Part shown: positions 1 to 64,000 of the stretch, piece by piece
How the letters are laid out: each line of letters begins with the position of its first letter
Numbering within the stretch: position 1 is the stretch's first letter
DNA from: Streptococcus cristatus
Lineage (GTDB): Bacteria > Bacillota > Bacilli > Lactobacillales > Streptococcaceae
Assembly (NCBI RefSeq): GCF_001578775.1
Contig: NZ_KQ969062.1
Location: forward strand, 585,410 to 649,409
Length of the DNA stretch: 64,000 bases
Direction of reading: 5' to 3'
The notes under the pieces: generated by a model
What the model was told of the DNA's origin: nothing
Databases searched by the model: none
The model's input: only the letters and a program-made list of their open reading frames with translations
Made by a program: the position numbers and the translations under genes

Positions 1-1
1 A

Positions 2-571
2 GCTGGTTATGATAGCCTAGGCAGCTTCTCCAATACGTTTAAGCGGCATACTGGACTTTCGCCTAAAAAATACTATCAGGAATCAACCAAGGCTTATGAT
101 TTCATGGTCAAACAGCTGGATGAGAAGGGAGCTTTTTTGCATCAGGATCCCGACTGTAAAAGTGGCAATCGATTGACTGTGACGCTATCTTATCCTGAGG
201 GGTATGAACCACGTATTAGTTGTGTCGGGCTTTTTAAAACCCGCATACCCAAAGAAGAGCCGGTTATCGGAGTAGCACTGAGTCAGGAGAGCCGGTTTAT
301 TTTTGAAAATGTACCGGATGGTCACTACTATCTTTTGGCCTGTGAATTGCTGGAGGATTTATGCCTAACTAAAAACTATGTCTTGAAGCATAACTTTCGC
401 TGGGGCAGCGATGAGCCTCTCACTTTTTCAGGCGATAGCATCTATCAGGAGGAAATCAGCATGCGCAGGCCCTTGCCCAGTGATCCTCCTATTACAGTTA
501 ATCTTCCAGTTTTAATCATGCGTTCCCTAGCCAAACAAGCGCAATTGAGAATAAGAAAATTTTTATCTTAA
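2..571 (+). CDS. AraC-family transcriptional regulator, 3' part only
   Basis: The reading frame is open from base 2, so the 5' end lies outside the window. The first residues (GYDSLGSFSNTFKRHTGLSP) are the second helix-turn-helix of an AraC/XylS DNA-binding domain, including the usual F..F+...G.SP..Y pattern. Unlike simple AraC proteins the HTH is not at the C-terminus: about 150 more residues follow, with a predicted beta-rich character and no motif I recognise. The effector and targets cannot be read from this fragment. The next gene starts 57 bases downstream with its own ribosome site. The family call is firm, the function of the C-terminal extension is unknown. Confidence 0.8.
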   Translation, partial: AGYDSLGSFSNTFKRHTGLSPKKYYQESTKAYDFMVKQLDEKGAFLHQDPDCKSGNRLTVTLSYPEGYEPRISCVGLFKTRIPKEEPVIGVALSQESRFIFENVPDGHYYLLACELLEDLCLTKNYVLKHNFRWGSDEPLTFSGDSIYQEEISMRRPLPSDPPITVNLPVLIMRSLAKQAQLRIRKFLS

Positions 572-627
572 TTGATAAACTGATACTAGAGATTTATTCT
601 CAGTTATAAACAATTGGAGGAACAATA

Positions 628-1041
628 ATGAAATTAGACGTGTTTTTAAGTTTTAATGGTCAGGCCGAAGAAGCTTTTCGTTTCTATGCAGATCTTTTTC
701 AGACAGAGATAAAGGGACTTGTCCGAGCCAGTGAGATGATGGGCCCAGCAAACCTTCCTGCAGAAAAACGGGATAAGATTGCTTGGATTGCCTTAGATAC
801 GGAAAACTTAACCCTGAATGGTGAGGATGTAGGTGTTTTTAATGACCTATCTATTCCTAGCAATCATCAGCCTAATCAATGGTTGGTTCTGAGCCCAGAT
901 AGTAGAGAAGAAGCCGATGAGCTCTTTGCTAAGCTTGCTGAAGGTGGACAAATTCTCTATGCTATAGAGAATCAAGTTTTTGCTAAGTTTTATGGCCGTT
1001 TGATTGACCGTTTTGGTATCGGCTGGGATGTGATGAAATGA
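628..1041 (+). CDS. VOC superfamily (PhnB/YjdN-like) protein
   Basis: 137 residues starting at an ATG behind a good site (TTGGAGGAAC). The opening LDVFLSFNGQAEEAFRFYAD is the typical start of the PhnB/3-demethylubiquinone methyltransferase-like branch of the glyoxalase/bleomycin-resistance (VOC) fold: a beta strand, then a helix around F-Y-A-D-L-F. Length matches the family (about 130-150). These proteins are small cytoplasmic dimers whose substrates are mostly unknown; no metal-binding set can be assigned with certainty. It lies 9 bases upstream of the TfoX-like gene, so the two are probably co-transcribed. Confidence 0.75.
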   Translation: MKLDVFLSFNGQAEEAFRFYADLFQTEIKGLVRASEMMGPANLPAEKRDKIAWIALDTENLTLNGEDVGVFNDLSIPSNHQPNQWLVLSPDSREEADELFAKLAEGGQILYAIENQVFAKFYGRLIDRFGIGWDVMK

Positions 1042-1050
1042 GGTAGAAGG

Positions 1051-1410
1051 ATGGCTTATAGTGAATCCCTAGCCCAGCAAGTCCGTGCCATTTTAGCTAT
1101 TGCTCTTCCCCCTCATGTTTTTGAAGAAGAGCTAGAAGAGAAGAAGATGTTTGGTGGTTTGGCTTTTATGGTCCGAGGTAAGATGACCGTTACTGTGAGT
1201 TCGAGAAGTCAAGAGCTTGTCATGGTCCGCATCGGTAAGGAAATGGAAAAGCAGGTCCTGCCTAAAAATGGTGCTAGTGTGACGTTAATGAAAGGCAAGC
1301 TTTATCATGGCTATATTGATTTAGATGTCGAGGGACAAAAAGAATTATCTTACTGGATTGGTCTAGCCTTGTCCTACAATCAGGAGCTGACGCAGCATGA
1401 TAAAAAGTAA
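1051..1410 (+). CDS. TfoX N-terminal domain protein
   Basis: 119 residues. The segment KKMFGGLAFMVRGKMTVTV is the hallmark of the TfoX/Sxy N-terminal domain (M-F-G-G-x-x-F). Only the N-terminal domain is present; the C-terminal helical domain of enterobacterial Sxy is missing, as is usual for the many short bacterial TfoX_N proteins, so a competence role should not be assumed. The gene follows the VOC gene by 9 bases and is followed by a terminator-like hairpin. Confidence 0.75.
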   Translation: MAYSESLAQQVRAILAIALPPHVFEEELEEKKMFGGLAFMVRGKMTVTVSSRSQELVMVRIGKEMEKQVLPKNGASVTLMKGKLYHGYIDLDVEGQKELSYWIGLALSYNQELTQHDKK

Positions 1411-1464
1411 GAATTGCTCAGAATGAGTTTTGCTTTCTTAGAAATTCAAATATATTCTCAGAAG

Positions 1465-1516
1465 CTGTATTGATGAAGCTTTAAGTCGGAAAGACTCTTC
1501 ATGGATACAGTTTTTT
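1465..1516 (+). terminator. Probable rho-independent terminator after the TfoX-like gene
   Basis: Nested inverted repeats CTGTAT ... ATACAG and, inside them, ATGAAG ... CTTCAT and CTTT ... AAAG form one long stem that is directly followed by TTTTTT at 1511-1516. It lies 55 bases after the stop of the upstream gene. Confidence 0.6.
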
Positions 1517-2024
1517 CGTATTTTGTTGCACGGATTTTATACCAATGCCAGAGTTCGTTTTGGAGAAGGAGCATGTTTTAGAAGTATGGTAGCAAAGGTG
1601 GTTTATAACCTCACTGAGTTTGGATTTTAATTCTTTAGAACAGAAGTACTCAGCGTATATACACGTTGGTTTAGATAGAAATACTAGATAATTAAGCACC
1701 TACAAACTTTTCTGAAAAATTCTAGATGTGCACCGTAATTATTGGAATTCAGAAATTCAATTTTTTGAAACATGAAGACATTATTTCTAAGGTGCTTGGT
1801 GGAAATCAGAGATTATGATTTAATAGTCAATATGATGAGTATCTCTTTTTTGTTTTGAAATGCGCTTGAACCCATCCTTGCTATAGAGCCTGCCTATATC
1901 CTTGGCTAGCTAGAAAATATGCTGGCGATAGTCAGTAGACCGCCTTTTTATGGTACAATAGTAGGATAGAGTCAGTGGAGATTAACTGGCTATTTTATGC
2001 TAAAGAAAGGGACAAAACAAGTCG
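1517..2024. other. Intergenic stretch without a convincing gene
   Basis: About 500 bases, AT-rich. A 66-codon frame on the minus strand (1499-1699) has no ribosome site or recognisable motif and overlaps the terminator, so I do not call it. A TACAAT hexamer at about 1954 may be the -10 of the nucleoside phosphorylase promoter. Nothing else recognised. Confidence 0.5.
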
Positions 2025-2786
2025 ATGATTCTTGAAGAGTTTGATCAAAACCGTAAGGCCATCATTAATCCAGAGGATTTGATAGATCCTATTGAAGGAT
2101 TTCCGCAGACAGCAGTGTCCTGCTTTGCTCGGGAGACCTTTGCCCGAATGCTGGCGGATTTTGACCATGAGTTGATTACGACGACGTCTATGGCTAACAT
2201 TGAAATTCCTATCTATCGGGTCTTTGCGGATGGGCAGGAGCTAGCTCTTTTCAATGCACCAGTTGGAGCTTCTGCTTGTGTGGCTATTCTGGAGGATTTG
2301 ATTGCTTTTGGTATGAAAAGGCTGGTTCTCTTTGGGACTTGTGGTGTGCTGGACGAGGATATCAAAGCAACATCCGTCATTATTCCGACAGCAGCCTTAC
2401 GCGATGAGGGAACTAGCTATCATTATCAGCCGGCTAGTTCGGAGATAGCGGTCAATGTCGGCTCGCAGGATTTTCTCTTGGATTTCCTTGAGCAACGAGG
2501 GATTTCTCATAGCTTGGGCAAGGTTTGGACGACCGACGGTATTTTCCGAGAAACTGCGGACAAGCTGCGCAGGCGAAAAGAGGCGGGAGCTATCTGTGTG
2601 GATATGGAATGCTCGGCTGTAGCAGCTCTGGCGGCCTTTCGTGGCGTTCAAGTTTGCCAGTTCTTTTATGCGGCGGATCATCTGTCTGAGGAGGCTTGGG
2701 ATATGCGCAACCTGGCTAATCACGCGGACTTAGACGAGAAAGACAAGGTGGCCAATCTGGCGATTCAGATCGCTCTGGCCTTATAG
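2025..2786 (+). CDS. Nucleoside phosphorylase (uridine/purine phosphorylase family, PNP_UDP_1)
   Basis: 253 residues. The phosphate-binding region is visible as LVLFGTCGVLDEDI and the purine/uridine-binding signature as VDMECSAVAALA near residue 190, the M-E-x-x pattern that contacts the ribose in this superfamily. It should cleave a nucleoside with phosphate in the cytosol; the base preference cannot be decided from sequence. It lies 6 bases before the ECF transporter ATPase and was probably transcribed with it, which points to salvage of an imported nucleoside-like or vitamin-like compound. Confidence 0.8.
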   Translation: MILEEFDQNRKAIINPEDLIDPIEGFPQTAVSCFARETFARMLADFDHELITTTSMANIEIPIYRVFADGQELALFNAPVGASACVAILEDLIAFGMKRLVLFGTCGVLDEDIKATSVIIPTAALRDEGTSYHYQPASSEIAVNVGSQDFLLDFLEQRGISHSLGKVWTTDGIFRETADKLRRRKEAGAICVDMECSAVAALAAFRGVQVCQFFYAADHLSEEAWDMRNLANHADLDEKDKVANLAIQIALAL

Positions 2787-2792
2787 AAAAAC

Positions 2793-4478
2793 ATGAAAAA
2801 ACCAATTATTCAATTTGAAGATTTTAGTTTTCAATATCAGGCTCAGTCGGAGCCAACTTTGAAGCATATCAATCTGACCATTTATGAAGGGGAAAAGGTG
2901 CTGCTGATTGGGCCGTCTGGCTCTGGTAAGTCAACCTTGGGTCAGTGCCTCAACGGTATTATTCCCAATATTTACAAGGGTCAGGCCAGTGGACAACTCT
3001 TGATTAAGGGACAGCCAGCCTTTGATAGCAGTATTTATGACAAGTCAAATCTTGTCAGCACGGTCTTGCAGGACACGGATGGTCAGTTTATCGGACTCAG
3101 TGTGGCAGAGGATCTGGCCTTTGCCTTGGAAAATGATATGGTGGATTTGCCCTTGATGCGGGAGAAAGTCCTGCGTTGGGCGAAGCAGCTGGAACTAGAG
3201 CAGCTTTTGGACCATCGTCCTCAAGACTTGTCTGGTGGGCAGAAGCAGCGGGTCAGTCTGGCGGGTGTCTTGATTGATGAGAGTCCAATTTTGCTGTTTG
3301 ATGAGCCTTTGGCCAATCTCGATCCCAAGTCTGGTCAGGACACGATTGACTTGATTGATCGGATTCATAGAGAAGCTGCAACCACGACCATCATCATCGA
3401 GCATCGCTTAGAAGATGTTCTTTATCGACCTGTTGATCGAGTTGTTCTTGTCAATGATGGGCAAATCCTCTTTAACGGTGCGCCGGAAGATCTGCTCAAG
3501 ACGGAGCTATTAGCGGAAAATGGGATCCGAGAACCCCTCTATATCACAGCCTTGCGGCAGCTTGGTTTCGATGTAGCAAGCGTAGCTCATCTGGCTGATT
3601 TGACCAAGCTGGAGCTTGCGGAACTTTCTCAGAGACTGACCGAGCAAAAAGTAGAGCAGGTTGACAGTAAGCACGAAGCTCTTTTAGAACTCGACCATGT
3701 TTCCTTTGCCTATAAGAGTGACAGACCTATTTTGCGGGATATCAGTCTGAAGATTTTCAAGGGTGAGCGGATAGCCATCGTTGGCAAAAATGGTGCTGGC
3801 AAGTCTACGCTAGCCAAGGCTCTCTGTCGTTTTATTGATACAGAAGGGCAATATCATTGGCAGGGGCGGGATATCAAGGGAGACTCTATCAAGGAGCGAG
3901 CGGAGCGGATTGGCTATGTCCTGCAAAATCCCAATCAGATGATTTCGACCACAATGATTTTTGATGAAGTGGCTCTGGGACTGCGGTTGCGTGGTTTGGC
4001 AGAAGCAGAGATTGAAGAAAGGGTTCATGCTGTGCTCAAAACTTGTGGCCTCTATGAATTCCGCAGTTGGCCGATTTCAGCCCTGTCTTTTGGTCAGAAG
4101 AAGCGGGTGACCATTGCTTCTATATTGGTGTTAAATCCAGAGATTATCCTTTTGGATGAGCCGACAGCTGGTCAGGATCAGCGCCATTATACAGAAATGA
4201 TGGACTTTCTCGATGAGCTAAACCAGCAGGGACACACGATTATTATGATTACCCATGATATGCAGCTCATGCTGGATTATTCGGATCGGGCCATCGTGGT
4301 GGTGGACGGTCAGGTTTTAGCAGACCAGTCGCCTGCTCAGGTTTTGTCCAATCATGAGTTGATTGCAGCGGCCAATCTAAAGGAAACATCGATTTTTAGC
4401 TTGGCTGAGAAGCTGGGAGTGGATCCGCTAGCTCTGACCCAATTTTACATGCGAAAAAAGGAGGAAAGTCATGTTTAA
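2793..4478 (+). CDS. ECF transporter energizing ATPase, fused EcfA-EcfA' type
   Basis: 561 residues with two complete ABC ATPase domains in one chain. Domain 1: Walker A GPSGSGKS at about 40-47, signature LSGGQKQR, Walker B ILLFDEP. Domain 2: Walker A GKNGAGKS at about 330, a degenerate signature LSFGQKKR, Walker B IILLDEP. The second signature with F in place of the first G of SGGQ suggests unequal sites. Fused double ATPases of this type (YkoD-like) drive energy-coupling-factor importers for vitamins and related micronutrients. The stop overlaps the start of the EcfT gene by 8 bases, indicating translational coupling. No substrate-binding S component is adjacent. Confidence 0.85.
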
Positions 4479-5307
4479 TCAACAGAAATTGATTGGCTAC
4501 CATGCCGGAAAGACTTTTCTCCATGCTCTTTCTGGTGCCAGCAAACTCATCTTTTTTATCTTGGTTTCAGTGGCGGCCATGATGAGCTACGATACGCGTT
4601 TCCTCCTTATTGTGGCTCTGGCTTCTCTGATGTTATTTCGAGTGTCTGAGATTCGGCTGAAAGATATTTCTTTTGTTCTGGCTTTTGCGGGAACCTTTGC
4701 AGCGCTGAATATTTTCATGGTCTATCTCTTTGCCCCTCAGTATGGGGTAGAGATTTATGGAGCAAAGAATTTGCTTTGGACAGGCTGGGGAGCTTATAAT
4801 CTCACGCTTCAGGAACTCTTTTATCTCTTGAATCTTTTGCTCAAGTATTTCTCAACGATTCCCCTAGCGGTGATCTTTCTCATGACCACCCATCCCAGTC
4901 AATTTGCTTCCAGTCTAAATCAAATCGGCCTTTCCTATAAGATTGCCTATGCGGTCAGTCTGACCCTGCGGTATATTCCAGATTTGCAGGAGGAATTTTA
5001 CCTCATCAAGATGTCTCAAGAGGCGCGTGGACAAGAATTATCCCAAAAAGCTTCCCTCAGCAAGCGGGTCAAGGGCAATCTGCAAATCGTCATTCCCCTA
5101 ATTTTCAGCTCGCTCGAGCGAATCAATACTATCGCGACGGCCATGGAGCTACGCCGCTTTGGGAAAAATAAAAAGCGGACCTGGTACACCCAGCAAGTCT
5201 TCGGAAAACTAGACAAACTTGTAATCTTGGTGTCCGTCCTTCTACTAGTTCTTAGCCTTCTTCTTTTCGTTGTTAATCAAGGACGCTTTTATAATCCTTG
5301 GGCCTAG
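4471..5307 (+). CDS. ECF transporter transmembrane coupling protein EcfT
   Basis: 278 residues, several membrane segments in the first and last thirds. The cytoplasmic coupling region shows two arginine motifs, QEARGQE at about 190 and MELRRFG at about 226, matching the paired Ala-Arg-Gly/Ser-type motifs by which EcfT contacts the two ATPases. It is coupled to the upstream ATPase by an 8-base overlap. The substrate depends on an S protein that is not encoded nearby, so it may share S components from elsewhere or use an unrecognised one. Confidence 0.85.
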
Positions 5308-5349
5308 GATCGAGGTGGAAAATGAGCCATGTTTGGATTGAGAGGATAA

Positions 5350-5937
5350 TTGGTGCAAGAAAAAATAAATTTTAAATTTTATAAGGAATTACTTTTTCCT
5401 GTTTTTTGTGGTCTAGGGGCTTTCGTTTTGCTCTTGGCTTTGTCACAGACAGATGAAGTCGGGGGGAGAATGGCCCTTATTTCAATCATCTTGCTAATGG
5501 CGATGAGTGGTCTCTTTACTTGCCTTGCTATAGTTAATAGAGAAAAAAGTTTGCGACGCTGTCAAGAACTTTATTCTCACTTTCCAGAGCTTGAAAAGGA
5601 TTTTCAATTGATTTATAGCGACTCTCGTTATGCGCGTGAAAGCCTATCTCTCTATCTCTACAAGGATGCCATCATACGGGTTGATAGTTATTTCCAATTT
5701 CTCATGCTTTCTGACTTATCTGATGTGACCATTAAGATTGAGGAAGTGCAAGAAACAAAGTATGCAAAAGTTCATCACCTGTATCTGTATTACAATCCAA
5801 TGAGTTCTAATAAAGATATTCGTCTGGCTTTTGGACCTTATACGGATCAAAAATATATTGACTTATTACAGTTTTTAGATATAATAAATCAAGTTGCCCC
5901 TCGGATTCGAATCTATAATGAAGCTGTGGAAAAATAG
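5350..5937 (+). CDS. Hypothetical membrane protein (two N-terminal TM segments)
   Basis: 195 residues, TTG start (a GTG follows immediately at 5353, either could be used). Two hydrophobic segments lie at about residues 13-29 (LLFPVFCGLGAFVLLLAL) and 38-60, followed by a soluble domain of about 130 residues with beta-strand character and no motif I know. It follows the EcfT gene by 42 bases and could be the last member of that operon, but it does not look like an S component, which would have six helices. It faces the DUF805 gene, with a shared terminator hairpin between them. Confidence 0.6.
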   Translation: MVQEKINFKFYKELLFPVFCGLGAFVLLLALSQTDEVGGRMALISIILLMAMSGLFTCLAIVNREKSLRRCQELYSHFPELEKDFQLIYSDSRYARESLSLYLYKDAIIRVDSYFQFLMLSDLSDVTIKIEEVQETKYAKVHHLYLYYNPMSSNKDIRLAFGPYTDQKYIDLLQFLDIINQVAPRIRIYNEAVEK

Positions 5938-5972
5938 TATGCTTTAACAAACAGAAAAAATCAGGTGAATTT

Positions 5973-6027
5973 AACAGGCCTCCCAAAGAGTTAGACATAA
6001 AAAATCTAACTTTTCGGGAGGCCTGTT
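5973..6027. terminator. Bidirectional terminator hairpin between convergent genes
   Basis: Perfect outer arms AACAGGCCTCCC and GGGAGGCCTGTT with an inner pair AGTTAGA ... TCTAACT. It sits between the stop of the plus-strand gene at 5937 and the end of the minus-strand DUF805 gene at 6063. Its core (CCAAA-AGTTAGA-loop-TCTAACTTTT) resembles hairpins at 34841, 40165 and 44583. Confidence 0.65.
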
Positions 6028-6062
6028 AAAGTAGAATGGTTTTTATTTTATTCAAATGGACT

Positions 6063-6533
6063 TTACTCGTTTTCAGTTACCACAAAATTTTGTTGGTAAT
6101 TTTGCTGCTCTTGATAGGGATTTTGGCTAAATTGCTGATCTTGGTAGTCTGTATTATTATAGGAATCATTGCTAACAAGTTCATATTTTGTAGGCTGACA
6201 ATAAAAAATAAACAGAATAAAATGGCCAAAAAGTGGGACCAAGTACAAAAAGAGAAGAGCCCAATGATAGCCACCATCTCGCAATCGTCGAACTTGAATG
6301 GCGAGAGAGGGAAGCAGAATTGCAATGTAATAGATAACCATCAGGCCAGCAAAGGCGGTAGATAAGGCTCCTCCAGTCTCAGAGTTCAAAACCGTCTCAA
6401 TCAGAAGAGCAGTACAAAGTATTAGTATCATTACTAAAAAATGGCAGAGAATTGGCCACCAATATTCTGGGCGAGTTGAGCGACCGGTGAAATCCACATA
6501 GCCCTTCCAAAATTTTTTATATGCATCAATCAT
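6063..6533 (-). CDS. DUF805 family membrane protein
   Basis: 156 residues. The N-terminus MIDAYKKFWKGYVDFTGRST followed by RPEYWW is the signature of DUF805 (F.GR.sR.EYW.), followed by several membrane helices and the typical VRRLRDGG motif (RRLHD..sGw in most members) at about 83-90. The C-terminal tail is Gln/Asn/Tyr rich. Function of the family is not known; members sit in the inner membrane. Single gene, convergent with its neighbour at 5350-5937. Confidence 0.85.
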   Translation of the reverse strand: MIDAYKKFWKGYVDFTGRSTRPEYWWPILCHFLVMILILCTALLIETVLNSETGGALSTAFAGLMVIYYIAILLPSLAIQVRRLRDGGYHWALLFLYLVPLFGHFILFIFYCQPTKYELVSNDSYNNTDYQDQQFSQNPYQEQQNYQQNFVVTENE

Positions 6534-6897
6534 GTAGTAATCTCCTTAAATATTTTTTATATAGTCTACTATAATTTAGCAAGAATTGGCAAGTTTTGGG
6601 GAAATAGCGATCTTTGACTAGAACAAAATAGATGGCTAAATCAAGCTGTTTTATTATAGCGCTAGAGAAGAATTATGAACAAACTAAGATGCTTGTTTCT
6701 CAACTGATTTGATGAATAGAGCTGTTCTTTACTATTACTATCGTCGAAAGAAACTATGGAATAAAACCTATCGTCCTTATTTATTTTAAGAGAAGAACGT
6801 CTAAAATCAATGTCAGGTCCCCTCTTTCAATCGCTAGGAAATATGATATAATGAAGTGTTATCAAAAAAGGTTTCATTAGCCTTGAAAGGATTAAAA
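6534..6897. other. Intergenic region with the metG promoter
   Basis: 364 bases. A TATAAT at 6847-6852 lies about 45 bases before the metG ATG and is the likely -10. I see no T-box specifier/antiterminator structure that I could support. The rest has no recognisable gene. Confidence 0.5.
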
Positions 6898-8895
6898 ATG
6901 ACTACAAAACAACCATTTTATATTACAACCCCTATCTACTATCCGTCTGGTAAACTTCATATCGGGTCTGCCTATACGACTATTGCCTGTGATGTTTTGG
7001 CTCGCTACAAGCGCCTCATGGGCTACGATGTTTTCTATCTGACTGGTCTGGATGAACATGGTCAAAAAATCCAGCAAAAAGCGGAGGAAGCTGGTATCAG
7101 CCCGCAAGCTTACGTCGATGGCATGGCAGTTGGGGTCAAGGAACTCTGGAAACTGCTAGACATTTCGTACGATAAATTTATCCGGACGACTGATGACTAC
7201 CATGAAAAGGTTGTGGCTGACGTCTTTGAACGTCTCTTAGCCCAAGATGATATCTACTTGGGTGAATATTCAGGCTGGTATTCTGTATCTGATGAGGAAT
7301 TCTTTACTGAAAGCCAGCTGGCTGAAGTCTTCCGTGATGAAAATGGAAAGGTAACCGGCGGAATTGCGCCATCTGGACATGAAGTGGAGTGGGTATCAGA
7401 AGAGTCTTACTTCCTCCGCCTCAGCAAGTACCAAGACCGCTTGGTAGAATTTTTCAAATCACAGCCCGACTTCATTACGCCAGACGGCCGTCTCAATGAA
7501 ATGTTGAAAAACTTTATTGAACCTGGTTTGGAAGATTTGGCAGTTTCTCGTACAACCTTTACTTGGGGCGTTCCTGTACCATCAAATCCTAAACACGTTG
7601 TCTATGTTTGGATTGATGCCCTGCTCAACTATGCGACGGCCCTTGGCTATGGTCAGGAAGACCATGCTAACTACGACAAATTCTGGAATGGAACGGTCTT
7701 CCACATGGTGGGTAAGGACATTCTGCGTTTCCACTCTATCTACTGGCCAATCTTGCTCATGATGCTGGACATCAAGCTGCCTGACCGCCTGATTGCTCAT
7801 GGTTGGTTTGTCATGAAGGATGGCAAGATGTCTAAGTCTAAAGGAAACGTGGTCTATCCTGAAATGCTGGTCGAACGTTATGGCTTGGATGCTTTACGCT
7901 ATTACCTCATGCGCAGTCTTCCGGTCGGCTCAGACGGAACTTTCACGCCAGAAGATTATGTTGGCCGCATCAACTACGAGCTAGCCAACGATCTTGGAAA
8001 CCTCCTCAACCGTACTGTTTCCATGATTAACAAGTACTTTGACGGTCAAGTGCCAGCCTATGAAGAAAATGTAACGGACTTTGATGGTGCTCTGGCTCAA
8101 GTGGCAGCTGAATCCATCGCTGACTACTACAAACACATGGATGCAGTTGATTACCCACGCGCCTTAGAAGCAGTCTGGACACTCATCTCCCGCACAAATA
8201 AGTACATCGATGAAACCGCTCCTTGGGTTCTGGCAAAAGATGAAACCAAGGTCAAAGAACTGGCAGCAGTCATGAGCCACTTGGCAGCTAGCCTTCGTGT
8301 TGTGGCGCACTTGATTGAGCCTTTCATGATGGAAACCAGCAAGGCTGTCCTCAGCCAACTTGGCTTGCCTCAAGCAGTTTCACTAGAAAACCTAGCAATT
8401 GACCAGCTCCCAACAGGTCTGACAGTTGTAGAAAAAGGAACACCAATCTTCCCACGTCTGGATATGGAAGCAGAAGTCGACTATATCAAAGGACAAATGG
8501 AAGGAAACAAACCAGCGGCTCAAAAAGAATGGAATCCAGAAGAAGTCGAGCTTAAACTTAACCGTGAAGCGATCAAGTTTGACGACTTTGATAAGGTAGA
8601 AATCCGTGTTGCAGAAGTCAAAGAAGTTTCTAAGGTTGAAGGCTCTGATAAGCTCCTCCAGTTCCGCCTAGATGCTGGAGACGGCGAAGACCGCCAAATC
8701 CTCTCTGGTATTGCTAAATACTATCCAAACGAGCAAGAACTGGTCGGTAAGAAAGTCCAAATCGTAGCCAACCTCAAACCGCGCAAAATGATGGGCCGCA
8801 TCAGCCAAGGTATGATTCTCTCAGCTGAACACGGCGACAAACTGACTCTCCTTACCGTGGACGAGAAAGTGACAAATGGAAGTTTGATTGGGTAG
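6898..8895 (+). CDS. metG: Methionyl-tRNA synthetase
   Basis: 665 residues from the ATG at 6898, which follows GAAAGG at a good distance; an upstream in-frame GTG at 6856 overlaps the promoter region and is rejected. Class I synthetase: HIGS motif ([11 protein letters not shown], about 19-29) and KMSKS motif ([12 protein letters not shown], about 305). The catalytic domain lacks an obvious zinc-knuckle cysteine set in the connective region, as in the Bacillus/Streptococcus type. The C-terminal 100 residues ([14 protein letters not shown] ... ) are the EMAP/Trbp111-like tRNA-binding domain. It charges tRNA-Met in the cytosol. Single gene followed by a strong terminator. Confidence 0.97.
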
Positions 8896-8914
8896 CAATC
8901 TTTAATCTAATGAC

Positions 8915-8945
8915 AATCCCCCAGCAGGAAGCTGCTGGGGGATTT
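8915..8945 (+). terminator. Terminator of metG
   Basis: Perfect stem AATCCCCCAGCA / TGCTGGGGGATT with a short loop, followed by TT. It begins 20 bases after the metG stop codon. Confidence 0.85.
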
Positions 8946-9072
8946 ATTAGTATTTTCTATTTAGAAATAACTCATATATTTATTTTAAGGATTTACAATT
9001 CAAAATCAAAAAGTTATAATGACATTGGTTTTATAAGGGAGTTAAAAATTATTAAATGAATCGGAGGGAAAT

Positions 9073-10338
9073 ATGAGAAAAAGTTACAGGGGAACAAATA
9101 GAGTTAAAAAACAGAAATTTATATTTTGGGGTTCTATTATTTTTATAACTATCCTAGGCTTAGTTTGTTTTTTTGTCTATAAGCAACATAGTTCGAAAAA
9201 TACTAAAGAAGTTAGTGAACATATATATAGTTCAGATAAAGTTGATATTACAGGGGAGTATATTTCTAATACTGGCAGTAAAGCTATAATTAGTTCCCTT
9301 GACCATAAGTGGAAAATAGACTATCAAACCTCTGATGGTATGGTTTCTGGTATTTTTGAGACTAATTGGAAAGAAGAGGAAAAGAAAAAAACATCCACTA
9401 GCAAAATGAAAAAATCTGATGGTTATGATAGTTTTAAGATTACTATTGAAGTATTTGATGACAAAGCTAAACTTATTACAGTTACTTTATCTGATGGAGA
9501 TATAGACCATGAAATGATATTTTCCAATCAAAAAGATTTTTTAAAATCAGATAATGCCAAAGACCAGGACTTAGTACTCAAGGGGAACTTATCTTCATTT
9601 AACGGTGTTTATTCCAATGACGATTTGGAACAATCAATAGCTGATTCAGGATTTACTTTATATGCATATAAGCCTGAAGATTATTTTCAAAATAGAACCA
9701 GTGTATTCCCAAGACTTACTGGAAAAGGCAATGATTGGAATTTTTGGAGTGGCTCTTCTCATATGCAATATAAGTTGAATGAGAATAAACTGCCTAGAAA
9801 AATAGGAGACTATTATGAAGCATACTTTATTGGAGTAAACCAAATAGCTGTAGAGGGTAAAGAAATTTCAGTGTTATTGGTTCCAGAAAATATTGAGGGA
9901 CCAAATGGAGATATTAGTTCTGAAAAAAGAATAATATTTGGTCAAACAAATCAAATTAGTTTTAGAGAATATCAAGATAAGTGGTGGGAAAAATATACTA
10001 CTGACTCAGTAGAGAAACAAGATTTAGACATTGAAGCCATTATGAAAGGTGATTATGCGACTTTAGCAGGTGTCTGGAAAAATGGAGAAGGTCTGGAAGT
10101 AATTATATCCGCAGATGGAAAAACGAACAGAAATGAGAGTATCTCACCAAATCCGATTTCCAATTCTAAGTTTCCAACACTCAACATTCGGTCAGGGAAT
10201 TCAGGGGCTATGATTGCTTTATTTAAAATTGGCTTTAGAAATCCGTATGGTGATCAATCTGATAGTAGTAGACCGAGATTAGTTTTTGGTCAGAATATCG
10301 GAAATGTCCCTGGTGATCAATACTACTATAGACAGTAG
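9073..10338 (+). CDS. Membrane-anchored DUF6287-type protein
   Basis: 421 residues. A basic N-terminus and one hydrophobic segment at about 18-36 (FWGSIIFITILGLVCFFVY) form a signal anchor; there is no lipobox cysteine. The rest is hydrophilic and should be outside the cell. Near residue 320 the segment IEAIMKGDYATLAGVWKNGE matches the I-x-x-G-D-[FY]-x-[ST]-[IL]-x-G-x-W-x-N pattern that I associate with DUF6287, common in streptococcal surface lipoproteins. Function unknown. The strongly AT-rich codon use differs from metG and may point to separate ancestry. Ribosome site GGAGGG precedes the ATG. Confidence 0.65.
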   Translation: MRKSYRGTNRVKKQKFIFWGSIIFITILGLVCFFVYKQHSSKNTKEVSEHIYSSDKVDITGEYISNTGSKAIISSLDHKWKIDYQTSDGMVSGIFETNWKEEEKKKTSTSKMKKSDGYDSFKITIEVFDDKAKLITVTLSDGDIDHEMIFSNQKDFLKSDNAKDQDLVLKGNLSSFNGVYSNDDLEQSIADSGFTLYAYKPEDYFQNRTSVFPRLTGKGNDWNFWSGSSHMQYKLNENKLPRKIGDYYEAYFIGVNQIAVEGKEISVLLVPENIEGPNGDISSEKRIIFGQTNQISFREYQDKWWEKYTTDSVEKQDLDIEAIMKGDYATLAGVWKNGEGLEVIISADGKTNRNESISPNPISNSKFPTLNIRSGNSGAMIALFKIGFRNPYGDQSDSSRPRLVFGQNIGNVPGDQYYYRQ

Positions 10339-10348
10339 GAAAAATTAA

Positions 10349-10388
10349 AAATCCGAGAACAGAAATAGTTACTGTTCTCGGATTTTTA
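10349..10388 (+). terminator. Terminator of the DUF6287-type gene
   Basis: ATCCGAGAACAG ... CTGTTCTCGGAT followed by TTTTT, 11 bases after the stop. Confidence 0.85.
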
Positions 10389-10460
10389 TATCACACTTTT
10401 GTTTAAAACAAACAAAGAAAAATGGGAAAAAATAGGATTGAACTCCTCTTTTTGGTTTCT

Positions 10461-11657
10461 TTATTTAAACTTAAAACCTTCATAGACCAGATCTGCTTTA
10501 GGATTGGTCTTTTTAAATTCGTTGGCTAGTTTATCCATCATCTTGACAGGTCCGCACATGAAGACGGTGGTTTTGTCGTCCAAAGGATAATTCTTGAAGT
10601 CCAAATAGCCAGAGACCTTACTATCAACCAAATGAAGGTTAAACTGCGGATTCTTGGCCGCGTAGTCTTTGAGGAGGTCTAGGTAAACAGCATTTTCTGC
10701 TCCAGTATAAGCGTAGTAGAAGCTGACTGGACGATTCAGATTAGGATTTTCACGGATATAGGAAATGAAGGGCGTAATGCCAATCCCGCCAGCAATCCAA
10801 ATCTGCTTTTCCTGCCCCTGGTCAAGAATCATGTGGCCATAAGCCCGGTCAATGGTGACCTTGGTTCCCTCTTGGATCTTGTCATAAAGTTTTTTAGTAT
10901 GGTCACCAGAGTTCTTGATAGTAAAGTAAACAATGTTGTCATGACCGCCAGAGATAGAGAAAGGATGTGGCGCTTTTTCAAATCCTTCTTGGAAAATCTT
11001 GATAAAGGCAAACTGTCCATACTGGTAGTCTAGCTTTTGACTGAGCTGGATCTTCAACTCCACGGTATCGTGGTTTAGGCGTTTGACCTGCATGATTTTT
11101 TCTAGATGGCGAAAGGCCAAACTTTGGTAGAGGAAGATGATGTAAAAGCCAGAAGCTAAACCGATGATAGCGTAGAATCCCACAACGAATCCTAGCAAGG
11201 TAGGTGTTAGGAGTTGACCGCCCATCAGCATATAAGCGTGGAAGAGACCAAAGATATAGGCCAAATAGACAAGGCGGTGAATCCAGCGCCAAGCCTCATA
11301 TTTGATGTGCTTGCCAAGATAGGCCACCAGAACAATGCTGACAAAGAGATAGATACCGACATTACCAAGCTGGCCTGCTAGATGAGAGCCCCAGAGACTG
11401 CCACCCATGGCAACGTTGTGGAGAGCGAGCAGGACGACGGAAAAGATAGCTGTAAACTTATGATAGGCGTACATCTTTTCGATGCCATTGAACCATTTTT
11501 CCAATAGGGCATTCCGAGTCGCAAGTAAAAAGGTCAGCGAAAGGGTAGTTAAGGCCAGACCGGGTACGATAAAGTTGGTCATTCCAGCTGAAGCCCAAGC
11601 ATAGATGGTCAGGACTATGCTGACAGCGATAAGGGCGATTCCTTTGATAGATTTCAT
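10461..11657 (-). CDS. Bacterial NADPH oxidase / ferric reductase-like flavohaem protein (SpNOX orthologue)
   Basis: 398 residues from the ATG at 11657, which has AGGAGA upstream; a GTG nine codons earlier is rejected. Six-helix ferric-reductase domain in the first 190 residues with the paired haem-ligand histidines H66/H80 (YHKFTAIFS...LALH) and H127/H140 (WIHRLVYLAYIFGLFH). The dehydrogenase domain follows: FAD motif HPFSISGG, NAD(P) motif IAGGIGITPF and CGPVKMMDKL near the C-terminus. This layout, length and much of the wording match S. pneumoniae SpNOX as I remember it. It would move electrons from NAD(P)H through FAD and two haems across the membrane to oxygen, making superoxide, or to another acceptor. 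Single minus-strand gene. Confidence 0.88.
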   Translation of the reverse strand: MKSIKGIALIAVSIVLTIYAWASAGMTNFIVPGLALTTLSLTFLLATRNALLEKWFNGIEKMYAYHKFTAIFSVVLLALHNVAMGGSLWGSHLAGQLGNVGIYLFVSIVLVAYLGKHIKYEAWRWIHRLVYLAYIFGLFHAYMLMGGQLLTPTLLGFVVGFYAIIGLASGFYIIFLYQSLAFRHLEKIMQVKRLNHDTVELKIQLSQKLDYQYGQFAFIKIFQEGFEKAPHPFSISGGHDNIVYFTIKNSGDHTKKLYDKIQEGTKVTIDRAYGHMILDQGQEKQIWIAGGIGITPFISYIRENPNLNRPVSFYYAYTGAENAVYLDLLKDYAAKNPQFNLHLVDSKVSGYLDFKNYPLDDKTTVFMCGPVKMMDKLANEFKKTNPKADLVYEGFKFK

Positions 11658-11801
11658 GATGTTCTCCTTTCTGATTTTTATCACTACTTAGTTGTAAATG
11701 AATTCATTACATTCTAACAAAGAAAAAACAAGCTGTCAAGACTGAGTTGTAATCATGCTACAAGTTGCTTCCAATTTTAGAGAATTCACTTATTAGCCAT
11801 A

Positions 11802-11849
11802 AAAAACGCTCCTGAGTCTAGTTTTCTAGATTGTGACAGGAGTGTTTTT
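11802..11849 (-). terminator. Terminator of the DUF2974 gene
   Basis: AAAAACGCTCCTG and CAGGAGTGTTTTT pair with one G-T, with an inner TCTAG ... CTAGA. Located just after the end of the minus-strand gene at 11888. The A and T tracts make it potentially bidirectional. Confidence 0.75.
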
Positions 11850-11887
11850 CTTTCATATTAGAGAGTTGCCAAGTGCTGTATTATAGC

Positions 11888-13093
11888 TTATTGCTCATCG
11901 GGTTCATCTGTTTGAACAGGCTCATTACTTGTGAAAGAAAGATTCTTAGTGAATTCGGATAGATTTTCCTTAACCTCTTGAACAAGCTTGCTAGGCTTCA
12001 GCAGGTTCATGTCGTCTTTCCAAGACTGGTAGCGCATGTCTACCAGTAGCTTGGCCAGGCGCGCCAGCATTTCCCGCTCCTGGTCAGTGAGGGCGTTGGC
12101 ATTTTCAAAAACAGCTAGGATTTTGTTGAAATTTTCCAGCTTGGTGAGGTCATTGATGGAGCTGATACCAGCATCTAGGATGAGGCCGAAAAAGAGATCG
12201 AAAAAGTCTTTTAGTTCGTCATCAGAAACGCTATCTACCCAGTTTTTCAGCGTTTTATCTACTTGAAGGCTTTCTGGATTGAGATTATCTAGTAGGACAA
12301 AAGTCTGGCCGCTGATCTGCCAAGTGAAGGTATCGTGCTGGGCCAGACCGCCGATAGCTGTACTTTTGACAATCTGAGCCTGCTTGGGCGTTTCGAGCAT
12401 CATTCCGACGATAGAGCCCTGCGGAATGTAGCGCTTTATCTTGTCTGAAATAGTCTGGTAGCCTTGACTGGTGATGACCGAGTGATTCAGTCCGGGAGCA
12501 TCATAGCTGTAAATATTCTGAATGCGCTCTTGGTATTCTGGCTCGATCTGACTAGCAGCGTAGGAAGCTAAGTTGCCGCCCTTCGAGTGACCTGTCAGGA
12601 TGAACTGCCCAGGCAGAGCGTCCATAGCTTTTTGCAGATAATTGACCGCCGTTTTTTGAGCTGGGACCTGATCCATATAGGTCATGTGGAAGTCCTCTTT
12701 CCAGCCGATAATGGAATCATCGGTTCCGCGGAAGGTTAGAACATAGCTATCAGGCTTGATTTTGAAAATCATAGCTGCAAACTGCTTTTGAACATCAGGA
12801 TCAATATCATTGACATAGCCCATAAGCTTAATATTTTTAAAACGGGTTGAGCTAGCTACCTTTTCTAAAAGTTTCAGACGATTTTTAGTCACCAACATGG
12901 ACAAATCTTGAGGCACTTTTTCAGCAGCTTCAAACAAGCGGCAACTACAATCAGGGGACATCTGATCAGATACGATCTGGTCAAAAGGCAGATAAGTTAT
13001 CTCCGTCAGCATCAGCATATCCAGTTCATTAAAGGGGGTGTCGTAGATACTATCGTAAGCTACTTGGTCTAGGTAATCAAAAATTATTCCCAT
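11888..13093 (-). CDS. DUF2974 (Mbeg1-like) alpha/beta hydrolase
   Basis: About 400 residues; I take the ATG giving MGIIFDYLDQ as start, a TTG four codons upstream is the alternative. DUF2974/lipase-3-like fold: FRGTDDSIIGWKEDF is the oxyanion-side region and LTGHSKGGNLASYAA contains the nucleophile serine in G-H-S-K-G-G, followed by YDAPGLN. The family is widespread in Firmicutes as putative intracellular esterases; no signal peptide is present here. Substrate unknown. Single gene between two terminators. Confidence 0.8.
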   Translation of the reverse strand: MGIIFDYLDQVAYDSIYDTPFNELDMLMLTEITYLPFDQIVSDQMSPDCSCRLFEAAEKVPQDLSMLVTKNRLKLLEKVASSTRFKNIKLMGYVNDIDPDVQKQFAAMIFKIKPDSYVLTFRGTDDSIIGWKEDFHMTYMDQVPAQKTAVNYLQKAMDALPGQFILTGHSKGGNLASYAASQIEPEYQERIQNIYSYDAPGLNHSVITSQGYQTISDKIKRYIPQGSIVGMMLETPKQAQIVKSTAIGGLAQHDTFTWQISGQTFVLLDNLNPESLQVDKTLKNWVDSVSDDELKDFFDLFFGLILDAGISSINDLTKLENFNKILAVFENANALTDQEREMLARLAKLLVDMRYQSWKDDMNLLKPSKLVQEVKENLSEFTKNLSFTSNEPVQTDEPDEQ

Positions 13094-13163
13094 ATTTATC
13101 TCCAATATTCTATCTTCTTCCAGTATAGCATAAGTGGACGTAGATTGTTAGGAAAGAAAAAAG

Positions 13164-13209
13164 AAAAGAGTGGAAACCTGAAGATGTGCTTCAGGTTTCC
13201 AGCTCTTTT
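13164..13209 (-). terminator. Terminator of the NRAMP-family gene
   Basis: Long near-perfect stem (AAAAGAG, then GGAAACCTGAAG pairing with CTTCAGGTTTCC, then CTCTTTT) directly after the minus-strand gene ending at 13213. Confidence 0.8.
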
Positions 13210-13212
13210 GAT

Positions 13213-14472
13213 TTAGTAAGCCTTACCGATGAGGATGGCGTAGATAAAGAATAAGGCAAAGCCAAAGAGGAAGATCAAACCAAGGATGGAAAGACTTTTT
13301 AGCCATTTGCTCAGATGTTTATTCTCGCTCGTAACGAGGAGATAGTTTAGAAGGGCAAAAAATGGAGTAGTCAGGAAGGAAGCAATCATGGCAAAACGAA
13401 GCATGAGAGCCACACTACCTTGGAAGAAGTAGATGATAACGCCACCGATAATAGCTGTAGCTGTCATCCAGATATGCAGAGTTTTTTGAGAAGTCTTCTC
13501 TTCATTGAGAAGGAGGCGTAGAGATTCAGCATTTACACGGGAATAGCCATCGATAACGGTAATAACCGTACCAAAGATACAGAGAAAGGCGATGAAAGTA
13601 ATCAGAATCCGTGACCAGTCGCCAAGAACGGATGCGTACATCCCAACGAATTGCTGGATGTAGGCAGCACCAGCATCTTGAACTGCTTGACCAGTTGGAT
13701 ACTGGATGAGAGCCCCCATAGCGACGAAGAAGATAGCCAGAATGGCTGTACCAATATAGCCAACGTTAAAGTCAAAGAGTCCGTCCGTGACAGAGATATT
13801 GACAGATTTTCCTTTCTCAGCAGTCCAGAGGGAGTTGATTGCTGAAATCTCGATTGGAGCTGGCATCCAGCCCATTAGAGAAACGATGAAAGGTAAGGCA
13901 GCCATTTGCCAAGGTGTCTTTTCAACGAAGTCTGCTCCGTACTCAGGATGCTTGATAATGGCAACGATGACCGCAATAACGGTTGCAAAGGTTAGAGCGG
14001 ACATGATCCATTTGGCAAGGCCATCGAGGAACTTGTAGCCACCAAAGAGTAGCATTGCCCAGATCAGGATGATGAGAATCAGAGACCATTGAGTAATGCT
14101 GAGTCCAAGGGCATTTGGAAAGGCGCTAGCGATGATAGCAGCACAGAGAATTCCAACCCCTGCTGTATTGACCAAGGCGGAGAAGACATTTAAAACGAAG
14201 AAGATGCCTAAGTAGACTTTTCCTTTTTGTGCATAGCCTTCAACTAAGCTGTGACCAGTTTCTAAGGTATACTCAGCACCGAAGCGAAAGAAGGGATATT
14301 TGAAGAGGTTGGCCAAGATGACCAGTCCCATCAAGGCCCAGCCATACTTGGCACCCGCTTGAGCAGAGGAAACAATATGAGAGCCACCAACAGCAGCAGA
14401 GGCCATGAGGATCCCAGGGCCTAGAGCTTTTAGTTTAGACTGCCAGGTAGATGTCTGAGTTTGTTCTAGCAT
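13213..14472 (-). CDS. NRAMP-family metal transporter, atypical metal-site residues
   Basis: 419 residues, about eleven hydrophobic segments, overall NRAMP layout (GPGILMASAAVGGSH at TM1, AGAKYGW after it). In canonical NRAMPs TM1 carries D-P-G-N and TM6 M-P-H, which bind Mn/Fe. Here the aligned TM1 residues read G-G-S-H and the TM6 region reads GWMPAPIEIS, so the Asp, Asn and His ligands are not in place. Such NRAMP-related proteins are known that carry magnesium or other ions rather than transition metals; which ion this one carries is open. Start ATG at 14472, with AAGGAGA-like site upstream. Single gene. Confidence 0.8.
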   Translation of the reverse strand: MLEQTQTSTWQSKLKALGPGILMASAAVGGSHIVSSAQAGAKYGWALMGLVILANLFKYPFFRFGAEYTLETGHSLVEGYAQKGKVYLGIFFVLNVFSALVNTAGVGILCAAIIASAFPNALGLSITQWSLILIILIWAMLLFGGYKFLDGLAKWIMSALTFATVIAVIVAIIKHPEYGADFVEKTPWQMAALPFIVSLMGWMPAPIEISAINSLWTAEKGKSVNISVTDGLFDFNVGYIGTAILAIFFVAMGALIQYPTGQAVQDAGAAYIQQFVGMYASVLGDWSRILITFIAFLCIFGTVITVIDGYSRVNAESLRLLLNEEKTSQKTLHIWMTATAIIGGVIIYFFQGSVALMLRFAMIASFLTTPFFALLNYLLVTSENKHLSKWLKSLSILGLIFLFGFALFFIYAILIGKAY

Positions 14473-14677
14473 AATAATCTCCTTATTATAAAAAATGAAT
14501 TTTCAGACAATTCTGAATGTAGTGTCATTTTATCTTTTTACTCTACTTTTGTCAATACTTCTTGGAGGATTTCTTGAAACTTTCTGAAAATAAGATGAAT
14601 CCCAGATCAAAAAAGTCTCTGTGATTTAAGGGAGAATTTGATATAATAGCAGTAAGAAAAATGAGTGAGGAAATGGA

Positions 14678-15364
14678 ATGCACAAGATTTTACTGGTCGA
14701 GGATGATGCGGTCATCCGTCAAATGATCAAAAAAATGCTGGAGCAATGGGGCTATCAGGTTGTGGCGATTGAAGACTTCATGCAGGTTTTGACAACCTTT
14801 GTTAAGGAGGAGCCCCAGCTGGTGCTGATGGATATTGGTTTGCCTCTCTTTAACGGCTACCATTGGTGCCAGGAAATTCGGAAGATTTCGACGGTACCGA
14901 TTATGTTTCTGTCTTCGCGTGACCAGTCCATGGATATCGTCATGGCCATCAATATGGGCGCAGATGACTATGTGACCAAGCCTTTTGATAATAATGTCTT
15001 TTTGGCCAAGGTTCAAGGGCTGCTACGGCGTTCGTATGAGTTTGGGACGGATCAAAGTCTTTTGGAATATCAGGGTGTGATTTTAAATCTTAAATCCATG
15101 GATTTGGTCTATGAGGGCGAGATTGTGACGCTGACCAAGAATGAATTTCAGATTTTGCGGGTGCTCTTTGAGCATTCTGGCAGCATCGTGGCGCGTGATG
15201 ACTTGATGAAAGAGCTCTGGAACAGTGATTTCTTTATCGATGACAATACCTTGTCCGTCAATGTTGCCCGCCTGCGCAAGAAGCTGGAAGAGCACGGTCT
15301 GAAACATTTTATTGAGACGAAAAAAGGGATAGGATACGGTTTAACCAATGGACATGCAGGATAA
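14678..15364 (+). CDS. OmpR-family response regulator, BceR-like
   Basis: 228 residues. Receiver domain: acidic pocket VEDDAV at 7-12, phosphorylatable Asp in LVLMDIGLPLFNG at about 51, conserved Lys in KPFDN at about 101. C-terminal winged helix (LTKNEFQILRVLFEHSGSIV ... FIDDNTLSVNVARLRKKLE) of the OmpR type. It is followed with a 17-base overlap by an intramembrane-sensing kinase and lies upstream of two BceAB-like transporters, the standard arrangement for peptide-antibiotic sensing. TATAAT at 14642-14647 is a likely -10; I see no TNACA-N4-TGTAA box before this gene, so it may not be self-regulated. Confidence 0.92.
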   Translation: MHKILLVEDDAVIRQMIKKMLEQWGYQVVAIEDFMQVLTTFVKEEPQLVLMDIGLPLFNGYHWCQEIRKISTVPIMFLSSRDQSMDIVMAINMGADDYVTKPFDNNVFLAKVQGLLRRSYEFGTDQSLLEYQGVILNLKSMDLVYEGEIVTLTKNEFQILRVLFEHSGSIVARDDLMKELWNSDFFIDDNTLSVNVARLRKKLEEHGLKHFIETKKGIGYGLTNGHAG

Positions 15365-16328
15365 ATTTTTCTTTTTGAAGCATCATCTGTACTCCCGTCG
15401 CTTCATCTTGTTGCTCTTGCTGATTGTATTTTCAATTATGGGGATGTTTGCCTTTATTTTCGAGGATGGGCGCAGTCTGCTAGAGTATCAGCTGCTCTTA
15501 GCCTTTCTCCTTGCTAGCTTTTTCTTGGGAATGGATCTAGCTAGTGCCTATAAGGAATACCGTAACCAGCTCTTTTATGCCTCAGGTCGGCCTCAGACAG
15601 CCTTAGAGGTTCTCCTTTTTGAGAAACTGGCTCTCTTGGAAATGGACAAGAAGAACCGTGCGATTGAAGAGAGGGAGAAGCTAAATGACCTGATGGACTA
15701 TTATACGCTCTGGGCTCATCAGATCAAGACGCCTATTGCGGCTAGTTCATTGCTGGTCGGAGAGATTGAGGACAAGAAGGTCAAGAACCAGCTGGAGCAA
15801 GAACTTTTCAAGATCGAGTCCTATGTCAATATCGTTTTGCAGTATCTTCGCTTGGAGAGTTTCCACGAGGATTTGGTCTTGAAAAAGGAAAATGTTGAAG
15901 ATTTGGTCAAGGAGATTGTCAAGAAGTATGCGATTTTCTTTATCCAAAAGGGCTTGAGCCTCAATCTGCATGATCTAGACCGAACCATCATCACAGACAG
16001 AAAGTGGTTCGTTGTTATTTTGGAGCAAGTGTTGTCGAACAGTCTGAAATACACCAGTCAAGGCGGGATTGAAATTTATTTTCAGGAGGATACGCTTTAT
16101 ATCAAAGACAGCGGTCTGGGGATTCAGGATGCGGATTTGCTAAGGGTTTTCGAGCGAGGTTTTTCGGGCTATAATGGTCGTTTGACCCAGCAATCGTCTG
16201 GCTTGGGACTTTATCTGTCCAAGAAAATTGCAGATGAGCTGGGGCATCAGATCAGCATCGCTTCGCAGGTCGGTCAGGGAACAACTGTCATGATTAGTTT
16301 TTCAGAGAAGAAGATGATATTTGAATAA
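15348..16328 (+). CDS. Intramembrane-sensing histidine kinase, BceS-like
   Basis: 326 residues. Two membrane helices near the N-terminus (about 18-38 and 43-65) separated by only a few residues, so there is no extracellular sensor domain. H-box WAHQIKTPIAAS (phosphorylated His about 129), N-box EQVLSNSLKY, G1 DSGLGI, G2 SGLGLYLSKK. Kinases of this kind do not bind the drug; they read the activity of a partner BceAB transporter. Its gene overlaps the regulator gene by 17 bases. Which of the two BceAB-like modules it reads cannot be told from sequence. Confidence 0.92.
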   Translation: MDMQDKFFFLKHHLYSRRFILLLLLIVFSIMGMFAFIFEDGRSLLEYQLLLAFLLASFFLGMDLASAYKEYRNQLFYASGRPQTALEVLLFEKLALLEMDKKNRAIEEREKLNDLMDYYTLWAHQIKTPIAASSLLVGEIEDKKVKNQLEQELFKIESYVNIVLQYLRLESFHEDLVLKKENVEDLVKEIVKKYAIFFIQKGLSLNLHDLDRTIITDRKWFVVILEQVLSNSLKYTSQGGIEIYFQEDTLYIKDSGLGIQDADLLRVFERGFSGYNGRLTQQSSGLGLYLSKKIADELGHQISIASQVGQGTTVMISFSEKKMIFE

Positions 16329-16335
16329 GGCATTC

Positions 16336-16409
16336 TTACAAATTTGTAAGGTTGGCCAGTGAAATTGAAAGGTTAGGTTATGGTACCGACCTTTCTTTTT
16401 TTGTAAGAT
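16336..16409 (+). promoter_or_regulatory. BceR-type box and promoter before traX/bceAB-1
   Basis: TTACA-AATT-TGTAA at 16336-16349 fits the TNACA-N4-TGTAA box described for BceR-like regulators. TGAAAGGTTA follows at 16366, and a TAAGAT -10 candidate at 16404, 68 bases after the box start. The same order and spacing recur at 24514 and 24950. GAAAGGT...ACCTTTC plus a T-run at 16367-16402 could also form a weak terminator or attenuator behind the kinase gene. Confidence 0.7.
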
Positions 16410-16439
16410 AGATGTATAAAGAAGACAAGGAGATATGAA

Positions 16440-17198
16440 ATGAAAACAAGAGGATTCAATGCTTTCCAACTCAAGCTTTTCATGGCCTTTTTAATGGTTT
16501 TTGATCATATTGGTAAGATTCCAGGGCTTTTGCCGACAGGCTGGGACGGGATTTTCCACCTGCTGACCCGCTGTGTAGCTGCCTGGTTTGCCTTTAGCGC
16601 AGTAGAAGGCTTTCTGCATACGCGCAATCGCTTGGCTTACAATGCCCGCTTGTTTATCTGGGCGGCTATCATGCAGCTGGGCAATACCATCCTGACCATG
16701 CTCTTTCATAGCAAGGGGATTCATCTTGAGAATAATATCTTTCTCAGCTTAGCCTGTGGCGTTCTGGTGCTCAATCTTGTATTTGGTCTTTCCAAAAATA
16801 GTGAAAAGATTATGGATGAGAAGCGCTATTTGCGGATTGGAGCGGCAGCCTTAATTGGTTTGGCAGGAGTCTTTTTGACAGAAAGCGGCATGACCATTAT
16901 TCCTTTGATGCTGATTAGCTATATCTTCCGCAATCAGCCTGCTCTCAGAACTTTTTCTTACATGGTCTTGGCTTTTCTACTCTTCTGTCTGAGCATTGAA
17001 ATTTACCCAACCATGGGGGCCACCATTTCGATGATGCTCTACAATTCAGACTGGGCCTTTATTACCGTCTTGCCCTTCCTCCATCTCTACAATGGCGAGC
17101 GAGGCTATAATGGCAAGTGGGGCAAGTATTTCTTCTATATCTTTTACCCAGCCCATCTCTGGATCATCGCACTGATTGCATATCTAGTGCAGAGATAA
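16440..17198 (+). CDS. TraX family membrane protein
   Basis: 252 residues, largely hydrophobic with about eight membrane segments. The opening MKTRGFNAFQLKLFMAFLMV and DHIG, then RCVAAWFAFSAVEGF, are typical of the TraX family, named for F-pilin acetylation but widespread in streptococci with no conjugation genes. Related to acyltransferase-3-like membrane proteins. Its promoter carries the BceR-type box and the first bceAB pair follows 83 bases later, so it probably belongs to the same stress regulon, perhaps modifying an envelope component; that role is inference. Confidence 0.85.
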   Translation: MKTRGFNAFQLKLFMAFLMVFDHIGKIPGLLPTGWDGIFHLLTRCVAAWFAFSAVEGFLHTRNRLAYNARLFIWAAIMQLGNTILTMLFHSKGIHLENNIFLSLACGVLVLNLVFGLSKNSEKIMDEKRYLRIGAAALIGLAGVFLTESGMTIIPLMLISYIFRNQPALRTFSYMVLAFLLFCLSIEIYPTMGATISMMLYNSDWAFITVLPFLHLYNGERGYNGKWGKYFFYIFYPAHLWIIALIAYLVQR

Positions 17199-17281
17199 AA
17201 ATATTGGCATTTAAAAATTAGTAAAATATGGAAATAAAGCTGTTTCTGTATTAAAATGGAATTATAGAAAAGGAGATCATG

Positions 17282-18061
17282 ATGACCTTATTAGACGTAC
17301 AACATGTGAAAAAGATTTATAAAACTCGCTTTCAGGGTAGCCAAGTAGAGGCGTTGAAAGACATACACTTTACGGTAGAAAAAGGCGAATATGTCGCCAT
17401 TATGGGAGAATCAGGCTCCGGGAAGTCCACCCTGCTCAACATCCTAGCTATGCTGGACAAGCCGACCGAAGGGCGCGTCTTTCTCAACGGAACTGACACG
17501 GCAACTATTAAAAACAGTCAGGCTTCCAGCTTCCGCCGAGAAAAATTAGGCTTTGTCTTTCAAGATTTTAACTTGCTGGATACATTATCGGTTAAGGATA
17601 ATATCCTGCTGCCTTTGGTGCTCTCTCGTCGTCCTATTACCGAGATGATGCAAAAGCTGGTCACGACCTGCAACGAGCTGGGGATAAATAAACTCCAAGA
17701 GAAGTTCCCTTATGAAATTTCTGGTGGTCAGAAGCAGCGGGTGGCAGTAGCCCGCGCTATTATCACTGAGCCTGAGATTTTGCTGGCAGATGAGCCGACG
17801 GGAGCCTTGGATTCTAAGTCCTCGGCAGCTCTATTGGATGTCTTTGACGACATCAACGACCGCGGCCAAACCATTCTCATGGTAACCCACTCGACTTCGG
17901 CGGCTAGTCGGGCCAAGCGAGTGCTCTTTATAAAAGACGGAATTCTCTACAATCAAATCTTCCGCGGCAACAAGACCGAGCGGCAGATGTTCCAAGAGAT
18001 TTCCGATACTCTGACGGTCATGGCAAGTGAGGTGGGCAACTATGTTCAAACTAACGAGTAA
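17282..18061 (+). CDS. BceA-like ABC transporter ATPase (copy 1)
   Basis: 259 residues from the second of two adjacent ATGs (17279, 17282), which has the better distance to AAGGAG and matches the start of copy 2. MacB/LolD-type ATPase: Walker A GESGSGKST at about 40, signature ISGGQKQR, Walker B ILLADEPTGALD, H-loop VTHS. Protein is the same as copy 2 at 25156 except one substitution (KLVTTC versus KLVATC) and the last few residues, although the genes differ at many silent sites. The stop lies 20 bases inside the permease gene. Role: energy for a peptide-antibiotic resistance and sensing module in the membrane. Confidence 0.93.
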   Translation: MTLLDVQHVKKIYKTRFQGSQVEALKDIHFTVEKGEYVAIMGESGSGKSTLLNILAMLDKPTEGRVFLNGTDTATIKNSQASSFRREKLGFVFQDFNLLDTLSVKDNILLPLVLSRRPITEMMQKLVTTCNELGINKLQEKFPYEISGGQKQRVAVARAIITEPEILLADEPTGALDSKSSAALLDVFDDINDRGQTILMVTHSTSAASRAKRVLFIKDGILYNQIFRGNKTERQMFQEISDTLTVMASEVGNYVQTNE

Positions 18062-20042
18062 ACTGGCCTTATCAAATCTGGTTAAAAATCGCAGTTTGTA
18101 TTATCCATTTGCCTTGGCAACGGTACTGGCAACAGCGATTTTGTATAGTTTTGTCTCACTGGCTCACAGTCCAAATATGGAAACTTCTTATGGTGGTACA
18201 GCAGCTCGCATGACTTTGCAGTTTGGTATCCAAGTCATTCAGATTGCGGTGCTCATCCTTATCACCTATGCCAATAGCTTTGTCATGAAGAACCGTTCGC
18301 GGGAGCTCGGTGTTTATAGTGTGCTAGGGATGGAAAAGCGTCACTTGCTACTTATGACCTTCTTTGAGCTCTGTGTCTTTTATCTAGCTACAGTTGGTCT
18401 AGGTATCTTGTCTGGCCTAGCTTTGGACAAGATGCTCTACGCCGTTCTTTTGAAATTGATGGGAATGCCGGCCGTTCTTGCCTCGACCTTCCAATGGCAG
18501 AATGTTTGGGTGACCCTAGTCAGTCTGGGTGTCGCTTTTGCGGTGATTTTGTTGCTCAACTCTACCCGACTTCTACGCTATAGCTCTCTTAATCTAATGA
18601 AAGAAAAGAAAGCAGGCGAGAAGAAGGGACGCTTCCTTTTTCTGCAAACCTTGCTAGGGCTCCTGCTCATGAGTGTAGCTTATTATATGGCTTTGACCGT
18701 TACCAAACCTGTCGCCGCTATCGGCAATTTCTTTATAGCTGTGATCATGGTTATCCTAGCAACCTATCTGCTTTTTAATGCAGGCTCGATTACGCTACTG
18801 CAATTTCTCAAAAAGAGAAAAAGCTACTACTACAAAACGCAGAATTTCATTTCTGTTTCCAATCTCATCTCGCGGATGCGTAAAAATGCGGCAGGATTAG
18901 CTACTATCTCCATTCTATCTACCATGCTCCTAGTGACTCTGGTTGGTACAATCAATATCTATGTTGGAGGTCAGGATTATATTACTACCTTGCATCCAAA
19001 GGATTACAATGTTAGCGTCGTCTTACCAAAATCGACCGAGCAGAAGGAGGCTATGTTGGACAAGGTTCAGCAGGTCGCTCAGGACACAGGCCTGAAGAAG
19101 CCAAGCTATACTACCTATCTCTACCAATCAGCCTTCATCATGAAACTGGCTGGTAATGATGTGACGGTTCCAATGCAAAGCGAGCTGGATTCGGATCCAA
19201 GTATCTTGACTAAGTCTGCCGGCACGATTACAGTTATCAATCGTCAGGATTATGAAAAAATGACAGGGAAAAAGATAGACTTGGCAGATGATGAAACTCT
19301 TGTCTATGGAAAAAATGTTTCCTTAAATAAGGATCAGCCTCTCCGAGTAAATGGTAAAGACTGGAAGATTAAGCAGATTTTACCGTCGAATTTCACGCAT
19401 GGGGAAATCCCTAATCCAAACGACGTGGCCATGGAGCAGGGCATCTATATGGTGGTCAATGATAGTAAAGAAGTAGGACTAAATGTTGCACACTATTACT
19501 ACATTGGAGTTGCTTCAGAGACTAAGGGCAGTAAGAAATTTGTCGAGCAAGTCCAGCTGGGACTGCGGGACACTTTGGATCAGGAACAGGCCCAAGATGG
19601 CAGCTACGCAATGGCTAGTGATCGTCATAGCGCAGAAAAGAGCTATCAGGAACTCACAGGAACCCTCCTCTTCATCGGTGTCTTTCTTTCTATTATCTTC
19701 CTGTTGGGGGCTGTTTTGGTCATCTATTACAAACAGATTTCAGAAGGTTATGAAGACCGGGCTGGCTTTGTCATCCTGCAAAAAGTCGGTCTGGATGAGA
19801 AACAAACCAAGAGCACGATTCGCAAGCAGATTCTGACCGTCTTCTTCCTACCCCTCATCTTTGCTTTCTGCCATATTGCGGCAGCCTTTCACATGCTGCG
19901 TCTGATTGTGGCCTTGCTGGGCGTGACCAATGTGTCTCTGCTCATTCAAACAACGATCATAACATGTGGCATTTTCCTGCTGACCTATATCTTGGTCTTT
20001 CTTCTGACTTCCAGAAGCTATCGCAAGATTATCGCTCGTTAA
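18042..20042 (+). CDS. BceB-like permease (copy 1)
   Basis: 666 residues from the ATG at 18042. FtsX-type permease with about ten membrane segments and one large extracellular region between helices 7 and 8 (about residues 310-535), the arrangement of BceB/MbrB proteins that recognise cell-wall-targeting peptide antibiotics. The membrane parts are similar to copy 2 (LTSKLALSNL at the start, ISEGYEDR and IRKQIL near the end), while the extracellular domains differ strongly. This suggests different ligands served by nearly identical ATPases. Confidence 0.92.
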   Translation: MFKLTSKLALSNLVKNRSLYYPFALATVLATAILYSFVSLAHSPNMETSYGGTAARMTLQFGIQVIQIAVLILITYANSFVMKNRSRELGVYSVLGMEKRHLLLMTFFELCVFYLATVGLGILSGLALDKMLYAVLLKLMGMPAVLASTFQWQNVWVTLVSLGVAFAVILLLNSTRLLRYSSLNLMKEKKAGEKKGRFLFLQTLLGLLLMSVAYYMALTVTKPVAAIGNFFIAVIMVILATYLLFNAGSITLLQFLKKRKSYYYKTQNFISVSNLISRMRKNAAGLATISILSTMLLVTLVGTINIYVGGQDYITTLHPKDYNVSVVLPKSTEQKEAMLDKVQQVAQDTGLKKPSYTTYLYQSAFIMKLAGNDVTVPMQSELDSDPSILTKSAGTITVINRQDYEKMTGKKIDLADDETLVYGKNVSLNKDQPLRVNGKDWKIKQILPSNFTHGEIPNPNDVAMEQGIYMVVNDSKEVGLNVAHYYYIGVASETKGSKKFVEQVQLGLRDTLDQEQAQDGSYAMASDRHSAEKSYQELTGTLLFIGVFLSIIFLLGAVLVIYYKQISEGYEDRAGFVILQKVGLDEKQTKSTIRKQILTVFFLPLIFAFCHIAAAFHMLRLIVALLGVTNVSLLIQTTIITCGIFLLTYILVFLLTSRSYRKIIAR

Positions 20043-20046
20043 TAGC

Positions 20047-20077
20047 AAATCCCTGACCTCTGGTCGGGGATTTTTTT
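20047..20077 (+). terminator. Terminator after bceAB copy 1
   Basis: AAATCCCTGACC / GGTCGGGGATTT stem with a TCT loop and a seven-T run, directly after the permease stop. Confidence 0.85.
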
Positions 20078-20192
20078 GGTGGCTCGATTTTTACCTCTCG
20101 TCTCCCTCATTTTACCGCTTGTCCAAAAAGCCGAGATTTTTCAAAAAAGACTTGCTATCATAGTATCAGAAGTTAAGACAGGAGAAAAGATC

Positions 20193-21059
20193 ATGTTAGT
20201 AGAGACAAGAAATCTTAGCAAGATTTATGGCGATAAGGTGGCAGTTAATGATCTGAATATTCAGATTGAGAGAGGCAGTTTCACAGCAATTTTGGGCCCT
20301 AATGGAGCAGGCAAGTCGACAACGATTCAGATGTTGATTGGACTTTTGCAGCCAACATCAGGACAAATCACTTATGCAGAACAAACCAAACTGGGTGTGG
20401 TCTTTCAAAATAGTGTGCTAGATGCCAATTTGACGGTAGTTGAAAATCTGCGAATCCGTGCCAAGCAGTACAAGCAGGTGGAGACTGGTAAGATTGAGCA
20501 ATTGATCGAGCAACTAGGACTGGCTAGCTTTGCCAAACAACGCTATGGGACCCTTTCTGGTGGACAAAAGCGACGGGTGGACATTGCCCGAGCCCTGCTC
20601 AATAGCCCTGACTTACTTTTTCTAGATGAGCCGACGACAAGCTTGGATATCCAGACTAGAGAAAGTATCTGGAAGCTGCTCAAAGACTTGCAGCAGAAGG
20701 AAAAGATGACCGTAGTTTTGACCACCCACTATCTCAATGAAGCAGACAATGCGGATAAGATTTATATCGTAGACCATGGCCAAGTCATTGCGCAAGGCTC
20801 TGCTGACCAGATCAAGGAGCGCTATGCCCGCAATGTTTTGCGGACTCTGACCTCAGATTCAGAGGGCTTGAAGGCCGCTTTGCAGACTCGCTGCGAATGG
20901 GAGCAAGGCAAGGAAAATGAGTTTTTCTTTTACCCAGAGACGACCCAAGAAGCGCTGGCTTTGCTGAGCCAGCTTGGCTCCTATATTGAACAATTTGAAT
21001 TCCAACCAGGGACGATGGATGATGCCTTTATGGCCCTGACAGGAAGAGAGGTACGTTAA
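20193..21059 (+). CDS. ABC-2 type exporter ATPase
   Basis: 288 residues from the ATG at 20193 (behind ACAGGAG); the longer frame from 20076 would start in the terminator. ABC ATPase of the DrrA/CcmA class: Walker A GPNGAGKS, signature LSGGQKRR, Walker B LLFLDEPTTSLD, H-loop TTHY, then a C-terminal domain of about 80 residues typical of this class. The permease gene starts one base after the stop. It probably exports a drug, lipid or peptide; the substrate is not evident. It shares its operon with a LytTR regulator and DUF3021 protein. Confidence 0.9.
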   Translation: MLVETRNLSKIYGDKVAVNDLNIQIERGSFTAILGPNGAGKSTTIQMLIGLLQPTSGQITYAEQTKLGVVFQNSVLDANLTVVENLRIRAKQYKQVETGKIEQLIEQLGLASFAKQRYGTLSGGQKRRVDIARALLNSPDLLFLDEPTTSLDIQTRESIWKLLKDLQQKEKMTVVLTTHYLNEADNADKIYIVDHGQVIAQGSADQIKERYARNVLRTLTSDSEGLKAALQTRCEWEQGKENEFFFYPETTQEALALLSQLGSYIEQFEFQPGTMDDAFMALTGREVR

Positions 21060-21923
21060 ATGTTAATGTTGATCAAACGAAATTTTTTACTCTATTTTCG
21101 CAATCATAGTGGGATGATCCTATCTCTCTTTGGAGCCATTATTCCCTTTGTTTTATATCTGGTTTTCCTAAAGAACAACATGAAAGGTTCTTGGTCAGAC
21201 AGTAGCCATGCGGCGGAGTTGCTCGACTTTTGGTTGATTAGCGGAACGCTAGCTGTCACCGCCTTGACAACCACCCTATTAGCTTTTTCACAACAAACTG
21301 AAGACCGAGAAAGAAAGGTGACTGCCGACCTCTTTATCACAGATTTGGGTCAATGGGGATTGCGGTTTAGCTACTTAATCAGTGCCTTTGTGATTGGCTT
21401 TGTCATGCAAGTCTTCATGTTTGCTGTCATGCTGACCTACTTTATCCTAGCGGACAAGATTGCCTTTGACTGGGCACTAATTCCCCAGCTGGTCGGCCTC
21501 ATGCTGCTCAATAGTTTGCTAGCAAGTCTCCTCAATGCGCTAGTTGTTCCTTATTTCAAATCTGTGAATTCCTTGGGGCAATACGCAACGGTCATCGGTG
21601 CGGCCTCTGGTTTTCTAGTGGGAACCTATATTCCGATTGGGACTCTGCCCAGCCTTGCCCAAAATCTCATGAAACTGACTCCCTCAACCTACATGGCTTC
21701 CCTCTTCAGACAAGTCCTGATGAAGGATTCTCTGACTGAAGTTTTTGCGGACCAGAGTCAGCTCCAGCAAGAATTTGAGAAGCTCCTAGGTATCCGTATC
21801 GAATGGCAAAAGCTCTTGACAAGCCAGGAAACATACTATATAGTTGGAGTAGTGCTCGCGGTAGCAGCCCTGTTTTGGCTAGGTCAAAATTGGCTGCTGA
21901 ATCGACGGATGAGCTTCAAGTAA
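21060..21923 (+). CDS. ABC-2 type permease
   Basis: 287 residues, six hydrophobic segments, with the cytoplasmic N-terminus LIKRNFLLYFRNHSGMILSL common in ABC-2 permeases. Directly abuts the ATPase gene. Its 3' end is followed after 20 bases by the LytTR regulator gene. Substrate unknown. Confidence 0.88.
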   Translation: MLMLIKRNFLLYFRNHSGMILSLFGAIIPFVLYLVFLKNNMKGSWSDSSHAAELLDFWLISGTLAVTALTTTLLAFSQQTEDRERKVTADLFITDLGQWGLRFSYLISAFVIGFVMQVFMFAVMLTYFILADKIAFDWALIPQLVGLMLLNSLLASLLNALVVPYFKSVNSLGQYATVIGAASGFLVGTYIPIGTLPSLAQNLMKLTPSTYMASLFRQVLMKDSLTEVFADQSQLQQEFEKLLGIRIEWQKLLTSQETYYIVGVVLAVAALFWLGQNWLLNRRMSFK

Positions 21924-21943
21924 AGAAAGTAGGAGGCTTAGGT

Positions 21944-22399
21944 TTGCAGACAAGATTTGAAGAAGATGCTCAGATTTCCTCCCAAGACCCGCTGGTGGTC
22001 GTGAGAGCTGATCAGCTGGCTGGTGAGGCCAAGACCGTCCTAGACTATCTGGAACACTATAAGGCTGGGCCAAGTGGTGTCCTGCCTATTAAGTCAGATG
22101 ATAAGCTGGTCATGCTCAAGACGGAGGATATTATCCTAGCTGACATCAATCAGACAACATTGATGATTTACAGTACCGAGGGCATTTACACAACGACAGA
22201 AACGCTGACTCGTTTTCAAAATCGTCTCAATAGTCGCAATTTTATCCAGGTATCTCGCCACGCAGTCATTAACATCGATCATCTGGAATCCTTGTCGGAT
22301 AGCTTTTCGGGTAATATGACTGCTAAGCTGACCAATCAGCTCAAAACCGATGTCAGTCGCCGCTATGTCAAGTTGCTCATGGACTATTTGGGAATTTAG
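21944..22399 (+). CDS. LytTR-domain transcriptional regulator
   Basis: 151 residues from a TTG at 21944, chosen because a perfect AGGAGG at 21931-21936 lies 7 bases upstream; a longer in-frame start inside the permease gene is rejected. The C-terminal 95 residues are a LytTR DNA-binding domain (KTEDIILADINQ ... TLTRFQNRLNSRNFIQVSRH ... VNIDHLE-type ending). There is no receiver domain: this is the short LytTR class that is usually paired with a DUF3021 membrane protein, as here 10 bases downstream. In such pairs the membrane protein is thought to restrain the regulator and the pair controls its neighbour genes. Confidence 0.87.
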   Translation: MQTRFEEDAQISSQDPLVVVRADQLAGEAKTVLDYLEHYKAGPSGVLPIKSDDKLVMLKTEDIILADINQTTLMIYSTEGIYTTTETLTRFQNRLNSRNFIQVSRHAVINIDHLESLSDSFSGNMTAKLTNQLKTDVSRRYVKLLMDYLGI

Positions 22400-22409
22400 G
22401 AGGAGAATC

Positions 22410-22811
22410 ATGACCTTTAAAAAAATTCTTATCGGTATGCAGGATGGTCTGAGAACAGGTAGTTTGGTCTTTCTGCTGGTAGGCCTGTTCTCAGGAAAAA
22501 CATTTTTGTTGACTCCTAGCTCTATTCTCAGTGTCCTCCTTGTCAGCGCCTTGATAGGAGTAGCAAGCTATATCTTTGATGCGACAGATCGCTTTCCATT
22601 TCCTTTCCTACTCTTCTGCCACTTTGTAGTGACAGCGACCATCGTTTGTCTAGCTGTGATCTGCAATGGCTGGGGAAATATGCTTTTTGGCTGGTTCTTC
22701 TGGCTAAACTTTGTTTTGATTTACCTCTTGGTTTGGTTTCTTATCTCCGTCGATTCGATGATTAAAACCAAGAAAATTAACGAGGCCTTGAAAAATCGTA
22801 GAAAACACTAA
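22410..22811 (+). CDS. DUF3021 family membrane protein
   Basis: 133 residues from the ATG at 22410 behind AGGAGG. Four membrane helices; start KKILIGMQDGLRTGSLVF is characteristic of DUF3021. Partner of the short LytTR regulator just upstream; such pairs form membrane-linked regulatory systems in streptococci. Last gene of the operon that begins with the ABC-2 ATPase. Confidence 0.85.
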   Translation: MTFKKILIGMQDGLRTGSLVFLLVGLFSGKTFLLTPSSILSVLLVSALIGVASYIFDATDRFPFPFLLFCHFVVTATIVCLAVICNGWGNMLFGWFFWLNFVLIYLLVWFLISVDSMIKTKKINEALKNRRKH

Positions 22812-22823
22812 TGTATCTAATAC

Positions 22824-22859
22824 ACAAGCAAGTTTTATCGAGAACTTGTTTGTTTTTTT
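22824..22859 (+). terminator. Terminator after the DUF3021 gene
   Basis: ACAAGCAAGTT and AACTTGTTTGT pair with one G-T, followed by six or more T. Confidence 0.8.
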
Positions 22860-22923
22860 ATTTAACAAAGGAGCTATTATCTCAAACTGCCGTCTTCTTT
22901 CCAAAGTACGATTTCCGATTTTC

Positions 22924-22980
22924 TTGACAAAGATTTTTAAAGTGTTATAATTTGAATGAATAGAAAATTTAATTCATTCA
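22924..22980 (+). promoter_or_regulatory. tetR promoter with palindromic operator
   Basis: TTGACA at 22924 and TATAAT at 22946, 16 bases apart. Immediately downstream, at 22953-22980, arms TGAATGAAT and ATTCATTCA are separated by 10 bases. The same 28-base interrupted palindrome occurs twice more after the gene. Placed over the transcription start, it fits autorepression by the TetR protein. Confidence 0.8.
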
Positions 22981-22995
22981 TAAAAGGAGGAAGTC

Positions 22996-23562
22996 ATGGA
23001 CAAAAAAGCTGAATTATTGGCTGAGGCTAGGCAGGTGTTTGCTGAGAAGGGCTATAAAAAGACGAATATTTCAGATATTACCAAGCGTGCTGGCATGGCT
23101 GTTGGCTCCTTTTATAAGTATTATGAGTCCAAGGAAGCTATTTTTTTAGAGGTTTATGTAGCTGAGAATAACCGCATACGTGAGGAAACCATGCAGCGCG
23201 TGGATTGGCAGGGTGAGCCAGAGGCAGTCGTTGAGCAGCTTTTTGCAGTCACTTTTGAGTTGATTTCGCCTAATAAAATTTTGGCTGAGTGGACCAAGCC
23301 GGGCATTTCTCAGATCTTGCACGACTACTATAATCAGGATGCTGGCCGCGCGGCCAATGCCTTTCACCAGTTTCTGATTCGGACTTTCAGCCAGCGTTTG
23401 CAGGAGAAGGGCTTCTCACAAGAGGAAGTCGCCCAACTCATGAAGGCTTACGATTTGATTTACTACATTGACATGCATGTGACAGAGCAGGATTTTCCAG
23501 GTTATTTTGAGAGTATCGAGACATTGGTGAAATATTTTTTAAAGGGAGTTTTTTCTAAATAA
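22996..23562 (+). CDS. TetR-family transcriptional regulator
   Basis: 188 residues, ATG behind AAAGGAGG. The N-terminal HTH is clear: ARQVFAEKGYKKTNISDITK then AGMAVGSFYKYYESKEAIF. The C-terminal ligand domain is unclassified. Three copies of one 28-base interrupted palindrome flank the gene, one at its own promoter and two before the next gene, so it very likely represses itself and the downstream membrane protein (and perhaps nrdI). Inducer unknown. Confidence 0.92.
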   Translation: MDKKAELLAEARQVFAEKGYKKTNISDITKRAGMAVGSFYKYYESKEAIFLEVYVAENNRIREETMQRVDWQGEPEAVVEQLFAVTFELISPNKILAEWTKPGISQILHDYYNQDAGRAANAFHQFLIRTFSQRLQEKGFSQEEVAQLMKAYDLIYYIDMHVTEQDFPGYFESIETLVKYFLKGVFSK

Positions 23563-23588
23563 GAATTTCCTTTTCTTGGAAGACAACG

Positions 23589-23616
23589 TGAATGAATTTT
23601 TAAAAATATTCATTCA
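23589..23616 (+). promoter_or_regulatory. TetR operator copy 2
   Basis: TGAATGAAT, 10-base spacer, ATTCATTCA: identical arms and spacing to the site at 22953. Lies 27 bases after the tetR stop. Confidence 0.75.
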
Positions 23617-23631
23617 TATAAGGAGGTGGAT

Positions 23632-23694
23632 TTGTGTGATATAGAGCGATGGATTAAGCAAATTAGAGGAAAACAATTTTTTGAGAAGATGTGA
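23632..23694 (+). CDS. Possible 20-residue leader peptide or decayed gene start
   Basis: A consensus AAGGAGGTG at 23620-23628 is followed by a TTG and 20 codons ending at TGA 23692, between two operators. The quality of the ribosome site is striking for so short a frame. It may be a real micropeptide, or the remnant of a duplicated membrane-protein gene whose operator survives. No similarity recognised. Confidence 0.3.
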   Translation: MCDIERWIKQIRGKQFFEKM

Positions 23695-23719
23695 ATGAAC
23701 CTTTAAAAATATTCATTCA
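23692..23719 (+). promoter_or_regulatory. TetR operator copy 3
   Basis: TGAATGAAC, 10-base spacer, ATTCATTCA; one arm differs from the other copies at its last base. It ends 18 bases before the ATG of the membrane protein gene. Confidence 0.72.
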
Positions 23720-23737
23720 AATAGGGAAGTGAGGAAA

Positions 23738-24088
23738 ATGATGATGAAACAAGGTGGAATGCTGTTGAGTGGAAGGGCTATTTTGGGGCTTTGCCTAGTT
23801 GTGATTGGTTTTTTGACCCTTGGTTATGGCGGTGTGGAATTTGGCTTTGGCCTAAGTTTAGGCTTTCAGTCATTTCTGATTGGTGGTCTCCTTTGTATCT
23901 TGGTTGGATTGCTTGTAATGCCGAGCGTGGCGGTAGCTGTCAAGCTGGTGGTCTTGGCCTTGACGACGATCAGTATCTTGCTCTATATTCACAGTATGCC
24001 TGATTTAGCATTTCTCTTACAACTGATATCGGATGTGGCTGTTATAGGCTTTGCTGCTTTTCTGGCAGTGCTTTTATTGAGAAAGTAG
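23738..24088 (+). CDS. Small membrane protein, probable TetR target
   Basis: 116 residues from the first of three consecutive methionine-rich codons (ATG ATG ATG); GTG at 23729 is an alternative. Four hydrophobic segments cover almost the whole chain. No family recognised. Two TetR-type operators lie directly upstream and nrdI follows after 9 bases, so it is probably co-transcribed with nrdI. In streptococci such TetR-linked small membrane proteins are often drug- or stress-induced, but no function can be given here. Confidence 0.7.
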   Translation: MMMKQGGMLLSGRAILGLCLVVIGFLTLGYGGVEFGFGLSLGFQSFLIGGLLCILVGLLVMPSVAVAVKLVVLALTTISILLYIHSMPDLAFLLQLISDVAVIGFAAFLAVLLLRK

Positions 24089-24097
24089 GTAGAGGAA

Positions 24098-24445
24098 ATG
24101 ATTATAGTTTATGATTCAGTTACGGGTGTTGGGAAGCAATTTGCAGAATCGCTGGGCTATCCGACACAAACTATCAAGGAAAAGTTGGAGGAACCCTGCA
24201 TTCTCATCACGCGAAATGCTGGAGCTGGGAAAATTCCCTGGTCCACTAAGCGCTTTATTAAGAAACATTCAAGCTTGATTAAGGGTTTTGTCAATAATGG
24301 AGATTCGGTTAAGCATGGACGGACCTTCTGCGGGGCTACACCTTTGATTATCGAAAAATATGGGCTGCCGCATATCTGCGATATTGACCGAGGTGGCAAG
24401 GAAGAAGACGTCAAACTTGTACAGGAATACCTAGCTAAACTCTAA
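24098..24445 (+). CDS. nrdI: NrdI-like flavoprotein (class Ib ribonucleotide reductase maturation)
   Basis: 115 residues. Flavodoxin-like NrdI pattern: IVYDSVTGVGKQFAESLG at the start (FMN phosphate loop), ILITRNAGAGKIPWSTKRF, and NNGDSVKHGRTFCGAT for the flavin ring loop. It is shorter than most NrdI (about 130-160). NrdI supplies oxidant to build the Mn(III)2-tyrosyl radical in NrdF. No nrdE, nrdF or nrdH is adjacent; stand-alone nrdI genes occur in streptococci. It lies 9 bases after the TetR-linked membrane protein gene and is followed by a terminator. A second nrdI elsewhere is possible, in which case this could have a different partner. Confidence 0.82.
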   Translation: MIIVYDSVTGVGKQFAESLGYPTQTIKEKLEEPCILITRNAGAGKIPWSTKRFIKKHSSLIKGFVNNGDSVKHGRTFCGATPLIIEKYGLPHICDIDRGGKEEDVKLVQEYLAKL

Positions 24446-24481
24446 GAGCGGATTGTTTATATGATAAATATATGGGAAAAG

Positions 24482-24509
24482 GATGGGTGATAATCACTCA
24501 TCTTTTTTT
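24482..24509 (+). terminator. Terminator after nrdI
   Basis: GATGGGTGA / TCACTCATC (one G-T pair) with a 3-base loop and a seven-T run. Confidence 0.82.
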
Positions 24510-24513
24510 AAAA

Positions 24514-24586
24514 TGACAAAAATGTAAGTTTAAATCCTAAAATGAAAGGTTATTCGATGGTAGCGGGACGGGGAATTTTATATCAT
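24514..24586 (+). promoter_or_regulatory. BceR-type box and promoter before the 43-residue peptide gene
   Basis: TGACA-AAAA-TGTAA at 24514-24527, TGAAAGGTTA at 24543, TATCAT -10 candidate at 24581. Distance from box start to -10 is 67, exactly as at 24950. Confidence 0.75.
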
Positions 24587-24641
24587 ATAGGTGTAAGGAA
24601 AAACAAATCACAAATAATATCCAAATAAAAGGAGGCCCACT

Positions 24642-24773
24642 ATGAAAACAAATCTCTTCAACCATAAACAAAAAACACAAATGGCGCAAAAGATTTCCAA
24701 AGAAGAAATCGAAAAAACTAGACTGGGCTGTGCATCAAGCCAGTATTATTTCTGGCTACAGTATAGTCATTAA
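24642..24773 (+). CDS. 43-residue peptide in the BceR-type regulon
   Basis: ATG at 24642 behind a strong AAAGGAGG. The product begins MKTNLFNHKQKTQMAQKISK, continues with an acidic/basic helix (KEEIEKTR), then LGC and an aromatic tail ASSQYYFWLQYSH. One cysteine, no membrane helix. The two-part make-up, a charged N-terminal half and a short aromatic C-terminal half, resembles a leader and core, so a secreted or modified peptide is possible; a small intracellular or membrane-surface regulator is equally open. It has its own BceR-type promoter and its own terminator and lies directly before the second bceAB. No homologue recognised. Confidence 0.6.
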   Translation: MKTNLFNHKQKTQMAQKISKEEIEKTRLGCASSQYYFWLQYSH

Positions 24774-24790
24774 GAAGCAGATGCAGTGAA

Positions 24791-24838
24791 GGGGCTGGGA
24801 TAGAAGTAAGATGCTTAGTTCTGTCCCACCACCTTTTT
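24791..24838 (+). terminator. Terminator after the peptide gene
   Basis: TGGGATAGAA and TTCTGTCCCA (one G-T) with a 13-base loop, then CCACC and TTTTT. The GGGCTGGGA...TCCCA wording resembles repeat-type hairpins common in this genus. Confidence 0.65.
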
Positions 24839-24921
24839 GCTCAAATAGAACTGAAAGTTTAGGGAGGCAAACTGGGAAAGTAACCCAAATCATACAGCCC
24901 TTTCCCTCTAATGAACATCAG

Positions 24922-24943
24922 GTTTTTCCATAACTGGAAAAAC
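24922..24943. terminator. Hairpin upstream of the second bceAB promoter
   Basis: GTTTTTCCA / TGGAAAAAC with a TAAC loop. The A/T tracts make it a weak bidirectional terminator; it insulates the promoter at 24950. Confidence 0.5.
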
Positions 24944-24949
24944 GCTAAG

Positions 24950-25022
24950 TGACAAAAATGTAAGATTAGCGTCCAAAATGAAAGATTAGCTTATGGAAAC
25001 TTATCGGGCTTTTCGGTATGAT
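24950..25022 (+). promoter_or_regulatory. BceR-type box and promoter before bceAB copy 2
   Basis: TGACA-AAAA-TGTAA at 24950-24963, TGAAAGATTA at 24979, TATGAT -10 at 25017, 67 bases after the box start. Leader to the bceA start is about 125 bases. Confidence 0.75.
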
Positions 25023-25155
25023 AATAGTATCGTTTTTAGTTCGCTTTCAGTAGGAGGCAGTGGCTCAGGTAATCTTAGAGCAGGACTAGCTAATAAAGCA
25101 TTGAAAGCTAAGTTAAATAACCATTTTACACATAAATAAAAAAAGAGGTTCAAGT

Positions 25156-25923
25156 ATGACATTATTAGACGTACAACACGTGAAAAAAATTTATAAAACC
25201 CGCTTTCAGGGCAGCCAAGTAGAGGCCTTGAAAGACATTCATTTTACGGTAGAAAAAGGTGAATATGTCGCCATTATGGGGGAATCAGGTTCTGGGAAAT
25301 CCACCCTGCTCAACATCCTAGCCATGCTGGACAAGCCGACTGAGGGCCGCGTCTTTCTCAACGGAACTGACACAGCAACCATCAAAAACAGCCAGGCTTC
25401 CAGCTTCCGCCGAGAAAAATTAGGCTTTGTCTTTCAGGATTTCAATCTGTTAGATACTCTGTCGGTCAAGGATAATATTCTACTGCCTTTGGTCCTCTCT
25501 CGCCGTCCCATTACCGAGATGATGCAAAAGCTGGTTGCCACCTGCAATGAGTTGGGGATTAACAAGCTACAAGAGAAGTTTCCTTATGAGATTTCCGGTG
25601 GTCAGAAGCAGCGGGTGGCAGTTGCTCGCGCTATCATCACTGAGCCTGAGATTTTACTGGCGGATGAGCCGACAGGAGCCTTGGATTCCAAGTCTTCGGC
25701 TGCTCTCCTAGATGTCTTTGACGATATCAACGACCGCGGCCAAACCATTCTCATGGTAACTCACTCGACTTCAGCGGCTAGCCGCGCCAAGCGGGTGCTC
25801 TTTATCAAGGACGGGATTCTTTACAATCAAATCTTCCGTGGCAACAAGACCGAGCGGCAGATGTTCCAAGAGATTTCCGATACTCTGACAGTTATGGCAA
25901 GTGAGGTGGAAGCTCATGCTTAG
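25156..25923 (+). CDS. BceA-like ABC transporter ATPase (copy 2)
   Basis: 255 residues. Same motifs as copy 1 (Walker A GESGSGKST, signature ISGGQKQR, Walker B ILLADEPTGALD). The two proteins differ at one internal residue and in the last few residues, whereas the genes differ at about 6 of the first 72 bases, all silent. That combination speaks for strong constraint on the protein rather than a very recent duplication. Overlaps its permease gene by 8 bases. Its promoter carries the BceR-type box. Confidence 0.93.
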   Translation: MTLLDVQHVKKIYKTRFQGSQVEALKDIHFTVEKGEYVAIMGESGSGKSTLLNILAMLDKPTEGRVFLNGTDTATIKNSQASSFRREKLGFVFQDFNLLDTLSVKDNILLPLVLSRRPITEMMQKLVATCNELGINKLQEKFPYEISGGQKQRVAVARAIITEPEILLADEPTGALDSKSSAALLDVFDDINDRGQTILMVTHSTSAASRAKRVLFIKDGILYNQIFRGNKTERQMFQEISDTLTVMASEVEAHA

Positions 25924-27904
25924 ATTAACTAGTAAGCTTGCGCTTTCTAACTTAATCAAAAATCGTAAGCTTTATTATCCTTTCGCTCTGGCGACTTGCC
26001 TGGCTATCGCCATCTCCTACATCTTTTTCTCTCTGACCTTTAATCCTAATTTAGTAAAAATGACGGGGGCAAGCGCCGTTTCTATGGTGCTATCTTTTGG
26101 GATGGTGATTGTCAGCATCACGACCAGCATTATCGTCTTTTATGCTAATAGCTTTGTTTTCAAGAATCGCTCCAAAGAGCTGGGTCTCTACAGTGTGCTA
26201 GGACTAAATAAATTCCACCTCTTTGTCATGGTGGTAATTGAATTACTGGTATTTGGTCTGGTCACTCTTATCCTTGGACTAGGGATTGGGCTCTTATTTG
26301 ACCAGTTGATCTATGCTCTCTTGCTAAAAATCATGGCGATAAAGGTCGTCTTGGTGTCAACTTTTCAGCCTGCTGTAGTTATCGCGGTTGCAGTTTTCTA
26401 TGCCTTTGTCTTTTTCTGCTTGATGATCAGCAATGGTCTGCGCTTGAGAAAGCTTGATGCATTGCAATTGGTCAAAGAAAAGAATAGCGGAGAAAAGAAA
26501 AGTCGCTTTTTATTCCTGCAGACACTACTTGGGCTTGCAGCCTTGGCTTATGGTTACTTTCTTGCACTAGGAGTGACCAATCCTCTATCAGCAATTTTTA
26601 CATTCTTTGTCGCGGTACTTTTTGTGATTCTGGGGACCTACCTGCTCTTTAATGCTGGAATTACGGTTTTTCTGAAATTTTTGAAAAAGAAGAAGTCCTA
26701 TTATTACCAGCCCAATAACATGATTTCCGTTTCCAACCTGATTTTCCGCATGAAGAAAAATGCGGTGGGTCTAGCGACAATTGCTATCCTATCAACCATG
26801 GTTTTGGTGACCTTATCTGGCGGAGCTAACATCTATGCCGGTGGTGACTACATGCAAAAGGCTATGTTTCCTCATGATTTTAGCATTCAAGGAAAAGGAA
26901 CCACAGGTGAGCAGATGGACCAAGTGCTGACAGAGTTTGTGAATGAGCAGCAGTTACCAGTCACAAAGAAAGGTGTCTATCCATACTATACGATGGGAGT
27001 GACAAGTCGTGCTGGCAACCAGCTTGATATCAATGCTGCCGCTCAAAAATTTGTCACACCGAAAACGTATATTCTGGCGGTTTCAGAAGTGGATTATCAG
27101 AATATGACAGGGAAAACTCTGAATCTTGGGGATGACGAGGTGGCACTCTATCAGCAAGGTGTGAAGTTGGATTCCAAGCAAGACTTGCAGCTGGCTGGTC
27201 AGACCTTTAAAATCAAGGAAGAACTCAAAGAAGACTTTATCTTTGGCAATTTGCCAGACCAGATGAACATGATCGTCCCAGAGAAAATCTACATGGTTCT
27301 TAAAAATCCCGACCAAATCTTCTCTGCAATGACGGATAAATATGCTGTAAACCTTAATTATTATGGTTGGCTTGATACAAAGCTGTCAACGGAAGAACAG
27401 CGTAATCTGAGGGATGCTTACCAAGAAAAATTGAATCAGTTTAATCAGACCTTGCCTGAGAATCAAGCGGTCTATGGTTCGGTAACAGCTTTTGATAAGC
27501 AAGAAATCAAAGGCATGCTGGGTGGCATGTTCTTCATCGGTATCTTCCTATCAATCGTCTTTATGCTGGGAACCATCCTAATCATCTACTACAAGCAGAT
27601 TTCAGAAGGGTACGAGGATCGGGATCGCTTTGTGATTCTACAAAAGGTCGGTCTGGATGAGAAGCAAATCAGACAAACCATTCGGAAACAGATCTTGATT
27701 GTTTTCTTCCTGCCGCTGGCCTTTGCCTTTATCCATCTGACCTTTGCCTATCATATGCTGAGCTTGATCTTGTCTGCTCTCGGTGTTCTTAACTCAGCTC
27801 TCATGCTGGCTGTGACACTGGGTGTCTGTGCGATCTTCTTTATCAGCTATGTGATCGTCTTCATGATTACTTCTCGCAGTTATCGTAAAATTGTCTCTAT
27901 GTAA
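25916..27904 (+). CDS. BceB-like permease (copy 2)
   Basis: 662 residues from the ATG at 25916. FtsX-type permease with about ten helices and one large extracellular domain between helices 7 and 8. The intracellular and membrane parts follow copy 1 (ISEGYEDRDRF, IRKQIL), but the extracellular domain is largely different in sequence. Together with the near-identical ATPase this makes a second detox or sensing module, probably for a different peptide antibiotic. Confidence 0.92.
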   Translation: MLRLTSKLALSNLIKNRKLYYPFALATCLAIAISYIFFSLTFNPNLVKMTGASAVSMVLSFGMVIVSITTSIIVFYANSFVFKNRSKELGLYSVLGLNKFHLFVMVVIELLVFGLVTLILGLGIGLLFDQLIYALLLKIMAIKVVLVSTFQPAVVIAVAVFYAFVFFCLMISNGLRLRKLDALQLVKEKNSGEKKSRFLFLQTLLGLAALAYGYFLALGVTNPLSAIFTFFVAVLFVILGTYLLFNAGITVFLKFLKKKKSYYYQPNNMISVSNLIFRMKKNAVGLATIAILSTMVLVTLSGGANIYAGGDYMQKAMFPHDFSIQGKGTTGEQMDQVLTEFVNEQQLPVTKKGVYPYYTMGVTSRAGNQLDINAAAQKFVTPKTYILAVSEVDYQNMTGKTLNLGDDEVALYQQGVKLDSKQDLQLAGQTFKIKEELKEDFIFGNLPDQMNMIVPEKIYMVLKNPDQIFSAMTDKYAVNLNYYGWLDTKLSTEEQRNLRDAYQEKLNQFNQTLPENQAVYGSVTAFDKQEIKGMLGGMFFIGIFLSIVFMLGTILIIYYKQISEGYEDRDRFVILQKVGLDEKQIRQTIRKQILIVFFLPLAFAFIHLTFAYHMLSLILSALGVLNSALMLAVTLGVCAIFFISYVIVFMITSRSYRKIVSM

Positions 27905-27931
27905 GAAGTTGGGATTTCCCAGCTTCTTATT
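27903..27931 (+). terminator. Terminator after bceAB copy 2
   Basis: AAGAAGTTGGGA / TCCCAGCTTCTT (one G-T) directly overlapping the permease stop, then ATTTT. Confidence 0.78.
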
Positions 27932-28034
27932 TTGCATTTCTTTGCCAAATGATAAAGTGGTATTTTAAAAGAGACTTTGGTAAATCCAATAATCTATGAT
28001 ATAATAAACCATCTATGCTTTGGAGGGAGATTTT

Positions 28035-29435
28035 ATGAATATTTTTCGAAAAAAAGATGCCAGTAAAAACAGGACGGGAATGCGGCGGCACCTGAAACTG
28101 ATGGATTTGATTCTTTTAGGGATCGGGGCCATGGTTGGTACAGGGATTTTCACGGTTACAGGAATTGGTGCGGCGACTTATGCTGGTCCAGCTCTGATTG
28201 TGTCGATCGTGATTTCTGCCCTGTGTGTCAGTATCTCTGCCCTGTTTTATGCGGAATTTGCCTCTCGAGTTCCAGCTAATGGTGGAGCTTACAGCTATAT
28301 TTACGCTGTTTTAGGAGAATTTCCGGCTTGGCTGGCTGGTTGGCTGACCATCATGGAATTTATGACAGCTATATCAGGTGTGGCTTCTGGCTGGGGTTCT
28401 TACTTGAAAGGGCTTTTGAGCGGCTTTCATATCCAGCTACCGACTGCCTTAAATGGAACTTTTGCTCCACAAGCAGGGACCTATGTCGATATTTTGCCAA
28501 TTTTGGTCATTCTTTTTGTGACAGGCGTGGTACTTCTGAATTCAAAAGCAGCCCTGCGCTTCAATTCAGCCTTAGTAGTCCTCAAATTCTCAGCCTTAGC
28601 TCTCTTTATTCTCGTTGGGCTTTTCCATCTTCAACCTGAGAATTGGTCCAATTTTGCACCTTTCGGCTTTGGTCAGATCTATGGCGGTCAGACGGGGATT
28701 ATGGCTGGAGCTTCTCTGATGTTCTTTGCTTTTCTGGGCTTTGAGTCGATTTCTATGTCTGTGGATGAGATCAAAGAGCCTCAAAAAAATGTGCCGCGCG
28801 GCATTGTTCTTTCCCTTGGGATTGTGACCATCCTCTATATCTTAGTAACCTTGGTTTTGACAGGCTTGGTACACTATACCAAGCTAAATGTTCCAGATGC
28901 AGTAGCTTTCTCACTTCGCAGTATTGGGTTGGATTGGGCGGCCAATTATGTTTCTATCGTAGCGATTTTGACCCTGATCACTGTCTGCATCTCCATGACC
29001 TATGCCTTGTCTCGGATGATTTACAGTATAGCGCGCGACGGACTTTTACCGCGGTCTTTCAAGGAATTAACTGCTACTAGCCGTGTGCCTCAAAATGCTA
29101 CCATCTTAGTGGGGATTGCCTCGGCTATCTGTGCGGGTATCTTCCCTCTTGCCAGCATCGCTTCTTTCCTCAACATCTGTACTCTGGCCTATCTGATTAT
29201 GCTGGCCTTTGCCATTTTGAAGTTGCGGAAGGAAAAAGGGCAGCCTAAGGCAGGAGATTTTAAAACTCCGCTGGTGCCTCTAACTCCGATTTTGTCCATT
29301 GTCATCTGCCTTTCCTTTATGACTCAGTACACGTGGGACACTTGGTTGGCCTTTGGAATCGCTCTTCTTTTAGGAATTTTGATTTACTTTGGCTATGGCT
29401 ATCGTCATTCGGAAATAGAAGTGAAAGAAAGATAA
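28035..29435 (+). CDS. APC-superfamily amino-acid permease (cationic amino-acid transporter-like)
   Basis: 466 residues from the ATG at 28035, behind TGGAGGGA. Twelve membrane segments; first helix LLGIGAMVGTGIFTVTG carries the glycine-rich substrate motif of the APC fold, and helix 6 reads SLMFFAFLGFESISMSVDE, typical of the CAT/YfnA branch. It should import a cationic or branched amino acid with protons. Promoter TATAAT near 28000. Its natural terminator (20-base palindrome at 29441) was split by the IS element that follows. Confidence 0.88.
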   Translation: MNIFRKKDASKNRTGMRRHLKLMDLILLGIGAMVGTGIFTVTGIGAATYAGPALIVSIVISALCVSISALFYAEFASRVPANGGAYSYIYAVLGEFPAWLAGWLTIMEFMTAISGVASGWGSYLKGLLSGFHIQLPTALNGTFAPQAGTYVDILPILVILFVTGVVLLNSKAALRFNSALVVLKFSALALFILVGLFHLQPENWSNFAPFGFGQIYGGQTGIMAGASLMFFAFLGFESISMSVDEIKEPQKNVPRGIVLSLGIVTILYILVTLVLTGLVHYTKLNVPDAVAFSLRSIGLDWAANYVSIVAILTLITVCISMTYALSRMIYSIARDGLLPRSFKELTATSRVPQNATILVGIASAICAGIFPLASIASFLNICTLAYLIMLAFAILKLRKEKGQPKAGDFKTPLVPLTPILSIVICLSFMTQYTWDTWLAFGIALLLGILIYFGYGYRHSEIEVKER

Positions 29436-29440
29436 TGCAA

Positions 29441-29460
29441 GAAACTCTGTGAAGAGTTTC
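29441..29460 (+). repeat. Left copy of a duplicated terminator stem-loop flanking the IS
   Basis: GAAACTCTGTGAAGAGTTTC, itself a hairpin, lies just after the permease stop. An identical copy is at 31011-31030, where it is still followed by TTTTTT. Before insertion a single copy plus the T-run would have been the permease terminator. Confidence 0.85.
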
Positions 29461-31010
29461 TCAGAACGTAGACAAACGTCATTTTTGGCGTTTGTCTTTT
29501 TGTATTTTCAAAAATATTTTGTCTCATCATCTGCTATTCCATCCAAAAATCGGATTTAGAACAAAATAAAAAGGCTTGCCCACCCTCATTTTTACTAGTT
29601 TTTTGAGATTCAAACACGCCAAAGTAAGCCCAATCTTATCTTCTATCTTGGACTTGCCTTTCTCTCTTGTATAACGGAGATTGTGGTATTCTTTGGCTGT
29701 CCCAAAGAGCCGATCAATAGTTTCTTTGCGTTTCTTATAGAGCTCCTTCATCCCTTTTTGGTGGCGAATCTCTTCACAAAATTCAAGCGCGTCCTTTCAT
29801 ACATGTCTTGTGATGACTTTCTGTTGATTCTGGCTTCGAGTACAAACGGATAATAGGGGACAGGAAACACATACTTTTGGATGACTCTTATACTCACGGT
29901 AGCCTTCTCGAGTCGTCGTGCAATAGGCCAATACTTGGTTCTCTGGACAGAGGTAACAGTCATAGAAGGCATCATAAACAAAATCACCGGGTCTTAAGTT
30001 CCCCTTTACTCCCTTGGGGCGGGTATAAGGGAAGACGGGGATAATGTTTCGCTGTAATAAATAATGGGCAATAGCTGGGGTCTTATAGCCTGAGTCCGCA
30101 ATAATGTAGCGTGGGGAGAAAGCTTCTAACTTTGAAAAAAGGGCAGGGAAAGCCTGACTATCATGAACATTTCCTGCTTCAACACTATAAGCTAAGGCCC
30201 AGCCATGCTTATCACAAGCTACTTGGGCAGAATAGGCAAATACTTCCTTGTGTTCCCCCTTGTGGAACCAACCACTCTCAGGATCTGTCCTTGAGATTTT
30301 CTTTTCTTTAGCCTCGCTTTCTTTTGCGGGCTTTAAGGACTTTTTTTCGTGTTTTCTCCTATCTAAATCAATCTCAACTGCCAATTGCTCACTCATAAAT
30401 TTAGCTTGTTGGGCAACCATTTCCTTATGATACTTGTGACGGTTAGCTGCCGCTTTGATATGGGTACCATCCACAAATATTTCAGAAGGATTAATCAAAC
30501 CAGCACATAAAGCTTGATGGAGTACTTGTGAAAATATCTCAGCAATCAGTGCTTTATCTTGAAAGCGACGACTGTAATTCTTTCCATATGTAGTAAAATG
30601 GGGCACCTTGTCATCCAAGCTTAGCCCAAGAAACCAACGATAAGCGACGTTTACTTCAATGTCTTTAATCGTTTGGCGCATGGAGCGAATGCCATAAAAA
30701 CATTGAATTAAAGGGATTTTGACTAACATGACAGGATCGAGACTAGGACGACCCTGATCGGGGCTATAGGTATCTTCAACTAAGTCATAGATAAAGTCAA
30801 AATCAACCTCTGATTCCACTTGGCGAAGAAAGTGATCCTCTGGGACCAATTCGTCGATCGTATAGAAGCCATATTGGCAGCGATGATAATCTGGTTTTTC
30901 TTTGTGAAACATAGAGAATACCTCACAATTCTTCTTACCTTTATTATACGACTTTACAAAAAGAAAAGCCCTTAGAAACTTGAGTTCTAAGGACTTTGTC
31001 TTCAATCTGA
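29461..31010 (-). mobile_element. IS1182-family insertion sequence (about 1.55 kb)
   Basis: Bounded by the two 20-base terminator copies. Ends form imperfect inverted repeats: the left end reads TCAGAACGTAGACAAACG and the right end, read inward on the other strand, TCAGATTGAAGACAAAG. The left end also holds a hairpin (GACAAACG ... CGTTTGTC, then T5) that may stop outside transcription. The only gene is an IS1182-type transposase on the minus strand. Confidence 0.82.
29527..30912 (-). pseudogene. IS1182-family transposase with one in-frame stop
   Basis: Start ATG at 30912 gives MFHKEKPDYHRCQYGFYTID. The DDE-type features include a first Asp in IFVDGTHIKAAANRHK and YIIADSGYKTPAI. After 371 codons the frame meets TGA at 29797-29799 (context RHV-stop-KDALEF), then continues in the same frame for 90 more codons (EIRHQKGMKELYKKRKETID) to a natural end at 29527. 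One base change, probably TGG to TGA, explains it; no frameshift is needed. The catalytic Glu region of DDE enzymes is expected at HQKGMKELYKKRKETIDRLF-like positions, beyond the stop, so the product is probably inactive. Confidence 0.85.
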
Positions 31011-31030
31011 GAAACTCTGTGAAGAGTTTC
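31011..31030 (+). repeat. Right copy of the duplicated terminator stem-loop
   Basis: Identical to 29441-29460 and followed by TTTTTT, the original terminator tail of the permease gene. Confidence 0.85.
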
Positions 31031-31200
31031 TTTTTTGAATATGATCCGAATCTGCTATGAGGACATAAGAGCAGTAATATGATAATTTTGCAATTTCTTC
31101 TCTGTCAATATTCATCTATATTTTCTAGAAATCAGTAATAAAATATGGTAGAATGTGGATAGTGACAATGATATAAAAACGGAAGGAATTGTCAGATTTT

Positions 31201-31626
31201 ATGAAGTCAAATCCTCAACTGGCCAATTTTTATATGGAAAAATATCAGACAAGTATAAAGAAAGGCAACAATCTGCAAGCTCAACGTCAAGAGCTACTTG
31301 CTAAGATTGAGCGCTTAGAGCAGGCAAATCGTGAGTTAGACCAACAAATTGAAAATATCAATTCACTACTGAGCAATGATTTTTCTCGACTGGAGAAGGT
31401 AGATGGGTCTCGTTTTAGAGGAAGTGTAAAGGGTAGATTTTTAGAGAAATGCACCCATGCTAAACAAAATCTAATGACCTACCAGTCTAAACAAACTTCA
31501 AATAAAGGTGAGATTAGTAGTAAAATTAAGGAACTTCAAGATGAAGCAGATAGTTTACTAAGAAAGAGTTCGATGGCCTTTACAGAAGCAGATAGTTACT
31601 ACTCCATAGCTCTCAGCTATTCGTAG
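31201..31626 (+). CDS. LXG-locus helical partner protein, YwqH/DUF5082-like
   Basis: 141 residues from the ATG at 31201; a TTG at 31189 sits too close to the AAGGAA to be preferred but is possible. Almost wholly helical with a strong coiled coil at about 25-60 (QAQRQELLAKIERLEQANRE). First of the small genes before the LXG toxin, where B. subtilis has YwqH-type (DUF5082) proteins. Such small helical proteins bind the LXG helical domain and are needed for type VII export. Family assignment rests on position and coiled-coil character more than on motifs. Confidence 0.65.
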   Translation: MKSNPQLANFYMEKYQTSIKKGNNLQAQRQELLAKIERLEQANRELDQQIENINSLLSNDFSRLEKVDGSRFRGSVKGRFLEKCTHAKQNLMTYQSKQTSNKGEISSKIKELQDEADSLLRKSSMAFTEADSYYSIALSYS

Positions 31627-31637
31627 GAGGAAATTAA

Positions 31638-31922
31638 ATGTCAGAAACAAAAGTTGATTTGTCAGTATGGGAAAGTACTACTAAATCTGCTGAAACTTAT
31701 GTATCCTCTATTTTTGATATGACTCCGCTGGAATTTAACAACTCAGACTTAACCCCTTTTGTGAATTTTAATGACTATATTACGCTATTAAACAGTTCAT
31801 TAAGTAGTTTGCGGACTTTTACCAGTACGGATGTGGTAAATATGAACCGTGCAGCACAGAATAAAGTTGCTGATGATCATACGGAAGCATCCAATATTCA
31901 AAGTTCGAGGGGGAAGAAATGA
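31638..31922 (+). CDS. Small WXG100-like partner protein (TIGR04197/DUF5344-like)
   Basis: 94 residues behind a strong GGAGGAAAT site. Sequence features: DLSVWESTTKSAETYVSSIF near the start and a helical second half. This is the size, position and general pattern of the TIGR04197/DUF3130-type partner proteins that pair with LXG toxins in type VIIb systems. Its stop overlaps the next start in ATGA, so translation is coupled. Confidence 0.7.
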   Translation: MSETKVDLSVWESTTKSAETYVSSIFDMTPLEFNNSDLTPFVNFNDYITLLNSSLSSLRTFTSTDVVNMNRAAQNKVADDHTEASNIQSSRGKK

Positions 31923-32578
31923 ACGAATTGCAGTTGTATATATTCGAGCAGGGATTAGAGGAGCTGAGTCTGTGTGAAGCAGAACACCAACATTTACGCA
32001 CGATTGGCATGACCTTAGCGGGTCATCCCAAAGTGTTGCGCTCCTGCTATATTGCTTTTCTGAAAGGAGAGTCCAAATGCAGGTACAAGCCATTGATTGG
32101 GGCTCCGCTTCTATTCAGTTTTCATTATCATCAGGAAGAAGTTGAGATTGAGCGGATTGAGACCGCCTATCGTGTATCCTTTTCTGTGTTTATTCGCTTT
32201 TTTGCTTTAGTTGATTTGGCCTTCAGTAAGATCTACCCATTGGGAACGATTGTGGAGCTGGATAAGGAGCTGCTTCCGACCGAGTTGGTTGAGCAGTTTG
32301 CTTCGGAGGAGATGGATTTTTATGCAGTTCTATCTGGTCGTCGACTGCAATTGGATTCTCAGTCATACATTGATTACGCAGGACATGTCTATCCTTACGG
32401 TATGCGTTTTGATACATTGCCTCTCTACATCAGTAATCTCTTTATCAAGCGGGTGATTTCCGAAGGTTACAGTGATGCAAAAGACAGCCAGCATTGCGAT
32501 AAGGAGTTGAGAGAGTTCTATTTCAAGGGATCTGTCTACTCTACCATTTATGATGTGGAGGTTGCCAATGAAGATTGA
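31919..32578 (+). CDS. DUF4176-containing LXG accessory protein
   Basis: 219 residues. The C-terminal half contains YPLGTIVELDKELL, DFYAVLSGRR and YIDYAGHVYPYGM, followed by an FIKRVISEGYSD segment, which follows the DUF4176 pattern (PIGS.V.L, Y.G..YP.G, D..I..V...GY.d). DUF4176 proteins are encoded beside many LXG toxins and are thought to act as chaperones or adaptors for their export. The N-terminal 100 residues are an added domain I do not recognise. Starts by ATGA overlap with the upstream gene and overlaps the toxin gene by 11 bases. Confidence 0.75.
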   Translation: MNELQLYIFEQGLEELSLCEAEHQHLRTIGMTLAGHPKVLRSCYIAFLKGESKCRYKPLIGAPLLFSFHYHQEEVEIERIETAYRVSFSVFIRFFALVDLAFSKIYPLGTIVELDKELLPTELVEQFASEEMDFYAVLSGRRLQLDSQSYIDYAGHVYPYGMRFDTLPLYISNLFIKRVISEGYSDAKDSQHCDKELREFYFKGSVYSTIYDVEVANED

Positions 32579-34094
32579 TATGAATGAAGTGCAGAGTAAC
32601 AAGACCAAATTGGCTACTTCAATCAAGCTGATGCGGGGGCAGGTTGAATTAGCCCGCTCAAAATTGAATCAGATTGTAGAGAGTCAGGCACTGCAGGGAG
32701 ATGTAAAGACAGCTATTGATGCTAAAGTTAAGAACCACCAGATGCCTATGATGACGCATTATCTGACAGCTTTGGAGATTATGTCAGCTGACTACGAGGC
32801 ATTGATTAGCACCTTTCAGTCGGAGGTGGGAGAGAGTGCTCAGGATGCAGTGATTGATACGGACTATCTGGCAGAGTTGGGCACTATCTTTCCAGGGATT
32901 AGTCAGGGCTTGGCCACTATTCGGCAGAGTCTATCTGGAACTTATTCAAGGATATCAGACTTAATCACACTGGATGCGTCTTCAACCTCGGATATATCCA
33001 GTAATCTGAGTGCGGCTAAGCAAATTTTGACGGATACAACGGATAAGATGTCAGCTTTCAATGATTTGCCTAGACCAGAGACTTTTTCCAGTATTATCTC
33101 GCAACAGAATGCCCAACTTGGAGTACTGAGATCTGTTCAGGGGCCGCAGTATGCGACTGAAAAGGCCAGGGCACTTTATACGAATCAAAACTTTGCTTTA
33201 TCTGTAACGCAATACCAGCTACTTAGTCACCAGTCCAATTATAGAGTCATGCTTCAGCAGAAACTAGCTCGTTCCTTGGTAGATTCCTATTACAGTAAGC
33301 GTCCTGTTCAGGCTTCCATGCAACCATATAAGCTGGATGAGAAGACCAAAGACTTGATTGAGAAAGCTAACAAAGGCGATCTTCAGGCTATTAGTGAGCT
33401 TTCTAAGAGTTATCGCTATGATAAGACGATGGAGAGGACCGTGCCTTATCGTTCTCAAGCTGAATTAGCTCGGTTAAATCAAGAAGTTTGGGATAGGACC
33501 CTCACAACTGGCCAACATATTTTAGGCGAAATTTTTGGAATCTATGACGTTTACCGCTTGATTACAGGGATTGATCCAGTTACGGGTGAGGAGACCAGTC
33601 GCTTAGAAGCAGGTTTATGGCTCGCCTTAGATATATTACCCTTCCTCAAAGCTGGCAAAGCGGGTAAGTTAGGGAAAATCGCAAAGACAGCTGACAAGGT
33701 AGATGATGTAGCAGATGCAGTCAAGGCGGTGGATAAGACTACGGATACTGCAAAGGCGGTAGACAAGGCGTCAGATATAGTAAAAATAGTTGATGTAGAT
33801 AGAATTAATGATACTGCTAATATAATTAGAAACAGCGGAGGGGAAACTATAGCAGGCCATGCTTTACAAAAGCACGCTGGCAGAAATCCGCAGATTTGGG
33901 GCGCAGTAAAAGGGAATTCAGAGTCAATAAATAGGCAAGCCATGGAACATATTAATGATATACTTAAATCACCAGGGGACTTCATGATTCATACAACTGA
34001 TAGAGGTATTAGTTTTCTTGAGAAAAAATTACCTGATGGACGGGGGATGAGATTAAATATGGATGGTTCTTTCAAGGGATTTATTGATAAATAG
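32568..34094 (+). CDS. LXG polymorphic toxin, type VIIb secretion substrate
   Basis: 508 residues from the ATG at 32568. Residues 1 to about 230 form the long helical LXG domain (KIDMNEVQSNKTKLATSIKL at the start). About 315-365 is the pre-toxin PT-TG region (LITGIDPVTGEETSRLEAG, then FLKAGKAGKLGK). An alanine/lysine/aspartate-rich linker (KTADKVDDVADAVKAVDKTT) leads to the toxin tip, about 425-508, with GHALQKHAGRNPQIWG and a final MRLNMDGSFKGFIDK. That tip resembles BECR-fold RNase tips as in the YobL/YxiD group; this is inference. The whole operon appears intact, although the secretion machinery lies outside the window. Confidence 0.88.
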   Translation: MKIDMNEVQSNKTKLATSIKLMRGQVELARSKLNQIVESQALQGDVKTAIDAKVKNHQMPMMTHYLTALEIMSADYEALISTFQSEVGESAQDAVIDTDYLAELGTIFPGISQGLATIRQSLSGTYSRISDLITLDASSTSDISSNLSAAKQILTDTTDKMSAFNDLPRPETFSSIISQQNAQLGVLRSVQGPQYATEKARALYTNQNFALSVTQYQLLSHQSNYRVMLQQKLARSLVDSYYSKRPVQASMQPYKLDEKTKDLIEKANKGDLQAISELSKSYRYDKTMERTVPYRSQAELARLNQEVWDRTLTTGQHILGEIFGIYDVYRLITGIDPVTGEETSRLEAGLWLALDILPFLKAGKAGKLGKIAKTADKVDDVADAVKAVDKTTDTAKAVDKASDIVKIVDVDRINDTANIIRNSGGETIAGHALQKHAGRNPQIWGAVKGNSESINRQAMEHINDILKSPGDFMIHTTDRGISFLEKKLPDGRGMRLNMDGSFKGFIDK

Positions 34095-34104
34095 GAATGA
34101 AATT

Positions 34105-34491
34105 ATGGTAAACATTGAATTGAGAATAGCGGTAGTAGATTTAGCCATTATAGATAGATTATTGAAATTGTTAGATATTAGTCAACAGATAATTAATTCT
34201 CATTTTTATTATAATAAACAGGATATAAACTATTCAAATGATATAAAATGGGGGCAGTATTTTTCTAGTCCATCTACAGGATATTTACATGTAGGACAAA
34301 TATTTTTAGGAAAGTTTTTTAAGGATGCTATGATTATTATTTCAGGAAATGAAAGTATAGTTGATTTTATTATTGAGTTCCAAGTTGAATATATGACAGA
34401 TGAGGATATAAATAATATAAAAAAATTTATCCTAAAATATAATCCAGATATTTCAGATGAAGATATTGAAGTTATCTGTGAAGAGTATTAA
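34105..34491 (+). CDS. Probable immunity protein of the LXG toxin
   Basis: 128 residues from the ATG at 34105, 10 bases after the toxin stop. Acidic (DISDEDIEVICEEY at the end), no signal peptide, so cytoplasmic, as needed to neutralise a nuclease-type tip. Very AT-rich compared with the toxin's LXG part. Identified by position; no named Imm family recognised. Confidence 0.65.
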   Translation: MVNIELRIAVVDLAIIDRLLKLLDISQQIINSHFYYNKQDINYSNDIKWGQYFSSPSTGYLHVGQIFLGKFFKDAMIIISGNESIVDFIIEFQVEYMTDEDINNIKKFILKYNPDISDEDIEVICEEY

Positions 34492-34519
34492 GTTTTTATC
34501 AGTTATTAAAAGTTAACTA

Positions 34520-34743
34520 AAACAATAGATTGGATACCTACTTTTTTATGGTTGAAAGCAGATAAATATGCTTTTGTATTTGACAATTATAATTCTTTCT
34601 TAGCGGATGATCTTGTTTCGAAGGAGCTATTTTTAGAAATTCTGAAAGAAGAAGTGTTGCCCTGGTGGGAAAATGATGCTAAAAAATATGTAGTAGTAGG
34701 AGTTTTAAAGAGTTTTCAAGTCTATATAATAAAGAATGATTAG
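34520..34743 (+). pseudogene. Truncated barstar-family immunity gene
   Basis: From WLKADKYAFVFDNYNSFLAD to the stop it is nearly identical to the intact barstar-like gene at 39678-40067; upstream, a degraded stretch still matches the ATAGATTGG region of that gene, but the first half is gone. A TTG at 34552 is the only start in the surviving frame. The downstream sequence is also duplicated at 40068, so the whole block was copied. Confidence 0.8.
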
Positions 34744-34840
34744 AAGTAGAGTCGAAACTAATTATATAGAGATTATCAAAGATATATCAAACTTCAGTTG
34801 GTTATATCTTTTGAAGGAATATTGATAGAAACTGAACTGC

Positions 34841-34878
34841 ACCCCAAAAGTTAGATAGAAAGTCTAATTCTTTGGGGT
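34841..34878. repeat. Hairpin repeat (ACCCCAAAAGTTAGA family), copy 2
   Basis: ACCCCAAA ... TTTGGGGT with inner GTTAGA ... TCTAA. An almost identical copy is at 40165 and a variant at 44583. It is followed here by ATGAAAAGATATTTTG, as at 40211. It looks like the end or leader of a lost insertion sequence. Confidence 0.6.
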
Positions 34879-34914
34879 GTTTTGCTATGAAAAGATATTT
34901 TGCCTCTCACTGAA

Positions 34915-35219
34915 CTCCATCAGATGGACAAGCTGCCGCATCCAGTCGCTATCATCTCTATGGGGCAAGCAAGGCAAGCACAGACACAACAGGGAATCCC
35001 TTTGCCTATAATGGCGAAGCCCGCGACGATACTGGACTTGACTACTTACGAGCAAGGTATTATGATAGTCAGGGAGGTACTTTCTTAACCGAGGATAGCT
35101 ACCCAGGTGAGGCGACGGATCCTCTCAGTCAGAACCGCTACAGCTATGTGCAGAATAACCCTGTCAACTATACAGACCCAAGTGGGCATAGAATGATTGG
35201 GTCGGCGGTGCAGAGTTAG
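34915..35219 (+). pseudogene. RHS core fragment 1
   Basis: In frame this reads DGQAAASSRYHLYGASKAST, then GEARDDTGLDYLRARYYD, DSYPGEATDPLSQNRYSYV, and NPVNYTDPSGHRM: the highly conserved C-terminal RHS core ending in D-P-x-G, after which variable toxin tips begin. It lacks its N-terminal repeats and a start, and stops at TAG 35217 shortly after the core because the attached linker is in another frame. Confidence 0.85.
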
Positions 35220-35692
35220 CTTTTGATATTGCAAGTTATTTCTATCCTATAGCTAAGGCTGGCAAATTAAGGAAACTTGAAAAAGCACTCGATACAGTAG
35301 ACGCAGTCAATGATGCATCAAAAGTTGCGAAGGCAGCTGATAAAGCTAATGATGCTTCGAAAGCTGCAAGAGTGGTAGACAAGGCGTCCGATGCTGGTAA
35401 GCTTTTTAATCCTCCTAAATTAGATAAATTATCTCCAAAAGAGATAGTTGACCTAAATATACAGGAGCTAAAAGGAAGACTGCCAGAAGGCTGGACATTC
35501 CACGAAAATAATGGACGTGTTCATATTAAGGAGAATGGGAAAATGAGAGTCCGTATTGATCCACCTGATAATGTTGGTACAGATTATACTCATATGCACA
35601 TTTATGATAAAAATGGGAAACCGTTAGATATTCATGGGAATAATGTTGATGTAAAAAGCCCTGCGGGACATATTCCTTGGGATAAATGGTAA
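35192..35692 (+). pseudogene. Orphan toxin tip A behind a pre-toxin linker
   Basis: Open frame without a proper start (GTG at 35372 only). It opens with NDWVGGAELAFDIASYFYP, the second half of a PT-TG pre-toxin region, then FYPIAKAGKLRKLEKAL and a DAVNDASK/KAADKA linker, then a tip of about 100 residues: LSPKEIVDLNIQELKGRLPE, VHIKENGKMRVRIDPPD, HMHIYDKNGKPLD and AGHIPWDKW. The tip pairs with a homologous tip at 37992-38372. The histidines in H-M-H-I and A-G-H-I are kept in both. The RHS core upstream is fused out of frame. No catalytic class assigned. Confidence 0.7.
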
Positions 35693-35702
35693 GGAGAGAG
35701 TT

Positions 35703-36131
35703 ATGTTACTATTTAATTTAATAACTAAACAAAAAGAGATTGCAGCAATAGATTATTGGGAAATGGGAATACTAGATTTAAAGATATCCTATTTTGGAGA
35801 TGAGGTTTCTTTGTGCATAGAAGATTATCATAACAAAGAAAAATACTGGGAAATTAAGTTTTTAGTATGCGCAAAAGTAGAGTATAGCAATGATGCTTTA
35901 GACATTCAGTGGAGAAAAGATCAATCCGTTAAAAACATGACTAGAGGAGAATTACATCATCATGGTCAAGAAATTTCTTTACAAATTTATGAGGAGAATC
36001 CTGATTTTGTGAAGTGTATGGTTGATATTGGTTTGTTGCAAATGACAATTGTTTGTCGTGATATTCAGATAGAACATCTTGATTTAAAGAGTGCTCATTT
36101 CTTTTGGCAGGATAATGAAACTTTAGAGTGA
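35703..36131 (+). CDS. Orphan immunity protein A
   Basis: 142 residues, ATG behind GGAGAG, 10 bases after tip A. Homologous to the immunity protein at 38372-38794: both share a [ID]YW....LD..ISYFGDE.-type opening, a W-E-I-x-F strand and a final H/Q-FFW. Cytoplasmic, acidic. The gene is intact though its toxin has no start, so it may protect against the same toxin from other strains. No named family recognised. Confidence 0.7.
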   Translation: MLLFNLITKQKEIAAIDYWEMGILDLKISYFGDEVSLCIEDYHNKEKYWEIKFLVCAKVEYSNDALDIQWRKDQSVKNMTRGELHHHGQEISLQIYEENPDFVKCMVDIGLLQMTIVCRDIQIEHLDLKSAHFFWQDNETLE

Positions 36132-36207
36132 GTAAAGTGTTGAATTTAGATGATTGGAAAGTATAAATCACTTTCACAAATACAATTTGTGACTTAGTTC
36201 AATTTCT

Positions 36208-36238
36208 AACTAGGGGAAATTTTCCCCTAGTTTATTTT
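36208..36238 (+). terminator. Terminator closing cassette A
   Basis: AACTAGGGGAAA / TTTCCCCTAGTTT with a short loop and T-rich tail, before the RHS fragment. Confidence 0.75.
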
Positions 36239-36269
36239 ATACTAGCCTCACAGTAGACAAGCAGTATAA

Positions 36270-37547
36270 GCTCATATCGCCAAGGAAACCATCAAGCAGG
36301 ATGGCGAAACACTAGTCCATACCTATACCTACGATACTCTGGGTCAAGTGGAAAACATGACCGTATCGGATGGAGCTGGTAAGGAACTCTCTAAACTCTC
36401 CTACACCTATGACCTAGCGGGCAATAAACTGACTAGCACTGAGACGGTAGATGGCAAGGAGAGCCAGACACGCTTTACCTACGATGACCATAACCGCTTG
36501 ACCAAACTGGAAGGGCCAGATGGTACCATCACCTATACCTACGACAAGAATGGCAATCGCATCGCTTCTGAGAAGAATTCAGAAAAGCTAGACTACATCT
36601 ACGACACAGAGAACCGTCTGCTTGCGATCAAGGACAAGAAAGGCCTGCTCATGGCTGCGCTTTACGACGGGGATGATAACCGTGTCTTCACTGCCAGTCG
36701 TAAGGAAGGCAAGAACACCTACCAGCTCTTCCAACGTAAACCAAAGGATACCAAGTCAGGTCGCAAATCACCATACACAGCCCCAAGTGGGGAGCAACAC
36801 TCCCTCTTCTGGTATGGCTTTACTCAGAATGTCCTCCAAGCCCTGTCTACTTTACCACAGACAATAGGAAGCATCTGGCACAGCATCTTTGACGATGTAT
36901 CGACAGCCTACCACCAGAAGGTGGCTAAGGATCGAGCGACCAAGGAGGGGATCGTTGTCAACCCACCAGAACTTGGAAACTTACCGGGTCAGGGAGAAGT
37001 GACCTATGCCAGTCAGGTTCAGGATGTCCTCATCCCTTATACTACACGAGAGGACACCTACAACTACTACGAGGAACGCAACTATGTCAATGATGTCAAT
37101 CGTGAACATACAGAAGTCCTCGAAACCTATGACCATGATGGCAAGGCCCGTGAGACCTATAGCTACGGCAAGGGTCGAGCTAGCTACCTCAACAACCAAA
37201 CAGGCGACAGCTACAACTACTTGACCAATCAGTCAGCCTCTGTGACAGGCTTGACCAAGGATGGACAAGCCGTCGCCTCAACTAGCTATAACCTCTATGG
37301 GGCAAGAAAGACAAGCACAGACACAACAGGGAATCCCTTTGCCTATAACGGCGAAGCTCGTGACGATACTGGACTTGACTACTTACGCGCAAGGTATTAT
37401 GATAGTCAGGGAGGTACTTTCTTAAGCGAGGATAGCTACCCAGGAGAGGACACAGACCCTCTTAGCCAGAACCGCTACAGTTATGTGCAGAACAATCCTG
37501 TTAACTATACAGACCCAAGTGGACATAATATGGTTTGGTTATGTTGA
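36270..37547 (+). pseudogene. RHS-repeat protein, C-terminal 425 codons without 5' end
   Basis: Open from just after TAA 36267 to TGA 37547, with no start codon and no promoter; the 5' part is missing. YD/RHS repeats are clear (YTYDTLGQVENMT, LSYTYDLAGNKLTST, FTYDDHNRLTKLEGPDG, YTYDKNGNRIAS). A non-repeat insert of about 100 residues (KPKDTKSGRKSPYTAPS, then a hydrophobic LFWYGFTQNVLQALSTLPQ) precedes the RHS core GLDYLRARYYDSQGG and DPSGHN. The insert resembles segments in streptococcal RHS toxins. Codon use is noticeably richer in G+C than the surrounding tips. Source of the two short RHS pieces at 34915 and 40238, or their sibling. Confidence 0.85.
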
Positions 37548-37635
37548 TGCTACGGATGAAATTCATAGTGTTCCATATTTAAAAGCAACAGTAGGTGAGG
37601 GTACAGTTAGAATTCCATTGACTGGAGGTAGGTAA
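37534..37635 (+). pseudogene. Last codons of toxin tip B
   Basis: In the frame shifted from the RHS core: FGYVDATDEIHSVPYLKATV then GEGTVRIPLTGGR and stop at 37635. The stop is one base before the ATG of the following immunity gene, the usual tip/immunity spacing. Only about 33 residues of the tip remain. Confidence 0.55.
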
Positions 37636-37636
37636 A

Positions 37637-37954
37637 ATGACTTTTGAGGATTTAAGAGAACTACTACTATCAATAGCGGAAGAAGATGCTATCATTTCGA
37701 CTTTATTTTCATTTTTTATTAAAAATAAAGGATATTCAACTCAGATATTAGAAGATATTATTTTTTATGGAGTGAAAATAGGGTGGTTTGAAATTGTTAA
37801 TGTAGAAAATGATAATATTCCTTATACGGATATTGAGTGGAGAATTGATAATGACTTTCAAGAAGTTGTTTTTTGCGATAATGATTTTGCTGTAAAGACT
37901 TTATTTACACAAGAAGGTGGAATTCCAGAATTATTCAGGAAATTTATCTTATGA
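37637..37954 (+). CDS. Orphan immunity protein B
   Basis: 105 residues, acidic, with MTFEDLRELLLSIAEEDAII at the start and DIEWRIDNDFQEVVF in the middle. Follows the tail of tip B by one base. Position is the evidence; no family recognised. Its cognate toxin survives only as a stub, so the gene is either decaying or kept for orphan immunity. Confidence 0.6.
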   Translation: MTFEDLRELLLSIAEEDAIISTLFSFFIKNKGYSTQILEDIIFYGVKIGWFEIVNVENDNIPYTDIEWRIDNDFQEVVFCDNDFAVKTLFTQEGGIPELFRKFIL

Positions 37955-37991
37955 CCCGATTAAGGTTTATTGGTTAAAGATAGTGTTTTAA

Positions 37992-38372
37992 TGGCATAAT
38001 ATCACTAAAATAGCAAATACCTCCTCGGATACTGCTCGTGTGGTTGATAAAGTAGATGATGTTAAAGATGCTAATAAAGTAGTGAAGAGTATTGATGAAC
38101 TTTCTCCGAAGGAACTGCAAAATATGACTCTCGATGAAATCAAAAGTACTATACCTGATAATAGCGGATGGGCTTTTTATGAGCATAATGGTTTTGTACA
38201 TATTAAGAAAAATGGTGTAGACAAGATAAAATTGGATCCTCCAGATAAGGTTACAACCTATCCCCATAGGCATATATATGATGAGAATAGAAATTTATTA
38301 AACATTGATGGAGAAATTGTTGGTAGAAAAGATCCAGCTGGTCATATACCGTGGAACAATGGAGGTAGTTAA
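37992..38372 (+). pseudogene. Orphan toxin tip C (paralogue of tip A)
   Basis: Begins inside the common linker (VVDKVDDVKDANKVV) without start codon. Tip: SIDELSPKELQNMTLDEIKS, FYEHNGFVHIKKNG, LDPPDKVTTYPHRHIYDE, DPAGHIPWNNG. Clearly homologous to tip A, including H-x-H-I-Y-D and P-A-G-H-I-P-W, but diverged. Its stop overlaps the immunity start (TAATG). Confidence 0.7.
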
Positions 38373-38794
38373 TGAATATTTTAAAAACTCAAGAACAGAT
38401 TGACAGTACGAATTACTGGGATGCATATGCATTAGACTTTAGAGCTTCATTTTTTGGAGATGAATGTAGACTCTATATTGAAGTTGAAAATGGCAAATCG
38501 GATCAGTATTGCTGGGAGATAGTTTTCTACCGTTGTTTTAAGGTTGACTATGAGACGGATGCTGGTTGGACATGTTGGGAAAGTGAGGCTGGCACAAGAA
38601 ATTTCAATATGAAAGATATTCCTTTTGAAAATCTCATGTCTCACACTGTACATGACATTAGACTTATTGAAGAGAAAAATAATATGATACGAGCTACAAT
38701 TACTTTATCAAGTATGTTAATTGACATTGTATGCCAAGATATTCAAGTCTCTAAGGTTTTAGTGAGTGACCAGAACTTTTTTTGGAATTGTTAG
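38372..38794 (+). CDS. Orphan immunity protein C (paralogue of A)
   Basis: 140 residues. Homologous to the protein at 35703: TNYWDAYALDFRASFFGDE near the start, CWEIVFYRCFKVDYET in the middle, IVCQDIQVSKV and FFW at the end. Translationally coupled to tip C by TAATG. That tip and immunity protein diverged together supports a cognate pair. Confidence 0.7.
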   Translation: MNILKTQEQIDSTNYWDAYALDFRASFFGDECRLYIEVENGKSDQYCWEIVFYRCFKVDYETDAGWTCWESEAGTRNFNMKDIPFENLMSHTVHDIRLIEEKNNMIRATITLSSMLIDIVCQDIQVSKVLVSDQNFFWNC

Positions 38795-38814
38795 ACGAGA
38801 TAGTGCATTATTAA

Positions 38815-39271
38815 GAGACAGGTGCAGAGTTAGCTGTTGATATTGCAAATAATTTCTATCCTATAGCTAAGGCTGGCAAATTAAGGAAACTTGAAAAAGC
38901 ACTCGATGCAGTAGATGCAGTCAATGATGCTTCAAAAGCCACGAAGGCAGCTGATAAAGCATCAGATGTTGCTCGTGTGGCAGATAAAGTGGATGATGTC
39001 AAAGATGGGATAAAGATAAATCCTTTAGAAGATATCATATTTACAGATAAGGTAAAAAAACAAATGAAACAAGGAGATCTACACTCATTTCCAGAAGTGG
39101 TAGAACCATTTGGATCAGAAGGGAAATTATCAACAATAACAGGTGGAGACGGTATTGTCCGGAAAAAAACTTGAAATTCCGGGATCCTATAAAGGTAAGG
39201 ATGGAGTATTCGAATATATAATTGAACCTGATAATACTGTAAATCATAGGTTCTTTAGACCTAAAAAGTAG
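38815..39271 (+). pseudogene. Orphan toxin tip D, frameshifted
   Basis: Open frame from the linker TGAELAVDIANNFYPIAKAG through ASKATKAADKASDVARVADK to a tip: FTDKVKKQMKQGDLHSFPEV, STITGGDGIVRKK. At a seven-A run (39163-39169) the frame is lost and ends at 39174; with six A it would continue KLEIPGSYKGKDGVFEYIIE, then NTVNHRFFRPKK to 39271. The F-E-Y-I-I...N-H-R-F-F pattern occurs in secreted toxin tips of other systems, but I cannot name the activity. The poly-A tract could also be a phase-variable site. Confidence 0.7.
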
Positions 39272-39283
39272 GAGCTAAACAAT

Positions 39284-39601
39284 ATGGAATTAAGTAAATA
39301 TAATTTTGAAAATAGAGGTAGTTCGTTAGAAGAGTTTGGTGTTACAAATTATGCATATAAATTTAAAGATATTTTGGCATATATAGACTGGATAGAATCA
39401 AAAAAGTTTATTATTCTTGGTGGAGATGTGTATTCAAGACAAGGTGATATATTTGATTTAACTTATGATAGCTGGTATTATTCTCCTAAAAATAAAGATA
39501 ATGATTCACTAAAGTCGATTTCTGTGGCCAAAAATTATATTAAACAGTATACAAATAGTAATGGAGAAAATTTTTATTTTGCAATAGTCGTTTCAGAATA
39601 A
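39284..39601 (+). CDS. Imm40-family immunity protein
   Basis: 105 residues 12 bases after tip D, with AGGAGC upstream. Segments VTNYAYKFKDILAYIDWIES and FIILGGDVYSRQG fit the Imm40 pattern (n-x-A-L/Y...dal.ai.........IlGGDVy). Cytoplasmic antidote; cognate to tip D by position. Confidence 0.72.
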   Translation: MELSKYNFENRGSSLEEFGVTNYAYKFKDILAYIDWIESKKFIILGGDVYSRQGDIFDLTYDSWYYSPKNKDNDSLKSISVAKNYIKQYTNSNGENFYFAIVVSE

Positions 39602-39677
39602 TAAGGAAGTTATAAAAGTGTTTGCTACACAGATGACCATTATAAACGTTTAAAAAAATTAAGTAGATTAGAAAAAA

Positions 39678-40067
39678 ATGATAAAAAATAAAATTCACTA
39701 TATACTAAAACAAAAGATTGACGAAATACTATCTTCTGAAGATTTTGTAATTCTATTCGACGGGAAGAAAATTCGCAATAAGAATGAATTATTTCGTTTT
39801 CTTAAGGACACTATAGATCTTCCTGATTCGGATAATTGGAGCTCAATTATAGATTGGTTAACTGATCTATCTTGGTTGAAAGCAGATAAATATGCTTTTG
39901 TATTTGACAATTATAATTCTTTCTTAGCGGATGATCTTGTTTCGAAGGAGCTATTTTTAGAAATTCTGAAAGAAGACGTGTTGCCGTGGTGGGAAAATGA
40001 TGCTAAAAAATATGTAGTAGGAGGAGTTGCAAAGAGTTTTCAAGTCTATATAATAAAAAATGATTAG
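39678..40067 (+). CDS. Barstar-family immunity protein (orphan)
   Basis: 129 residues. Barstar pattern: FVILFDGKKIRNKNELFRFL (helix 1 region after the first strand), LPDSDNWSSIIDWLTDLSWL (the D-N-W...L.D.L..L core), and a C-terminal helix with ILKEDVLPWW. Barstars bind and block barnase-type RNases. No barnase tip precedes it; the nearest barnase-like tip is a broken one at 42096 that is followed by a different immunity gene. Two decayed copies of this gene lie at 34520 and 45721. The start ATG at 39678 has only a weak site. Confidence 0.82.
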   Translation: MIKNKIHYILKQKIDEILSSEDFVILFDGKKIRNKNELFRFLKDTIDLPDSDNWSSIIDWLTDLSWLKADKYAFVFDNYNSFLADDLVSKELFLEILKEDVLPWWENDAKKYVVGGVAKSFQVYIIKND

Positions 40068-40164
40068 GAGTAGAGTCGAAACTAATTATATAGAGGTTAT
40101 CAAAGATATATCAAACTTCATTTGGTCATATTTTTTGAAGGAATATTGATAGAAACTGAACTGC

Positions 40165-40202
40165 ACCCCAAAAGTTAGATAGAAAGTCTAATTCTTTGGG
40201 GT
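40165..40202. repeat. Hairpin repeat (ACCCCAAAAGTTAGA family), copy 3
   Basis: Same sequence as 34841-34878, within a larger duplicated block that runs from the 3' half of barstar into the RHS fragment. Confidence 0.6.
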
Positions 40203-40237
40203 GTTTTGCTATGAAAAGATATTTTGTCTCTCACCGA

Positions 40238-40543
40238 ACTCTGTCAGATGGACAAGCCGTCGCTTCAACTAGCTATCATCTCTATGGGGCAAGAAAGGCA
40301 AGCACAGACACAACAGGGAATCCATTTGCCTATAATGGCGAAGCCCGCGACGATACTGGACTTGACTACTTACGAGCAAGGTATTATGATAGTCAGGGAG
40401 GCACTGTCTTAACCGAGGATAGCTACCCAGGTGAAGCGATGGCCCCTCTCAGCCAGAACCGCTACAGCTATGCGCAGAACAATCCCGTCAACTATACAGA
40501 CCCAAGTGGGCATAGAATGATTTGGGCGGCGGTGCAGAGTTAG
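40238..40543 (+). pseudogene. RHS core fragment 2
   Basis: DGQAVASTSYHLYGARKAST, GLDYLRARYYDSQGGTVLTE, NPVNYTDPSGHRM, then WAAVQS and stop. Very close to fragments at 34915 and 37240-37530. An in-frame ATG at 40211 directly after the hairpin could allow translation of a short RHS stub. Confidence 0.85.
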
Positions 40544-41012
40544 CTGTTTACATTGCAAGTAATTTCTATCCTATAGCTAAGGCTGGCAAATTAAGGAAAC
40601 TTGAAAAAGCACTCGATGCAGTAGACGCAGTTAATGATGCTTCAAAAGCTACAAAGACAGCTGATAAAGCATCAGATGTTGCTCGTGTGGCGGAAAAGTG
40701 GATGATGTTAAAGACGAGACAAAGGCTTTAACTAGTCAAGAAATTGTACCTGATTTTGTTAAAGATTTAGATGATATAACAAAATCAGGTAGTATTGCTA
40801 AAAACTATCAATCTTCTGGGGGATATGCTAAAGCGCTTGAAGATTTCAATTCATTAAATTTAGAAAATGTGAAAAATATATCAAGAGTGGCTGGTCCCGG
40901 AAAAGTAGGGAATTTATCTGACGGTACCAAGGTTGTAGTAAGACCAACTAGTAAAGATGGAATTCCAACATTAGAATTTCAGTTTAAAGCTCCTTATAAA
41001 ATTAGATACTAA
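40522..41012 (+). pseudogene. Orphan toxin tip E, frameshifted in the linker
   Basis: Linker frame from TTG 40522: GGGAELAVYIASNFYPIAKA to ASDVARVAEK. Other copies read GCAGATAAAGTGGAT here, this one GCGGAAAAGTGGAT, a one-base deletion near 40695. Beyond it the tip continues in another frame: LTSQEIVPDFVKDLDDITKS, YAKALEDFNSLNLENVKNIS, GPGKVGNLSDGTKVVVRPTS, and ends FKAPYKIRY. The G-K-V-G-x-L-x-D-G...V-V-R-P-x-S-x-D-G motif recurs in nuclease-type tips of contact toxins as I remember them; class not assigned. Confidence 0.72.
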
Positions 41013-41050
41013 TAATATTAGATACTAATAATATTAGTAAGAGGTATAAC

Positions 41051-41545
41051 ATGTCTAATATATTAAAACGAATAGGCTCGGCTGCCCACTCTTGTATTTC
41101 TGATAAATCAAGAAGTGAAAAGTATGTAAAAAATGAGAAATATATAAAGTGGGGAAATTTTTTTGAGGATAGATATGAGTCCGAAGCAGAATTCAGTGAA
41201 AATACCGATTATGAACTAGCTACTGTTTTTCTAAAAGGGAGTCAGCATTCGTTAAATTTAAAATTTCCTTTTAGCCATTGTTATCAAATAATGGACAGAA
41301 GAATCTTCTCAAAATTTTGCCAAACTATTCATTTAAATAAATTAGATAAAGACTATCCTGTTTATCGAATAGAAAATAGTTCTTTAATTGAACATATTAT
41401 TCATAGTTCAGGAGGATTATTAGAAAAAAATGAATTGGAACATTACCGAGTTGTTTCTAGTAATTTGATTTTTGACATAATTTTGTGTCAAGGGGAAGAG
41501 ATTCAAGTTAATATAGATGAGGTAGAAGATAGTGAATTGGGTTAA
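41051..41545 (+). CDS. Orphan immunity protein E1
   Basis: 164 residues, 38 bases after tip E, AAGAGG upstream of the ATG. Mixed alpha/beta composition, no signal peptide, cysteines at several positions. Not recognised as a named Imm family. A second probable immunity gene overlaps its end by 14 bases, so one of the two should be the partner of tip E and the other a stacked orphan. Confidence 0.55.
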   Translation: MSNILKRIGSAAHSCISDKSRSEKYVKNEKYIKWGNFFEDRYESEAEFSENTDYELATVFLKGSQHSLNLKFPFSHCYQIMDRRIFSKFCQTIHLNKLDKDYPVYRIENSSLIEHIIHSSGGLLEKNELEHYRVVSSNLIFDIILCQGEEIQVNIDEVEDSELG

Positions 41546-41912
41546 CGTCGGAAATAAGATTGAAAGCGATTGGTATGAATTACGTTGTAAATTAGACAAA
41601 GGAACTCACCTAAAAATTTATCTAGATGGATTAAAGAATCAGGATAATCATTTTTATATTGATTTTGGGAATATACTCTTTTGTAAAGCTATTGATGAAA
41701 GTTGGGATTTAAATCCTAGTGAGATTTTAGATAATAACAATATGGAATCTATTGCTAAAGGAATTCTTGTTGAACTTACTCATAGTCAGTTAAGGGATAA
41801 ATTACAACAAGTGTATTTCAAAACTTTTCATCATTATCAAGTAAATGGTATTAATTTTGGGATAGATGTAATTTCTGAGAAATCTCCTCTTATTTTCAAG
41901 TTGGAAGATTGA
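41532..41912 (+). CDS. Orphan immunity-like protein E2
   Basis: 126 residues from a GTG that overlaps the upstream gene. Contains SDWYELRCKLDKGTHLKIYL and a C-terminal YFKTFHHYQVNGINFGIDVI. The 3' end of this gene plus its downstream sequence is present again in decayed form at 42975-43165. Function inferred only from its place in the array. Confidence 0.5.
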   Translation: MNWVNVGNKIESDWYELRCKLDKGTHLKIYLDGLKNQDNHFYIDFGNILFCKAIDESWDLNPSEILDNNNMESIAKGILVELTHSQLRDKLQQVYFKTFHHYQVNGINFGIDVISEKSPLIFKLED

Positions 41913-42095
41913 TTGTTATTTAGTATCTGAGACTATAGGAATTTAATTAAGTTAATAAATCGAAAAGTTCTAAGTATTTCAGAAATAATTTACTTAGAAT
42001 GTTTTTGAAAAAACTTAAAAGAGAGAAATTAAATTACATGATGGAGTTGTTGATTTTTTGAAGTCATTCTAGTATAGCTACCAACAAGTAGTATC

Positions 42096-42457
42096 GTTGT
42101 CAATGATGCTTTGAAAGCTACAAAGACGGTGGACAAGGAGTCAGATGTTACTTGTGTGGCGGATAAAGTGGATGATGTCAAAGATGCTAATAAAATTCCT
42201 CAATATGTTGAAGATACTATTTCACAGATTAAAAGCAATAAGGGTAATCTACCAGATGGATTTAAAGGAGGAAAACTTTATAAAAATAAGCCTTTAAATG
42301 GTGAAGAACTCCTTCCTAATGGAATTACTTATAAAGAGTACGATGTTCATCCATATCAAAAAGGGTACCAAGAGGAACGGAAAGAATTGTTATAGGTAAT
42401 GATGGTTCCATTTGGTATACTCGAGATCACTATCAAACTTTTATAAAAATAAAATAA
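42096..42457 (+). pseudogene. Barnase-like RNase tip F, frameshifted
   Basis: Linker NDALKATKTVDKESD...ADKVDDVKDANK, then LPDGFKGGKLYKNKPLNGEE and GITYKEYDVHPYQKG. One base is missing in the G-run near 42363; the remaining domain reads PRGTERIVIGNDGSIWYTRD then HYQTFIKIK in the next frame. E in K-E-Y-D-V, R in R-G-T-E-R and H in D-H-Y-Q-T-F match the Glu, Arg and His catalytic set of barnase-type RNases, and the last 12 residues are almost those of barnase. No start codon in context. Confidence 0.82.
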
Positions 42458-42466
42458 GGGGAAACA

Positions 42467-42961
42467 ATGTCAAAAAAATTTAATGACAGAACGTTTAGAA
42501 AGATAGAAGAAATTTATAGCGTTTATTTGCCTGACGAATTTAAAAAAGTCTATGGAAATATAGAGGAACTGCCTGAAAACTGGTATGATTGGAGTGATTT
42601 TTCACCTCAGAATGTTAAGATGTTGAGTAATTATATACAAGTAATAAAAGAAAATATAGCAGAAGAAATAGAATATGTTGATTGGAGCGATAATTGGGGA
42701 GAAGTTCCAAACAATTTAGAACTTGCAAAAGGAGAAATACTAAGTCGTTTAATGAATTCCCCAACATTATTGCCCATTTTTGGTCATAGGTATATTGCAT
42801 CATGTAATACTCCAATTTCGCCTGTATTTTCAATTGTTGGTTCAGATATCATTTATTATTCAAAAAGCCTAACTGATTATTTTCATGGAATCACAGTAAG
42901 CAGAGAGACAAATCTATCTAATTTACCCCAAATTCCTTTTTGGTCCGATATTGCACAGTGA
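42467..42961 (+). CDS. SMI1/KNR4-like immunity protein F
   Basis: 164 residues behind AGGGGAAAC, 9 bases after tip F. YSVYLPDEFKKVYGNIEELP near the start and LLPIFGHRYIAS ... VFSIVGSDIIYYSKSLTDY further on follow the SMI1/KNR4 (SUKH) pattern of bacterial immunity proteins. So the barnase-like tip is paired here with a SUKH-type antidote rather than a barstar. Confidence 0.75.
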   Translation: MSKKFNDRTFRKIEEIYSVYLPDEFKKVYGNIEELPENWYDWSDFSPQNVKMLSNYIQVIKENIAEEIEYVDWSDNWGEVPNNLELAKGEILSRLMNSPTLLPIFGHRYIASCNTPISPVFSIVGSDIIYYSKSLTDYFHGITVSRETNLSNLPQIPFWSDIAQ

Positions 42962-42974
42962 TAAAGGTTAGATA

Positions 42975-43165
42975 AGAATACTAGGTTAAGAGAAAAATTA
43001 CAACAAACCTATTTTAATTTTTTTCATCGTTATCAAGTAATTGGTATTAATTTTTGGATAGATGTAATTTCTGAGAAATTTCCTCCTATTTTCAAGTTGG
43101 AAAAGTGATTGTTATTTAGTGTCTGAGACTATAGGAATTTAATTATTTATTTAAGTTAATAATAG
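42975..43165 (+). pseudogene. Decayed duplicate of the 3' end of immunity gene E2
   Basis: From the GTTAAGAGAAAAATTACAAC region through TGATTGTTATTTAGTGTCTG the sequence matches 41794-41965 with scattered substitutions and small indels. No start; it marks a former recombination junction just before the next cassette. Confidence 0.7.
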
Positions 43166-43166
43166 G

Positions 43167-43385
43167 ATGACATTAGAGGAGTATCTAAAGGCTCCCCCAA
43201 TGACTCCTGAGGAAAATGCCTATGCAGCCAATGTAAAATTTGTGAAGTTTAACCAAGAAAATAAAGCTAAACTTCCAACTTTAGCAGCTGAATTAATAGG
43301 CTGGAATAATGGAGAACGTTTAGTTACAGGGAAAGATCCACTAACGGGCAAAGACGCAAATCGTTGGGCGGCGGTGCAGAGTTAG
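43167..43385 (+). pseudogene. Pre-toxin (PT-TG) segment of an LXG-like toxin
   Basis: MTLEEYLKAPPMTPEENAYA starts at an ATG, then WNNGERLVTGKDPLTGKDAN and R-W before the frame runs into WAAVQS-stop. V-T-G-K-D-P-L-T-G-K is the PT-TG signature and corresponds to LITGIDPVTGEE in the LXG toxin at 32568. The linker of the next cassette continues in another frame (one base lost), so the toxin is disrupted exactly at the point where the RHS cores join the same linker elsewhere. Confidence 0.72.
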
Positions 43386-43876
43386 CTGTTTACATTGCAA
43401 GTAATTTCTATCCTATAGCTAAGGCTGGCAAATTAAGGAAACTTGAAAAAGCACTCGATGCAGTAGACGCAGTTAATGATGCTTCAAAAGCTACGAAGGC
43501 AGCTGATAAAGCATCAGATGCTGCTCGTGTGGTTGATAAAGTGGATGATGTTAAAGATGCTAATAAAGTAAACAAGCCGTTACAAATGCATCACTATGCG
43601 ACAAATAAGAGTAAAAAATATACTGCCGAATTTGAACGAATTGTACAAAGATATAATTTAGATTTAGATGAGATGTGGAATAAAGAATTACTGCCTCACC
43701 AGGGTCGGCATCCTAATGCTTATCATGAATTTGTGAAAGATAAATTAAATTTTATTGATGGAGTAGCAAATGGAAATCAAGAAATATTTCTTGATTTGTA
43801 TGAGAAAGAAGTAAGAAGCATAATTAGAAATAATCCTGATATGCTTTACTCGAATTATTGGAAAGGTTTAGACTAA
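43364..43876 (+). pseudogene. Orphan AHH-family nuclease tip G
   Basis: Frame from TTG 43364: GGGAELAVYIASNFYPIAKA and the common linker, then a complete tip LQMHHYATNKSKKYTAEFER, NLDLDEMWNKELLPHQGRHP and NAYHEFVKDKL. The H-H-Y-A-T-N-K, W-N and L-P-H-x-G-R-H-P-x-x-Y-H motifs are those of AHH/HNH-fold endonucleases found in RHS and LXG toxins. The tip itself is intact; only a start and N-terminal delivery part are missing. Stop overlaps the immunity start (TAATG). Confidence 0.8.
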
Positions 43877-44523
43877 TGTTTTATCAATTAAAATATGATA
43901 TGGATCTTGTAGATAAGGTTATTGAAAAAAAGAAATGCTATATTTATGGGGATGGTAATAATATCAATGACATCGAATATGAAAATTATCCTAAAGGTAG
44001 ATTTCATACAATAATATATTCTGAAAAGAAAGTAGAGTCGTGGCCAAATGTAGAATTCTATTATAATTCATTGGAGATGACAGAGGAAAGTGATTACTTA
44101 GGTAATATTGATTCATGGCCTATATTTAGAAAGAATGTAGTAAAAATACTAAAAAAAGAATACCCCAATTTAGAATTTTATCCTGTAAAATTAATTGATG
44201 TAGCTACTGGAAGCATCAATACAAATTATTTTGTTTTACATGTTCTCTGTGTAATTGATGCATTTGATATGAAAAATAGTAAATACCGTTATAATGAGAA
44301 ATACGATGTTTATTTTTTCGAACCCAAAGGAGAAAGAATAGACTCCTTAAAGTGTCAAGGAGTAGATGTTTTTCGCGCTTCGAAAAACTTTACTGTGATA
44401 TATGTATCAGAGAAATTTCGTCAAATGGTTATGAAACATAAGTGGACTGGTTTTGCATTCTATAGAGTTGCTGAAGATAATGAGGAACAAGAATATATAG
44501 AAAAACATGGTATATATGAATAA
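43876..44523 (+). CDS. Imm11-family (DUF1629-like) immunity protein G
   Basis: 215 residues from the ATG at 43876, coupled to the AHH tip by TAATG. Opens MFYQLKYDMDLVDKVIEKKK; contains a middle domain with NTNYFVLHVLCVIDAFD and ends with VDVFRASKNFTVIYVSEKFR and HKWTGFAFYRV, the F-R...V-S-E-x-F...x-T-G-x-x-F pattern of Imm11. AHH nuclease tips are commonly paired with Imm11 antidotes. Confidence 0.8.
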   Translation: MFYQLKYDMDLVDKVIEKKKCYIYGDGNNINDIEYENYPKGRFHTIIYSEKKVESWPNVEFYYNSLEMTEESDYLGNIDSWPIFRKNVVKILKKEYPNLEFYPVKLIDVATGSINTNYFVLHVLCVIDAFDMKNSKYRYNEKYDVYFFEPKGERIDSLKCQGVDVFRASKNFTVIYVSEKFRQMVMKHKWTGFAFYRVAEDNEEQEYIEKHGIYE

Positions 44524-44582
44524 TAGTCAGTTAGGTTCCTACTCCAAAAATGAAGAAGTCCATTGACAGAAAGGAGACCTGC

Positions 44583-44620
44583 ACCCTAAAAGTTAGAATA
44601 AAAAATCTAGCTTTCAGGGT
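44583..44620. repeat. Hairpin repeat variant, copy 4
   Basis: ACCCTAAAAGTTAGA ... TCTAGCTTTCAGGGT, preceded by CTGC as in copies 2 and 3 and followed by TTTTTATGAAATTTTG. Same element family, more diverged. Confidence 0.5.
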
Positions 44621-44706
44621 GTTTTTATGAAATTTTGAAGTATTACTCTACTCTTTATAATTATCAAAAAATCACATTTACAGAATACATTGGAACATGT
44701 CTGTGA

Positions 44707-45243
44707 TCCCAACAAGAGTTCAGCAAAGAAGCTAGTGAGCAGTTGGCTAAGCATAGTGATGAAGTAGCTAAGGGTGCGAAAGAAGCTGCAGAACAAGCTG
44801 GCAAGAAAGTTGGCAAGGAGTTCAGCAAGGAAGCTAGTGAACAACTATCTAAGCATGGCGATGATGTGGCAGATGCGGTCAAGGCGGTGGATAAGACCAC
44901 GGATACGGCAAAAGATGTAGCTAGAAGTGATGATGTTATTTCTAAAAATATACAAGCTTCTGAATTAACTATGACGGAAACAGTCAAAAATCATGCAAAT
45001 GATGTTATTAAACGTGGCAAATACATAGGTGATAAAGCTAGGCCATTCGTTGATAATGCTGGGACAGATTTAATTATTCAAGAAATTATCGATGGTGGCA
45101 TCCCTGTAAAAGATAAGTACTTACCAAATGGTTGGCGTTGGGAAGTGGAGGGTTCATTTAATGGAAGAAGCAATGGTATTTGGGAATTAGTTGTTGATTT
45201 AGATACAAATCAAATTGTACACTTTAACTTTACTAATAGGTAG
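44707..45243 (+). pseudogene. Orphan toxin tip H
   Basis: Open frame after TGA 44704, no start in context (TTG 44743 only). Two imperfect copies of an EFSKEASEQLAKHSDEVAKG-type segment, then DDVADAVKAVDKTTDTAKDV, shared with the linker of the LXG toxin at 32568. Tip: TMTETVKNHANDVIKRGKYI, RPFVDNAGTDLIIQEII, WRWEVEGSFNGRSNGIWELV and NQIVHFNFTNR. The G-x-W-E-L-V-V-D...T-x-x-I-x-H-F-N-F motif is one I associate with RHS/CdiA tips of unknown or RNase-like activity. Frame is intact. Confidence 0.72.
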
Positions 45244-45249
45244 GAAAAT

Positions 45250-45705
45250 ATGTTTAAAATAATAAAAAAAGAGTATAATCAGCAAGAGGAGTTAATATAT
45301 AAAATAGATACAAAGGAATTAATAGCTGCTCCAACAATAAATAGCGATATTACTTTTAATTTTATATATTTATTTTTAGGTTTTAATTCAGAAAATATGG
45401 AGTCCACTCAATTTTGGGGTTATCATAACGACTTTTCTTGGATAAAAAGAAGTTTGGTTCCTCCTAAATCTGATAAAGGTGTAATTGTTGTTACAGATAA
45501 TGATATTAATGGGGGGGATAGTTTTCGAATTGACTATGCTCAAAATTGGGAAACATATTATGATGAGCAATCAGGTTGGCTTAAAATTGGTTCTGAAATT
45601 TTGAGTGAAGATCTTAGCTATGTTGAATTTTTCAGAAATACTATTGCTGGTATTGATAGGTGTGGCAATATTCAAGAATTTTGGCTTAAACCTAAATTTA
45701 AATGA
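45250..45705 (+). CDS. Orphan immunity protein H
   Basis: 151 residues, AGGAAA before the ATG, 6 bases after tip H. Contains FIYLFLGFNSENMESTQFWG and a C-terminal FFRNTIAGIDRCGNIQEFWL. Cytoplasmic, no named family recognised; assigned by position after the tip. Confidence 0.62.
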   Translation: MFKIIKKEYNQQEELIYKIDTKELIAAPTINSDITFNFIYLFLGFNSENMESTQFWGYHNDFSWIKRSLVPPKSDKGVIVVTDNDINGGDSFRIDYAQNWETYYDEQSGWLKIGSEILSEDLSYVEFFRNTIAGIDRCGNIQEFWLKPKFK

Positions 45706-45720
45706 TATTAAACTAATTAG

Positions 45721-45790
45721 TCTTTCCAAGAATATGGATTTTCCTGATACGAATAATTGGTCTTCAATTACAGATTAGTTGATAGATATG
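45721..45790 (+). pseudogene. Barstar remnant 3
   Basis: Reads NMDFPDTNNWSSITD-stop-LIDM in frame, matching TIDLPDSDNWSSIIDWLTDL of the intact barstar at 39678; the W codon has become TAG at 45776. Only about 23 codons remain, at the far end of the island. Confidence 0.7.
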
Positions 45791-45815
45791 AAATATCAGA
45801 TTAAATTTCCTATTA

Positions 45816-46040
45816 TTGGTTTGGCTGTTTGCCCTACTTTTACTGGCGATTGTAATCAATATCCAGCTGAATCAACCCGAACATATGAGCGCTGACTATG
45901 TTGGGCTTTGGAAGTCAAGATGGCATGAGGAAAATAAAGACTGGCTCTATCCTCTGAAAAATATCTGTCTTGTCATTTTAGCGGTTCTAGCTGGTTCTGG
46001 TCTCATGATTGCGTTTTCCAAGAGTGAAAAATGGAAATAG
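45816..46040 (+). CDS. Small membrane protein or 3' fragment of one
   Basis: 74 codons from a TTG without a ribosome site. Two hydrophobic stretches (LFALLLLAIVINIQL and ICLVILAVLAGSGLMIAF) around a hydrophilic centre with WKSRWHEENKDWLYPLKN. The upstream bases are barstar debris, so the true 5' end may be missing. No family recognised. It marks the right edge of the AT-rich island. Confidence 0.4.
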   Translation: MVWLFALLLLAIVINIQLNQPEHMSADYVGLWKSRWHEENKDWLYPLKNICLVILAVLAGSGLMIAFSKSEKWK

Positions 46041-46160
46041 GATTTTGTAGATATGGAGCGGCCTATGAAATAAGGTAGTTTAACTTCATGTCCTAACAGA
46101 TCATCCTTTTAGAAGAGGCGGAATCTTGGTTGAAGGGACAGATAGGAGAATAGTTCATTG

Positions 46161-46184
46161 AAAGCAGTCCAAGAGACTGCTTTT
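46161..46184 (+). terminator. Small terminator before the acetyltransferase gene
   Basis: AAAGCAGTC / GACTGCTTTT with a 5-base loop. A TATAAT at 46189-46194 directly behind it is the likely -10 of the next gene. Confidence 0.6.
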
Positions 46185-46216
46185 CTGCTATAATAAAGAG
46201 AAGAACGAGGTGACAA

Positions 46217-46642
46217 ATGATTCGTAAAATAAAACTAAGAGACGCTGCAGCCATTCAGCGGCTCAATGCTGAGTGCTTGGGTTATGATTTCGATAGGGAC
46301 GCTACGGAGGCTCAACTGAAGAGGCTGCTAGAGAATGTTCAGCATTTGATTTTGGTAGCTGAAGAAGGCGGACAGGTCATAGGTTACGCTCATGCGGCTA
46401 GCTACGACTGTCTCTATTTCCCGTACTTGCTCAATCTCTTGGCTTTGGCTGTCGCTCAGGATTTTCAAGGGCAAGGACATGGCAGAGCGCTAATGCAAGC
46501 ATTGCGTGAGGAGGGAAAAGCGGCAGGTTACACAGGAATTCGGATTAATTCAGGCATTTCCCGCTCTTCAGCCCATGAATTTTATCGCAACCTCGGCTGT
46601 AGCGAAAAAGCAGACCAGAAACGCTTTTATTGGGAATTTTAG
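46217..46642 (+). CDS. GNAT-family N-acetyltransferase
   Basis: 141 residues. GNAT fold: motif A LALAVAQDFQGQGHGRALMQ (the Q/R-x-x-G-x-G/A acetyl-CoA loop is Q-G-Q-G-H-G) and motif B with SRSSAHEFYRNLGC near the end. Cytoplasmic; the acceptor substrate is unknown. Followed 15 bases later by a second, different GNAT gene, probably one operon. Confidence 0.88.
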   Translation: MIRKIKLRDAAAIQRLNAECLGYDFDRDATEAQLKRLLENVQHLILVAEEGGQVIGYAHAASYDCLYFPYLLNLLALAVAQDFQGQGHGRALMQALREEGKAAGYTGIRINSGISRSSAHEFYRNLGCSEKADQKRFYWEF

Positions 46643-46657
46643 AGAAAAGAGGAGAAG

Positions 46658-47116
46658 ATGAAGATCGAACAATTAACTCAGCAGCATGCTTTGGAAATTG
46701 CTAACGACTGGCATTACGAGACGCCTTATGACTTTTATGATATGGAAAATGATCTGGAGGATTATGAAGAAATAGTCTCCCTAGAAGCGCGTGGGGACCG
46801 TTATTATCAAGTGGTGCGAGATGGGGAACTCTATGGATTTTTCTGCTTAGAGCAGAAAGGAGATCGAACTTTGGAGCTTGGTTTGGGGATGAAGCCAGAG
46901 CACTGTGGAAAAGGTCAAGGCGCTGCATTTTTAGAGGAGATTTTGGATTTTGTCAGCGGTCAGTTCTCAGTCAAGAAGCTAGCACTGTCTGTAGCTGATT
47001 TTAACCAAAGAGCCCAGCAGCTTTATCTCAACATGGGCTTTGAAATGGTGAGGCGCATTCCGCAGGAAAGCAATGACGATATTCACCTCTTTGTGGAGAT
47101 GGAGAAGAAGCTTTAA
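46658..47116 (+). CDS. GNAT-family N-acetyltransferase
   Basis: 152 residues behind GAGGAG. Contains the acetyl-CoA loop GMKPEHCGKGQGAAFLEEIL and the C-terminal FNQRAQQLYLNMGFEMVRR typical of RimI/RimL-like GNATs. Substrate unknown. Second of two tandem GNAT genes. Confidence 0.86.
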   Translation: MKIEQLTQQHALEIANDWHYETPYDFYDMENDLEDYEEIVSLEARGDRYYQVVRDGELYGFFCLEQKGDRTLELGLGMKPEHCGKGQGAAFLEEILDFVSGQFSVKKLALSVADFNQRAQQLYLNMGFEMVRRIPQESNDDIHLFVEMEKKL

Positions 47117-47178
47117 CTTACCTATGACTGCTAATAGCAAATTTTGATAAGAGTATTAATAAACAAAAGGAGAAAACC

Positions 47179-47415
47179 ATGACATTTGAAGAAATTTTAC
47201 CAGGCCTTAAGGCCAAGAAAAAATATGTGCGTACAGGCTGGGGTGGAGCGGAAAACTACGTCCAGCTCTTTGACACGATTGAGCAGAATGGGGTGGCTCT
47301 CGAGGTGACACCTTATTTCCTCATCAATGTTTCAGGCGAAGGGGAGGGCTTCTCCATGTGGAGTCCAACTCCTTGTGATGTCCTCGCGACAGATTGGGTA
47401 GAAGTGGATGACTAA
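47179..47415 (+). CDS. DUF2829 protein (Tad2-like fold)
   Basis: 78 residues, full family length, behind AAAGGAGAA. MTFEEILPGLKAKKKYVRTG, W-G-G, Y-V-Q-L and the ending CDVLATDWVEVDD follow the DUF2829 pattern (F..al..lk.Gk.v.R.gW ... W.p...D.la.DW). The phage protein Tad2, which sequesters the Thoeris signal molecule, belongs to this family; most chromosomal and phage members are untested. No phage gene is near. Its stop overlaps the next start by 8 bases. Confidence 0.85.
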   Translation: MTFEEILPGLKAKKKYVRTGWGGAENYVQLFDTIEQNGVALEVTPYFLINVSGEGEGFSMWSPTPCDVLATDWVEVDD

Positions 47416-48106
47416 GACAGTACTGGTGACGGGAGCTAGCTCTGGCATCGGCCGAGCTCAGGCTCTGACCTTTTTGGAAAATGGCTACCGCGTTTATGGG
47501 GTAGATAAGGATGAAAATCCTGGCTTTTTAAATGAACTACGTTTTTTTAAAATGGATTTAACAGAGGATTTGACACCGCTCTTCACTAGCTTGCCTGAGG
47601 TGGACATTCTCTGTAATACAGCAGGTGTCTTGGACGATTATCGTCCCTTGAACGAGACCAGTGACGAGGATTGGGAGCAGATTTTTGCGCTCAATCTGAC
47701 CGCAACCATGAAAATCACTCGTTTTTACCTGCAGAAAATGCTGGAGAAAAAGTCTGGTATCATCATTAATATGTGCTCGATTGCTAGTTTTTTGGCTGGC
47801 GGAGGCGGTGCTGCCTATACAGCCTCCAAGCATGCTCTAGCTGGTTTGACCAAGCAGATAGCCTTGGACTATGCGGATCAAAATATCCAAGTTTTTGGCC
47901 TGGCACCAGGCGCTGTCAAGACAGCCATGACTGCTGCAGATTTTGAGCCAGGCGGGCTGGCAGATTGGGTTGCTGAGGAAACGCCGATCAAGCGCTGGCT
48001 GGATCCTCAGGAAGTGGCTGATGTCAGCCTCTTTCTGGCAAGTGGTAAGGCAGCTGCTATGCAGGGCGAGATTATCAAAATCGACGGCGGCTGGAGTTTG
48101 AAGTAA
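47408..48106 (+). CDS. Short-chain dehydrogenase/reductase (FabG-like)
   Basis: 232 residues. Rossmann nucleotide loop TGASSGIGRAQALTF at the N-terminus, N-A-G motif as CNTAG, catalytic Ser and Tyr-x-x-x-Lys in CSIASFLAGGGGAAYTASKH, and a C-terminal IKIDGGWSLK. Classical SDR of the 3-oxoacyl-ACP reductase type, but it is not in the fab cluster, so the substrate is open. Translationally coupled to the DUF2829 gene by an 8-base overlap. Confidence 0.88.
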   Translation: MTKTVLVTGASSGIGRAQALTFLENGYRVYGVDKDENPGFLNELRFFKMDLTEDLTPLFTSLPEVDILCNTAGVLDDYRPLNETSDEDWEQIFALNLTATMKITRFYLQKMLEKKSGIIINMCSIASFLAGGGGAAYTASKHALAGLTKQIALDYADQNIQVFGLAPGAVKTAMTAADFEPGGLADWVAEETPIKRWLDPQEVADVSLFLASGKAAAMQGEIIKIDGGWSLK

Positions 48107-48126
48107 GTGAATGAAGGATGCGAACA

Positions 48127-48870
48127 ATGAAAAAAGCTAAGAACCTTTTCCAAACCTGGACCAAAAATATGGTAATTTACGGTTTGGATGCTGGTCTAGG
48201 GCAATTCTTCATGAATGCGCCTGAGACAACTTGCCTTTACCAACTAGGGAACTTTCTTTTTCCAGCTGGTCAGGTGGATCCGGATTTGTGGCAGGACTAT
48301 AGCACAAAATACAGCTTGGCTGACAAGGTCATTATCTCTGAGGAGCCCAGTTGGCAAGAGTTTCTGGATAGTCAGAGTGAGTTGCAACGGTTTACTCGCT
48401 ACGCTTTTGCTGACAGGGCAGACTTTGACACAGAGGCCTTGGAGAAATGTCAGAGCAGTCTACCAGTAAACTACCACCTTTGTCCGATTGTTGAGGAGAG
48501 TTATGAGCGTTTGGCTGAGGAAGTCTGGTCTCAGGATTTGCGGGGTGATTTTTCTGATTTTGACCATTTTAAAGCGTCGGGTGGCTTTGGTTTTTTACTC
48601 TATTCAGATAAGGAAATCATCGCTGCTGTATCGACAGGATTGGTCTATCATGGAGCTCTTGAGATTGAAATTGCTACCAAGCCAGCCTACCAAAGGCAGG
48701 GCTTGGCCAAAATCTTGGGAGCCCGGATGATTTTAGAAGCTCAAAAACGCTCACTCTTTCCACTATGGGATGCGCACAACGAAGCTTCCAAGAAGGTTGC
48801 AGAAAGCTTGGACTATCAATGTCTAGGAGCTTATCTGGCCTATGAATGGAAAGGGACTTTTGACCAATGA
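48127..48870 (+). CDS. GNAT acetyltransferase of the long (GNAT_acetyltran-like) type
   Basis: 247 residues; ATG at 48127 is preferred to 48118 because AAGGATG precedes it at normal distance. The N-terminal 120 residues are a non-catalytic domain; the C-terminal part has the GNAT core ALEIEIATKPAYQRQGLAKI with the R-Q-G-L-A loop, and ends with DAHNEASKKVAESLDY. This layout matches the two-domain PF12746-type GNATs of Firmicutes. Substrate unknown. Confidence 0.8.
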   Translation: MKKAKNLFQTWTKNMVIYGLDAGLGQFFMNAPETTCLYQLGNFLFPAGQVDPDLWQDYSTKYSLADKVIISEEPSWQEFLDSQSELQRFTRYAFADRADFDTEALEKCQSSLPVNYHLCPIVEESYERLAEEVWSQDLRGDFSDFDHFKASGGFGFLLYSDKEIIAAVSTGLVYHGALEIEIATKPAYQRQGLAKILGARMILEAQKRSLFPLWDAHNEASKKVAESLDYQCLGAYLAYEWKGTFDQ

Positions 48871-49078
48871 AGAAAACCAAACCTATTTTTTAAAAGATAT
48901 CATGGAGGCTGTAAAATCGGAAGAGCTAGAAGATGATTTCTGTTTGTATGCTAAGGAAAATGAAGAACTGAATTTTCAGGACTGCTACTTGCTTGCAGAT
49001 TATCATCAAGTGGTGGATAATAGGGATGTTTATCCTAGACAAGTAAGGGAGTTAGAGCTAGATAGAGCCTCTTTATAA
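48842..49078 (+). CDS. Short hypothetical protein
   Basis: 78 residues overlapping the upstream gene by 29 bases in another frame. Acidic, with KDIMEAVKSEELEDDFCLYA and a DNRDVYPRQVRELEL ending, a composition resembling small proteins linked to immunity-type genes. The ATG has no clear ribosome site; a second ATG at 48902 may be the real start. Uncertain but the frame has protein-like composition. Confidence 0.4.
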   Translation: MNGKGLLTNEENQTYFLKDIMEAVKSEELEDDFCLYAKENEELNFQDCYLLADYHQVVDNRDVYPRQVRELELDRASL

Positions 49079-49245
49079 GAACAGCATACAAAGCTTTATC
49101 CTGTCTGTTATAAATGATTCTACGAACTATGAGTCTGTCTTTTTGCATAAATTTTCTAGAGTAAATGTTTATATAAAATGGAAAAATCTAGCAGAATTGC
49201 TTGAATTGTGATACAATAAAGCGATTTGTGAAAGGAAATGATTGA

Positions 49246-50631
49246 ATGAGTGAAAATAAGTTGAAAAATAACGAGAAAACAGAAAAGAACGGGATGAAAC
49301 GAGGCTTACAAAATCGGCATGTTCAGATTATAGCCATTGCTGGAACCATCGGCACGGGACTTTTCTTGGGGGCGGGACGCTCGATTAGCCTGACGGGTCC
49401 ATCCATTATCTTGATTTACATGCTGACGGGTCTTTTCATGTATCTGATGATGCGGGCGATTGGGGAAATGCTTTACTACGACCCTGACCAGCATACCTTT
49501 ATCAACTTTATTACCAAATATTTGGGAACTGGCTGGGGGTATTTTTCTGGTTGGTCCTACTGGATTTCTCTGATTTTTATCGGAATGGCTGAGATTACGG
49601 CTGTTGCCCAGTATGTGCAATATTGGTTTCCTGATTGGCCAGCTTGGATGATTCAGCTTGTCTTTCTAGCCCTTCTTAGCTTGGTCAATCTGATAGCGGT
49701 TCGAGTCTTTGGCGAGGTCGAATTTTGGTTTGCTATGATAAAGATTGTAGCCATCATAGCTTTGATTGCAACGGCTATCTTTATGGTATTGACAGGCTTT
49801 AAAACGCCTCACGGAGTAGCCAGTTTTGGGAATATTGGCCGAGGTTTTCATCTTTTCCCTAATGGCTTTGTAAGTTTTGTCATGGCTTTCCAGATGGTTT
49901 TCTTTGCCTATCAGGCCATTGAATTTATCGGGATTACCACTTCTGAAACGGCTAATCCACGAGCGGTCTTGCCAAAAGCTATCAAAGAAATTCCTTTGCG
50001 GATTGTCTTGTTTTACGGGGGGTCTCTTCTTGCCATTATGGCCATCATTCCTTGGGAAAAACTAGCAACGGCTGACTCTCCCTTTGTTATTGTTTTTAAG
50101 TTAGCAGGTCTCAAATGGGCGGCAGCCTTGATTAACTTCGTGGTTCTGACCTCAGCGGCCTCCGCACTGAACTCGACCCTCTACTCAACAGGTCGCCATT
50201 TGTATCAGATTGCCCACGATACGCCCAATCCTTTTCTTGAGAAAATAGGAGCTGGGAAACTATCTCGGCAAAATGTTCCGCAGAATGCGATTTTGGCTTC
50301 AGCGGCTACCATTGCCTTTGCGGCCTTTATCAAGATTCTTCCGGGAGTATCGGACTCCTTTGCTCTGATTACGGCTTCCTCATCTGGTGTTTACATCGCT
50401 ATTTATGGTCTGACTATGCTGGCCCACCTTAAATATCGCAAGTCACCAGATTTTATGGCAGATGGTTATCTCATGCCAGCCTACAAGTTTCTCAATCCTT
50501 TGACCATGCTCTTCTTTGCCTTTGTCTTTGTCACTCTTTTCTTACAAGAGTCAACGGTGGTGGGAGCAATCGGATCAGCTGTCTGGATTGTCGTCTTTGG
50601 TCTTTACAGCCAGTTCAAATTCCGAAAATAA
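49246..50631 (+). CDS. Amino-acid permease (AAT family of the APC superfamily)
   Basis: 461 residues, twelve membrane segments, ATG behind AAAGGAAATG. The first helix region IIAIAGTIGTGLFLGAGRSI and the following GPSIILIYMLTG are typical of the AAT/GabP-LysP-AroP type; helix 3 has MRAIGEMLYYDPDQHTFINF. It should import an amino acid with protons; specificity cannot be read. Single gene with a terminator after it. Confidence 0.9.
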   Translation: MSENKLKNNEKTEKNGMKRGLQNRHVQIIAIAGTIGTGLFLGAGRSISLTGPSIILIYMLTGLFMYLMMRAIGEMLYYDPDQHTFINFITKYLGTGWGYFSGWSYWISLIFIGMAEITAVAQYVQYWFPDWPAWMIQLVFLALLSLVNLIAVRVFGEVEFWFAMIKIVAIIALIATAIFMVLTGFKTPHGVASFGNIGRGFHLFPNGFVSFVMAFQMVFFAYQAIEFIGITTSETANPRAVLPKAIKEIPLRIVLFYGGSLLAIMAIIPWEKLATADSPFVIVFKLAGLKWAAALINFVVLTSAASALNSTLYSTGRHLYQIAHDTPNPFLEKIGAGKLSRQNVPQNAILASAATIAFAAFIKILPGVSDSFALITASSSGVYIAIYGLTMLAHLKYRKSPDFMADGYLMPAYKFLNPLTMLFFAFVFVTLFLQESTVVGAIGSAVWIVVFGLYSQFKFRK

Positions 50632-50655
50632 CCCCTTTGTAGGAAAAACGTGTTT

Positions 50656-50690
50656 TCTCTCAGTCTAACTGGCTGAGAGATTTTCTTTTT
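50656..50690 (+). terminator. Terminator after the amino-acid permease
   Basis: TCTCTCAG / CTGAGAGA stem followed by TTTTCTTTTT. Confidence 0.75.
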
Positions 50691-50776
50691 AGTTGCTTTA
50701 TTCACTTTTTAAGGTATAGGTATTTGGCCGATAAAATGATATAATGAAGAAAGAAATAATATAAAATGAGGCTGAA

Positions 50777-51310
50777 ATGTTAAATATTCAAGAAATTAAG
50801 AAGAATGCTGGCGGCTTGCAGTTCGACCAAGAATTTGATTTGGCGCAAGAGCTACAAGAGCGTAATCGTGAAGTGTTAGATATCCAGAAAATCGTGGCCA
50901 GAGGTCAGGCTCAGTATGAAAATGGGCTTTATTTTTTGGATTACACCTTGACCTACAAGATTACCCTCGCTTCTAGTCGCAGTATGGCTCCAGTTGATAG
51001 GGAGGAAGCCTACGCGGTTCATGAAGTCTTTGCTTCTGTCGAAGATGGCTCTGTGCAAAAAGATTTGCTGGAAGATGATTTGGTTCTACCATTTGAGGGG
51101 GATTCGATCGATCTGGCAGCTAGTGTGGCGGACAATATTTTACTTCATATTCCGTTAAAAGTTTTGACTCCTGAAGAGGAAGCAGGTGCGAGTATGCCTA
51201 CGGGAAATGACTGGCAGGTGCTGACGGAGGAAGACTATCAAAGGCAGCAAATGGAGAAGAAAGAAGCCAACAGTCCTTTTGCCAGCCTTCAAGGTTTATT
51301 TGATGAATAA
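50777..51310 (+). CDS. yceD: YceD/DUF177 family protein (23S rRNA accumulation)
   Basis: 177 residues. MLNIQEIKKNAGGLQFDQEF at the start and the conserved centre (YFLDYTLTYKITLASSRSMA, then VHEVFA) plus IDLAASVADNILLHIPLKVL are the DUF177 pattern. In E. coli and plants the family helps 23S rRNA accumulate. The usual cysteine pair near the C-terminus (C-x...C) is absent here, as in many streptococci, and rpmF is not adjacent. TATAAT near 50741 is a likely -10. Confidence 0.85.
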   Translation: MLNIQEIKKNAGGLQFDQEFDLAQELQERNREVLDIQKIVARGQAQYENGLYFLDYTLTYKITLASSRSMAPVDREEAYAVHEVFASVEDGSVQKDLLEDDLVLPFEGDSIDLAASVADNILLHIPLKVLTPEEEAGASMPTGNDWQVLTEEDYQRQQMEKKEANSPFASLQGLFDE

Positions 51311-51404
51311 AAACGTCTAAAATCTAGCATAATTCTGGAGGATTATCAAGGAAATCTCTTTGAATCTTCTTGAAATATGAGCGTAATTTTGTTACACTAG
51401 ATAG

Positions 51405-52055
<651 letters not shown>

Positions 52056-52081
52056 TAAAGTTAGAAATTAGGTAAATAGTT

Positions 52082-52396
52082 ATGATGTTAAAACCGTCTA
52101 TTGATACCTTGTTAGACAAGGTGCCGTCAAAATATTCTTTGGTTATCTTAGAAGCTAAGCGTGCCCATGAGCTAGAAGCTGGCGCTAAGCCAACTCAAGA
52201 TTTTAAATCAGTGAAATCAACGCTACGTGCTTTGGAAGAAATTGAATCTGGTAATGTTGTGATTCACCCAGATCCAGAAGGAAAACGTGAAGCAGTTCGC
52301 CGACGTGCGGAAGAAGAACGCCTGCGCAAAGAAGAAGAAGAGCGCAAGATCAAAGAACAAATTGCCAAAGAAAAAGAAGAGGGTGAGAAAATTTAA
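52082..52396 (+). CDS. rpoZ: RNA polymerase omega subunit
   Basis: 104 residues. [20 protein letters not shown] then [11 protein letters not shown] and [13 protein letters not shown] are the omega signature. The C-terminal third is a highly charged helix ([18 protein letters not shown]) longer than in E. coli, as usual in streptococci. Helps beta-prime folding and assembly. Lies between gmk and priA. Confidence 0.96.
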
Positions 52397-52447
52397 GGTT
52401 GGGGTTACTCAATCTTATTTTTCGTTTAGGGAAAGTGAGGTGAGAGT

Positions 52448-54853
52448 GTGAAAGTTGCCAAGGTTATTGTCGATGTTCCTCTGATGCAGACGGATAAACC
52501 ATACAGCTATGCGGTTCCAGAGGAGTTTTCTGGGATGCTAGAAGCTGGGATGCGGGTGCATGTGCCTTTTGGTAAGGGCGGTCGGTTGATTCAGGGGCTG
52601 ATTGTTGGCTTGGCTGATGAGGAGGCTAAAGATCTGGCGGGGCATATCGGAGAATTGAAAGATATTGCTGAAGTTCTTGACTTTAGGCCGGTTCTCAATG
52701 CCGAGCAGCTCTGGTTAGCCGACCAATTGCGCCAGTCTGTCTTTTCCTATAAAATTTCCATTCTGAAGGCCATGTTGCCGAGTCTTCTTAATTCCAGCTA
52801 TGACAAGTTGCTTTATCCAACGGAGCAGCTTTCTTCCGAAGAGCGGCAGGCCATTTTTGGCCAGGAAGCTAGTCTTCGCTTTTCTGATTTGGACAAGAAA
52901 AGTCAGTCCAAGCTCATGCGCTTGACTCAGGCTGGTAAGATTCGCTTGGAATACCAAGCGACGGACCGTAAGCATATCAAGACAGAAACCTGGTATCAAG
53001 TTGATAGAGAGCAATTGGTTCAGTTTCTGCCTTCTGCCCGAGCGAAAAAGCAGCAGGAGCTTCAGGCATTTCTGCTGGAAAATCCGCAATCAGGGCTTCT
53101 CAAAAACCTACGCAAACTGTTTTCGCCTGCAGTGGTCAGCATTTTCTTAGAAAAGGAGCTTCTTCATACAGAGGAGAGAGAGGTCAGCCGGTCTGCGGCG
53201 CATTTCCAAAAGGAGCGACAGGATAAAAAGCTGGTTCTAAATGAGGAGCAAGCAATCGCGGTCGCTGCGATTTGTGAAAAAATTGGTCAAGCTGACGCTC
53301 AGCCCGTTTTGCTAGAAGGAGTGACGGGGAGTGGCAAGACCGAGGTTTATCTCAAGGTGATTGAGGAGGCTCTAGGTCAAGGTAAAACGGCAATTATGCT
53401 GGTGCCGGAAATTTCTCTGACTCCTCAGGTGACCGATCGCTTTATTTCGCGCTTTGGTGACAAGGTAGCTATTTTGCATTCAGGCCTATCTGACGGTGAG
53501 AAGTACGATGAGTGGCGCAAGGTGGAGCGGGGAGAAGCTCAGGTCGTTGTCGGTGCTCGTTCGGCCATCTTTGCCCCCTTGACAAATATCGGAGCTATCA
53601 TCATTGATGAGGAGCATGAGTCTTCCTACAAGCAGGATTCCAATCCTCGCTACCATGCCAGAGAGGTGGCTCTTCTGCGAGCTCGTTACAATCAAGCTGT
53701 CTTGGTGCTGGGTTCGGCGACTCCGAGTTTGGAAAGCAGGGCCAGAGCCAGCCGAGGCGTTTATGACTTTTTGCAGCTGACCAAGCGGGCCAATCCGCTG
53801 GCGCAGATTCCTCAGGTTCAAGTGGTGGACTTCCGAGATTATATCGGGCAAAATGAAGCTAGCAATTTCACACCAGTCCTGCTAGAAGCTATTCAGGATC
53901 GTCTAAATAAAGGCGAGCAGACGGTTCTCATGCTCAACAGGCGAGGCTATTCCAGCTTTGTCATGTGTCGGGAATGCGGCACGGTGGACACCTGCCCCAA
54001 TTGTGACATTTCTCTGACCCTGCATATGGATACCAAGACCATGAATTGCCACTACTGCGGCTTCACCAAGGACATTCCGCAAACCTGTCCTAATTGTGCC
54101 AGTCACAGCATCCGCTACTATGGTACGGGGACGCAGAAGGCCTATGATGAGCTGACGACTCTCTTTCCAGAGGCTCGCATTCTGCGGATGGATGTGGATA
54201 CGACCCGTAAGAAAGGCAGTCATGAAGAAATCCTAGAGGCTTTTGGTCAGGGACAGGCAGACATTCTGCTGGGAACTCAGATGATTGCTAAGGGATTGGA
54301 TTTTCCTAATGTGACCTTGGTCGGTGTCCTTAATGCGGATACGGCATTGAATCTGCCAGATTTTCGTTCTTCGGAACGGACCTTTCAGCTACTGACTCAG
54401 GTAGCCGGTCGGGCAGGTCGGGCTGAAAAAGCTGGACAAGTTTTTATCCAGTCTTACAATCCTCGGCACTATGCCATTGACTTTGCCAGAAAGCAGGATT
54501 ACGAAGGCTTTTACGCTTATGAAATGGGAATTCGACGACAGTTGGGCTATCCGCCTTATTACTATACAGTCGGGCTGACCCTGTCCCACAAGGATGAGGA
54601 AACGGTAGTCAAGAAATCTTATCAGGTCATGGAAATTTTACGGAGTGGCTTATCGGACAAGGTGCAAATTTTGGGTCCCACACCCAAGCCCATTGCTCGA
54701 ACCCACAATCTCTACCACTATCAGATTTTACTGAAGTATCGCTTTGAGGATGATCTGCAAGCTACACTCGATCGGGTCTTGGAACTAACGCAGCAAGCGG
54801 AAAATAAGAACCTGCGCCTCAGTATTGATAATGAACCCCAGAATTTTATCTGA
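52448..54853 (+). CDS. priA: Primosomal replication-restart helicase PriA
   Basis: 801 residues from a GTG at 52448 behind AGTGAGGTGAG. N-terminal DNA-binding domain (KVAKVIVDVPLMQTDKPYSY), Walker A GVTGSGKTEVY at about 290, DEAH-type box IIIDEEHESSYK, zinc-binding cysteines in CRECGTVDTCPNCD and CHYCGF...CPNC, and motifs V/VI in QVAGRAGRAEK. A 3'-5' helicase that reloads the replisome at stalled forks. Same operon order as in other streptococci. Confidence 0.97.
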   Translation: MKVAKVIVDVPLMQTDKPYSYAVPEEFSGMLEAGMRVHVPFGKGGRLIQGLIVGLADEEAKDLAGHIGELKDIAEVLDFRPVLNAEQLWLADQLRQSVFSYKISILKAMLPSLLNSSYDKLLYPTEQLSSEERQAIFGQEASLRFSDLDKKSQSKLMRLTQAGKIRLEYQATDRKHIKTETWYQVDREQLVQFLPSARAKKQQELQAFLLENPQSGLLKNLRKLFSPAVVSIFLEKELLHTEEREVSRSAAHFQKERQDKKLVLNEEQAIAVAAICEKIGQADAQPVLLEGVTGSGKTEVYLKVIEEALGQGKTAIMLVPEISLTPQVTDRFISRFGDKVAILHSGLSDGEKYDEWRKVERGEAQVVVGARSAIFAPLTNIGAIIIDEEHESSYKQDSNPRYHAREVALLRARYNQAVLVLGSATPSLESRARASRGVYDFLQLTKRANPLAQIPQVQVVDFRDYIGQNEASNFTPVLLEAIQDRLNKGEQTVLMLNRRGYSSFVMCRECGTVDTCPNCDISLTLHMDTKTMNCHYCGFTKDIPQTCPNCASHSIRYYGTGTQKAYDELTTLFPEARILRMDVDTTRKKGSHEEILEAFGQGQADILLGTQMIAKGLDFPNVTLVGVLNADTALNLPDFRSSERTFQLLTQVAGRAGRAEKAGQVFIQSYNPRHYAIDFARKQDYEGFYAYEMGIRRQLGYPPYYYTVGLTLSHKDEETVVKKSYQVMEILRSGLSDKVQILGPTPKPIARTHNLYHYQILLKYRFEDDLQATLDRVLELTQQAENKNLRLSIDNEPQNFI

Positions 54854-54864
54854 TGGCGAAAGTG

Positions 54865-54895
54865 AGCGAGAGCTATCAGCTTTGCTCGCTTTTTT
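54865..54895 (+). terminator. Terminator after priA
   Basis: AGCGAG ... CTCGCT with an inner AGC/GCT pair, then six T. TATAAT at about 54897 directly behind it is the likely -10 for fmt. Confidence 0.7.
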
Positions 54896-54959
54896 GATAT
54901 AATAGAAAGAAAAACAGTCGCAGGTGACAGGATTTTGCGACAGATTTGAGGAAATGACA

Positions 54960-55892
54960 GTGAAATTAATTTTTATGGGAACGCCTGACTTTTCAGCAAC
55001 GGTCTTAAAAGGCCTGCTGGAAAGCGAACAATATGAGATTTTAGCGGTAGTTACTCAGCCAGACCGAGCGGTGGGCCGCAAAAAGGAAATCCGCATGACA
55101 CCGGTTAAGGAAGTAGCTTTAGCCAACGGCTTGCCAGTTTACCAACCAGAAAAGTTAGCTAAAAGCGCGGACTTGGAAGAGATTATGAACTTAGGGGCTG
55201 ACGGCATCGTGACAGCAGCCTTTGGTCAATTTTTGCCTAGCCGCTTGCTGGACAGCGTTAACTTTGCAGTGAATGTCCATGCGTCTCTCTTGCCCAAATA
55301 CCGTGGCGGAGCGCCCATTCACTATGCCTTGATAAATGGTGACCAAAAAGCGGGTGTGACCATTATGGAGATGGTCAAGGAGATGGATGCTGGTGATATG
55401 ATTTCCAGCCGAGCGACAGCTATTGAAGAGTCTGATAATGTGGGAACTCTCTTTGAAAAACTAGCAGTGATTGGTCGCGACCTTCTTTTAGAAGTTTTGC
55501 CAGCCTATGTAGCAGGAGAGATTCAAGCTCAGCCTCAAGATCCAGAGCTGGTGACTTTTTCACCGAATATCAGCCCAGAACAAGAGCGGATTGATTGGAC
55601 AAAGACCAGTCGCCAGATTTTCAATCAGGTTCGGGGCATGAATCCTTGGCCGGTGGCCCATACCTTGCTAGCTGGCCAGCGCTTCAAGATTTACGAGGTT
55701 AGCCAAGTAGAAGGCAGTGGTCGTCCGGGTGAAATCCTGACGATCAGCAAGAAAGAATTAGTCGTCGCAGCGGGGGAGGGAGCTCTTTCACTAAAGACGG
55801 TGCAGCCATTCGGCAAGCCTAAGATGGACATCAAGGACTTTCTCAATGGTCTGGGTCGGAGTTTAGCAGTAGGTGATGAATTTGGAAAGTAA
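54960..55892 (+). CDS. fmt: Methionyl-tRNA formyltransferase
   Basis: 310 residues. I choose the GTG at 54960 because GAGGA ends 7 bases before it; the ATG at 54954 is only one base from that site. Start [19 protein letters not shown] is canonical. Active-site Asn-His region [20 protein letters not shown] and Asp in EMDAGDM. C-terminal OB-like domain binds the tRNA. Formylates initiator Met-tRNA with 10-formyl-THF. Overlaps rsmB by 17 bases. Confidence 0.96.
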
Positions 55893-57198
55893 GCAAAAAA
55901 GAGCTCGTGAGCTTGCTATGGAAATCCTGGAAGAAGTCTTTGAAGAGGGCGCTTATTCCAATATTGCCCTCAACAAGGCTCTGAAACAGAGTGCTCTCGG
56001 TTCAGCTGATAAAAGCTTGGTTACGGAGCTGGTTTATGGTACAGTTGCTCGGAAAATCACTCTGGAATGGCAACTGGCTCATTGGGTAGAAGACAGGGAT
56101 AAACTAGATAACTGGCTCTATATTCTGCTTGAGCTCAGCCTTTATCAGATGCTCTATTTGGATAAAATCCCCCAGCATGCTGTTGTCAATGAAGCTGTTG
56201 AGATTGCAAAAGGCCGTAAGTGTGGCAGTGAAAAATATGTCAATGCGATCCTAAGGAAGATCGAGCGGGATGGTGTAGCCGATCCGACTACTATTAACCG
56301 CAAGAATAAGCGCTACTCAGTCCAGTATTCTCTGCCGGTCTGGCTGGTCAAGGTGTTGATTGACGAATACGGGGAAGAACGTGCGGAAGCCATCTTTGCT
56401 AGTCTCTTTGAGCGCAACAAGGCCAGCATTCGAGTGACGGATGTGGCTCGAAAGGAAGAAATTAAAGCCGTTTTGGGTGCGGACGATTCGCTCTTAGCCC
56501 CTTCAGCCTTGGTCAAGAAGCAAGGCCATTTTGCTGGTCATGAGTTCTTTGAAAAAGGCTTGATCACTATTCAAGACGAGTCTAGCCAGCTAGTTGCTCC
56601 AACCTTGAATATTGAAGGGAATGAGCAGATTTTGGATGCTTGCAGTGCGCCAGGTGGCAAAGCTGTGCACATGGCTTCTTATCTGATGAGTGGTCAGATT
56701 ACAGCCTTGGATCTTTACGACCATAAGCTGGACTTGATTCGTCAAAATGCAGAACGTTTAGGCTTAGCAGATAAAATCACGACTAAAAAACTGGATGCGA
56801 CCAAGGTATTTGAGACTTTTGGACCAAATGCTTTTGATAAAATCCTAGTGGACGCTCCCTGCTCTGGCATCGGCTTAATTCGCCGCAAGCCAGACATTAA
56901 GTACAATAAAGAAAACGCTGATTTTGAAAATTTACAAAAAATTCAGCTGGATATACTAGACAGCGTTTGTCAAAGTCTACGTAAAGGTGGTATAATAACT
57001 TATAGTACTTGCACGATTGTGTCTGCAGAGAATTTTGAAGTAGTTAAGAAATTTCTAGAAAGACATCCAAATTTTGAGCAAGTTAGACTAGAACATGAAA
57101 GAGAAGATATCGTGAAAGACGGCTGTATTTTGATTACGCCGGAATTATACGGAAGCGATGGATTTTTTATCAGTCAATTTAGGAAGATATCAGACTAA
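55876..57198 (+). CDS. rsmB: 16S rRNA (cytosine-967-C5) methyltransferase RsmB
   Basis: 440 residues; ATG at 55876, a GTG at 55873 is an alternative. N-terminal NusB-like helical domain ([32 protein letters not shown]) and C-terminal SAM-dependent domain: motif [15 protein letters not shown], catalytic Cys loops [16 protein letters not shown] and TYSTCTI. Both cysteines used by m5C RNA methylases are present. Overlaps fmt, so translation is coupled. Confidence 0.95.
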
Positions 57199-57216
57199 GA
57201 GGAGGAAACTGACAGT

Positions 57217-57957
57217 ATGGAAATTTCAATATTAACAGATGTTGGTCAAAAGCGGACAAATAATCAAGATTATGCCAATCTTTTTGTAAATCGGGCTGGC
57301 AAGACCATGATTATCTTGGCTGATGGTATGGGTGGTCACAGAGCTGGTAACATTGCCAGTGAAATGGCAGTAACAGACCTGGGTGCCGCATGGGTTGATA
57401 CTCAGATTGACTCAGTGAACCAAGTCCGTGAATGGTTTGCAGAGCATTTGGAACAAGAAAATCAGCGCATCCATCAATTTGGTCAGGACGAAGAATACAA
57501 GGGCATGGGCACGACGCTAGAAGCCTTAGCCATTATTGATAATCAAGCCATCTATGCTCATATTGGTGATTCTCGCATTGGCTTGATTCGTGGTGAGGAA
57601 TACCGCCAATTAACCAGTGACCATTCACTTGTTAATGCTTTGCTCAAGGCTGGACAGATTACACAAGAAGAGGCGGAACGCCATCCGCAGAAGAATATTA
57701 TTACTCAATCTATCGGTCAAAAAGACGAAGTGCAGCCTGACTACGGCATGATCACGTTAGAAGATGGTGATTACCTTCTACTCAACAGTGATGGTCTGAC
57801 CAATATGATTTCAGACAGCGAAATTTATGATATTGTCACTAGCGATATCAGCCTATCTGAAAAAACTGAAACCTTAATTCGCTTTGCCAACAATGCTGGA
57901 GGGCTGGATAATATCACAGTTGCTCTGGTTCGTTTTGACAAGGAGGAACAGGAATGA
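57217..57957 (+). CDS. phpP: PP2C-type serine/threonine phosphatase (Stp1/PhpP)
   Basis: 246 residues behind GAGGAGG-like site. PPM motifs with metal-binding Asp residues: [11 protein letters not shown] at the start, [36 protein letters not shown] and DNITVALV at the end. It removes phosphates placed by the kinase encoded next; the two genes overlap by 4 bases (ATGA), the fixed pair in streptococci controlling cell division and wall growth. Confidence 0.96.
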
Positions 57958-59831
57958 TTCAAATCGGCAAGATCTTTGCCGGGCGATATAAAATCATCAA
58001 ACAGATTGGCCGTGGAGGCATGGCAGATGTCTATCTGGCGCGAGATCTAATACTTGATGGTGAGGAGGTTGCTGTAAAGGTTCTTAGAACCAATTATCAG
58101 ACGGATCCTATTGCAGTTGCCCGCTTCCAAAGAGAAGCCAAAGCAATGGCGGACTTGGATCATCCTTACATTGTCCGGATTTCAGATATTGGAGAAGAAG
58201 ATGGTCAGCAATATCTGGCCATGGAATATGTGTCTGGGCTTGACCTCAAACGCTATATTAAAGAAAATTCTCCACTTTCAAACGAAGAAGCAGTTAGAAT
58301 CATGGGGCAAATCCTGCTGGCTATGCGCCTGGCGCATACACGCGGGATTGTCCACCGTGATCTAAAACCACAAAATGTCCTCTTGACACCAGATGGCGAT
58401 GCTAAGGTAACAGATTTTGGGATTGCCGTGGCTTTCGCAGAGACCAGCCTAACCCAGACCAATTCGATGCTGGGGTCGGTGCATTATCTCTCGCCAGAGC
58501 AGGCACGGGGTTCCAAAGCCACTGTTCAGAGCGATATTTATGCCATGGGGATTATTTTCTACGAGATGTTGACAGGGCATATCCCTTATGACGGAGATAG
58601 TGCTGTGACGATTGCTTTGCAGCATTTCCAAAAGCCTCTGCCTTCAATCATCGCAGAAAATCCGAATGTTCCTCAGGCCTTGGAAAATGTGGTCATTAAG
58701 GCAACGGCTAAAAAGCTGAGCGATCGCTATCAATCCGTTGCAGAGATGTATGTTGATTTGTCCAGTAGCTTATCTTATGACCGTCGAAATGAAAAGAAAC
58801 TGGTCTTTGATGATGGGGCCAAGGCAGATACTAAAACTTTGCCAAAAGTTCCTCCAGTTCCTCAATCAGCTCCAAGTCCTGTTGCAGAAGCAGTGGCGCC
58901 TAAAGTTGCAGCTGATGTGAAGAGAGAGACCCCTGTTTTAAAAGCTCCAGTCAAAAAAACGAAAAAACGTCATTTAAGAGCTAGATACAAAGTTCTGTTC
59001 TTAGCTATTCTCTTAGTTTTTGCAGCCTTCTTCTTTCTGATCTACAAGAGTCCTGCTAATACTACAGTTCCAGATGTAGCAGGACAAACAGTGGCAGAAG
59101 CCCGTTCGACCATTACTGCTAAGGGCCTTGAGGTAGGAGAAATCAAGGAGGACTATAGTGATAAAGTGGCGGAAGGTAAGATCATCAAGACAGATCCACC
59201 AGCTAATAGTCAACGCCGTGAAAACAGTAAAGTGGATTTGATTGTCTCCAAAGGAGCAAAAACCTTTACGGTAGAAAATTATGTTGGTAAGAAGTCCTCA
59301 GAGGCGATTGAAGATCTGAAAAGCACTTACAATATTCCTGAGAAGCTGATCAAGATTGTAGAAGAAGAAAGTTCTGATGTTGAAGAAGGAGTGATCATCA
59401 GCCAAACCCCAGCTGCAGGTTCTTCTTATGATGTGACATCAAATAAACAGATTACTCTGACTGTTGCTAAAACAGTAACTACTGTTCCAATGCCGGACTT
59501 TGGTCATCTCCAAGTTTCGTACGCCTATGCACGGTCCTATCTGATGGAGATGGGAATCGCTTCGTCTCGTATTGAGCGAGTGATTGATCGCTCCGTGGAG
59601 TCCAGTCAAGCTGATTTGGTGACATCCCAGTCTCCAGCAGCTGGTCAAGGTATTAAATTGAAATCAAATACCAAGATTACTTTCTACGTGACAGACGGTA
59701 CGGTAACAAGTTCTTCTAGTACAAGCGAACGTTCATCGTCGTCATCGCCTTCCAGCAGCACCACGAGTGAGAGTGAAAGTCACTCTAGCTCTTCTAGCAG
59801 CTCTACAACAGCATCGACGGACCATCAATAA
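57954..59831 (+). CDS. stkP: PASTA-domain serine/threonine kinase (StkP/PknB)
   Basis: 625 residues. Kinase domain 1-275: G-loop [11 protein letters not shown], Lys in VAVKVL, catalytic [14 protein letters not shown] as DFGIA, SPEQARG. Pro/Ala-rich juxtamembrane stretch, one membrane helix at about 344-364 ([18 protein letters not shown]), then three extracellular PASTA repeats (about 370-435, 436-510, 511-585), and a serine-rich tail of about 40 residues. The pneumococcal protein has four PASTA repeats and no such tail, so the outer part differs. Senses wall precursors or muropeptides and phosphorylates division proteins. Confidence 0.96.
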
Positions 59832-59885
59832 GGCGTCTAGCTACAGTTATTCTTTAGACTTTGTAGAGAATTAGAAGTATATCCC

Positions 59886-59960
59886 TTGATTTTCAAGGCA
59901 GACTATGCTATAATCATTTTAGTGAATATAAAAGAGAGGCGAGGAAGTATCTTCGCCTCT
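59886..59960 (+). promoter_or_regulatory. Promoter and leader hairpin of the rimP-nusA-infB operon
   Basis: TTGATT at 59886 and TATAAT at 59909 are 17 bases apart. The leader contains AGAGGCGA / TCGCCTCT at 59935-59960, a perfect 8-bp stem ending just before the rimP ribosome site. No T-run follows, so it is more likely a translational or stability element than a terminator. Confidence 0.7.
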
Positions 59961-60454
59961 TGTCTGTGAGGAGGTGCAGTCTTATCGCAACGATTGTTGA
60001 ATTAGTAAGAGAAGTCATTGAGCCAGCCATCCAAGACCCCTATGAATTAGTAGATATTGAATATGGCAAGATGGGCGGTGACTATGTTCTCAGTGTTTTT
60101 GTAGACAAGCCCGAGGGGATTACGGTCAATGATACAGCAGATTTGACCGATATTATCAGTCCTCTGTTGGACTCTATCAAGCCCGATCCTTTTCCTGACC
60201 AGTATTTTCTGGAAGTGACTAGCCCAGGCTTGGAGCGTCCGCTGAAGACCAAGGAAGCTGTGGCAGCTGCAGTTGGAAGCTATATCCATGTCAGTCTTTA
60301 TAAGGCACTGGATAAAAATAAGGTTTTCGAAGGAACGTTACTTGGATTTGAAGACGATGTCTTGCTCATGGAATATATGGATAAAACACGCAAAAAAGAA
60401 GTTGAAATTCCATATAATCTAGTGTCAAAAGCAAGACTGGCCGTTAAATTTTAG
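59960..60454 (+). CDS. rimP: Ribosome maturation factor RimP
   Basis: Up to 164 residues. Core [51 protein letters not shown] and a C-terminal SH3-like domain identify RimP, needed for 30S assembly. The start is unclear: the only ATG/GTG/TTG codons in frame before the conserved region are TTG 59960 and GTG 59966, but the strong AGGAGGTG at 59969-59976 lies downstream of both. The position that fits this site is around 59981-59984 (CTT or ATC). First gene of the rimP-nusA-ylxR-ylxQ-infB operon. Confidence 0.92.
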
Positions 60455-60488
60455 TAACAGATCGCAATAATATAATGAAGAAAGGAAT

Positions 60489-60508
60489 ACTTTTGCTTCA
60501 GCAAAAGT
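60489..60508 (+). promoter_or_regulatory. Hairpin between the nusA ribosome site and start codon
   Basis: ACTTTTGC, loop TTCA, GCAAAAGT: a perfect 8-bp stem. AAAGGA at 60481 is 26-32 bases from the ATG codons at 60512/60518, but folding of the hairpin would bring it to about 5-11 bases. Possible translational control point. Confidence 0.6.
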
Positions 60509-60517
60509 TACATGAAG

Positions 60518-61753
60518 ATGAGTAAAGAAATGCTAGAGGCCTTCCGTATTTTGGAAGAGGACAAAGGTATTAAAAAAGAAGATATTATCGAAGCAGTGAC
60601 AGAATCCCTTCGCTCTGCTTATCGTCGTCGCTACGGTCAGGCAGACAGCGCAGCAATTGAGTTTAATGAAAAAACAGGTGATTTCCATGTCTATACTGTC
60701 CGTGAAGTCGTGGACGAGGTCTTTGACAGCCGCTTGGAAATTAGCCTCAAGGATGCCTTGGCTATCAGCTCTGCCTATGAGCTAGGAGACAAGATCAAGT
60801 TTGAAGAAGCGCCAGCTGAATTTGGCCGAGTAGCAGCTCAATCTGCCAAGCAGACCATCATGGAAAAGATGCGAAAGCAAACCCGTGCTATCACTTACAA
60901 TACCTACAAAGAACATGAAAATGAGATTATGTCAGGAACAGTGGAGCGCTTTGATAATCGCTTTATCTATGTCAATCTAGGCAGTATTGAAGCGCAGCTG
61001 TCCAAGCAGGACCAGATTCCCGGCGAAGTCTTTGCTTCTCACGACCGTATCGAGGTCTTTGTCTACAAGGTGGAGGACAATCCCCGCGGAGTCAACGTCT
61101 TTGTCAGCCGCAGCCATCCAGAAATGATCAAGCGCTTGATGGAGCAGGAAATCCCTGAAGTCTATGACGGAACTGTGGAAATCATGAGCGTGTCACGGGA
61201 AGCAGGCGATCGGACCAAGGTAGCGGTTCGCAGCCACAACCCTAATGTGGATGCCATCGGAACAATCGTCGGACGTGGTGGTGCCAATATCAAGAAGATT
61301 ACCAGCAAATTCCACCCAGCCAAATATGATGCCAAAAGTGGCCGTATGATTCCGACTGAGGAAAATATCGATGTCATCGAATGGGTTGCCGATCCAGCCG
61401 AGTACATCTACAATGCCATTGCTCCAGCTGAGGTCGATCAAGTTATCTTCCATGCAGAAGACAACAAGCGAGCTTTGGTTGTCGTGCCAGATAATAAGCT
61501 TTCTCTGGCTATCGGCCGTCGTGGTCAAAACGTTCGCTTGGCAGCTCATTTGACTGGCTTTAGAATTGATATCAAGTCAGCTAGCGAATTTGAAGCAATG
61601 GAAGCAGCCAACGAGCTTGGTGGATTTGGCCAAGATTACGTACCAGCCGAAGTAGATGCTCCTTCAGCAGAATTTGAAGCGGAAGAGCTGAATGATACAG
61701 AAGTGGCAACTGAAATCGAACTCGAAGAAAGTGAAGCAGTAGCCGCAGAATAA
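60518..61753 (+). CDS. nusA: Transcription termination/antitermination factor NusA
   Basis: 411 residues from ATG 60518 (MSKEMLEAFRILEEDKGIKK; ATG 60512 adds two residues). N-terminal RNAP-binding domain, S1 domain around VERFDNRFIYVNLGSIEAQL, then two KH domains (GTIVGRGGANIKKITS and LAIGRRGQNVRLAAHLTG). A short acidic tail replaces the acidic repeats of E. coli NusA, as in other Gram-positives. Controls pausing, termination and rRNA transcription. Confidence 0.96.
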   Translation: MSKEMLEAFRILEEDKGIKKEDIIEAVTESLRSAYRRRYGQADSAAIEFNEKTGDFHVYTVREVVDEVFDSRLEISLKDALAISSAYELGDKIKFEEAPAEFGRVAAQSAKQTIMEKMRKQTRAITYNTYKEHENEIMSGTVERFDNRFIYVNLGSIEAQLSKQDQIPGEVFASHDRIEVFVYKVEDNPRGVNVFVSRSHPEMIKRLMEQEIPEVYDGTVEIMSVSREAGDRTKVAVRSHNPNVDAIGTIVGRGGANIKKITSKFHPAKYDAKSGRMIPTEENIDVIEWVADPAEYIYNAIAPAEVDQVIFHAEDNKRALVVVPDNKLSLAIGRRGQNVRLAAHLTGFRIDIKSASEFEAMEAANELGGFGQDYVPAEVDAPSAEFEAEELNDTEVATEIELEESEAVAAE

Positions 61754-61764
61754 GGGAGGCAGAT

Positions 61765-62061
61765 ATGGCAAAAACAAGAAAAATCCCTTTAAGAAAATCA
61801 GTTGTGTCAAATGAAGTGATTGACAAGCGTGATCTGTTGCGCATCGTCAAGAATAAAGAAGGTCAGGTATTCATTGATCCGACAGGCAAGGCCAATGGGC
61901 GGGGCGCTTATATCAAGCTAGATAATGAAGAAGCTCAGCAGGCCAAGAAAAAACGGGTCTTTAACCGTAGTTTCAGTATGGAAGTAGAAGAAAGCTTCTA
62001 CGACGAGCTGATTGCCTATGTCGATCACAAGGTCAAGAGAAGAGAGTTGGGTCTTGAATAA
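61765..62061 (+). CDS. ylxR: YlxR (DUF448) RNA-binding protein
   Basis: 98 residues behind GGGAGG. R-K-I-P-L-R-K...DKRDLLRIVKNKEGQVFIDP and KANGRGAYIK are the YlxR pattern (LlR.V......v..D...+..GRGAY). The cysteine of the usual R-x-C-x start is replaced. In Gram-positives YlxR binds RNase P RNA or influences transcription. Overlaps ylxQ by 8 bases. Confidence 0.92.
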   Translation: MAKTRKIPLRKSVVSNEVIDKRDLLRIVKNKEGQVFIDPTGKANGRGAYIKLDNEEAQQAKKKRVFNRSFSMEVEESFYDELIAYVDHKVKRRELGLE

Positions 62062-62353
62062 AGAAAAACTAGCAAACTTGCTGGGTTTGGCCCAGCGGGC
62101 TGGCCGCATCATTTCAGGAGAAGAATTGGTCATCAAAGCCATCCAAGAAGGAAAGGTTCATCTGATCTTTCTAGCTGAAGATGCAGGACCAAATCTGACA
62201 AAAAAGATTACTGATAAAAGCCATTATTACAAGATAGAAGTGTCAACCGTGTTTTCAACACTGGAATTAAGCACTGCGATTGGCAAGGCTCGTAAAGTAG
62301 CCGCCATCACAGATGCTGGTTTTACAAAGAAAATGAGGTCTCTTATGCAATAG
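62054..62353 (+). CDS. ylxQ: L7Ae-family ribosomal protein YlxQ
   Basis: 99 residues from a TTG at 62054 inside the end of ylxR, giving [20 protein letters not shown]; the longer in-frame start at 62012 is rejected. [20 protein letters not shown] and [15 protein letters not shown] are L7Ae/L30e features for kink-turn RNA binding. Constant neighbour of ylxR and infB in Firmicutes. Confidence 0.92.
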
Positions 62354-62369
62354 AAGAGGAGGACAAGAA

Positions 62370-64000
62370 TTGTCTAGAATTAGATTGTACGAAATCGCAA
62401 AAGAATTGGGGAAGGAAAGTAAAGAGGTAGTAGCTCGGGCTAAGGATTTAGGCCTAGAAGTCAAAAGCCATTCTTCCAGCGTAGAAGAAGAAGCAAGCCA
62501 ACGCATCAAGGCTAGCTTCGCTACTAAAGAAGTTGCTAAGCCTCTTCCAAAGAAAGAAGCGGCTGTCCAGCCAGCACCAAATAAAGTAGCTGAAAAACCA
62601 GCTGCTCCAGTCCAAAAGGAAGTGGCCTCTGCTAGAAAAGAAGAGCCAAAGGCTGTCGAAGCATCGACCGCTGAAGCTCCAGCTAAACCAGCTCCAGCTC
62701 GGCCACAAAGTCGAAATTTTAAGGCAGAGCGTGAAGCACGTGCCAAGGAACAAGCAGAGCGACGTAAGCAGCAACAAAATCGGAAACCACAAAATTCTGA
62801 CCAGAAGGAAAGTAATGAGCGTGATCGTCATGACCGCAAGGCCAACAATGATCGCCAAGAGCGTCGCAATGACCGTCGTGATAATCGTGGTCAAGATGGT
62901 CGTCGGAATGGTCAGAATCATCAAGGATTTAACGGTCAAAACCGCCAACAGCCTCAAGGGCCGAAAATTGACTTTAAGGCTCGGGCAGCAGCTCTGAAAG
63001 CAGAGCAAAATGCGGAGTATGCCCGTTCTAGTGAGGAGCGTTTTAAACAGGCTCAAGCAGCTAAAGAGGCACATGAACGCCAGAATAGACGAAAAGAGCC
63101 AGTCCAAGCAGAGCCAACAACTGCTGAAGTATTTAAAGCTACTCCGGCTGAAACAGTCCAACCGGCTGCTCCTGCACCAGTACAAGCTGCGGTAGATACT
63201 CGTCGTAAAAAGCAAGCTCGACCAGATAAGAAGCGCGATGATTTTGATCGCGAAGAAGAAGGTCCAAGAAAACAACAAAAGAATCGAAATAGTCAAAATC
63301 AAGTGAGAAATCAAAGAAATAGTAACTGGAATAACAATAAGAAAAATAAAAAAGGAAAAGGTAACCAGAATCAGGTTCCAAAACCTGTTACAGAACGCAA
63401 GTTCCATGAGTTGCCAAACGAATTCGAATACACAGATGGCATGACCGTTGCGGAAATCGCAAAACGGATCAAGCGCGAGCCAGCTGAAATTGTTAAGAAG
63501 CTCTTTATGATGGGCGTGATGGCAACACAAAACCAATCTCTTGACGGTGATACTATTGAGCTCCTCATGGTGGACTACGGTATCGAAGCTAAGAAGAAGG
63601 TAGAAGTGGATACGGCTGATATTGAGCGCTTCTTTGTCGAAGAAGGCTATATCAATCCAGCTGAATTGGTAGAGCGTCCGCCAGTTGTCACTATCATGGG
63701 ACACGTTGACCATGGTAAAACAACCCTCTTGGATACTCTACGTAACTCTCGCGTTGCGACAGGTGAAGCAGGTGGTATAACTCAGCATATCGGTGCCTAC
63801 CAGATTGAGGAAAATGGCAAGAAGATTACTTTCTTGGATACGCCTGGACACGCGGCCTTTACTTCGATGCGTGCGCGTGGTGCTTCTGTTACCGATATTA
63901 CCATCTTGGTCGTAGCAGCTGATGACGGTGTTATGCCTCAGACTATTGAAGCGATCAACCACTCTAAAGCCGCTAATGTGCCAATTATTGTGGCTATCAA
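62370..64000 (+). CDS. infB: Translation initiation factor IF-2 (3' end outside the window)
   Basis: Starts at TTG 62370 behind AGAGGAGGA and gives [20 protein letters not shown], the IF2 N-terminal domain. The frame stays open to the window end, 543 codons. A long basic, Ala/Pro/Gln/Arg-rich linker with [15 protein letters not shown] follows (about 70-330), then a second IF2N-like domain ([20 protein letters not shown]). G domain: G1 [18 protein letters not shown] at about 443, G2 [14 protein letters not shown]3 [15 protein letters not shown]. The GTPase places initiator tRNA on the 30S subunit. Confidence 0.96.

Follow-up and report, generated by a model that had tools for sequence, protein, structure and literature searches.

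A small gene beside bceAB in Streptococcus is probably an unrecognised helper of BceAB, a pump that shields the cell wall against antibiotics

The window, a stretch of 64,000 nucleotides from Streptococcus cristatus, carries the genes of a BceAB/BceRS module with two copies of the transporter. Modules of the BceAB type protect Gram-positive bacteria from bacitracin, nisin and related drugs. Before the second transporter copy lies a 43-codon open reading frame with the translation MKTNLFNHKQKTQMAQKISKEEIEKTRLGCASSQYYFWLQYSH, which is the subject of this study. The features of the locus are as follows.

14678-15364, + strand: bceR, response regulator (Pfam Response_reg, Trans_reg_C)
15348-16328, + strand: bceS, histidine kinase (Pfam HATPase_c)
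16336-20042, + strand: BceR box, TraX-family gene and first transporter copy bceAB1 (box search, Pfam)
16440-17198, + strand: the TraX-family gene, with its own BceR box
17279-20042, + strand: bceAB1
24098-24445: nrdI-like gene, upstream neighbour of the small gene (Pfam)
24514-24528, + strand: BceR-type box TGACAAAAATGTAAG in the promoter of the small gene (read from the sequence)
24540-24549, + strand: second half-site AAATGAAAGG of this promoter (read from the sequence)
24581-24586, + strand: -10-like TATCAT of the small gene (read from the sequence; layout as in the second promoter)
24627-24635, + strand: ribosome-binding site AAAAGGAGG (read from the sequence)
24642-24773, + strand: gene for a Bce-associated small protein of 43 residues, ATG to TAA (conservation, synteny, pN/pS, structure model)
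24791-24838, + strand: intrinsic terminator of the small gene, a hairpin with a U-run (folding, z -5.5)
24950-25022, + strand: second BceR box and promoter-like site (TATGAT at 25017-25022) before bceA2 (read from the sequence)
25156-25923, + strand: bceA2, ABC ATPase (Pfam ABC_tran)
25916-27904, + strand: bceB2, FtsX-type permease (Pfam FtsX; start codon chosen by eye)

A preliminary description of the frame had proposed a real gene with a BceR-type promoter, a ribosome site and a terminator, and these signals are indeed found at 24514-24549, 24627-24635 and 24791-24838. The stretch holding the hairpin folds at -32.3 kcal/mol (z -5.5), and none of 200 shuffles was equally stable; a simple scanner listed neither this terminator nor the small gene's own promoter. 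No structured RNA above the Rfam gathering threshold was found at 24400-25200, no peptide gene was found before bceAB1 of the window, and a profile of the small protein gave nothing under E = 0.96 in the rest of the window among the matches listed. We considered a 48-residue frame before bceA2 (24993-25139) as a further peptide and rejected it, since its ATG lies within the promoter and indels in related loci break the frame. By eye, a repeat element of about 150 nt is apparently inserted within the terminator of the small gene in six related loci (L002, L004, L031, L032, L035 and L042); this element, which in the relatives lies between the small gene and the second BceR box, is absent from the window. 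Farther downstream, the region 31189-45705 appears by eye, from the list of open reading frames only, to hold LXG-/Rhs-like polymorphic-toxin fragments and many small downstream frames, and a transposase-like gene on the minus strand (29797-31005, also by eye) adjoins it.

We searched for relatives of the small protein by a single-sequence search and then by two profiles. The single-sequence search gave matches in 55 of 147 genomes at E <= 1, mostly weak rows; the agmatine-deiminase-like matches in it (frames of 365 residues) were discarded as chance similarity on a KEEIE stretch. The first profile found relatives in 130 of 284 Streptococcus genomes at E <= 0.01 and the fuller profile, which includes the par type, in 156 of the 284 at E <= 0.001. 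Roughly one half of the Streptococcus species covered by the search carry the gene. When the profile was run against 345 genomes sampled across the order (79 genera), matches at E <= 0.01 were confined to Streptococcus, and plasmids gave no match to the small protein at this threshold either. Matches outside the genus in 14 of 18 genomes (E 0.006-0.099) were rejected: 12 of these 14 loci, when rescored, have no bceA beside the match, and the remaining two (L051, L056) fell below the rescoring threshold. The relatives fall into types for which we coined the names san, mit, par and lyf.

Conservation of the frame in relatives had been named in advance as the test by which the gene could be refuted, and the frame is conserved, not broken. 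For the type of the window pS is 0.616, pN 0.076 and pN/pS 0.12 (20 distinct coding sequences), these and the following ratios pooling non-independent pairs. Conservation in this type is highest towards the C-terminus: over the last 27 codons 64% of synonymous and 1.8% of non-synonymous sites differ (pN/pS 0.03). The mitis type gives a pN/pS of 0.20 (40 distinct sequences of 36 codons). Small groups are looser, with 0.48 for the par type (9 coding sequences) and 0.50 for one group of three, and among the large types that of the window is the most strongly constrained. The frame at 24642-24773 is therefore a selected protein-coding gene, with relatives in the genus and strong purifying selection. 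The real small gene with a BceR-type promoter beside bceAB that the preliminary description proposed is supported. A chance or decaying frame is virtually out of the question, although the frame is short and is degenerate in a few second copies (L068, L069, L205): conservation refutes it, all three types represented by 18 or more distinct coding sequences having a pN/pS of 0.03-0.26.

The neighbourhood of the gene was compared in 119 unique contexts. These are loci fetched by the peptide searches and drawn from part of the 156 genomes; many of the mitis-group contexts are near-copies, a genome with two flank lengths may count twice, and start-less frames (L068, L069) and matches under 20 bits were dropped before counting. 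Loci of the par type (ending in DLEKTEFGLQVLQQTQEFFLIY), which was first met upstream of bceA when loci of the three genomes with a close bceA but no match, and of genomes with a more distant bceA, were read, were also fetched through a bceA search, so that adjacency there is partly by construction; the profile later recovered the par-type matches at the same places. An RBS-like motif precedes the frame in 112 of the 119 contexts. The start of bceA lies at most 600 nt downstream of the small gene in 118 contexts, and in the 119th a run of N follows the gene and then the end of BceA and a full BceB. Thus the linkage is as constant as for an accessory gene of the Bce module, with 119 of 119 contexts at bceAB and co-occurrence in 150 of the 153 genomes with a close bceA (E <= 1e-140), one of the 150 being G339, whose frame has no start. 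Only six other genomes bear the peptide. In four of these (G008, G028, G199, G238) bceA is cut short, in G157 bceA adjoins the peptide (L094) though it is not in the bceA sample, and the sixth (G242) is not among the fetched loci. The gene heads the operon in named records of S. pneumoniae, S. mitis, S. oralis and S. infantis, and in two pneumococcal records (L147, L173) a mitis-type peptide precedes bceA, which bceB follows.

Some loci do without the gene. Three genomes with a close bceA (G209, G291, G298) show no such frame in the fetched loci, and none was seen upstream of the more distant streptococcal bceA genes examined, where L127 is masked and frames were printed only when bearing an RBS-like motif. 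Three copies (L068, L069, L205) have a frame without a usable start. It follows that the module works without the small protein. Two loci fetched after the contexts had been counted show a further variant before the first bceA copy: in L206 (G161) it has a start and ends in LYLGF, and in L205 (G053) a frame of the same type has no Met start.

A strict BceR box lies upstream of the small gene in 114 of the 119 contexts, every time with the second half-site. The pattern occurs 246 times on both strands of 2.27 Mb of locus DNA, which is enriched for bce loci, and not once in 1.07 Mb of mononucleotide-shuffled DNA. Of the five other contexts, L104 has one mismatch, L014 a partial box and L065 is masked by N, while none was seen in L015 and none within 220 nt in L067. 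Judged by its promoter, the small gene would thus be a member of the BceR regulon. Two arrangements can be distinguished. In 92 of the 119 contexts the peptide's stop codon lies 10-57 nt before bceA (13-15 nt in 87 of the 119), with a strict box upstream of the peptide in 87 of these 92, and the operon starts with the peptide gene. A wider gap of 138-535 nt is seen in 26 contexts, among them the window; each of these has a strict box before the peptide and a second box between the peptide and bceA, so that co-regulation has been kept after the genes were uncoupled. The type of the window is mostly found in this split arrangement. Hence the monocistronic gene of the preliminary description is correct for the window and does not hold for most relatives, in which the gene is coupled to bceA.

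BceR boxes were also seen before other genes. In L192, around position 1500 (C1:1353872 of its own genome), a full box accompanies the gene of a 242-residue membrane protein, judged by eye to be similar to the window's TraX-family gene; the BceR-box regulon may regularly include TraX-type proteins. In L191, at 1500-1600 (C1:830766 of its own genome), a perfect box with second half-site and TATGATAAT is found beside the 3' end of a convergent gene that by eye looks like one for a glutathione reductase; no open reading frame is evident downstream, and an antisense or small RNA is possible there.

The members of the family have 36-43 residues. In an alignment of 26 representatives the start is basic and variable, the core reads roughly [ED]-[ILV]-[ED]-[KRW]-x-x-[LFIM]-G-x(4)-Q, and the sequence closes with an aromatic residue or His; M1 and the Gly are the sole invariant positions. 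AlphaFold predicts a flexible basic start of low confidence and a helix at residues 20-41 (block pLDDT 95, 95, 85), with a mean pLDDT of 79.5 and a pTM of 0.43 for the whole model. We found no hydrophobic segment that could serve as membrane anchor or signal in eight representatives, the highest mean Kyte-Doolittle value over 19 residues being 0.43. An amphipathic helix lying on the membrane was rejected as well, as its moment is no better than that of shuffles. For the 26 members no Pfam or NCBIfam model matched above the cut-off (best Pfam E 0.029). PHROGs matches, of unknown function, were obtained for 3 of the 26 members with a best E of 0.0015, and the best PDB match has E 0.093; all of these are too weak to use. 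Judged by these comparisons, the small protein belongs to no family in the libraries searched.

Several genomes have two bceAB copies in which both BceA proteins are 93-100% identical to BceA2 of the window. In the window itself, bceA1 (17279-18061) and bceA2 (25156-25923) share 90% of their nucleotides and 99% of their residues, whereas BceB1 and BceB2 have 47% of residues in common. This near-identity beside divergent permeases would suggest gene conversion confined to bceA. A BceB tree was built from 59 rows, with partial loci, duplicates and two of every three mitis rows omitted. On it the subtypes of the peptide group by clade: the five labels need 10 changes against a mean of 32.6 for shuffled labels, near-copies in the tree also making labels cluster. 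One row (L153) is labelled as having none although it has a peptide, a variant missed by the pattern. The par type occupies a single clade with 100/100 support. Of the five rows with the type ending in LYxxF, four fall into the BceB1 clade; the remaining row has a degenerate frame. Rows on the BceB1 side thus bear this type (four rows, one without a start) or no peptide, and rows on the BceB2 side bear the window, mitis or par type, or none. There are two exceptions. L070 (G069) has the same window-type peptide at both copies, the BceB1-side one included, and in L069 (G339) an LYxxF-type frame with lost start (5249-5435, minus strand) precedes a transporter of the BceB2 clade, which looks like the outcome of recombination between two bceAB copies by way of bceA; G339 gave one bceA match. 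Since the subtypes track the BceB clades while the BceA copies are nearly identical, the pattern points to BceB rather than BceA as the likelier partner; linked inheritance explains the matching of subtypes too.

Could the frame be a leader peptide, so that ribosomes translating it or stalling on it would govern the transcription or translation of bceA in cis? Its place 13-15 nt before bceA in the majority of the contexts would suit such a role, as would the high conservation of the C-terminus in the type of the window and the terminator close behind the stop codon in the window. A loose scan shows some hairpin of terminator-like form between the peptide gene and bceA in 22 of the 26 split contexts, but none in the other four, and from lineage to lineage these hairpins change in sequence as well as in strength (-3.3 to -25.7 kcal/mol). 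Moreover, terminator and promoter separate the frame from bceA in the window, and the type of the window is the most constrained of the large types. Boxes and hairpins of the split loci thus give no indication of a conserved attenuator or of bceA being expressed from the transcript of a leader. The separate box of bceA, present in all 26 contexts with a spacing above 100 nt, speaks against a leader acting in cis and for a protein acting in trans; persistence of the gene after uncoupling, unexpected for the former and expected for a protein needed with the transporter, argues in the same direction. We therefore consider a leader peptide unlikely. We regard as very unlikely a secreted or modified peptide (bacteriocin or pheromone) handled by BceAB. 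The product is short and cationic and is encoded beside a transporter, and ISKEEIEKTRLG loosely resembles a double-glycine leader. In precursors of this kind Gly-Gly (or GA/GS) ends the leader and the core is variable. Here the residue preceding the Gly is L, F, I or M, and in the type of the window the tail hardly varies; there is no hydrophobic stretch, and among ten window proteins scanned, a part of the neighbours, no modification enzyme was found. The precursor cut at LGC that the preliminary description had considered is not supported: besides the conserved C-terminal part and the lack of a hydrophobic stretch that could be a signal, the Cys is not conserved, being I, Y, R or L elsewhere, and the predicted helix runs through the proposed site.

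Alternatively, the product might be a stress protein under shared regulation whose target is the envelope, or something else, rather than BceAB itself. In the 26 split contexts the gene has only the BceR-type promoter in common with bceA, and other genes of the genome, such as those of TraX-type proteins, have full BceR boxes as well. This reading is possible but rather improbable, as the gene is never away from bceAB in the 119 contexts and is carried by 150 of the 153 genomes with a close bceA and otherwise by just six. Among the roles proposed beforehand, a small regulator of the transporter or kinase fits best, with a presumptive partner. We thus favour, with about an even chance of being right, a small basic protein without recognisable export signal that is a third, accessory product of the streptococcal BceAB/BceRS module.

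Accessory small proteins of Bce modules are known as a kind. The available portions of the reports describe VraH of Staphylococcus aureus as a small protein of the membrane, with its gene downstream of vraDE, and as an accessory of VraDE (PMC10846014); like the product studied here it is a small third product with a Bce-type transporter, which it is said to modulate (PMC10846014, PMC7438565). In contrast, the streptococcal small protein has no VraH-like transmembrane segment and is encoded upstream of bceA; no Pfam or NCBIfam match above the cut-off links the two, and these libraries may hold no VraH model. YsaD of Lactococcus lactis is described, again in the portion available, as a secreted protein of 119 residues with a signal sequence, whose gene opens the ysaDCB operon; without YsaD the promoter responded differently and resistance was nearly the same, and it appears to modulate signal relay (PMC7438565). 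The streptococcal gene mostly heads its operon too, but its product differs from YsaD and YxeA of Bacillus subtilis (TIGR01655) in having 36-43 residues and no hydrophobic stretch, and the 26 members gave no NCBIfam family at E <= 1 in a library that may lack the TIGR01655 model. As far as these sources go, VraH and YsaD may by analogy be regarded as precedents.

The pneumococcal bceAB (spr0812-0813), which works with TCS01, is the same operon as that of L147 and L173, with the mitis-type peptide before bceA. In the portions of the papers available, this operon is described as bceA and bceB (PMC9020739, PMC11034029), TCS01 responds via BceAB to drugs with undecaprenyl pyrophosphate or lipid II as target and switches on bceAB (PMC9020739), S. 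pneumoniae is said to have no VraH homologue (PMC10846014), and in S. agalactiae BceAB is required for activation of BceRS (PMC11502775). We found no mention of the small gene in the accessible text of the literature (e.g. PMC7438565, PMC9020739, PMC11034029, PMC9426450, PMC11701578; likewise PMC3395615, PMC10659304, PMC10846014, PMC12484072, PMC11502775). The accessible main text on ribosome profiling of strain D39 mentions neither bceA nor SPD_0804; its supplementary list of open reading frames may hold the pneumococcal frame without a function. Thus, as far as the accessible literature and the library searches show, the family, its place before bceA and the absence of membrane or secretion signals are new.

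We suggest that an accessory product could act in the following steps. Antibiotics which bind lipid II or undecaprenyl pyrophosphate would activate BceAB-BceS, and BceR would then induce the peptide along with the transporter. The conserved C-terminal helix (mostly E-I-E-K-x-x-L-G-x(4)-Q with its aromatic or His end) might dock on the cytoplasmic side of its own BceB or, alternatively, from inside on BceAB and BceS in complex, the basic N-terminus then lying close to the membrane. Once docked, the small protein could tune signalling or transport, for example as feedback. It would be helpful but dispensable. Both the partner and the direction of the effect are inferred.

How the state of the transporter is relayed to the kinase in Bce modules is still being worked out. 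Somewhat more tentatively than the accessory role itself, we propose that the Bce modules of streptococci, pneumococcus included, have an overlooked dedicated subunit, a cytoplasmic helical protein of about 40 residues which is matched to its BceB paralogue and sets the strength of the signal from BceAB to BceS. A third gene at the head of the operon would be left out of two-gene work such as the bceA-bceB deletion and the expression plasmid described in the available portion of one study (PMC9020739). The small gene is probably an unrecognised helper of the BceAB pump and would offer a directly testable handle on the tuning of the signal.
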